Origin: Callipepla californica brunnescens
Lineage: Eukaryota > Chordata > Aves > Galliformes > Odontophoridae
DNA: 64,000 nt
Assembly (NCBI GenBank): GCA_023055505.1
Contig: JALIRH010000010.1
Span: 4,403,501-4,467,500 of the forward strand
Reading direction: 5' to 3'
The translations under genes were made by a program, and so were the position numbers. This document shows positions 1-64,000 of the stretch, in pieces. Each line of letters opens with the position of its first letter. Position 1 is the first letter of the stretch. The notes below the pieces were generated by a model that saw nothing but the letters and a program-made list of their open reading frames with translations, had not been told where the DNA came from and did no database searches.

Positions 1-779
1 TATTAATAAATGCAGTAATTTCAAAATGTTAATCTTCACATTCACATATGTACAATATGCCTAAAATTTTCTCTCAGCAAAAATCAACTAATCTTTTTTT
101 TTAATCTCCTTTTAGTGTGGAAAAGAGAAAGTCTCGCACCTGCATTCTTGCACAGCATGTAGAAAAGTAACTAATTTTATAATCAATTTCTCAACCACTT
201 CAAAGAAACTGCAGTACACAAAATATTCTGGATGCTACTTTAAAAATTCAGCATCCGAAAAACCGATGCCATTGTTTAACTCGATACATATGTTTGCATT
301 AGTTTCCTTTCACTTACTGCTTCAAATATATTCTAATTTTATTTAGTTATTTTGCTTAAAGAAATTTGTCTATCATGAATCATGCAATTCAATTCCTTCT
401 TATGGCTTAGGAGTTAAGTGTTGTCAAAAGGTACTACCCAATCATATCCAGCATTATGAAGATTCCTGGTAACTCTTAAGTACTACAGAAGCTGCTAATA
501 CTGAAGAAAACAATTTGCTTTCTGAATGCTATGGTGACAGTACACGTTGCTTAGATTTATGTTACTTTGTTTTCTTGGGCCTCTCTGTTAGTAATGTACA
601 TGTAAGCCTCTCAATCATGAACAATAGCAAGTTAAATTATATTTATTAGCTGATGCCTTAAGTGCATAAAACAAAAGGTAGAAAAGCTGGAAGTGCAGCT
701 TTTAAAAAAGAAAACAAAAAAACAAAAACAACAACAAGGCTACTTTTAGATGTTATGAAGAACTATTGCCACAGTACCA

Positions 780-905
780 CTGCAAAGGTTGCAGGTGGCA
801 AGGTGTAGATGTGCCGCTTATGTACATGGTTCAGTGGTGATGGGTTGACAGCTGGACTCGATGATCTTTAACTTTTCCAATCTTAACAATTCTGTAAGGC
901 TAGAG
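780..905 (+). mobile_element. CR1 LINE 3'-end fragment
   Basis: Contains the CR1 3' UTR landmarks GTGGTGATGGGTTGACAG-like text, GGACTCGATGATCTTTAACT and TTCCAATCTTAACAATTCTG, in the order of the avian CR1 consensus as remembered. Diverged, 5'-truncated and non-coding. It lies antisense to CARF, just beyond the candidate poly(A) signal. The rest of 1-937 is AT-rich with no gene seen. Confidence 0.75.
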
Positions 906-937
906 CATAAGTTTAAAGACTTCGTAAGCTGAAAACA

Positions 938-943
938 TTTATT
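938..943 (-). terminator. CARF: Candidate CARF polyadenylation signal
   Basis: AATAAA on the minus strand about 600 nt after the CARF stop codon. It is the first canonical hexamer I noticed beyond the stop, but others follow nearer the window start (near 638 and 338), so the used site is uncertain. Confidence 0.35.
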
Positions 944-1542
944 GTTACAATTCACAGATGTTTCTTCACGATACAACTAAGTTCACCTGACAACCTCACC
1001 TTTCTTCTCTCCTTGTTCTTCATACCATTAACATAACCAGGTCAAAGTTGCATTTTCTTAGCATCCATGTCCTTCATCATTTTGAAATGTAGTCTCTCAG
1101 ACCTTCATTTTGTCACAAAACTATTGTGTTGATGAATTTTGCTGTTGGATTCCACGGTCCGGAAGGTGGCTGATTCTGTGAACTGTGTAGTGCTGTAACA
1201 GTTCATGGTCTCAAGGAGAAAAGCAAACCAAGCATTTCAATCCACATTCTAAAACTAACTGTGGAAGACCTTCAGAAATGCTGACCAAAATGGACCATTT
1301 GGATAGCATCCAAATTACTCTAAACATAAAATAGAAGGGGTGGAGAACAGACGTGGAATTGACAGTAAGTCACAACAGTTGTAAATCAAAATAGCTGTCT
1401 GCCAAAACTACTGTAAAATATGTCTAGTCTGAATGCCACAATACCATTTAAAAAAGAATGGCATTATTTTGAGAGTACCTGCCTTTCTTTTCAAGACATT
1501 TAGAATCCTCTGACTTGAAAAATCCTTACAGTCTTCACAGAT

Positions 1543-1661
1543 TTAAACAGAGGAAGATCTCTGGCAGTCTCTGATTTTATCTGGCTCCACAGACAGTGCT
1601 TTTTCTCTTGGTTCTTGTTTAACTTGGCTCATGCAGATACCAGTCTCTGTATTATCTTCAG
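1543..1661 (-). CDS. CARF: CARF coding exon 14 (C-terminus and stop), residues 686-724
   Basis: Acceptor gctttaag|CT, stop TAA at 1545-1543. It contains [17 protein letters not shown], matching human VSQVKQEPKEPALSMEA. VKQEP fits the psi-K-x-E sumoylation consensus, which is an inference. The tail after this motif differs from human. A candidate poly(A) signal lies about 600 nt downstream. Confidence 0.93.
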
Positions 1662-4600
1662 CTTAAAGCAGAACAAAACAAAACATTAAAGTCCAAATAC
1701 CACTGGTTACACTTCAGTCCTAATAACTGTATGCATTTAAAAGAAAAGATTCAGAAACTCAAACTAATAGGTATGACATCTGTGAACTTAGCTGTTGAGT
1801 AGTTTGACAGCCAGTTATAATATGCACCGTGCATATATATTAAGACACTTAACTGTAATACATTAATGTTACCTTGAATTATCACCATAAGAATATTCTT
1901 TAAAAATTGTCTGAAGCCCTAAAATGTTATTTCTCCCAAAATGTCCTTCCTCATCCTCATGTTAAAATAAACATACCATCTTCTGATTATTTATTTCTTT
2001 GGCGAAGGCTGGAATAGACATGTTACTATCTCTAACAAATAAACAATAAAATATGTTGATTTAAAGAATGACCTGAACTTCAGGTATGACTGGCCACTAT
2101 TAAGGGACTGCACATATATTCTTATCAGGAAATAGCTTATTTTTGAGCTACCACTTTCTCTTATCTAAAATCTATAACATACAAAGTAACTTTAACTGAG
2201 TGCATGTATACACACAAGAGGAAAAAGCATCTTGAAATATACACTGACTGAACTGGTGAGTGTTTCATTCACATAAGGTCTATAATACCTGCTCTTCAAA
2301 ATATATTTGTTTTTGTTCTCCTGCTCTCCAGACAAAGAAATGGACTCTGGAACAGGGGAGAGGAGAATCAGTGTATTTTAAAGACAAGTCTTCCACCTAA
2401 CTTTGGAGTAGTGCCAATACCCTACAATTTCTAAATCCAGACAGCAATGATAGGTTGGTATCTTGAGAAGAAGGAAATACCAGAGGAACAGCAAGTACAG
2501 TTCCTATGGCTGTATAACTTAAAATTTTATATTTGGCTAAATTTTGTGTGTACGTAAACTAGTATTTACTTAAAAATGTATACTGAAATGTTAACTTAGT
2601 ATTTGAGAGGCATCGACACCTTGATAGAACAAATGGGCTAAACAACTGAGTGAAGATGGCATATTTGATAGCCTTTCTTAAATAGCCTTTACCCAGAAGG
2701 AAAAGTTTCTCAGCAGAACAGTGAAATCCTATTTAACAAGGAAGACAAGCTACAGAAACATTTGAATGCAGCCAAGAAAAAAATTCTTAAATTTAATTTG
2801 ACAATACTGCCAAAGTAAAATATCCTAATAATAATTTAAAAGATCTGAAAAAAAACATTTATTTCCAAAGACTCCTAACAAAATTCAGTATTTGTTATTT
2901 TATATGCTAATTTCTCCTACAAAATTGTACTTTTGAAGATGAACATTTTAGCAAAACGTTGGGATCTGGAGCAAAACAAAACTTTACAAGCTGGTATTTT
3001 GTCAATCAAAGTGATGGTATGTAGTTCAACTAAGTAATTTTTTTTTAGAAAAACCTAAATATATTTTACAGTCATTGTGATTTTAGAATAAATATTAATT
3101 AGAATCAGCTGAAACAAACCTATACTGGAGCTCCTCTTAATTAGCTCATTTATCTACTTTGTACTAGGACACAAGGAACAAAATCCACTGTATTTTCTGT
3201 ATCTATATTGGGAAGAGCACAACTTACTCAGTGCAGGCTGGCTTTCCACAATGCGTACTGGAATAGCCTGTACATTTCCCAAGAGAACCTGCTGGACTTC
3301 TCTTTCTAGGCTTCTGGAGTCCTCTACCCCATCAAGTGCTACCAGCTGGCCCACGGTGACCAGATTCTGCTCAGAGCCAGGAGGAGTCCCAAAAGCAGAG
3401 GCAGCAGCACTGTGCTGTGCTAGGCCAGCACCTTTTTGCAGACTGTGCCCCTGGCCAAGTACTGGAAGATGGTTGGTTACTGCACTCCCTATGGAATCCA
3501 AGAGACTTGCAGAATTGGGATGGGAATGGTTATTTACAGCTAACAGGGCTGTTGATCCATTTGTGGAGGTAAAGCTTGATTGCAGCTGTAATCCCTGTAG
3601 AAGAGAAAGCAGAAGTACAAACACAACAGCACTTAAAGCAGGAAAAGTTTACATTTAATAACACACATTTTTCAGTACTGGAACTGGATAGGTTCTGACT
3701 TTCTACACATCATCACTTTCGAAGTGTCAACTTCAGCATCTATAGATTATACTTCTTCCAGGAAACTTAGCAGACTGGTGTCCAGCAGCATCTAGAAAAT
3801 TACTAAGGACCACAGAAGTCTAATTTGGACAGATACTCAGTTTCAAATCCTTCCTCAGTACTGTCCATTCCCACGTGGGACATGCACTCAAAGCTAAGTA
3901 TACTGGTTTAAAGGATAGTGAGGTGAAGCCAAGGCTACCTTCAGAAAGAGAAACCAACAGCAAGCAGAACATCATTGCAGTGTGGGTTGTATGTCTGTGG
4001 AAGAGATTATGAGCTTCGGGAGATACAAAGGTAGCTTAGGAAAGAGAGTTAAGAAAGACAGGTTTGAAAGCAAGATGAACTTCAGGAGAAACTCTTTTGG
4101 CACAGTATTCTTAACCCTGCACCTTGCCTTTTCAACCTGATGGTTTTACATTTCTGATCTGAGAGCAGTTCTAGGAATTTAACAGATTTTCTTATGAGGA
4201 TGGAGAAAGATTGAAAGGGAATATGACTGACATATACTTCCTCAATTCTGCAGCATTTTCATCAATAAATAACTGAAACATATGGAAAATAATAAAGGTG
4301 ATCGGTTTGAGGCAGAAACCAACTTCCGACATCTTCTTGGTTTTATTTTCACAAAGAGATCACAAAAACAAAGACACATACGGACCACCTGCACTGCAGC
4401 TAGATGCTAGTTGAGCAATATAAGAGAGGCCAAAGTAGGACGTGAGACTATTTTGAAGTCTGTGTTCCCTCACAGCCAGTGTTTGGGATCTCTAGTTGAT
4501 ATAGTTTCCTTCAGCACTCCCAGCATAGAACACCTGACACACTGTAAAAAACTTGACTGTACCTGAAGTTGTGCAAATATCTTGGGCTGAAGTGAAGAGA

Positions 4601-7600
4601 GAGAAGACAACAACTGAGCTCTTTCTGACAGCAAAGTCTCCCTGCTCTGGTTGGATTCTGCTTTGGTGATGACCGACTCCTCTGGTGAGCTCCCTGCAGG
4701 ACCACAGACAGTTATAATGGTTTCCTCCTGGTTTAAAAGCCTCCCCCATGAATGGGGCAAGTCAAACCTCTTGTATCTCAATATAGATGTAAAAAATACA
4801 TATATACATATAGATACACTCTCTTCTCTTTTGCAGAACAGCTTAGATGCTAAAGAAAAAAGTTGGTTACAAGAAAACAACATTACAGGAAGATAGCACA
4901 TGTCTGTTGAGAATGAAAAAAGTAATAGTGGACAGCAACATAATTACTTCCTACTCTGTGTGCTGAATTTTTAATTCTAAAAGAAAAGTTGAAACATTTC
5001 TATCAAAAAAGCAATCTAATAATTTGACCACCCAGCCACGTTCAGTAAGTGCTCAATAACAGACAGGCATTAAAAGAAAGGGTTGGCTTCCAAAACAAAA
5101 ACACATACAGGAAATCCTGCAAGTCCTCACATGCATTCCAAAGCACATTTGTAGAATTCAGAAAACTCCAATGTAATACCACATTTGGTGAAGTTTTAAA
5201 GGAAGACCATTGATGTGATGCCTACGGATTACAAAATTCTCAAAATTCTTATTTAAAGCAAAAATAATTTACTTTATTTCCTTAAGACATCGGGAAATCA
5301 AGACTCAGCCGCAGCTGAGTTTCTGCAAAAAAAAAAAAAAAAAAAAATTCCCATGGGATTATTCCTATCCTGTTTGAGATACCCAGGACATTTCAGCTAA
5401 GAATTACACTGATACAATTAAATATGGCTCAGCTTTCTATTTTGCTGCTCTAACTGTGAAAGAATAGTTTGCTCTATGTATATAGATTAATCTGCTGAAT
5501 GGAAAAAATGTGAGTACTCAATTTCAAAAAGATCTCTAGAAAAAAAATAAATCACACAACACTTCCATCTGAGTAACTTGAAATACATATCTCATCATAC
5601 ATAACAAATTGTAAGCTCTAAAAAACTCTAGACTTCTTGAATACAATCACTTCAAAGAATTAGTGGGTTTTATTATTATACAGAGATTCCACATGCATAC
5701 ATGAATATCCACATGTAGGAAGAGACGGTAGTTCTTCTCTGAGACTGTACTTTACACCAATAAGCCCAGGTATAATTCTATTAGATTAAATCAAATTCTA
5801 ACCAGCATGGATATTTGGTATGAATGCCAGAAGTTGAACACATACATGGTACTCTATTTCACAAGAGATGTGAAAGGGAACACAGACTTAAGAGACACAA
5901 ACAGTGACAGTGATTGTTATATCTAGTAGTAAAGAAACAAAAAGCAGTATCATACGACGAAGGATATCCCTCATATATCTGGAACTCTAGACAGAGGTGT
6001 AGAGTTCTGTATGGAAAATGAAACAAACATCTGGGTTTTAATTCTGTTATTGCTTGTTTTCTTCAGTGTAAATTTGTTCCTACACAGCACAAGTTGAAAT
6101 AAAAAACACAGCACATATACAAACAGCAGTTAGAGAAGTCAGTGTTGTATCCCCTTGCTACCATTTCATACTCTTCAACAAGAACCAATTTCTTCAATGT
6201 CAGGCTTCTTTTTTCCACACAGACTTGTAATATAATCATGTGTTTGCAATGTGTGCAGACTCGTCCTCACATGAATTTAAACGGAGACAAGATACACTGG
6301 AATTAGATTATCTGCTTGTATTAAGGGAATTGGTGCACACATGCAGAAAACCAAACACATCCGATACTGTAACCTCCTCTAAAGCAGTGCCTCTCTGAAT
6401 GGAGGTTTACATAGTTTTTCCAAGGCAAACCAGATACCTGTGAAAGATAACAGGAATTGATGTACCTGAACTCCTGAACTTTCATCAGCATTCAGATAGT
6501 TTGTACCAAAAGTTATCCCTGCTGAGCTCCACCACAGCTGTTGAAACCAGCACTGTTTTGTCTCTCTCCATAAGAGCATAAAAAGTAATGGAAATATTAA
6601 CACAGGTGTGCAAGCTTAAACACGGTAGTCTGTTTATATTGCAAAGTGCAAACTCCTTTTCTAAAACAAAAGACTTCCTTAAAAAAACAAAACAAAACAT
6701 TATTCAAACTGAGCCTAAAAATTTACCTTTTGTACTCTAACATTTGTCAGCATCAAAGTTCTTGCCCTAAGAGCAGCAAGTGCATAGGACACTTTTCTGT
6801 TCAATTAGATTAACTGCACCAAAAATTATAATGAGAGAAACAAAACATAAGCCCAACTTTAGTCTTATTATTAACTGCTAATGCACTGGTGTATGATATT
6901 ACTCAAGAGAGAAATCACCCAGCAATTCTGCTGGGATTACCAAAAAAAAAAAAAAAAAAAGGTCAGGGAATGAGGAGGGCCAGAGAAGAAAGAAGTTCAA
7001 ACACGTCCAGTCTTCAAGAAAGAGCCACAGAGTTTGAAGTTTTGACTTTGATGGATCCATAATTGTGACAATAATGGCAGTGTACCTTTGATTGCTGTAG
7101 AACTCTCTACCAGCTGCCTGGAAAAGTACCAAATACCACATTCCAGATAAATGAGAAAACAAGCTGGCAGTGCCTCTGAGATTAATAACATTAAGATAAT
7201 GCAGCAAGTTTCTTAATGGAACATGTGGAGATAATTAAGTTCATCCACCTTGCTGCAATCACACTCCTGCTAAAGCCATCAACTCCTCTAATGAGTCTCA
7301 TAACATATCGTTGTTAAACAACAGATGGGAAAAGCATCTATAAACATCCAGGGAAGTTCTCTCATGCCACACTGGGCAAAATATCCTTGAAACATTAATA
7401 TACTTGAAATTTAGGCAAAAAGAAGAGAATGTCATTTCCTACCACACACCATGATCTGTTGGAACACTTCAATCTATGTGCAATCCTAACAACCTGGGTG
7501 GCATTTAGATTTACTTACAAAACATCTTTATTTGTTTTAGTAAATGTTTTTAAGTCCAAGTAATAATAGCAATTTTAACAAAGAAAGCACAACATAATTA

Positions 7601-10600
7601 GCTTCTGAAAAAAAAAATATATATGGATAAAATAAATTTCTATAGTAATCTACACTGCTTTTGTAGTGAAGTGAGAGGAAGTCTTGTTAACTAGCTCAAT
7701 GATTTCTTGGAAGAGATGCTACTTTGGCTTCACACATTAATATAGCCATTAACAATGACTTCCTAAGAAGCAGGAATCCCAACATGCACATGAGCTCCCT
7801 TTAGCAAGATTATCTGCAGCATGTGCAAAGCACAGACAGTCCCAGCTGTGTGCCCTGATGGATATCGACACCTCTTCAGTAGGAATCTTGGGGCAGAGTG
7901 GCTGGAAGACTGTGGAGAGGAAAGGGACCTGGGGGTATTGGTTGATGTTAAGCTGAACATGAGCCTGCAGTGTGCCCAGCTGGCCAAAAAAGGCTAATGG
8001 CACACCGGCTTGTATCAGAAATGGTGTTGCCAGTTTTGTGACATTAACAAGAGAGGCCACATTTAGAGAGAAGTTATTAATACAGTCCTACCATTGGAAG
8101 GTGGTGAGGCAAACGTAACAGTCACTGTTTCTGTAAGAACATTCCCACTGTCTGTAGTCCACTGTAGCTGAAAGGAAAAATACTAGTTTTCAGAAAGGGT
8201 TAAAGTTTGTGTATTGCCGAAACATAGGCTCAATTCAGAACATGCGAGAAAATAAGTGCACGAAGCTATGCTTTTTTTTTTTTTTTTTTGCTCCCCAGTA
8301 ATTATGCATTTCAGGAGTTTAAAATAAAAAAATACCACTAACTATTTTTAACATGCACTGTACCAAGAAAGCTAACATCATCTCATGAAAACTTGGAAGA
8401 CTGAACTAAACAAAAAAACAGCTAAACCAGAATAGGCCAAGAAACATCACCCGCTCACCTAAGGCCTATGTAGTTCAGGGAGAGTGGAAAAACCCCAATG
8501 ACACAGCAATACCTAATACTATAGTTTGGCAAAGCTGATATTAAACCTAATAACTGGGAAAACAAGGATCACTGTATGTTTCTTAGTGCTCAATAGGTGG
8601 AAGAAGTTTAAGGAACAACATGTAAGAGCTGCTCAACATTCTGAAGTATCTACTTCAGACTTCCTTCACTTGCTAGAAGATGCACTCACAGACTTGTACA
8701 AGCTCTAATTTAGGCTTCACATGAGACAGACTTCATTCCAACTTTTCAGATGACGAAAACTAATAGTAACTTGTCTAGCAACCAGATAAAGCCATTAATA
8801 GCTTTCTGATGCATGTCATTTTTTCTCTCCCACATGCCTTCTAGTTCATGCAGTCATCATGTGAGTGTTGCATAATGTACTACTCAGCTAGTGGCCATCT
8901 AATGAGATGAATACTGAATATGGTCAAAAGGTTTGATTCACTTTGAATTCAGTTTTGCTCAGTGAGAGATTCCACTGAAAATACTGCTGCGGGAAACAGG
9001 AGGTCAGAGAACTCTGACAATGCAACTAAATGGTAAAAGTCAAATAAGACTTAGAGTACTTAACTCCAAAAATAAAAAAGAAACACTAGGGCCAACATAC
9101 CGTTGCTGGAATGCTTTCTGAGTTATATACCACCTCGCCATTTCTCAGGGACTTCTGCACTTCATGAATGTGGTTCTTGATGTCATTCACAGTGGGAAAG
9201 AATGACAGGTTATGTCTCTCTGGCACTTCATCAGGTTTGAATAATTCTCTTTCCACATACTTTCTGTCACATGTTAAAGGACAAAAATATTTAAATAAAA
9301 ATACGTGTATTTAAGATCTATTGTGCTATTTCCTTATGACAACTGCTGCAACCGTCTTCCTCTCCAGGTTGCAAAGACAATACAAAAGCAAGTTCAGAGA
9401 TATTTGGATCAGTTTTCTGTGCATCTGCTCTGGAGTTCGGAATTAAAAAAAAAACAAAAACAAACAAAAAAAACACCCATCCCCTCAACAAACTTTAAAG
9501 AAGAGAGCAGCTCTTATCATAGTCTACAATAATGCAGCAAGAGAAGGCAAAATCCATAGAAAAAGAGATTCTAACATGTTGGAAATGCATTCAGTTATGC
9601 ACCAGTACTGCCATTTACTCACAAATGAAATTAATTAAACGCAAAACCAGGTACAGCATAGACTAAGAGCGCTAACAGACAATTCTGTACCTTAGTTGCT
9701 TCCTCACTGCATAGACTTGCTCTATTCCTTGAGACACCAATTCTCGGATCTTGTCTGCCACTTGAGGATGAAGGCGGGAAGGCAGAGTACAGTTCTCATC
9801 TCTAACAACTTCCTCCTCCTCCTCCTCAGGAAAAGCAGCAGAAAAATGGGAGGGTGAAGAAGGGAGACAGGAAGTCTCCATTTCATGATACTGGTGGGCT
9901 TGCTGAGTGGGTAACTGCACATACCACCTGGCAAGGAGGAAAGTTTTTATAATTCTCAAGCAATAGCAGCAAAATGAATCTCTCATGGAAAAAGCCAGAC
10001 AATCACAAATGAATCACTTAGAGTGACTTAATCTTTAAAGTCCTGAGCTGGAAGATACTGTTCTTCAGAATTCAGGGTTTATGATGCAAAATAACCCATG
10101 TTAAACCCCCCGATGGTAAAACTATTTCTTTCTATGCCCTACATGGAAACATCTGCTGAAGTTCCACGGCTCAGTATTTGCTCAGTATTTAACACATTTA
10201 CTAAATAAAACAATCCAGAGCCATGAGTCTTATTAACAAAAAATCTCACAATGTCAGTAAGACTAAATAAAGCAATCAAGGACATAAAGGAAATGAAGCA
10301 AATTACTGCTCCTTATATATCATTTCTCAGTATAAAGAAAAAAAGTGCAAAATTCACCTGAGGATACCACCAGCCTCTATCAAGTTCTTCTTCAGCATGT
10401 TGAATGCTTTTTCCTGCTCCATTCTTATGATTTTCTTGTCAATTTTAGGGTCAGTAGGAACTCTGTACTCTGGAAACTTTTGAACTTTTTTAATATAGAT
10501 CCTTCCATGGGGAAGATAAGAGAAAACAGAAAAAAAAAAAAAAGAAGTCTGCTTCAGCTGGAAGGCAAGATTTCCACCTACCTCATATCAGATACTCTCA

Positions 10601-13600
10601 CAGAAAAAAAACAAGCGGAGTATTTTGAGGGATGAGGACCCTCTAAGATAGCTGAAGATTAAAAACAGCATATGAACAGAAAAAGATGCAGGTGGGTATA
10701 AATACACATACACCTGGTCCAGTATGGAAGTCACTTGGCCAGAATCTTGCTCCTCAGCAAAATTTTCTTTCCCTCAGTGGTGTAAAAGCACAACACCATT
10801 TCTGGACAGGTTGGAGTTCACCCTGCCTGAAATGCGAGCTGAACATACACATATCTAACTGCATGCATCCAGGTAAGCACACCCTTAGCTCTGTAAAGAG
10901 GGAACAAGCGTGGCACTGAAACCCAAGAGAATGTTCAAGGACGCAAAAAGAATGCAGAACACTGGAGTTGGATAAGAAGGAACAGGAAGAACTGTAACAA
11001 CTTCTGTAAATAGATCTGCTATATTTGGACAATTTACTAATACAACTGCAGTTAAAAGTTTGAACGAAAACCAAGACATTGTCTTAGCATCAAATATGGT
11101 CACTAAAGGACAGCGCCATATGATGGCCTCGTTATTTTTTAGACAGTGATTCACTCTTGTAGTTCATGTACTGATGTAATGGTACTCAGCATAAGCAACC
11201 TGTCAAGGCTCAGCCCCACACAGCATAACAGGACAGCATTTCCCCCTTTCCTCAAGCTGGAAGGACATCAAGCAAGAACCATACTGTATGACATCAGCTA
11301 CCACCCCCAAAGGACATGCTGTCAAGGCTCATGAGAAGCATGTTTTCTCAGGATGGCAAATAGCTTTATAGCCAGTTCTTACCTTGCCGGACAAGTGGCT
11401 TTGTACAGACAGCCAGAAGTGCTTTCCTGCTCACCAGCTTTTTTAGGCTGGAACCCTTTTCTCCTTGGTCCATACTGGCACTCCATTACAATGGCTCTGC
11501 TTCCTGGGAACAGAAAATAATTCACTCTATTCAAGCAACCATAGGAGACATTATAGTAAAACATTAACTACAAAGACAAAAACTTCTGGAAAAGTTATTT
11601 CTGTTTAATAATCAGACTCTTTAGACAACAGAATACTCAAATGTAGCAAGCATTCAAATACACTGCAAATGCTTCTTTTACAGCACATGAGAAACATGGA
11701 GCACTTCAAAAGCTTTTCCTAGAGTGATTACACTTTACAGTGCTCCTGGAAGATACATAGGGACAAAAGATTAGGTTCTGACCTGTTCAAATACTTCGCA
11801 GTATTGAGCAACTGTACTAGCTACCAAAGGAGAACAGTGTTGATAATAAACACATTAAGAGACAGAATCTACAAAGTGACCAAGAAAATTCACAGCTGAA
11901 AGCAAAGGTCTTTAATCAATACTTCAGACTATGCTGCCTTTTAAATACTTCCAAATGTGACCTACCTTATCAGTTAAATAACACTGTCTCAGTGTTGCTT
12001 CACTCTAAAATTCATTCAAATACATGGCTTATTCCAATCAGACCACTTATAAAAGGGTGAACAGGCATAACAAGTGTGTGTGTGGTCAAGAACAGAACTT
12101 ACAACTCCCCCAAATCATGCTTAACTATCTATTACATATAATTTACATATTGCAGTACATAGGCAGGGAGCTGCCTATACTACAAATGATATAACCAAAA
12201 CCTTTTTAAAGGTATCACGACAACAACGTAAGTTGCTTCCACAAGATACTCAGTGATTTACTGCCTGAGAATGTGACCCTATTAAAAAAACATATACACA
12301 TCAATGCATATAAAGAGAAGAGAAATTTAAATGAGACAGTTGAGTAAAATAAACAGATTTCAAGCCTTTCAGGTTTGTTTTGTTTTGTTTGTTTAAAACA
12401 GTTTCTTAGGATGAAAAGACATCAAGACCTTTAAACTAGTTCTTACTAATACGCATCTCAAAAGCTAGTGAATCTTCTTTTACACAGGTATCAGCTATCT
12501 ACAGTTCCTATGAAAACTAAGAGTAAAGATTTTGATGATTAGTTCACATTTTACAGTATATAAGGAGTGACCCAGCTTTTCTCCTTCTGCTTCATTTCCT
12601 CCCAACAGAAGCAGAATCACAGCAGGGAAGGCATTACAGACTGGCTCCACTTAGGCAGAAGGGGTAAGTAAATTCCTTGAGAGCAAGACTTTTCTCTGCA
12701 CAGTTTAGAATTAAGTTAGTCAGGATTTAACAGCAGTTCAGTAAACCATATTTCCAGCCTCTGGTGCATAGACCTAATTTTTTAACGAACACCGTTCACA
12801 GAGAGTTTATATTCTATACCTAAATGTATTGGAAAAACAACACAGATGTATGCTTAATGTTTGTACAAGGGTCTAAACAAAGTTAAAAATACTGCAACTT
12901 AAAAATCAGTCTCTACTAATCTGCAACACTTAAAGAAGGAAATGATCTACGTGTGTTTTTGTTCTAAATATCTTATTGCGGGGGAACACATTTATTAAGC
13001 AGCTCTTACAAAAGAATTAAAGATGTTTCAAATGCATTTGGAGAGGGTGCCGATAAAAACACAGATTTTGGCTTTTTCTCAGCCTTCTTATACCTCAATT
13101 TATGGGTGAAGCTATAAATGTTTCACTTTCTCAGTTACTTTTAGGAAAAAAATAAGCATATAATGTATACCCCACTCATTCACATGTGACAACTAAAGCA
13201 TATTAATTTTGTATTTGAATGAACTTATTTTCACATAAGCATTGCGTGAGCTAAGTATGCATTTCCAATCCCTAAACCTGTACATCCATTAAAAATATAT
13301 CCCTACTGACACACATTGATGCTCTTTTCAAACTTATTTTTTTATTTCTGCTTTTAAGGGGGACACTTAGACATTGTAATGGATCCTGCAGAACAGACTC
13401 TTTCAAGGATCTCCAAGTAAGGCAAGAATACTGGAACAAGCTCTTACCCTTACAAGAAACTCCAAGTCTTGACAGAGCAGATGGAATCTCCATCTGAAGA
13501 ACTCATTCACACCGCCATCAAATGCTACTTAAGTAATTTATTTCTAAACAACAAAGGGAAAGAAACACAACAAAGCCTGAGGTTTCAGGGAAACAAGCTG

Positions 13601-16600
13601 CTTCGCACTGTGGCATAGAGGTACCCAAGCTGCATTTTGTTTGGTTGGTTTCTGTTTTGTTCATGCCTTGGGTTTACTGATGCTAAGGAACAGCGCAAGG
13701 ACCCTTCTTCACGGCCAGCTGGCAACTGATGTTGAGATTTTTCAAAGTAGTTATTAAAACAAAAGAAGTTAGTTACCTGCATTGACAAAGGGGATCCCAT
13801 CATATGGGACATACTGAGATTTCCACATCAACCGTGTGGCGGGTTTGGCCGGGCTTGGAGACTGGCGTGTCCCCCACACACTTTGTGTCTGCTGCTTGTG
13901 TAGCGTTAGAACTCTCTCTAATTCTGTCTCGTTCACACAATAGCCGCGGTATGAGTCCCCAATTTTCTGCATGGAAAGGAGGTGAAATGATAAGATTATT
14001 CACCCAGCTGACTGCTCTGCATTACCCAAGAAAGCAAAAGCAGTCAGGGACTCTGCATGTGAGGACACAGGCTCAGGTTTTTGGCGTTTTGTACATTTTC
14101 CCCAACACTAGTATCCTCACGAGCACATTTACCATTGTTTCCAGCACCAAGTGTCAGATCCTAAGCACACAACAATCCCAACAGAAGTTAGAGTTACTGC
14201 CAAAACTAATTTACAGAGGACAACTTCAATCTGCAGTCACCTCCTAGACAAATTCATCTCGGGTGAATATTTTCACTTGATACCACAGAGGATCTCTGAA
14301 GTGCTAGAAATTGTCTATGTATCTATTTCAATGGACACAGAGTTGTGAGTCAAGGCAGAATACACCTGCTTGTAACACCAGCAACTGCCTAACCCACTCA
14401 GAGCATTATCTTTGGACAATTCATGTAACCCCTTTTCAAAGCTTTAAGGCACTTTCAGTTCTCAGTCATACAGAAACATAAGACACGCCACTGGATTAAC
14501 AGCTATTGTTGCAATGACCTCTCCAAAGCAGTGGGCAACTCCAGAAGAATCGCATCTAGACTTAACTCCGTGGAAAGCAAACAAAACTGATGACAAATAA
14601 TGCATTGACTTTGTAACACCTCCTGTGACAGTTGATCAGCCACTCAGAGCCATCCATCTCATCTGTCTGGAGCACCAGGGCCACCCAGTGAGCACTGTAA
14701 GCACCGGGACAGCAGCAAGCTTGCCATCTGAATCCAGAACATAATTCTCACTTGAATTCATCTGCAGCACAGGATCAGGACACCAAGCAGCTGACAATAA
14801 CACCCAGAGCAGTCTGCCAGCTTACAGCACAACCATGGGACAAACACACAAGGAATGAATACTAGGACTGGATGTATCCATTTTGCTACTTTCAGTGACA
14901 CAGCACACAGGTATTTCAGTACATACAACAAAAGCAACAGCAGTGTTTCTCCAAGATTATTATCTCAAAAATATATCAGCAACAACTGCATAAAACCATG
15001 CCCCATGAAAAACAAAGCTCCTGTGGTTAATAAGTCAGCAAATCAACAAAGAGCAAACAAGCCCCTTCTAAGTGAAACAGGGCAGCACAGTGCTGCTGCT
15101 AGCACAAGCCCAGTGGGATAAGAGTATGCACATGCTGGTGGCAAGAGCTGGTCTGAGGCACCAGCTGCTCACACAGCAGCAGCTCGCTGTGCTATAAGCA
15201 CACCATTCTAGTATGTTAAACAATCTGCATAGGCTGCATTCACACAGATGCAAAGAGGAAGAAACACTAGTAATTGCTTAGCCAGATATTATACACAACA
15301 TAAACAATTAGAAAAAGATATGAAAGATACAGAAGTATCTTTAAAGAGACCTAGGATTATCCCCTTACATGGGAGGAATTGCAAATATTGCATAACCAGC
15401 AATTATCTTTCCACATCTTCCTTTTCTGGTCACTACAAGCAGGTCTTAGACCTTATTCTTGGGAAATGAGAGGAAATGTATAGAACTCATACCAGAAATT
15501 ACCAGTTAGGGTACCACCTCCTGTTCTAGCTTTAATTCTGCACAAAACAAAGCATCTTCCCAAAACGTGCACGGCAGTGAAAGTCACATAGCACATAGGA
15601 TCCCCACTTCTTAAGAGCTTCCCAAGCAGGAACTAATGGACACGCAAGATCTATTCCAAACAAATTAACTGTGCATCATTAATTAATGTACTTCTAATTA
15701 TGCCTTATTTCAGTATGCTGACACATGCTGGAGAGGCATTCTGATCAGACCACTGAAAACTTTAATTACGTTATTTTCTGTAACTTTTTAAAATCTACTC
15801 TTTGTTAACAAAGTAATTACTTTGTAGTAATGGGATTCTCTCCAACCCTTTAACTCCAGCCAAGTTTCAAGTAAAAAAAAAAAACAAACTAAGTAATTCC
15901 TTTTCTCTTCCCTGACCTTGTCCCAGCAAGAGTACATACGCTGAAGTACATACATTAAAACTGAAGTAGGAGCAGTAGGATGCTAGAGCATTACACCATC
16001 TAGGCACTGCAAGCATCAACTGAGCATTTCAAAGCAGCCAGGGAACCAGCTCTAAGCACACAACATAGTGCTAGTTTTGGACCGTTGCAGCTTTTATTGT
16101 TCTGTGTTTGCCTGTGCTTGCAGTACTGACCACTCTTCGATGTTTAAAGTGAAAACTCTTATGCTAACATGGCTGCTGCAAATTTTAAACACAGCAGATG
16201 AGGTTTCTTGTAAGACTCAGATAGATACCCCAGACCATAGTACATGCATCAGAGTACATGCATAGTATATATGCATCGGAGTAAAAGCAATTATACATCA
16301 CACTGACTTTAACAACTAACCAGCTACCTGAAGTGGCTCCTTTACTCAGTGAGAACAGTATCTCCGACATGGAAGGACTAATATAAGCAATTTTCTGATC
16401 TCTGAATGTCTAAGTGGATATAATGTTGGACAATATCACTTATATGAAATAAAAGAACAAAAGGAGGAATAGATGTACATATTTAGTTGACTTAAAAATT
16501 ATTTTAAGCGGATAACGAAAGAAATTTCATTTCTAAATCCCCTGCAGCTGCAACTTCTAGTTATCAGCAGCCAAAACAAGAGAAACCTTCAAGCAGCAAT

Positions 16601-19600
16601 GATTTCTGAAGAAGTGAATAAGCTATCATGATTTTTCCTCCAAAAAAGCATTACGAGAAAGTAAAATAAATATCCATCAGGAAGAGTATGGTAGCAAGAA
16701 AATGAGGCAGGTGGTCTCAAGAAACTTCCTTTTAAATGATTTATGATGCATTCTAGCTGTTAATATTATCCCAGCCATCACATAGAAACATTTCTGTATA
16801 TCTAAAAACGTACAAATAGAGAGTTCTGTTTACATCAAATGCCATGACAAGGAATAAAGACAGTTTCATTCACACCAGATATGCAAATTCTCCATTTAGA
16901 GTGGTGAATTATCTGTATAATTTACAGGATAAAAAGACCATTTTATGGTTTCTTAATGTGTAATTGGAAAAATGTGCATCAGCCTTACCCGAATATATTC
17001 TCCCACACAGTATGAGAAAATCCTAAAGCCAGTAAGTCATGAAAAACAGCTTGCTCAGCAGAAGACAACAGCTTTTTCTGTACCATGAATGAACTCAGTA
17101 ACACTGAACAAGCAAAAAGGGATCAGTGCCTCTTCCCAGCACCATATGGCATCGAGAGATTTCGAAGCACAATTTATGCTTCAGGAGCTGTTGACAGCTG
17201 GACACTCCCAAAAAGAAAGACATTCCATAACATTTTACACATGAAATCTACTAGTAGTAGCAGCAAGTACTGGTCTAATCTCCTAACACCCAAAAGGTTG
17301 AACCCAACTTCTATAACCATAAACATTCTTTTTGTCATAAAATAGAATCAGTGTCTTGATCTTGATGAAAAAGACACTGAGTCAGAACTCCCTGTAGCTC
17401 ACCTCACAGTTCCAGAGACGGCGTGCCCACGCAGGTGTATTTGTTGGCAAAGGCTGGAGAGGGATGGAAAAGGAGTCTTCTAACATTCTGAAAAATAAAA
17501 ACGCAATGATGGTACACTGACACCCAAAGAAGGAATTCTTTAAACTACTGCTATCACATCAAATCAGTGCATTACATAAATTCTTACAGCCTAAGACCAA
17601 ACTATAGATCTTACATCAACTTGTCTTGAAAACCTGGGATTCATTTTCACCATATTCTACTTCACTATTAAAATAATTCACCATTAAGTATTTTATTTAT
17701 TATTAATAACTCTCTTATTTGTTCAACAAGTCCTCTGAGCAGCCAGTACTCTCACAATACTGAATAACAGCCAAAATATTGTGAAATACGCCGGGCTGAG
17801 TACCTGGATAACTTTCTCATGCAGACTGATGGTAGTATTATGACGATTAAACAGATACCCAATACATGTTAAATACCATACATTAGTATACTTTACATTT
17901 TAAAAACACCCAAAACAGCTCTGATAACTATTTGAAGTCAATACCTACTTTCTTCACTCCCTAAATCCTGGAATGGAAACAATGCAAGCTTGTTGCAGCT
18001 TATGGTGCAAATTATTCCAAAACCCGAATGCATTACCACCTGTCCACAGAAAAGAAAAGGATTTCCAGGATCTAACACGTACAAACTACATTTGTGACAT
18101 CCATACATGAAGTATTTAACTTCATTTTAAATGTTGCCTGAATATAAACAATTTTTTGCTATAGTGCCAGGAATATTCTAATCTCTACTATTTCTCAGTT
18201 TCAAAAGAGAATAAACCAATGCAAAGCAAGCCTCTAGTTAGTAAAACGAGGAATTTCTTGGAGGAGAAATTCCCACAGAATTCACAATTAAAATACTAGT
18301 CATCATTTAGCAAGGGTGAAAGATCAGATTTCAAAGAGAACTGAACTATTTTAATTTAAGAAGCTTTGCTAATCAATCTGCCTATGTCTTTCACCGAAAC
18401 ACACCATTAGCAGTAATCTTCTCTTACATTTTATCAAAGGAAGCTTCAGCATTCCCTGTAGCTTCTTCACTAAATCACTTTGGACTCATACAGTTATGAA
18501 TCTGCGTCTCGAGTAATTTCAGTAATTTGCATGGTGCTACTTTAAATACACTCCTATCGCTCCAGTTAGGATGTATCCAACTTCATCTGGAACACAAGTA
18601 CTTTGAACGCTCTTCCCACTGCTCCAGCACATACCTGCGATTCCTGCAAACACAGCTGGCTACACATCACACACTAATTCTAAAAGTTCAAAACCTCCAC
18701 TGAACTACTCTGTGGTAATTTGTGATAATCACTGCCCCCTCAAAAACAAACAAACAAGTGCAAGAAAACTCAGCGGTATTACCAGCAGGTCAAAGTGACT
18801 GTTAATCGCTTCAATTCCTAACCTACCTGGCTGCTGATTTTTTTGATACGGTGAGAGATGCTTGTGGATGGAGAATGTAACCGCTTGCACTGTCTGCTAT
18901 AGCAGCCACTGCCACAGTCTGCAAGCTCCCATCACTGCACTTCTCTTCTGAAGCATCTTTGTGAAAAATAAAACATCCCCCTGATTAACATGTGAACTTA
19001 GAATGAGACAATCACAAACCATGATTAAATCTTGTGTGCTGGAGAAACAAGCATCTGAAGAGATGAAATAAAGAGAATGCCCAAGAGAAAAACTGTGGAG
19101 AACTGCAGCTCTAAAAACATATATGATGATAAACTTGACAGGGTTCTTTGCACTTACAGACTTTAGGATTTGTGTTACTGCTAATGACCCCACAACAAAG
19201 TAAATACACAGAACTTTGAAACGTTTTACACTTTCATAAATCCATATAGAATTGCCTATTTTGTCTCACACTACTTGGTTTTAAAATTAGAAAGGAGATT
19301 ATGATTCTACTTTGTAATTAAAAAGAACACCTAAACAACCAAAACTTACATTATTTCAAGAAAAAAAAAACAAACATGAGAGACTTAAAGTCCCCCTGGT
19401 AACTGAATCCGACATGCCATTACAACAAATGTTTCAGCCAGGAAGCAATCCATAAGTCAAAAAATAGTACTGGATTGAGGCCCATGCATATAGGTAAGCA
19501 ATAAGTAAAAGCAGGTATTTGATAATTTGGTCTCAGCATAAATAAAAGAGAGCTCTCTTTAGATATGGGCTTTCTGACCTTTGATTAAGAAGCTTCTTTC

Positions 19601-22600
19601 CCCAGTTCTGAGACAAAGAGAAGTTACTGACTCAGTACAGAAATCAGTCCACTAGACAGTTTCTGCCATTTAATGCTATAATGGGATGGAAAGTACAGCG
19701 ATAATAGCAGGATGGCAAAGCCTTCAGCTGCAGCAAATGAGGACAAGCCCCAAAAGTAGCAGACACAGAAATGAAGGAAAAAAGCTGTTCACCTTTAGAA
19801 GGCCTCAGGTAGGAAGGGATCTCCAATGAGATACCCTTACCTCCTCTGCCAACCCTTAAACGTGGTCTGGAAAGGGATGGATTCTGGCTCCACTCCTTCC
19901 AGTCACTCAGCTGCACTGCATGCACATGAGCTCCCCTAGCTTGGCCCTGCCTTCCCACCAATCACTCAATTACTGTTTCAAGCCAAGACTTAGCATTTTC
20001 ACTACATACGAGAAGATTCATTAACATGTATATCAGAGTAGCATCGCCCAGGGACAAAGCTTGGAGCACTGATTCCTTCTAAACAGATACACTCTCAAGA
20101 GCCTAAGCTCTACTCTGAAGCTTGTGCCATTTTATCTATTACCACTACCTGCAGGTAAGAGAAATACAAGTTCTTACAATCTATTCTCCTTCCCCTTTAA
20201 CCTCTGACAAGTCTTCCTAGTGGTATTTAAAAGATCAAACAACTACAAAATCTTTTACGTAGTAAGTACCTAGAAAAAGGAAGGAAACTCAGTAGTACTG
20301 TTGCAGAACTTGTATATGAATACTGCAAAAATGATCTATTTGCACAGGGACCGCCACATAGGATGAAAAATGAGAATGCTAAAATATTATTAAACACTGC
20401 AAATTATTCCCTATAAAAATTAGCAGCAATTCTTCAGTACCCAAATGTTCACCACCAGCTTAAAATCGTGTAAGACTACACTAACTAAATAGTGGTCTCG
20501 CTCATTTTTGAGATCTTTCTCTTCCAGAAAATGCGGAACAGTCTAATGGATTTTTCAGAGTTTGACAAAATTTGACAACTAAATTTTCAGTTTTATTCTC
20601 TGAATGCAAACTTGCACATAGCCTTTGGCCATCCAGCTTGGCTTACAGATGAACGCTTCTAGAGATGAGCTGGAAATTTGTGCTTGTATTGCACTCCTCA
20701 GCTCATACTTAGGATGTGGCATTTCACACCCTGATGGCAAGAAGCTGCAACCCATTCACTTCACGGGGAACTGCATTTCTACTTAAGATACTTCACTTCT
20801 GGCTTCATGGAAGATGCCTCTCCACATGCTGTCTGTGACACAGACCAGAACACGAATTCTCCTATCTGCATTCCGTGAACTAACTCCTCAACTCAAAAAT
20901 GAATCAAGATAATAGGAAAAAGTTGAAGCCGATGACACAGTTCTCTGACACAGCACAAATGTAGTTATTAACGGTAAACAAAGTAAGCAGCACCTTTGTC
21001 CTTGACTTCTCAATTTACCCATGACACATCTAAAGTAAGCATAATAACCCCTATTCCACAGGGCTTTGTCCAACAGAAAACACTGCATGCCAGATTCATA
21101 ATCAGAAAACAGATCATTTAAGTATGTATTTTTGTCTTCTAACACTGGCTAAGGAAAGAAAACATACAAACAAAAGGTTCAGAAAAAAAACAACCCAAAC
21201 TAAAATAATCATGAGGAGTACATTCAGTCAGAGGAACACAACCCCTCAAGTCCCACAGCCTGAACTCACCCTGAGTGCTGGTGACATCCAGAAGGTGACC
21301 CTGAGGAATTATCACTTGGGCCATTCCTGGCTGGGCAGAAGGAATGACGTGAAGCACCTGGCCATTTTCTGACTGGCTGGCAACAATCATCTGTACGGCG
21401 ATCACACAAAAGTATGAGAGGTGCTAGCTGGCACAGTGATCAGGATGCACGTTGACCGGTTTTGCTTACTAGCAGAACAGGAAATATTCTGGCTAGAATA
21501 TATATATATATGTGTGTGTGTGTATATATGTGTAAATTAACATGAACTCACATATTAAGAAAATCATCTACTTATTATTAAACAACTTAAAATTGTTTTC
21601 CACCTTCAAAAAAAAACCTTTAACTGATTAAAGGAGACAAACAAAAAAAGCCCACAAAAACAAACCTTAGGGGATTCTACAAAGAATTACACATTTATTT
21701 GAAACTGAAAGACCTCAAAAACCTGAAAGCCATTCCTGGGTGGAATTGCTGCGACCCCATTCACAGATTAGTACAATTACCCACAACATATGAAAATCTT
21801 TGATGTTTACTCCTAAGAAATTGAGTTCTACGGGCAGCATTTTACACAAAAGCAGATGGAAGAAAAGCTGTCGGACTTTGTAACGAATAAATGACTTAAA
21901 TCTCCTAGAACTCTGGAAAACTGAAGTGTCTTGTTATGGTAAATATTTTCATGACTACCAGAGCTTGTTTCCAGCAACAGTATAAAATCTTAAATGACAA
22001 AACATAACCTTGATTCTGAATTACTATACTTCAAATGGGTGAGGTGCCTTTAAATGACAGTACAAAACATGCCAACCATAAACGTTGAGTGAAAGAACAC
22101 TTATTTTGTAACAAGATAACTAAGAACTACAAATCGAGATTTTGAGCAAATTAACTCAAAAAACCCAACAAGAAAAGGACTGACAGAATGGGTTGGCTTA
22201 TTGCTAATACCCCAGTCCTAACAAAACAAAATAAACAAATCCAGCAGATATAGAGAGCAGCAGCAGCATGAGATTTCAGAACACAAGGACAAACGCTGAA
22301 CAACAACAAATGCTGCAGTTGGCTGTTTAATAAAATAAGTATGGCTGGAGGCAGGATTTCCCTATATGAGAAGGATGACAGGAGCATGAACTGAACCATG
22401 GAAAAGTTTCACCCTGTTGCTCAGGACCGAACAGGCTGCTGTTATAAGAAAAGCACTGCGTTTTTCCAGGGGTCCTTCACAGAGCTCCACCGCCTATGCA
22501 TTCACCGCATGCCCTGCTTGCGGCACTCACCATGTGTGCACTGGACACCCCGAGGGGCTGCAGCTCGCAGAGCGGCTGGCCATGCGGCTCGAGCAGGTGG

Positions 22601-23371
22601 AGCTCCTCGGCAGACAGAGGCGGAGGCCGCGCAGGTGCAGCTGAGGATGCAGAGCTGCCCAAGAGGCGTATGCTGATCGGCACGGAGGTGGGAGAGTCGC
22701 TCTGTCCCAGCGGCAGATCCCTGGAATCCATGCAGGTTACACGCTTGCAGGGGAAGAACAGTAAAAAGCACCTTAATCTCATGCAGAGATCGCTACTTTT
22801 AAAAACAAAAAAGAGCATTTAAAGTGGTCAGGATACGCGTTAGACGGTGTTCTACATCCTCTGTAAGAGGCTGCCATTAGCACTGCAACAACTGTTCTGT
22901 TCTATATTTTCATGCTGAAAATACAAATACACACACGATGAGCGGTGACTAAACAATCTAACAGATTTTTCAAGCGATCTGAACCCCTTCTACACCGAGA
23001 CACACCAAGCATTATTTTATTGAATATCTTCATTATCACAATGAAATATTTCTTCAGCACTGTAACAGTAGTTAAGAAATGCAATTACTACCATGACACG
23101 CAGCATCTGGATATTGATCACTTCAAAACTGAACGGCACAAGAATACGACCGAAGGAATTGCTGTACTCTTTAAAGGCAGATGGTGCATTAGTACAAAGC
23201 GAGCAGTAAATTCACTGATGCGATATCATTCTGTACATTCATCACAGACGATGCTAAGAAAGGACCCCTAAAACCAGGACTTGGGTATTTCACCTGGAAA
23301 CCCTGACTGCTTGTTTCTGACTGCCCAGTACTGCTGCAGTTGCCTGCAAACAAAACATTAGATCTTTCCAT
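1543..23371 (-). CDS. CARF: CARF (ALS2CR8), calcium-responsive transcription factor, complete coding region in 14 exons
   Basis: Coding exons, 5' to 3' on the minus strand: 23371-23294, 22743-22531, 21390-21270, 18956-18827, 17487-17403, 13966-13777, 11503-11383, 10501-10358, 9927-9691, 9263-9101, 8167-8092, 4693-4563, 3594-3228, 1661-1543. Every junction is GT-AG and the phases chain to 2,175 nt, 724 codons plus stop; human CARF has 725. The protein matches the remembered human sequence throughout, best in residues 210-494 (the ALS2CR8 DNA-binding region). The start is fixed by an in-frame TAA 10 codons upstream in the same presumed exon. CARF is a nuclear factor known to bind the calcium-response element CaRE1 of the neuronal BDNF promoter. 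It is divergent from WDR12 across a CpG island. Introns hold no other gene; intron 11 contains a CR1 fragment. Confidence 0.97.
3228..3594 (-). CDS. CARF: CARF coding exon 13, residues 564-685
   Basis: Acceptor tctacag|GGA, donor CTGA|gtaagt, phase 1 out. The largest coding exon. It encodes [60 protein letters not shown] and [21 protein letters not shown] Gln/Ser/Leu-rich region; moderately diverged from human but collinear. Confidence 0.96.
4563..4693 (-). CDS. CARF: CARF coding exon 12, residues 520-563
   Basis: Acceptor cctgcag|GG, donor CTTCAG|gtacag. It encodes [20 protein letters not shown] and [17 protein letters not shown], matching human GESITTKVETNQTRGSL and LLSSLSSFQPKIFTQLQ. It begins the Ser/Gln-rich C-terminal activation-like region. 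Confidence 0.96.
5327..5347. repeat. Poly(A) run of 21, CARF intron 11
   Basis: Uninterrupted homopolymer. No recognisable retroelement body or target-site duplication beside it. Similar runs: A at 6942-6960, T at 8272-8289, A at 24688-24703, T at 40845-40864, A at 46222-46243. Confidence 0.9.
7857..8055 (+). mobile_element. CR1 LINE fragment from the end of the reverse-transcriptase ORF, in CARF intron 11
   Basis: Matches the avian CR1 consensus: GGCAGAGTGGCTGGAAGACT, GGGACCTGGGGGTATTGGTT, CTGAACATGAGCCTGCAGTG and TGCCCAGCTGGCCAAAAAAG. The plus-strand frame can be read as [16 protein letters not shown] with breaks, so it is dead. It is antisense to CARF and ends about 40 nt from the donor of exon 11. 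Confidence 0.9.
8092..8167 (-). CDS. CARF: CARF coding exon 11, residues 495-519
   Basis: Acceptor cctttcag|CTA, donor CAATG|gtagga. It encodes [20 protein letters not shown] followed by SPPSN, where human has [20 protein letters not shown]. The donor lies within about 40 nt of an intronic CR1 fragment. Confidence 0.96.
9101..9263 (-). CDS. CARF: CARF coding exon 10, residues 440-494
   Basis: Acceptor gtgacag|A, donor ACG|gtatgt. It encodes [20 protein letters not shown], then [20 protein letters not shown] and NSESIPAT. It closes the conserved core; [12 protein letters not shown] is a typical motif of the family. Confidence 0.97.
9691..9927 (-). CDS. CARF: CARF coding exon 9, residues 361-439
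   Basis: Acceptor cttgccag|G, donor CTAAG|gtacag. It encodes [20 protein letters not shown], a glutamate run (six Glu at 9810-9827), then [20 protein letters not shown] and [18 protein letters not shown]. The conserved C-terminal half resembles a winged or helical DNA-contact segment; that fold is inferred. Confidence 0.98.
10358..10501 (-). CDS. CARF: CARF coding exon 8, residues 313-360 (DNA-binding region)
   Basis: Acceptor ccatggaag|G preceded by a pyrimidine tract, donor CTCAG|gtgaat. It encodes [20 protein letters not shown], then the basic/helical [20 protein letters not shown] and GGILR. Essentially invariant against human. It is not visible as a long open frame because intronic stops flank it. 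Confidence 0.97.
11383..11503 (-). CDS. CARF: CARF coding exon 7, residues 273-312 (DNA-binding region)
   Basis: Acceptor ttcccag|GA, donor GCAAG|gtaaga, phase 1 in and 2 out. It encodes [20 protein letters not shown] and then [10 protein letters not shown]. The spaced cysteines look like the start of a zinc-binding, FAR1/WRKY-GCM1-like fold; that comparison is an inference from pattern. Confidence 0.97.
13777..13966 (-). CDS. CARF: CARF coding exon 6, residues 210-272 (DNA-binding region)
   Basis: Acceptor catgcag|AAA, donor GCAG|gtaact. It encodes [19 protein letters not shown], then [20 protein letters not shown] and [18 protein letters not shown], almost identical to human. It opens the ALS2CR8 domain, and its conservation suggests strong purifying selection. 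Confidence 0.98.
17403..17487 (-). CDS. CARF: CARF coding exon 5, residues 181-209
   Basis: Acceptor tttttcag|A, donor GAG|gtgagc. It encodes [20 protein letters not shown] and ends RRLWNCE, matching human MLEEPLLGPLQPLSSNTPIW and RLRSCE. The final Cys-Glu joins the start of the strongly conserved domain. Confidence 0.95.
18827..18956 (-). CDS. CARF: CARF coding exon 4, residues 138-180
   Basis: Acceptor cacaaag|AT, donor CCAG|gtaggt, phase 1 in and phase 2 out. It contains EEK, a diverged middle and [17 protein letters not shown], matching the human NYILHPQTSFPLPKKS segment. Too short and diverged to stand out alone; position, phase and this motif identify it. Confidence 0.94.
21270..21390 (-). 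CDS. CARF: CARF coding exon 3, residues 98-137
   Basis: Acceptor tacag|ATG, donor CAGG|gtgagt, ending in phase 1. It encodes [18 protein letters not shown] and [15 protein letters not shown], close to the human protein, in the activation-type N-terminal region ahead of the DNA-binding domain. Confidence 0.96.
21498..21532. repeat. (TA)n(TG)n microsatellite in CARF intron 2/3 region
   Basis: A compound simple repeat of TA, TG and TA units about 110 nt upstream of CARF exon 3. Probably polymorphic in length. Confidence 0.9.
22531..22743 (-). CDS. CARF: CARF coding exon 2, residues 27-97
   Basis: Acceptor ctgcaag|CG, donor ATG|gtgagt, phase 0 at both ends. It contains [16 protein letters not shown], which matches human CMDSRDSSLGQNDSPT, then a less conserved Pro/Ala/Ser-rich stretch and [15 protein letters not shown]. 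The exon is clearly richer in GC and CpG than its flanks, and the middle is alanine/proline-rich where mammals are not. Confidence 0.95.
23294..23371 (-). CDS. CARF: CARF coding exon 1, residues 1-26
   Basis: Begins MERSN and ends GFQ before donor CCAG|gtgaaa; phase 0. The human protein begins MEQSN and has the same length here. The ATG has G at -3 and G at +4. The exon probably starts at 23410 after a pyrimidine-rich acceptor (ttttccag), giving 39 nt of 5' UTR with an in-frame TAA (23401-23399). This stretch evolves quickly, so the start rests on length, the in-frame stop and MERSN. Confidence 0.87.
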
Positions 23372-25604
23372 AGCGACAGCATGGTCCGTTTTCTTCCATT
23401 ACAGGATGGCCTGGAAAAGTTACAAAACTATTTCAGTACTTTCGCCTCAACCAAGATACTGCTGCAGGCTTTTTTTGGTCTTAAAAATCTAGCCTGACAA
23501 TTTCCAGCCCTGCTGCCTGCTGAGAACAAAATCCTCAAGAAAAAAAAACCCTTGCTTCTTTATCACTATTACTTGCTGCAGAAACATTTCACTGTGTTGC
23601 TCCAGGAGTCTGTTCTAGCACCGTGTGAGACAATTTGCTTGACTCACTGTGTATACAGACAAACATGCACTCTTCTGCTTTGCACCTTGTTCATGAGCAC
23701 TCATCTCCACACATCTTGAGATGTTTGATATTTAAAGGTACACCAGCAATGCTTAATGAAAATATTAGTCATCTCCTTCCATAATAGCACACAGGACTTC
23801 AATGACCCAAAGGTGCCACACAGCCATCTTTGAGTATATTGTGTTTGTTTTAAAGAGGCAAAAAAGCAACGTTTAAGTGACAGATCATTGAACAACAGGC
23901 TTCTGAGCACTTGGGAGATTTACCTCTCATCCAAAAGTGCAAAATTTCGAGCAGAGAATATTAGACAGTAAACTGTAACAGTCACAGTTGAAGGCTTGGA
24001 CCCAGACAGTACAGCCTTTAAAGCAGTGACCAGTTCCAAGTATTTATAAGCAACTAGACAAAACAATAAATTCACCTGGCCCTGACATTACTAAAGCATG
24101 TATATACTCCAGTACATACATCATATGCCAAAGTGAAGACAACTTAATTCCTGAAGTTTGGGTGGAGGAGGGAGAAAGGCACTTAGTTTTTCCCTCCAGT
24201 ATTCATATTAAAAACAGGCAGCATTATATGAGTATGTGACTCCTAACAACTTTATGTGTTCTTCACAACACAGTAAATTTCTTCAGTAAGACCACCTTGG
24301 TTATGGCTTTTCAACCATTTACAGCTTTATTGAGGAAAATGTAAAAGGCTGAAAGCCTTTTGGAAAGAGCTGTATGACCCTGGAAGTACAAATGTAGTTT
24401 ACCTTGTATAGATATGAAGACCACGGGCAGAGTAAACTCACATCTTGGCTTCTGAAGACAAAGAAGGCATCCTGCTAATATGAACAACACAGTTACGCAG
24501 CTCACATGTTCAATGGAATAAATACTTAATCTAAAGCAGATTCAATTTGCCATTCAATTTTCAAGTAAGGATATTCCAGAGCTCTAAATAAAGTTACTAA
24601 TGTTTACTAAGTATTTTGGAGCTTTAAAGCTGAGAACAATTATGAGACGTTTCAATTTAAATACATGAAGCGTATTGACAGCAAATGAAAAAAAAAAAAA
24701 AAATTAGAATAAAACCCAGACCAGACAGAGCTGGATTTCATCACTGCTCACATCGCTCAACCAGTTTCCCTCAGCTAAGAAAAAAAGATACATCAGTTTA
24801 GCTGAGGCAGCACGTTCAGTTCTTAAGAGATAAACCGAAGAGAACCATGGCATGCTCTGAGCGCTCTGCAACCCTCCTGCAGAGCACGAGGACAGCTGCA
24901 TCAGGATGGACCAACAGCCCAAGCAGACAACATCCTCCATCTCACAGGCTGGTTAATAACAAAGCCCAGAGAAAAATAACAGCAGGAGAGCAAACACTCA
25001 GTGACATCCTTCCAGCTTCCTGGTATAGACAGCCCAGAAACACCTCGAGCCTCAAATGGTACCTCTGTGTTTTAAGGAAGCAGTCTAACCCTGTTTGGTG
25101 GCTCTATCTAACCTCTGCTCTACTCCAGGAAAACCAGGGGCATACATATCACTTCAGAATGAACTCAGTGGTGCAATCACCCAGGCTTCATCAGCCCCAC
25201 TTCTGTGCAATCCCGAACAAAAAGATGTTTTTTGTTTTTTTTTTGTCCTAAAGAGATACACTTCTACAGATGCTTAAAAGCATATACATAGTTAATGCAC
25301 TTTGAACCCTGCAGGACTGTTTCCCTTACCCTGCCTGCCACACGGGGAGTGCTCTCCTTCAAATAAAGCAGTATATACAGCCGCTGCTGGCCTTAGTTCA
25401 GCTTCACAAAGAGATCAAGCAGCCACAAACCACAGCACACACAGGCAAGTACAATTCCATCATCAGAGCGTCAAGAACAGTCTTGCAGATGGGATTTTCA
25501 AGAGAGACATGATGCACTGCAGTTCAGTCTATAGCATTACTACCAGCTGATCAGTGCCAGAGACAAACGTGCTGATAGCTGTAGATCACTTGGCACTGTG
25601 GGGG

Positions 25605-25787
25605 TGATGGGATGCTGGACTAGGCTGCTCAGAGAGGCTATGCACACCCTCTCTGTGGAAGCATTAAACGAGAGGCTGAATGGGGCTTTCAACAACCTGG
25701 TCTAGGGGAGGTGTCCCTGCCTACAGTGGCAGGTCTCGAACTAAGTGATCTTAAGGGCACCAACCCATTCTATGATTCTGTGAAAGG
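25605..25787 (+). mobile_element. CR1 LINE 3' end, 5'-truncated
   Basis: Shows the CR1 tail: GGCTGAATGGGGCTTTCAAC, AACCTGGTCTAGGGGAGGTG, TCCCTGCCTACAGTGGCAGG, ACTAAGTGATCTTAAGGGCA, and the terminal repeats ATTCTATG/ATTCTGTGA. Typical short insertion truncated at its 5' end, located in the CARF 5' non-coding intron, antisense to CARF. Confidence 0.93.
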
Positions 25788-26248
25788 CAGATCCCAGCTG
25801 CTCCAAGCCTTTCTTCCGTGTAACGCTGCACACCACAAGCACACTGCCCCACGGGTAGGGCTGCAGGTGCTCCCAGCAGCGGGCACCACTCCGCCCCAGC
25901 AGTGAGACCCAGAGATGGGCCACGTCCTGCAGCTCCACCTCTAACTTCTAAAGCTGAGACAGCAGCGGGGATGGCCGTCTTAAAAAGAAAGCTGAACTAC
26001 TACAAAAAGAGATGAGCTCACAGTGACAACAAGCACTCGGCTTACGGTAACACATGGGAATCCCCTCAGACCCTCGGTGCGTTCCCACGTGAAAAAGAAG
26101 GCAAAAAGCCTGGCAGCAATCCTGCCCGCTCTGCCTTCGTGGCAAGAAAGGTGCACAGACGGAGGCCTCGCTAACAGTCCTGTTCCAGGACCGTTATTAT
26201 AAAACAATACAAAGGTCTTACACAGAGACTTAAAACCACAAGGCTTAC

Positions 26249-26420
26249 CGCAACCAAACACTCCCTCCAGAGCCGCCCCTGAGGACACTTCTCCAGCAGG
26301 TGAGTCGCAGTAACGCCTTAACGGGGCGCTGAGGGCACGGCAGCGTCCCCAACGGACTCGTTACAAGCGGGAGAACGCGCACAGCAAGCGGGGAACGCTG
26401 GGGCCGTCCGGTGCCTGCGA
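26249..26420 (-). other. CARF: Candidate CARF non-coding first exon (donor end)
   Basis: On the minus strand a consensus donor TTGCG|gtaagc has its last exon base at 26249, inside the CpG island and upstream of CARF. It would splice over about 2.8 kb to the presumed acceptor at 23411. The exon's 5' limit is a guess. No transcript data support it here. Confidence 0.4.
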
Positions 26421-26722
26421 AGAGCAGCGGGGCCGCCTCACACGGACTCCGCTGCTCCGGGCTGCTCACGGCGGCGCCCCTGGGCTCCTCCCGCGGGGCG
26501 CGGCGGGACGGGGACGGGGTCCCGCAGGCGGCAGCCGCCGTGCCGCGCCCCCTTCACCTTCCTCCCCACCCAGCCCCGCTCACAGCCGCCTCCTCACGGC
26601 GAGGGGGCACGGAGGCAGCCCCGCAGCGCCCGGCCCGGCAACCCCGCGCCGGGCACACCGCGCCCCCCCCCTGCCCGCGCCCCTCGCCCGCCCCACCCCA
26701 CCTCGCCGGGGCTCCCGCCGGC

Positions 26723-26732
26723 GCCGCCATGG
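26723..26732 (-). promoter_or_regulatory. YY1-like site
   Basis: GCCGCCATGG on plus, CCATGGCGGC on minus, contains the YY1 core ATGGCGGC. YY1 sites often lie at or just after transcription starts of housekeeping genes. The same ten bases form a perfect Kozak ATG in frame with WDR12 (see findings), so the two readings compete. Confidence 0.45.
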
Positions 26733-26745
26733 AGGCCGCCCCTCG

Positions 26746-26755
26746 GCGCACGCGC
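26746..26755. promoter_or_regulatory. NRF1-like site
   Basis: GCGCACGCGC, close to the NRF1 consensus (Y)GCGCAYGCGC(R). It lies about 70 nt upstream of the WDR12 start codon. NRF1 sites are common in CpG-island promoters of ribosome-assembly and housekeeping genes, which fits WDR12. Confidence 0.55.
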
Positions 26756-26824
26756 GGCGCTCAGCGGTGGGAGGGGCTCGGTGCCGGCGCGCGGGCTGCT
26801 GGGGGCGGCGGTGCGGGCGGCAGC

Positions 26825-33893
<7,069 letters not shown>

Positions 33894-34246
33894 AGGTCAA
33901 CAGCTAGACAACTTTTTCATTTTAAGTTTCACAGTGGTCACTGTTAACATACATATACACAACACAGATTAGAAGAAAGGCTTCTGAAATTCAGAGAACA
34001 GTTGTTCCTGATTTTTGTACTGGTAACCTGTATCCCTATTTATAAGGGTAGAACAACATCCAGCAGCTTCACTCGTGCTTACCATGAAACAGCAGAGGAC
34101 GTTTCTTCCCATTTTTTATGACTATTTAAATCATTCAAGTGGCGATTTGAATAGCCCTCTTATTAACAGTAATCTGTTACTAACACTTAGAGAAACATTA
34201 CTGGACTAAATTATTTTTTGTTTACCTGCTTTCCCTTAAAAAAGAA

Positions 34247-34252
34247 AATAAA
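34247..34252 (+). terminator. WDR12: WDR12 polyadenylation signal
   Basis: AATAAA 354 nt after the stop codon, followed within about 20 nt by GGTCGTTGTTTCAGTG-type GT-rich sequence, the usual layout of a vertebrate poly(A) site. It gives a short 3' UTR of about 0.37 kb. Confidence 0.75.
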
Positions 34253-34269
34253 GCTTTTATCTAAGGTCG

Positions 34270-37200
34270 TTGTTTCAGTGCCTCACTACATATAAAAACC
34301 AAACTTTCTGTAGGGTTGTTGGTAGTTCTTAAGATTAGTTCTCCAACTGATAAACCCAGTCTACTTTTTAGGATAAGACTTAGCATGCTTGCAGTGTGCA
34401 TACAGATGGCTAAACAAATTCTGAACTAGCTTTACTATTAGGTTACTGCAGAACAGTCAAGACAACTTAATTTCAGTTAATTATTGGAGTTTTGTCTTTA
34501 ATTTGTTAAATTTCACGTTAGTTGAACAAAGTCAGCTGCCCATTTATTTATAACCAACTTGTATCTAAACTACTATCAATATGGTTTAAAATCTGAGCCT
34601 GTAATATACTCTGAGAATTACGTCATATTATTTAATATCTAAAATCTATATCATGCTTTTTAAACTCTGTGTGAGCAGAACTCTGTCTTACCGATAATAT
34701 TTCAAGGATAAATAGGATAAATGCAATTGTTACTTATTAAAAATAAGTATTTCAAGACAATTAAGCAGCGAACCTATTTGAAAAAACAGGGATGTAAAAC
34801 TTGTTATTCCAGTTTCAGTGCCCTTTCTGGGAGAATGCAAGATGGAGTTACTTTAAAAATAATACCTCCTTGAGGAGAAGAGCACAGACCAGCCAAAGCC
34901 TGTAGTAATTTGTTTATAGATAGAGCAGCTTGTCTGTCTAAACATCATTTTGGCAGTCTTCAACATAAACCTTCAGTATTTCCAGGAGATACGTAGTTTT
35001 TGTTCTTACTTAGGAATCTTTTAATAAGAAATTGCACCTAATTCATGGTATAGTAACTTCCTTCAGAACATGAGGATGAAGCTGGCACAGGACCCACTGC
35101 CAGACTATGTAATTCATGACCATATGGTTGAATTTGATACTTGTTTGTGAAGCCTTGCCTTGAAAATTTCACAACTTTCTGTTCACAGAAACAAACGACT
35201 TAATATTACTTTTCCCTTCCTTCCCTTTCAGCATAAAAATCCTGCCATAAAACTATTTTTGAAGTAACTGGCCCTGGAACATAAGAAAATGTCATGATTT
35301 CATGTGGGAAAAATCAGCAACAAATTCCTATAAAAAGTAATTAATGGAAAAACCTTACAATACAGCATGGCACTTCATTATTTAATCATCTTCATTATTT
35401 AATAAAATTCAGCCCTAGAGTTAACTGGTTCCGTTTATCCTCTGCTAAACTGAAAAACAGTTCAATTCTCATCTGTAAATAAGATCACTCCCGTCACCAG
35501 TCCTTTTTTGAAACTGAGCTGTAAGTCAAATGGCTCATCTTTTGAAGTTAGCCTAAGCAGAAATTCTAAGAAGTCAAAACCGAAGCCATTTCATAATGTC
35601 AAATAAAGTTCTGCATCTTTCTTTAACTGTTCTCACAGCTTGAACGCTTCAGTTACTAAACTGCAGCCTGACAGCAGTTTTATATGGCTTTGTTTAAGCG
35701 TGCTTTCTTGGCCAGTGCATAAGTCTGTTAGTTATGCAAATGACAAGGAGACTTCAAGCAAGCTGTGAGGGGTTTATGGTTTTTTTTTTTTTCTTTTCCT
35801 TAAATAATTCCCAACAAATGTTGAGAATACGGTGCTACTGGACTTGCCAAGAAGCCATGAAAAGACACCTTAAAAATACAGGTTTCTTAAGTTCTTGCAA
35901 CCATCTTTTCTGGAGATAATCTAGCATTTCGGCATTTAAAATACATTTACCTTAAAATCAAGTATCTTTTTTCCTCAACAAAGATCAGTTACCAGCTTTT
36001 GGGATAACTTTCCTAACATCCTGCCATATTCGATAGCATACCTCCATTGGAAACGATTCTTCTGACACAGCCTAGAGCTAGCATAGTTTCCAGTTCCCTT
36101 CTCTAACCCAGGGAACCACCAGGCTCCTGCCCCCACCTTTGTTCACATCATCAGCACCTCTCCCTTCACCCATACATAAAACACACTGAGCAAGATACAA
36201 ACCTCTCTCTAAACTTAGTTTTTAGCTGCTAGTGGTGGTGAGGGTTTTCCTTAACAAAAATAATCCTACTTGAAGTTTCAATTAGTTTTGTGCAGGCTGA
36301 TAAATTTCCAGTATGAACTGCATACTTTCATTAGACTTCAGCACGCGTATGTTAGGAGACACTTAACTAAATATGCTTGGAATGATTTATAGAACATAAA
36401 AATATATCAGAGGTGGGAAGGAATAGCATATTTAGATAAAATAATTTACTTTTAATGGAAGCTATATATTCATGTTTAGTAGGATTCGTTACTGTTTATC
36501 TGTAAGTTTTTGCTAAGTATACTTCGAGAACACATAGATGTAGCAGGTAGTCCTGTCCCCACTGAACTTCTGTTAAATAGCTTCCTTTACTGGATAACTA
36601 AAAAGAAATGCTGAACATCCTGTTCTGAGAGGGAAAAGCTATAAACTACCCTAGATTTCTGTCCAGATACCCAGGTCAGCAGAACACTAACGCTATCAGT
36701 TTAGCACAGTGGCTGGCCTAACATTCAGCTTTGCCGGCAGCTGACTGGACAGCTCAGGTGAGAGAAGCCACACAGGTGCAAAGAGCTCTACAGACTTGGT
36801 TAGGCAGCAACAAGTTCTATATAGTAGCTTATGGTACAAATCACACACCAAAAAAATTCTAATCAAGTTAGAACCATCAATTACATTTCATGGAAACATT
36901 TGGCACAGAACTCAAATTAGGGAGAAAATATGAATTAAAATTAATAGTCATGAAAACCAATTAAAGTTGTCTTGCAAATTCTGAGAATACAGGAATGCAC
37001 AGTTTTTCTGTTGCCAGTAAGAAGCTGGATGAATCTGATTCAGAAAAGACAGCTGCTCAATCTGCATGAGTCTTACCAAGCCATCCAAATCAGGAGCCTT
37101 ACACCGTGGAATGTGAAAAGCACAATTCAGACCATAAAAATGCAAACTTCTGCCTTAGATCAAATACTCTTGTTCAGAACTTTCAAATGTCAACTTTGCA

Positions 37201-37690
37201 TATCTTTGCAAATTATTCCACTAGGCAACTAATAGCCCATGACCAATTCACGGTGCATTGTCTCAGAGCATCGCAGTATGAGCTTAAATGGTTGTAAAAT
37301 CAAACAAACATTGAAATAAGCACACTGGGACTGCTACTGAGACTTTCACCATGTAATTTATTCCAAGAAATTTCACTGAATGTTTGGAAGAACATCCCAA
37401 TATGAACTAGCATTCAGCAAAAGCTGTATGGAAAAACAAAATATGCCGATTTTTATTACAGCAGAATACTCCAATAGCCTAAGCCACTTTTCCAAAAAAC
37501 TCCCTTCTCATCATGCTTCCTACTGTCTGTGATTTAAATGTAAAGTACAGAAGTTCTGATCTTCAGACAGAACACAGTTGCTGTAAACTACATGCAACAG
37601 ACAGTTGAGAACACTTAGAGGATCACTGAGTGAATGCAGACTGACTGAATTATTCTCCTTTAGCTGTATTGTCTAATCACCTGTCTAGGT
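34270..37690. other. Intergenic stretch after WDR12, no gene seen
   Basis: AT-rich DNA between the WDR12 poly(A) site and the first ICA1L remnant. All open frames are short, lack splice-site context and match no family I recognise. No CR1 fragment was recognised. It would correspond to the WDR12-ICA1L spacer and the ICA1L promoter/5' UTR of other vertebrates. Confidence 0.6.
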
Positions 37691-37735
37691 TATTGAAAAG
37701 CACTGCAGTTTGTTTCTTAGACATACGCCCATCTC

Positions 37736-37872
37736 ATGGATTTCTGCATACAATGCAAAAGACTGGGGGTCAGCAAAATGCAGCAGAAATAGTGGAAACT
37801 GAAGCAAGCTCACCAAAGAATGAAGATGAATATATGGCAACATCTGACACAAAGCGGAATGACAAACTGGAG
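37736..37872 (+). pseudogene. ICA1L: ICA1L remnant of the first coding exon (broken)
   Basis: From ATG 37736 the frame reads MDFCIQCKRLGVSKMQQK, stop (TAG 37790-37792), then WKLKQA. ICA1/ICA1L proteins have ..SVV-KMQQ/K-YW-TKQ.. here, so the stop replaces the Tyr codon of YW. After KQA several codons are missing with a frameshift, and the next frame (37819-37872) reads NEDEYMATSDTKRNDKLE against the family's KEDEHVVASDAELDAKLE. The next bases are AT (37873-37874) where the donor GT belongs. Three independent lesions make this a dead exon. Confidence 0.85.
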
Positions 37873-39650
37873 ATAAACCCATGCATCTGTAAGTTGTGTC
37901 TATAGGAATTTAAGTGTAGAATACAAACATATGAAAATGGCATCATTTTCTCTGCCAGTAACTACTAATTATTTTCAACTGTGCAGTCTCAGTCATTTTT
38001 GTTATTTAAAAAGACAGTACATGGTGTCTAGTGTTGGGATTGCATTATTGGCTTTTGAGCTAATTCAACATCAAAGAGATGTTATTCTTTACTCTTAATG
38101 GTGACCTTGCACTGCCTGTGCATCGATCCCTGCATACACTTAACATCTGGGACAACAGTATACCACCAGTTTCAAGTTTCCTGCATTAACCAAAGTATAA
38201 CAAGTAAGTTTCTGCCAGACAAATCAACAGCTTACGTGACAGGGCTTACATGGGGGCTGGGGGCTACACCCTCTTTTTAAAATACAGATGGCAGTGAAGG
38301 CTGCAGGGTGACAAATACCTCAGTTTGTGTGATTTGAAGTCTGAAGGCTCAATGCTCATCCAACAGTGGATGTGGACACCCAGAGGCATCTGCTGAAAAT
38401 GTGTGCCTTGATCAAAAGCCTGGGAGGTGCAGCACACATGTGCTTTAAGAGGGAAGAGTTGTTTATACTCCGATGCATTCTAGATTCACAATAAATACCT
38501 GTTTCCTAATCTCCCCTGCTAAAGTAAACGCAGTAACATTTTTCTCTAATTTAAAAAGCACAATTTTACATCTCATGCATCCTTTCTTTTGATTTTGCAT
38601 CAACTTTAGATGGAATCTTTGAAGTTTCATCTAAATTTGGGAACTGTTTATGATAACAACTTAAAGAAAGAAATATAGATCTGATGTAAATTTATGAGCA
38701 CCATCAGGGACCAAAATCTGTTGTGAGACCAGAGTGATCTTTGAATCTTCCACAGTCAATTTCATATGAGGAATTTTATATTTCAGCAGATCTGAATTAT
38801 TATTTCATTATTTTGGAGGAGTTCACTTGTACACACTGTGAGGTTTTGGAATTTGCTAACAATAGGTTAATACTTGAAAGAGGGATAAAGCACAACAGTT
38901 GATCTTGCACAGAAGATATGTCTTGCATCAACATGCAAGCAGTCCTCTTCATGGAGAACTGTTCTTGGCCTTTAAAGGATTAAATAAAAGTATTTTGCCA
39001 CTAAAACCAGTTTAAGAACACACCCTCAATGGATGGTCTCTCTTGTCTCACGGAATACTGCAGTACAGTCAGCAGTTACCTCCTGCGGTTAAAATACCAA
39101 CTTACATGTTTCTGAGACCTAAACACAGATTAAAACAGATTCTGATTTCATCTATACCACTGTAGTCTTACAGAATGAGTTAAAGACAGTGAAGCTATCA
39201 AAACCACTGGGCTTCTAGATTCACAGGAGTATCTGAATGTAATTTATAGTAATTAATTTTATCTCGTACCTTGATGCACTTGTAAATTGAGAGCCAGAAC
39301 CAGCTTTAAAAATAATAATAATAAAATACTACATTTAATTAAAGCCTGTTCTGAAAGGAGATAAGCTTTATTTTCTTAGTAACTAAGCTTTGGAGCAGAA
39401 TGGTGATGGGGAAGAGATGATGGTTTTCTTCCCTTCTAATCCAATCTACTTCAATAGGGGAAACAACAGACATTCAGTATGAAAAATACTGCCTGAGATG
39501 CTGGCACCATGGAATCCAGCATGAGTTCACCCTAGGATGAACACAGAAAGAGACTACGATTTCCCTATTCCAGTTTCACTATTGTCTAATCACTTTGGGA
39601 TTGAAATGTACAAATCTAGAATGTCTTGTTTAAAAGATGTCATGTACAAA

Positions 39651-39678
39651 CATACATACACACACACACACACATATA
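39651..39678. repeat. (CA)n microsatellite
   Basis: CATA units followed by an uninterrupted CA run and TATA, between the weak and the open ICA1L remnants. Useful as a length marker. Confidence 0.9.
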
Positions 39679-39904
39679 AAATTGTTATTTTTGCAAGGAG
39701 AGCAATTTAGAACCTATGTATTATTTCACCATGCACCTTCCTGAATCCTTGGAGTACCATAGTATTGCTTACTAGAGGTAAACATAAGACTATGTGATAC
39801 CAATTTTACCTGATCAGATCACTGTTGCTAAGACTGTAACACTATGTACCAGATAAATTTGTTTCAAGGAAAGAAAACAAGTCTCTGCTTCTAATCTTGT
39901 TTCA

Positions 39905-39952
39905 GCTTGCTGCAGTAGTGTAGCGACTGAAAAATATTTTCAACTTCAGGAT
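39905..39952 (+). pseudogene. ICA1L: Weak ICA1L remnant (KYQLRL exon)
   Basis: GAAAAATATTTTCAACTTCA (39929-39948) resembles the codons for EKYQLRL, the end of the next family exon, with an extra TTT. Upstream the expected codons for VFHSVQETC are not clear, and about 17 nt seem missing. It is placed correctly between the two better remnants. Short matches in AT-rich DNA can be chance. Confidence 0.35.
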
Positions 39953-40711
39953 GTATGGATTTTATCTCACTATATTGGCAGAAGTGTTTGAAGCTAATTG
40001 TTTTGCTTAGCTGGCTTTAGTATTGCTTTTATCTCTTCCTACTGATCTTCCCTCTTTATTACATTTTTCAGCTTAGGACAGTGTTCTGTAGAGCTATTAT
40101 AGAAGGTAGGAGGCAAAAAACAAGCTTAGTCATTTGTTTGCTAGGTGATACATGATATGCTTCTCATCCTTAAATGAGGAAACATAACGCAGTATGAGTA
40201 AATAATTACTGCAAGTACTACAACTGTTTGAAGCTTCCAAATGTCTCCAGAAAAAGATCAGAAAAACATTTCTTTTCCTCTCTTTTTTTGTTTTTTAGAA
40301 TTCCTGGAAATGTTACAACTCCTACATCTCGAGCAATGCCGCCTTAAGCCCCAGAGTGCAATTTAAAGTGTTTAATTAGAACACCATCAACAAATACATT
40401 TAATAACGTGGCACAATATTCACACTCACCTTCCTTTGTAGCACATCCATATATCCCTTAGCAATTTTCCTGAAATTGTTCCGTATGAAGTCTGACTTGG
40501 ACATTATTGACGTTCTTTTTAATTAGCTCCTCCCCCAGCACCACACACATCACGTACAACTGCAAAAGTAGTCCAAATATGAGTGCCTATTTATGAACTT
40601 TACCGGTCTGAATAATGCGCTTGTTCTGCCACCCCCAGTGTGCTCATGATAAAAACAGTCAATACGTTGGAATTGTCACACATTTTACTTTTCAATTAAT
40701 TATTTTTATAG

Positions 40712-40833
40712 TCATATCTCAGGAAGAAAATAAGCTGGAGCTTTCATTAATGTTCCAGGCCAAACAGATTGTAATTGAAGCTGGAAAAAAGATGGATGTC
40801 AGGGGAAGGATCTCTCTTCTCTGCTCAGCAAAG
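40712..40833 (+). pseudogene. ICA1L: ICA1L remnant exon, still open
   Basis: Between an acceptor (tttttatag) and a weak donor (AAAG|gttttc) the frame reads VISQEENKLELSLMFQAKQI, then EAGKKMDVRGRISLLCSAK. Family ICA1L has [20 protein letters not shown], then QAGKMMDATGKALCSSAK. Aligned positions conserve EEN-L-L-L--FQA, AGK-MD and CSAK, with one extra codon. No stop, but Lys/Arg and Val changes at usually constant positions suggest relaxed selection. Part of the AH/BAR helix bundle. Confidence 0.8.
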
Positions 40834-41965
40834 GTTTTCAGGTCTTTTTTTTTTTTTTTTTTTTCCTCTCCAAGTATTCCCTGTTCACATCATATGCACT
40901 GCTGTTCAATCACTTGAAGGTATTCAGAAAACATATATGTATTTGGTATGAAGGAACTTGGAGAGACGTGTCAGAAGCAATGGTGATTTTAGCCCTGAAG
41001 AGAAAACCACTTTCCTAAACTATGATATATGTAAAATAGCAGGTGTTGATGACCAAGTGACAACAGGGAGCTCTAAATCCTTCTATCTTCCCCACCAGCT
41101 AATTCTCTTCATGCCTGATCTACTGCCTTCCCACACATCCTTCTCCTGTTTAGAGTAGGTTTACATCCAACTCAGACAGAGTGTTAATATAAACCCAACC
41201 AGAGATAGCTCAAATCCAACACTTCAGCCTGATGTGCTAGCACTTCGCAAAGCCTCATGCAGGAGGGAGTGCCAAGGCAACATAAACAGTATTTGTTATA
41301 CACTCAATCCGTTATTGAACATTTTCAGGCAATAGACTGAAGGCAAGTTCAATTCTGCTGCTGGGCAGACACACAGCTTGCTAACAAAATCAGACCCCTC
41401 ATCCACTTATCTACTAAGAGTTGGCAAGATTCATTATTACATTTTTATTCTATTTATTTTTAGAACATTGCCAAATAAATAAATAAAACAACTTCGTATA
41501 CATTTACCCTTTATGCTCCCTGTCTTCCTCTGCTTATTCACATAGAAAGTCAGGAGGAAATGGAAGTTGACTAAGCTGGTGTTTGCAGTGTTTGAGTGCA
41601 TGGTAAGTTGAGTGTGCCAATAGCTTCCTGTTATTGTTGCAAATAAAGAACTGCATTCATGGAATGTGCACTGCCAGTACTTCTGCACTTTAGGAAATAG
41701 AAATGAAGAAAATAAATTTTATGCACAAACCCGATGCTCAGAGCTTATTACTATAACAGATTCATAGCAATGTTGGTGCATGGCTCTTGCTATGTAGTAA
41801 GAAGGGAACGAGGGGCAGCTCACAAGAATGCTGATAACCACAAACACTACTGTTTCAGTTTTAAGTATATTACAGTTAGTCACTTATTCCATGTTTTCCT
41901 AGAACATCCTGCTTTGTTATGATCCTATATATATATAATACGCACGAATATATTTCTTTTTTCCT

Positions 41966-42238
41966 TAGTCTCTTATTTTCATATTGGCCCTTATCTCAAC
42001 TTGGACGGAAACAACCAACATATCAGCCCCAACGCCCCTGTCTGATACCATAAGGAGCAAGCCTGCCCTGCATGGGATAGAAAGAAGTGTTGCTGTAAAT
42101 GAAAGCAAAAATCCAGATGTATCCTCACAATTGCAAGCAAATGAGGAATCCCAAATAGTAGATGTTCACTCATCAATGCTGTCTACAGTTCACAAAGTAC
42201 TGGTTGCCAAGAAGTACTTCTGCAGTTCACTTGATTGA
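41966..42238 (+). other. Unassigned open stretch after a strong splice acceptor
   Basis: Acceptor tatttcttttttccttag|TC, then 90 sense codons to TGA at 42236-42238. The frame contains SDTIRSKPALHGIERSVAVN and SKNPDVSSQLQANEESQIVD, Ser/Glu-rich and hydrophilic. It could be a remnant of the variable C-terminal part of ICA1L, which evolves fast, or chance. No family match can be claimed. Confidence 0.2.
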
Positions 42239-45200
42239 AGTGAAGATAAAAGCATGTCACCTTAGTACACTTTTAGTTACTGCCTGCCATTATATCTCAT
42301 TAGCAGGCTCGGCAAACAAAACAAAAAATAACCTCCTCCACACCTGGAAGACAAACCTATTGTTCACTATACTTGTTAAGAAAACAAAACAAAAAGACCT
42401 TATCACCACAAACAAACTAACTTGTGAAAGAGGAAACATGAAACAACTTTCCTGCCCTGTTTGTGCTCAAAACCTTCTCCACTGGGATGACACTGATTAT
42501 AGTAAAAAAGGCACAGAGTTAAAATTTTGTAAAAGAAATGATTAGAAGTCAAAATCAGGTGTCTACTGATAGGAGACTGTACAAGATTACTTCTAATGTC
42601 TTCAAAGTTTTCACATCAAGGAAGAGATTAATATCCAGTGTTTCTCATTTTTTTTTCCTTCCAAGAGGTGGTCACTTTCTATAGGATAGCAACAATCACC
42701 TTATTTACATAAGCATGTAAGACAGTCTCACAGCAACAGAACATCACAATCCTACAGATACCTAAACTGGTTTTAATTTATAGAATCTGTAATCCAAAAT
42801 TATAGCAGGTAGTATATTGTATAATGACAGACTGATCTGCTGCTGTTGCTGCTACATGTTTGCACTTCCATGGTTTTAGATACAGATGCAAGGAAGGGAT
42901 ATAGGAGTTCAAGGCGCAGAAGGGCTATCCCTCAGAAGGTGAACCAGTTCTAAAATCAATAACAGTAACGTTGTTACATTCCCTGGCAAACCTATCAAGG
43001 AATGTGGCAACCAAATGTAGCACCAAGCCATTTCTGCTCACCTGCCTTCCATAGTCTTCCATATCAGAACACAGATTTTACAATGGGAGGTTCAAATCTG
43101 CTGCCCTATGCAAGTTTCCTGAAATTTAAGTATCTGTCTTGTCTTCTGAAACAACCACTCCAATACAGCACTCTTACACATCTAATACAAGAAGAGAAAA
43201 AAATAGTTCTTTAAATACATAAGAAATTATTTTGAATTTGAAAAATAAAATCTGAAATATTCTGAAAAGCCTTCTGGAAGACAGAATAGAGAAGGACTGA
43301 ACCCTGTTACTTGTCCTCCTTCAAGCGAGTAATAAAAATTGGTGTACTCATTCACTCTTGAATCTTCCGATGTTCCTTCCTGCTACACAAAAACACAGAC
43401 ATAACTGTCTGGACACAAGTATCTAATGCTTAGTACCACCATTTTGGCATATCATCATCTTCCTGTAGAAATAACCAGTCTGTTTTACTCTTAAAGTAAC
43501 TCTCAGTCTTTGGTCCTCCTCTTAGGTGAACAGCTGCACAGGAGATGCGGCAGCCCCCAAACCAGCAGTTGAGCAGCAGGGATACAGTTGGCACATGCAA
43601 AAAACTGTGTCTATCTTCACCCAAACCATGCTTGGGAGGAAGGCAAAACAGTTCTGTTTTTATTCTTATTTCAATGGCAGCTGTTGGAAAGCTGCTCAGC
43701 AGTTTGGAATGTCGCACAGTCCCTTTGGAGCTGGATTAGATGAAGAAAGCCAAAAGCACTAAGCAGATAGCTGTGTAACCATGGAGTAAAACTTATTACA
43801 TATTTATAAAAATCTATATTGTCTGACATATAGAGCTCACTGTCAAGCCATGCAAGGGGGCTCTGAACTATTTGTTTTAGAACTCATATAGTCTACTTTC
43901 ACTAAGAAACTGTGTAAGCTAGATATTGGTAAAAACAACTCTAAAAATAAATCTGCCAGTCCTACTGGAGGTGAAGCTGCAATTTTTGCGAGCCAACATA
44001 AATAATGATTTTTCATTCTACTTAAAGTTCAGGGAAAATGTTTGCCAAATAGAAAAACAAAACAAAACAAAACAAAAACTGATGGGAACGGAAAATACTT
44101 TCATGCTGAAAGAGGATATTATAAACAATGGAGACTCAAAGTCAAAACTCTCGTTATCCTTTTTAAAGGAACTTTCAAAAATTTGTGCAAGAATTGTATG
44201 ACCTTTAATAACCTTATTATTACTGCAAGTACTTTGTCATCTCACATCTATACAATTATTTCTTTAAGAAATAACAGTGCAACTGACTCACCCCATGCAT
44301 ACACATTTATCTGAGAATTTATTCTGTCCCGATGGCTTTAATTTTCAGCTCTTTTAGCAGTGTTTTTTCAACTCAGGCCTATTTTTATTTCTGGAGTTAT
44401 TCCAGAAGTTCAGAAGAGAGAAGTTCAAGGAAGAAACAATGTGCAGATAAGCAAACTTGATGATTCTCAGCTTCTATGCACAGAAAATTGTAAGAAAAAC
44501 AAACAAACAAACAAACAAAAAAAAACACCAGGAAACCATAAGTGCTTTAAATACATGTACTCAAATTACTTTTTGACATTTCTTGTTACTACTCTTCAGA
44601 TAAGAGGGCTCTCTGAAGATCCTTGTTATAGATGGAGCAGTTTACTTCCTGAGATCAGACTTAGATAACACCCTAGGGTTAATGTACACAGCAACACATG
44701 ATATCATAGAAATAAATCATTACTGCTCACCTGCAGCCCAGATGGTTTGAAAACACATTAACTACAGTAACATTCTCTACACAAAGTGCCGCAGGAGGGA
44801 GCATTTCAGCCTGCTAGACTGTGAGTTGCATGTACCAGCTGAGAAGCCAGGATACGTTTTCAAATGCCTTCCATCAGGGGCACCTATGTTAAGCTGTCAC
44901 AAAAGAAACAGCCAACTATCACATGTCAGACACATCTAACTTTAGGATGGATCCAACTATGATTTAAGATGTTCCAAAAGTGCTAGAGAACAAAATTTGC
45001 TCTGTTTATCAAGTAGCAAACAACAAACTAGCTGTACATCACTTGCAGAATTTGTTAATCGAAGCATGAAAAAATAGCTTAAAAACCCTGGACTTTTCAA
45101 AGGAGAACATGCACTTGTTTAAGTAACGTGATCTGAAACCCAGTAATACGTTTTCATCTGGTTGTAATGTATAAGAAACAGTTTAACTTCCTTCAAGTGG

Positions 45201-45556
45201 GTTAAGTTATCCATAAGCTGACTTAGAAAACTATAAAGACATTACATTCTACTGTCCTATTTTACCAATTGTTATTTTTTCTAGGATAGAAAACAACTAA
45301 AGAACTATAGGAAAAAAAAGTAAAAATCTTCCACATGTATCAACAACTAGAAAATTGAATGAATACAACAAGCAGTAAATTCTCAGCTTTCCTAAGAGTA
45401 CAGCAAGAATCTGGTCTCACGACCAAATTACTGAATATATTTATTCATAATCTGCAGATGAGAAAACCATGTGAAGAGCAAGTATTTGCCGACACGAGGG
45501 CTATTCTGCTTATCTTGGGGTTTAGATATTTTTTTAATTCTTTTTTGTTCTTTTAG

Positions 45557-45721
45557 AAGTCTGAGATGTCAGAGAGAATATGGGAAAAAGAAGAACAAAT
45601 AAGGGATGTTGCAGCATGCACAGGTGCAAGTCAGTGCAGTCCAGAAAAACAGACTGAAGTACCATTACAAGAAATCAACTTCAAGCAGGACACTTTTTGC
45701 AGGGTCACGTGCTTCTACTGA
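45557..45721 (+). other. Unassigned open stretch after a strong splice acceptor
   Basis: Acceptor ttcttttttgttcttttag|AAG, then an open frame reading KSEMSERIWEKEEQIRDVAA and later PEKQTEVPLQEINFKQD to TGA at 45719-45721. Acidic and hydrophilic. A distant similarity to the ICA1L segment SKISEDNKDEQI is possible, but weak. Confidence 0.2.
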
Positions 45722-47389
45722 AGAGAAAGACATTAGCATCTCTCAGGAGGAAGCAGTGGGAAGGGTGGGAATGCCAATCACAGAGCACACATGCACACGT
45801 CTTCACATTCAGAAAGTAGATAATATCAAGTCACACATAAAGATATTTTCACTGTGAAGAAATATAAGGAAAAACCTTAAATACATCAGAGAAGAACACA
45901 GAATACACTTCTACATTTTTCAGAGTTAAACAGTCTTTCAATCTCACTTCTAAGTGAAGTTTACCTTCTTAGATGAATATAATACACTTGCCTCTATGTT
46001 TGCATAACAGTTTTCTACAGTATAGGAGTCTGGACACCATACACACAAGAAACTGTATTCAGAGCCTGAAGCCTAAGTGAAGAGAACAAAGTTACCTTTC
46101 CCTCTAGACTGTATTTTCATATTGGGGATAAATTATTCTATATAGCAATATAGATCAAGAGTTAAGGTCATACTGCACTGCAATGGGGACAGTCTTATTC
46201 CTAATCATGTAGTTAAAAATTAAAAAAAAAAAAAAAAAAAAAAGGAATTGAATAAATATAAGGAACGCAGGGTATACTGCAAACTTAAAGAGGCATTTTC
46301 TCTGGCTTCCTACCTTTACAGTCTACTGAAAATTTCAGGAGTATCGACAAAACATCGTAAGTCCACAACTAATTTTACCTCAGTGGCTGGCCCTTATATG
46401 AGCCCAGGGGTTTCACTTGCATTCACCTCTTCTGGCCAGGTGGGGAGCACAGATGCAATTTTCCTGTGCTCCCTGGGCCACACCCCTTCACAAGGTGCTC
46501 AATCACATCCTCAAGCCCGGAGCTACCTGACTGCCTTACATCCATATTCCATATGCACCCAAACTCAAATGTAGGAATTAACAAAAGAGTTCTGCTTTCC
46601 TTGCAGTAATTACTTTTTATTCTAATACTGATTTTTTTTCACCTTTTCTGTAAAAGCAATGTTACCACAGCATTAAAGCATTATTCATTACAGACACGTT
46701 CCTGTATCAAAACAAGCACCAGTCACAAGGCAGTGTTCAAGGACTCCCTCAAGCACAAGTACAGGAAACAGGGATCAGTAAATGGAAAATGTAGGAGGCA
46801 GCAAATAAGGTTTGTTTAGCACAAGTAAATACTGGGAAAAGCGTACACACGGTGGCAATGAATCCATCCTATTTCAAGTGTGGGAGAATATAACCTGAAT
46901 TATTTCCTCCAGCATATTCTGTGATTAAGTTTACCCTGCATAGCACTGGACTTCATTCATGTATGGCTGCTCAGCAGTGCTTCTGTAAATACCCTATACA
47001 AAAGAAATATGTTGTTAAAGAGTAGCAACTTGCAAAAGAAGATACAACATAAAGCAAAATAACAAGGGAATAGGACAAAACAAAAGCAGTCTTTGTAATT
47101 TCTATACTAATTTCGCTCTAACTCTAAAGGAAACCAGAGATACCTGAGGAACTCTCACAGTAAATGTTCTGCCTGGTTCTCTCATTATGTAAAGAATGAA
47201 AATGAACAGCTATTTAACTGAGGAACAAAACTTCTTACAATGAAAATAGGTGTCGTCGCTGCTCACCATGCAGAGTTACCCCTTTTGTTTTCATAGATTA
47301 TCTTCATTTCTTCTTAACATGTCTCAAGTTTACCTGTATGCAATTTATGGTTTGAAAAGAATTTAAAGTGAAAGACCGATAGCGCATAT

Positions 47390-50300
47390 TTTATTTAAAC
47401 AGCTACTACACTCAGAGTAAATTTTGATGCAAATCTTCAAGTTGCCAAAGCACACAAAACTTCACTACTTAAAACAAATACAAAATTAGCCATGACTTTT
47501 TATTTTAGGCAAAAAATAAAAATAAAAATCCCAAAAACATTCCACTATTGCAGTTTGTAAAAATTTTTACTGTTTCTAGTGGAAACAGTTCACAATTCAG
47601 TACTCAAGATTTAAAACAACATTGTGCAAAGTAGTACTGGCATAACTACACATAGCAAAGACTAGTGTAAATCAAGAATTCCATTGAAATGACTAGAGCC
47701 GCTCCAGTTTTACACCAGTGTACATCATTTCAGAATAGGCCTTTTATGCATAACATCTCTGGAATTCCTCTTGCTTACAAAAATATCCTTACATGCAACA
47801 AGTAACTGATCTGTACAACATAAACAAGACCTCCACAAGTTTATCACAGTGTAACAGAGAAAAACACATCAGCCAATTTCATACAAAGACCAATCTAATG
47901 GCAGTTTTGGACAGCCCTTAACTGTTAACCTCAAACATTGCACATTTCAATAAATGAAAGATAATAAAGAATAAAGCCAAGCAGTATTCTTCTTTGACTA
48001 TTAATCCATTGAAAATTAGGGTGGATGAGTCCAGAGAGGGTTGTTTTGTTTCTGCTTTTCAACCTAGTAGATTTTCCATAGAGTTCTATCAGAAAAAATC
48101 CATATAAGAAACTTGAAGTGTTTTCAGGCCAAGTCCTGTTCTGCAATTCAGATAGACTTGTCAACACTACAAAAGTCTCCACAGTCAAATACAAATCCCA
48201 GTGAAGAACTTTTAAGCAAAGATCATACCTAAGTACTTACTGATGACATGCAATGAATCAAGAAAATAATGAAGAGGACACCATTTACAGCTGGAGCATT
48301 CAGAAAGACTGTTTCAGTCCAGTTGATAACGTGGGACTGGCATTTCACCAAATACTCATGAATAGTTAGCATTCTTTCCCAACGTAACAAGTAACATAGG
48401 AGAGTCAAAACAATGCACCTAAATCATCCTTTGTATAAATTCAAGTTCAGTAGCAGGACTGACTCCCAGTGTTGTTGAACACTCTCAAATTCATGTCAAG
48501 AAAGTGTACAGGTACATCTTGCAATGAACAGTCATTTTGTTTCCCTAAATATTCAGGTTAAGGAAAACAATTTCATATGAACACCTCAATCATAAAGAAA
48601 TCAATTCTCCACAGTACTTTTCATCCCCCAGTTTAAGGGAAGATGAACTTCCTATTACTTCTCTAAGAGCTAAACTTTTTGTTTAAATACATCAACTTGC
48701 TTGAGTCTAAGTCACCACAACATCATTAGGCTCTGACATTTGATGAAGGGCACTTTAACTACAGAATCACATGGAGGTAAGCACAGTCCCAACATTCTCA
48801 AGTGTTTGGATGCTTGTATAGCAAAGGACCTTTTTTGCAGGTTATATTAACGTTATATTAATTTCAAGAGAACAAGAACAATAAACAAGCTTTGCTTTGA
48901 AGATATTCATATTCAAATGATGTATCAGTTCTGTATGAGTAAAGTTCTGAAAAATCTGTCCATAGAAAAAGATTCTCTAAAATACCAAATCACAGTTCAC
49001 AGAGGCAGGCCTATGCAGACTGTGTGCATACACAGTGAGACAATGGAAATTAAAATATCTAAGAAGTCACCCAGCAGCAATGATCTTTGTAACTACAAAC
49101 TACTGGTGTCTAAGAGTTCGCCTCACTCCCCTTGCAGTTTCATGGAGAAGCTGACAGACATTCCCACATGAAAACAGATTTCCCTAGCAGTGAATTACTG
49201 TAAAGACATTTCAGAGATGGTGAAGAGAGAACAGATCATGTTTCAGCAAGAAATTACTACCATACCACTGAATAAACTCAATAAACAAAAAGAAGTTAGG
49301 CCTGAGGCAGAGGAAAAGTTAATGGATATGACTTTTTTTTGCATTTTCACCCGCTCATACTGTTCTTAAAGTTGCATGCTCCTTGTTTCAAAAGTTATCT
49401 TAGTAACAGCTAACTCTGAGTATCAAGATCAGAAGTAGTAAGCTTTTTATATGGTAGAATGATGAATTTTCAAAGATATCTGCCAGCAAGTTTATGTTAA
49501 CACTGAAAACATTTTCGTGTATTACAGAAAATAAAATGATGCAAGTACCTATTTTTAGAAGCTTTTTTCTTCTCAAAAGGCTTAGGCTTCAGTGTTCTTA
49601 AAAAATTTTAAGCTCTCAATTTCAGTAAATTGCATCTTAGAATAAACAAAAGAAAACAGCCCTGAGAGTAAACATACTTTTAAAGAGCTGATTCACGTAA
49701 AATAGCAAATGCAGCAAACACTTACTTCCATAGTATGCTATATTTAACTTGCAATCCCTTTTCTCTCTCTCAGGATATGCATATGCAATCAAGAATTTCC
49801 TTCCAAGCTCTATGTATTCAGTCTATTTTTTATTATTTTGTTATTATTTTTACTTTTCCATGTACTTAAGTTTGTTGCTACGTGATAATGGAACCAAGAA
49901 AAGAATGAATAGGTAAACCACGTCACGGTTTAACAAGAAGTCCTCTTCCTCATGCCTCAGATTTCTGAAATAAAGAGTCCAACAGTCATAGCTGCCAGCA
50001 CAGGCTTCCACTAAAACAACTTCCTTGTGAATTATGTGAAATTTACAACTGGAGGAATGCTATTTAGTCTATCTCAAAAGATCAACTGTCAGTGTTACTG
50101 AACACTGCTGTCAGCCTTCAAGCTGAGCAAGAAGTGTAAAATATCAAGAAAACAGTATCAATTGTGTCAAGTTGTACGTAAAAATAGACCTTTTATCTAT
50201 TTAAGCTACAAAGTAGGTAATCAAGGAACTGACTGGGTCTATGCATAGTTAGGATTTGCAGAATGCCAAAGAACTTGAAATCTTTCAGTATAACTGTGCT

Positions 50301-53300
50301 TGAGCGATACATTAACCCCCCATAAAACTGAGTATCTCAACTCTATACATAAATGAGTTCTGTTCTTTTTTTGTTTTTTGTTTGTTTGTTTTTTTAAGTT
50401 ATATATGCTCTCAAAACTATTTTTAAAGTGTTTTAAATACTTTACCTTGCAGCTCTGTTATGGCACAAGACAGCGCATTGGAAGTTTAAGGCTAAGTTTT
50501 AAATGCATACTCGTAAAAGCTGGTCTTGGAACAAGAGCTGTTATATTTTCTTAATTCTGAGTCCTTAGTGTGGATTCACATTAAAGCAGAGCTGCCACAG
50601 CAATGAATAGTCCTGTATATTAAAAAAAATAATAATTGAACATTGTCCTGAATCCAATTTGTTTTGATAAAAAGCAAATTCCTCATACATTTCTATTTGT
50701 ATTTTTAACAGATCAGCTCAGCAGTTTACAGAGTACACAGTCCAATAATATACAATGTGAGCTACTGCAGAGATGTTTGAGTACTACAACAAGAGAGAAA
50801 AAGTTCCAGGTTAAGAAAGCTCACTGCTATTTGAGAGAAACACTTTGTGATTAAAACAAACATCAGAATGCAGTTTTGGTTAAATCAGTTAAGTCTCAAG
50901 GCCATAATAAAGGCTATTTGTTAACTTTAGCCCTTCAGTTCTTAACCAAAGTTAAGATCTCCTGATAAAGCACTATGTATTTTGGCATTGATGGAGAAGC
51001 TCTCTACATGCTACTGCTACAGAAAAAGTAGATTTACAAGAACTTCCTTCACCTGAACGGTCCCATCTGTCATGAATCCAGTCGTACCAGCTTTAAACAA
51101 CCTATCTACAACAGCATATACTAGTCTTCAAATTTCACTGGAACTATTTCAGAAGACAATGATTAATACCACAAAGCCTTATTAACTGATCATATTACAC
51201 AAATTTGGTGCACAAAGTCCTCTCCTCTCCAGCAACTTATTCAGTGTAAATCTGAGCTGCCACTCAAAAACAGAGCTCTTTAGTCCCATCTGCACGATCC
51301 TATCTATTTTGATGGGAAGAAAAATGGCATATTAAATTATGTTCATTTGCTAACTTAACAGATCTAGTATTTTCACACTTCCTGGAACATTTTCCATTTG
51401 CTGAACTTCTACATAATGTTTTAAAGAGGGCTCAACACACACTCTAAGTGCAGGACTTGTGTAGGCCACTGTGATTTACACTTACCTGCTCAGTAAAGTT
51501 TATTGCTATCAGACAGTTATTTACATTAAATTTAGAGGAATAGTAAGCGTGCATCAGAACTATGACTATTATCTGTAAAGGTATGAAGATTATTTTTTCC
51601 CTTAGTGAAATGTCTGCAACCAAATTCAGCATATAAAGCAACGAGCAATGTTGGTATATTTACAGTACAATATTTGGACAGATTTAATTAGGGAGAGATC
51701 TAAGACTGCAACTCAGACATGGAAGCAAAGCATGTGCAAGTCAGTAGGAAGGGCTCACGCTTAGCAGACCAATATTCAGACCCACAAAATATCCACAATT
51801 AAATTAATTTGAAATTACTGAATTAACCTCTGTAAAAGAGGCTAAAAGGCAAACATTTTATAGGATATGACATGACATTGGCATTCAAGTCACAGCAGGT
51901 TTTTTTGCACATATCTATATGTATTTACTCAAACACATAACGGACTGTAGGAACACAAGAGAAACCTCACTGAAGTTCCTGAACAGCTTCCATTTGAAAT
52001 GGCTCCTTCCCTTATAACTTCAAAGGAACCATAAACTGCTGCATATGAGGACAGAAAAAGCATCAAAAAATCACGTTTTACACACCAGCTTAAGTTGCTA
52101 GTCAAAAGGAAGAACATATCTGCTGCAGTAAACTGCTGTGTAACAAATACCATGGCTGACAAATACCACAGCTGACAAGCCATCACCTACAACGTACACA
52201 GAAAACACCGCTATGACAAAAAGAGAGGAAATCATGCACAGGTATTTCAGTATCACATGGCCAGGGTCTATAATACAATGAAGAGTCACATCAGAACAAA
52301 TTTTTGCCAAGAGTGATTAACAATTCATGCTGAGTAACTCTGTAAGTAACCAAGCAAACCTATAAAAGGTTTAAGTGGCATATTTTCTGGAATAACAAGG
52401 AACCAGAGCATAACATGTTTTTTCCCCACTCCCATACAAAAATTCCGTGCACAAATGGAACATTACTAGGACAAATGCTTTAAAATGCAATTCTCCAGCC
52501 AATAAGCCAACACTGACAGCAGCTGGGTGAAGGAAGGAGTTTTAAGAATGCGACTTACTCGAAGCACATACTTATAATATAAAAGAAAAATACACTATGT
52601 ATTAACACTGCTTTCTGGATATTCTACTGTTTTAAAATTTTTCAAACACATTAACTTGTCTTACGTAGGGCTGAGGCTGATCACGAAGGTCACATAATTT
52701 GAGATTGCTTAAATACTTCAGCAATCTTTTGGTCCCAGCAGCTGTAAAACAGTGAAGTAAAAAGAATCTTATCTTTTCTACAGTAAAAAAGAAAAGAAAA
52801 AAAAATGGGGGGGGGAGGGGAGGGAATATGGGAACATTATCACCAGAAAAGTATCTTTTAAACACTACCCACTACACATCATAAAAGGCAAGTTTCTGTT
52901 ATAAAATGCATGTTTTCATACAAAAGACATCTTGCAAAACCACTTGATTGCCTGTCTCCTTCACAGGTTACAGTGGTAACGTGGGGTTGGCTGGTTGGTC
53001 TTGGTATTTTTCTTTTAGTGGGAAAAAAAAAAACAGTCAAAGGACACACAGTATCACAATTGGTCCTGTAAATGGCAGAGGATTACAACAGTCTTAGTTT
53101 TCACCAGTATTAAAAATAAAATAAAATCAGGTGGTAAATGGAACTGAAGTCTTCATAAGCAGGAAGTGCAATAAAGCATCAGCTGCTGCATCATCCTGAA
53201 TTTCTCAACGTGGTACCAAACTGTCAATTATACAAACAGTTCAATTATGACAGTGCCATATGTTGTTAAAACAATGCAAATAGTGTGATCAGAAAGATCC

Positions 53301-53359
53301 AGTCAACTGATTCCAATTTTTCCCCAGTAGTCGCCCAGAAAATGTCAAGACAGTAGGAT
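47390..53359 (-). other. FAM117B: Probable long 3' untranslated region of FAM117B
   Basis: About 6 kb of AT-rich sequence after the FAM117B stop codon, without coding exons on either strand and with no CR1 recognised. Human FAM117B mRNA also has a 3' UTR of several kb. Minus-strand AATAAA hexamers at 47499-47504 and 47390-47395 are candidate ends. The limit is inferred. Confidence 0.4.
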
Positions 53360-63892
<10,533 letters not shown>

Positions 63893-64000
63893 CTGCAGCA
63901 AGAAGATTACAGGATTATTTTTACATGTTTTTATACATAATTTCTATTTTCTGGAAGAATATACAGAGAAAAATTACAAGAGAGAACAGTGTTAATATTT

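Follow-up and report, generated by a model that had tools for sequence, protein, structure and literature searches.

Remnants of ICA1L between WDR12 and FAM117B point to an unprocessed, probably unitary pseudogene in a bird

In the present study, we analysed a stretch of 64 kb of bird DNA, referred to as the window, which contains no N bases and in which the following features were recognised.

1..26500, minus strand: CARF region, with ALS2CR8 domain PF15299; gene ends approximate
26934..33893, plus strand: WDR12 in apparently intact form, ending with the stop codon 33891-33893; position of the start approximate
37719-37720, plus strand: acceptor AG, the sequence just 5' of the first remnant being TTTCTTAG
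37721..37888, plus strand: remnant of the ICA1L first coding exon, residues about 1-61, from similarity and splice dinucleotides
37736..37738, plus strand: start-like ATG, in frame with VSKMQQK and 11 codons upstream of its V
37790..37792, plus strand: premature TAG, 18 codons after the start-like ATG
37806..37815, plus strand: frameshift downstream of the TAG, with about four codons lost; from alignment, place approximate
37889, plus strand: donor GTAAGT read directly 3' of the first remnant
40710-40711, plus strand: acceptor AG (TATAG) before the second remnant
40712..40840, plus strand: second remnant, derived from a later exon of the BAR domain and covering ICA1L residues 79-122, from alignment score and tblastn
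40845..40864, plus strand: poly-T run closely following the second remnant
47400..60000, minus strand: FAM117B region, with FAM117 domain PF15388 in two stretches of one frame; gene ends approximate

The genes around the remnants had been described as perfectly intact. This held well for WDR12, of which residues 47-423 were matched to the WDR12 chain 8fky_SP in collinear stretches over three frames of the plus strand, the N-terminal stretch being known from translation only. For FAM117B and CARF the evidence consists of domain matches, namely the FAM117 domain (E=1.2e-25, minus strand, 47.4-60 kb, two of the three minus frames scanned) and the ALS2CR8 domain, found by scanning one minus frame in each of two stretches. 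In human, ICA1L lies between WDR12 and FAM117B on the strand of WDR12. The neighbours stand here in that order and on those strands, and both remnants lie inside the interval on the plus strand, so the ICA1L slot is where the original prediction had placed it.

ICA1L (islet cell autoantigen 1-like) carries an Arfaptin/BAR domain and an ICA69 C-terminal domain. Its paralogue ICA1 (ICA69) lies at another locus in human. The human sequences of ICA1L (482 residues) and ICA1 were used as queries in a frameshift-tolerant comparison and in tblastn. The second remnant gave the best tblastn match of ICA1L in the window (40711-40830, plus strand, E=1.6e-5, 52.5% identity), and with ICA1 alone the match there was not significant (E=0.21). 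The first remnant was found by tblastn as frame-broken pieces at 37769-37807 and 37816-37899 on the plus strand, whose halves lie in different frames; over 37769-37899 the E-value was 0.034 with ICA1L and 0.002 with ICA1. The next-best forward match elsewhere had E=0.63 and the best match of a reversed query E=0.83. In the frameshift-tolerant comparison the remnants scored 75 (37769-37899, residues 16-63) and 97 against ICA1L, against a null with mean 45.9, sd 3.8 and maximum 55 in 60 shuffles. Thus, the claim of broken ICA1L exons in the right strand and order, separated by an intron-sized gap, was confirmed, and the two pieces align significantly to ICA1L exons.

The second remnant is closer to ICA1L than to ICA1, with scores of 97 and 72, respectively. 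The first remnant does not distinguish the paralogues: its scores were 72 for ICA1L and 70 for ICA1 when cut at the donor, and 75 versus 82 when intron sequence was allowed. The remnants are collinear on the plus strand, 2.8 kb apart, and have splice-like borders with codon-compatible splice phases; similarity above chance in collinear exons, at this position, is what would be expected of an ICA1L orthologue.

The first coding exon carries lesions. Human ICA1L has 15 residues upstream of the V of VSKMQQK, and at the site of the TAG both human proteins have Tyr. This stop cuts the native frame down to 18 codons. In its best fit the second remnant shows a one-base shift at each of two points, near 40797 and near 40820, but these shifts vary with the alignment, and the same piece can alternatively be read for 40 codons with no frameshift. 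Among 61 sites common to human ICA1L and ICA1, 33 were kept and 28 are gone, a level that fits about 0.25-0.4 neutral substitutions per site.

The remaining protein had been reported as missing, and our search agrees with this: beyond residues 16-63 and 79-122, no part of ICA1L was accepted above chance by the frameshift-tolerant search of the interval, neither in the rest of the AH/BAR domain nor in the C-terminal part, and no similarity was accepted past the poly-T run. Simulations that assumed 0.3 substitutions per site indicate that any one of four additional segments, had it been present, would have been recovered in 77-87% of 60 runs. Further ICA1L-like or ICA1-like pieces with scores of 38-52 were not accepted. 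On 40846-47500, the highest score with ICA1L was 43, where 30 shuffles averaged 43.1 and rose to 53 at most, and ICA1 gave a borderline peak of 52 at 44083-44533 with many gaps and shifts, which one of 30 shuffles reached (mean 43.4, maximum 54). The third-ranked scores, 66 for ICA1L at 41311 and 59 for ICA1 at 41431, were taken as tails of the alignment ending at 40840, since the region after 40846 alone never reaches such scores. Residues 58-85, sought between the remnants, peaked at 28, equalled by 14 of 30 shuffles. A Pfam scan of low power, covering eight exon-sized frames and all three plus frames of 34001-48001, matched neither Arfaptin (PF06456) nor ICA69 (PF04629), and therefore the identification was made by pairwise comparison with the human sequences. 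A functional ICA1L, with both domains complete in an open frame, was not found. A search of the window with Rfam produced 0 matches, and of 8 and 35 pattern matches to viral and bacterial collections none was confirmed. In 34001-48000 no CpG island was seen (observed/expected CpG <=0.33 in all 14 1-kb bins), which lends weak support to a dead gene.

Judged from the DNA, a working ICA1L was very probably inactivated in place, leaving an unprocessed pseudogene with two exon fossils in the ancestral slot. The first coding exon would have gained the stop codon and the frameshift, and the core of the BAR domain, like the C-terminal ICA69 portion, would have been deleted or have decayed past recognition. 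The available text of PMC2864566 defines unitary pseudogenes as unprocessed pseudogenes with no functioning counterpart. The locus is similar to them in being unprocessed, at the ancestral position and disabled (TAG at 37790, frameshift), and the word unitary would further imply that the genome has no other ICA1L copy, as we infer. The fossils are probably unconstrained.

A working ICA1L could instead have moved or survived elsewhere, the remnants being an abandoned partial duplicate. We consider this unlikely, since the remnants lie in the ancestral slot between WDR12 and FAM117B, on the ancestral strand and in the ancestral order, which is the site expected of the original gene, and there is no second copy in the window. 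Decay in place is also challenged by the idea that the locus is still transcribed and that splicing joins both exons in a short RNA, which would carry a novel frame of 113 residues or have a non-coding role. The splice signals preserve the phase and the frame spans the predicted junction, a length attained in 6 of 1000 shuffles; together with the 40-codon open reading of the second remnant, this frame counts against complete deadness. However, both exons are of coding descent, so an open frame is likelier than in shuffles, the 28 shared residues are gone, and a protein made from it would start at a new ATG and be missing the greater part of the BAR domain. Hence, such an RNA seems very unlikely. 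Chance similarity or an assembly error would agree with the modest identity and with the failure of Pfam, but it has hardly any probability left: the scores exceed the 60 shuffles and the reversed queries (maximum 58, reached once by reversed ICA1), the remnants are the top two places on either strand of the window and in the right place, strand and order, and a single assembly error would hardly combine a stop and a frameshift with numerous substitutions in gap-free sequence. Nothing was seen in favour of a pseudogene retrocopied from ICA1 or ICA1L (a processed one), and it can be dismissed almost entirely, since 2.8 kb separate residue 63 from residue 79, with the GTAAGT donor and the TATAG acceptor between them, as the original prediction had argued from the gap.

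With inactivation in place as the preferred reading, the level of decay suggests an ancient loss, perhaps common to many or all birds. A wider proposal, to which we give somewhat less than an even chance, is that a single loss of ICA1L preceded the radiation of living birds or fell early within it, that acrosomes and secretory granules are accordingly made without ICA1L in all birds or almost all, and that splicing may even now join the fossils in an RNA with a short novel frame; residual spliced RNA is much less likely than the single early loss. The type of event would be an ordinary gene loss, possibly a very old one. ICA1, probably together with PICK1, would cover the remaining role of ICA1L.

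Normal acrosomes in mouse sperm depend on ICA1L. In the available text of PMC5260884, mouse ICA1L is described as partnering PICK1 through its nature as a BAR-domain protein, and the sperm of Ica1l-null males, with He et al. 2015 cited as the source, are globozoospermic; this is why the gene is of interest. If the loss is true, a bird lacking ICA1L and still making an acrosome would mean that there is a way around this step, presumably via PICK1 alone or with ICA1.

For the debate on missing avian genes, the finding supplies a fossil that is still in place. Poor sequencing of GC-rich genes is a common alternative in that debate. This is unlikely here, because the locus is gap-free and AT-rich (GC 0.33-0.40 in all 14 1-kb bins of 34001-48000). 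A search by term found ICA1L unnamed in the available main texts of avian missing-gene papers including PMC4290089, and no report of ICA1L in birds appeared in the titles and abstract openings of the matches listed; earlier reports may exist. As far as the available text of Lovell et al. 2014 (PMC4290089) goes, our case resembles its gene sets in that a conserved vertebrate gene is gone from a bird-like genome, but it differs in being the decay of a single gene with fossils left behind and not a missing syntenic block.

In the present study, two remnants of an ICA1-family gene were found on the plus strand between WDR12 and FAM117B, and the locus is very probably an ICA1L pseudogene of the unprocessed kind, still at the ancestral slot, the interval between these two genes. 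Their anatomy is as follows:

37721-37888, plus strand: first piece, remnant of the first coding exon, preceded by TTTCTTAG ending at 37720 and ending at 37888 before GTAAGT
37736, plus strand: start-like ATG, in frame with VSKMQQK
37790, plus strand: premature TAG, at a Tyr in both human proteins
Downstream of the TAG in the first piece, plus strand: frameshift with about four codons lost, from the alignment
40712-40840, plus strand: second piece, remnant of a later BAR-domain exon, preceded by TATAG ending at 40711

The queries were human ICA1L (482 aa) and its paralogue human ICA1 (483 aa); both carry the Arfaptin domain (Pfam; 9e-89 and 1.8e-93) and the ICA69 C-terminal domain (Pfam; 1.2e-79 and 1.4e-63). 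In tblastn over all 64 kb, the top ICA1L match was at 40711-40830 on the plus strand (residues 79-116, 52.5% identity, E=1.6e-5), where ICA1 gave only E=0.21. The match at 37769-37899 on the plus strand is split between two adjacent reading frames (E=0.034 with ICA1L, E=0.002 with ICA1), against a background of E=0.63 for the next forward match elsewhere and E=0.83 for the best reversed-query match. By frameshift-tolerant local alignment, the first piece (residues 16-63) scored 75 against ICA1L and 82 against ICA1 (72 and 70 when trimmed at the donor), and the second (residues 79-122) scored 97 and 72. In 60 dinucleotide shuffles of 34200-47400, the maximum was 55 for ICA1L (mean 45.9, sd 3.8) and 64 for ICA1 (mean 46.7, sd 5.0); a Gumbel distribution fitted to the former puts the per-region probability of a score of 75 at 3e-5 and that of 97 at 2e-8. 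Reversed queries in the interval reached at most 58. With either query, the remnants were the two best-scoring places in the window on either strand, the best minus-strand scores being 51 (ICA1L) and 61 (ICA1).

The window contains no N bases, and the neighbours flank the slot as the original prediction had it. WDR12 lies on the plus strand, its translation matching the human WDR12 chain 8fky_SP in collinear stretches over residues 47-423 in three frames; the weakest (residues 203-218 and 399-423) are non-significant taken singly, and a stretch like the WDR12 N-terminus at about 26.93 kb is known as translation only. On the minus strand, a FAM117 domain lies within 47.4-60 kb (two of three minus frames, scanned up to 60 kb) and a CARF (ALS2CR8) domain below 26.5 kb (one frame per stretch scanned). 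The human order is CARF-WDR12-ICA1L-FAM117B, with ICA1L and WDR12 on the same strand, so these positions make the slot the correct one for ICA1L.

The best alignment of the second piece contains two one-base shifts, which we do not count as firm lesions because 40 codons can also be read without them. A run of 20 T (40845-40864) directly beyond its 3' edge possibly marks a breakpoint or insertion. Of the original prediction, what had been observed was confirmed and its interpretation was supported in part: the unprocessed nature and ancestral slot stood, and the pseudogene may also be unitary, a working ICA1L copy elsewhere in the genome being improbable. It is very improbable that the locus still yields spliced RNA carrying a 113-residue frame. 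This frame, with its own ATG, joins 37721-37888 to 40712-40917, is open across the predicted splice junction and, in the 5' portion of the first exon, is not the native frame. Its length was reached by 6 of 1000 shuffles, but both exons descend from coding sequence, which makes it less striking and led us to the low rating. The pieces lie 2.8 kb apart with splice signals at the edges of the gap, which contradicts a processed origin. The donor phase of the first piece and the acceptor phase of the second agree.

The rest of the AH/BAR domain and the C-terminal part, already not found in the original prediction, were not recovered here either. Between the pieces, residues 58-85 scored only 28, a chance level (14 of 30 shuffles were equally high). 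ICA1L residues 112-482 peaked at 43 in 40846-47500 (shuffle mean 43.1, maximum 53, n=30); the ICA1 counterpart peaked at 52, a borderline value equalled by 1 of 30 shuffles and not accepted. In power simulations of four further segments (20% prior divergence from human, 60 runs), each beat the null maximum in 77-87% of runs at 0.3 substitutions per site and in 47-72% at 0.4, figures overstated if real exons are shorter than the unbroken 43-45 residue blocks simulated. That most of the gene was deleted is likelier than extreme decay. All 14 1-kb bins of 34001-48000 have GC of 0.33-0.40 and CpG observed/expected of at most 0.33 (for the bin at 26001 these values are 0.71 and 0.95), so no CpG island is there now. 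Open plus-strand frames at 41969-42238 (89 aa) and 45557-45721 (54 aa) had no Pfam match and no accepted ICA1L similarity.

The remnants keep 33 of 61 residues at sites identical between human ICA1L and ICA1, and match ICA1L at 43 of 85 aligned sites (four gapped columns excluded; the first piece's last column spans the donor). When neutral decay was simulated, with 150 runs for each value, the observed retention was reproduced by about 0.25-0.4 substitutions per site; 0.2 narrowly failed and 0.5 was excluded. If avian neutral sequence gains about 1.9 substitutions per thousand sites every million years, the loss would be roughly 130-210 million years old, an age that is shorter if the lineage is faster, inflated by divergence before the loss, and biased in the opposite direction by the use of the best-kept pieces in a frameshift-optimised alignment. 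This is a rough estimate, but it is hard to reconcile with a recent loss and predicts one common to many or all birds.

PMC5260884 presents ICA1L as a BAR-domain protein that partners PICK1, and, with reference to He et al. 2015, describes sperm with globozoospermia characteristics in Ica1l-null mice. PICK1-ICA69 complexes act in secretory vesicle formation, according to PMC3635866, whose main text mentions ICA1L 0 times. A term search of the main texts of Lovell et al. 2014 (PMC4290089) and PMC12954441 did not find it named, and titles and abstract openings of ICA1L-bird papers, from part of the full literature, held no report of its loss in birds. The case adds one more example of a familiar type of event, and its moderate interest lies in the identity of the gene.

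Elsewhere in the window, a repeat at about 25580-25784 has the 3' end ATTCTATGATTCTGTG, which resembles that of avian CR1 elements; two further CR1 patterns had no match. Together with the compactness of WDR12, the repeat points to an avian source for the window. The stretch 26001-28000, rich in GC and CpG, lies between CARF (minus) and WDR12 (plus) and is probably their common bidirectional promoter.
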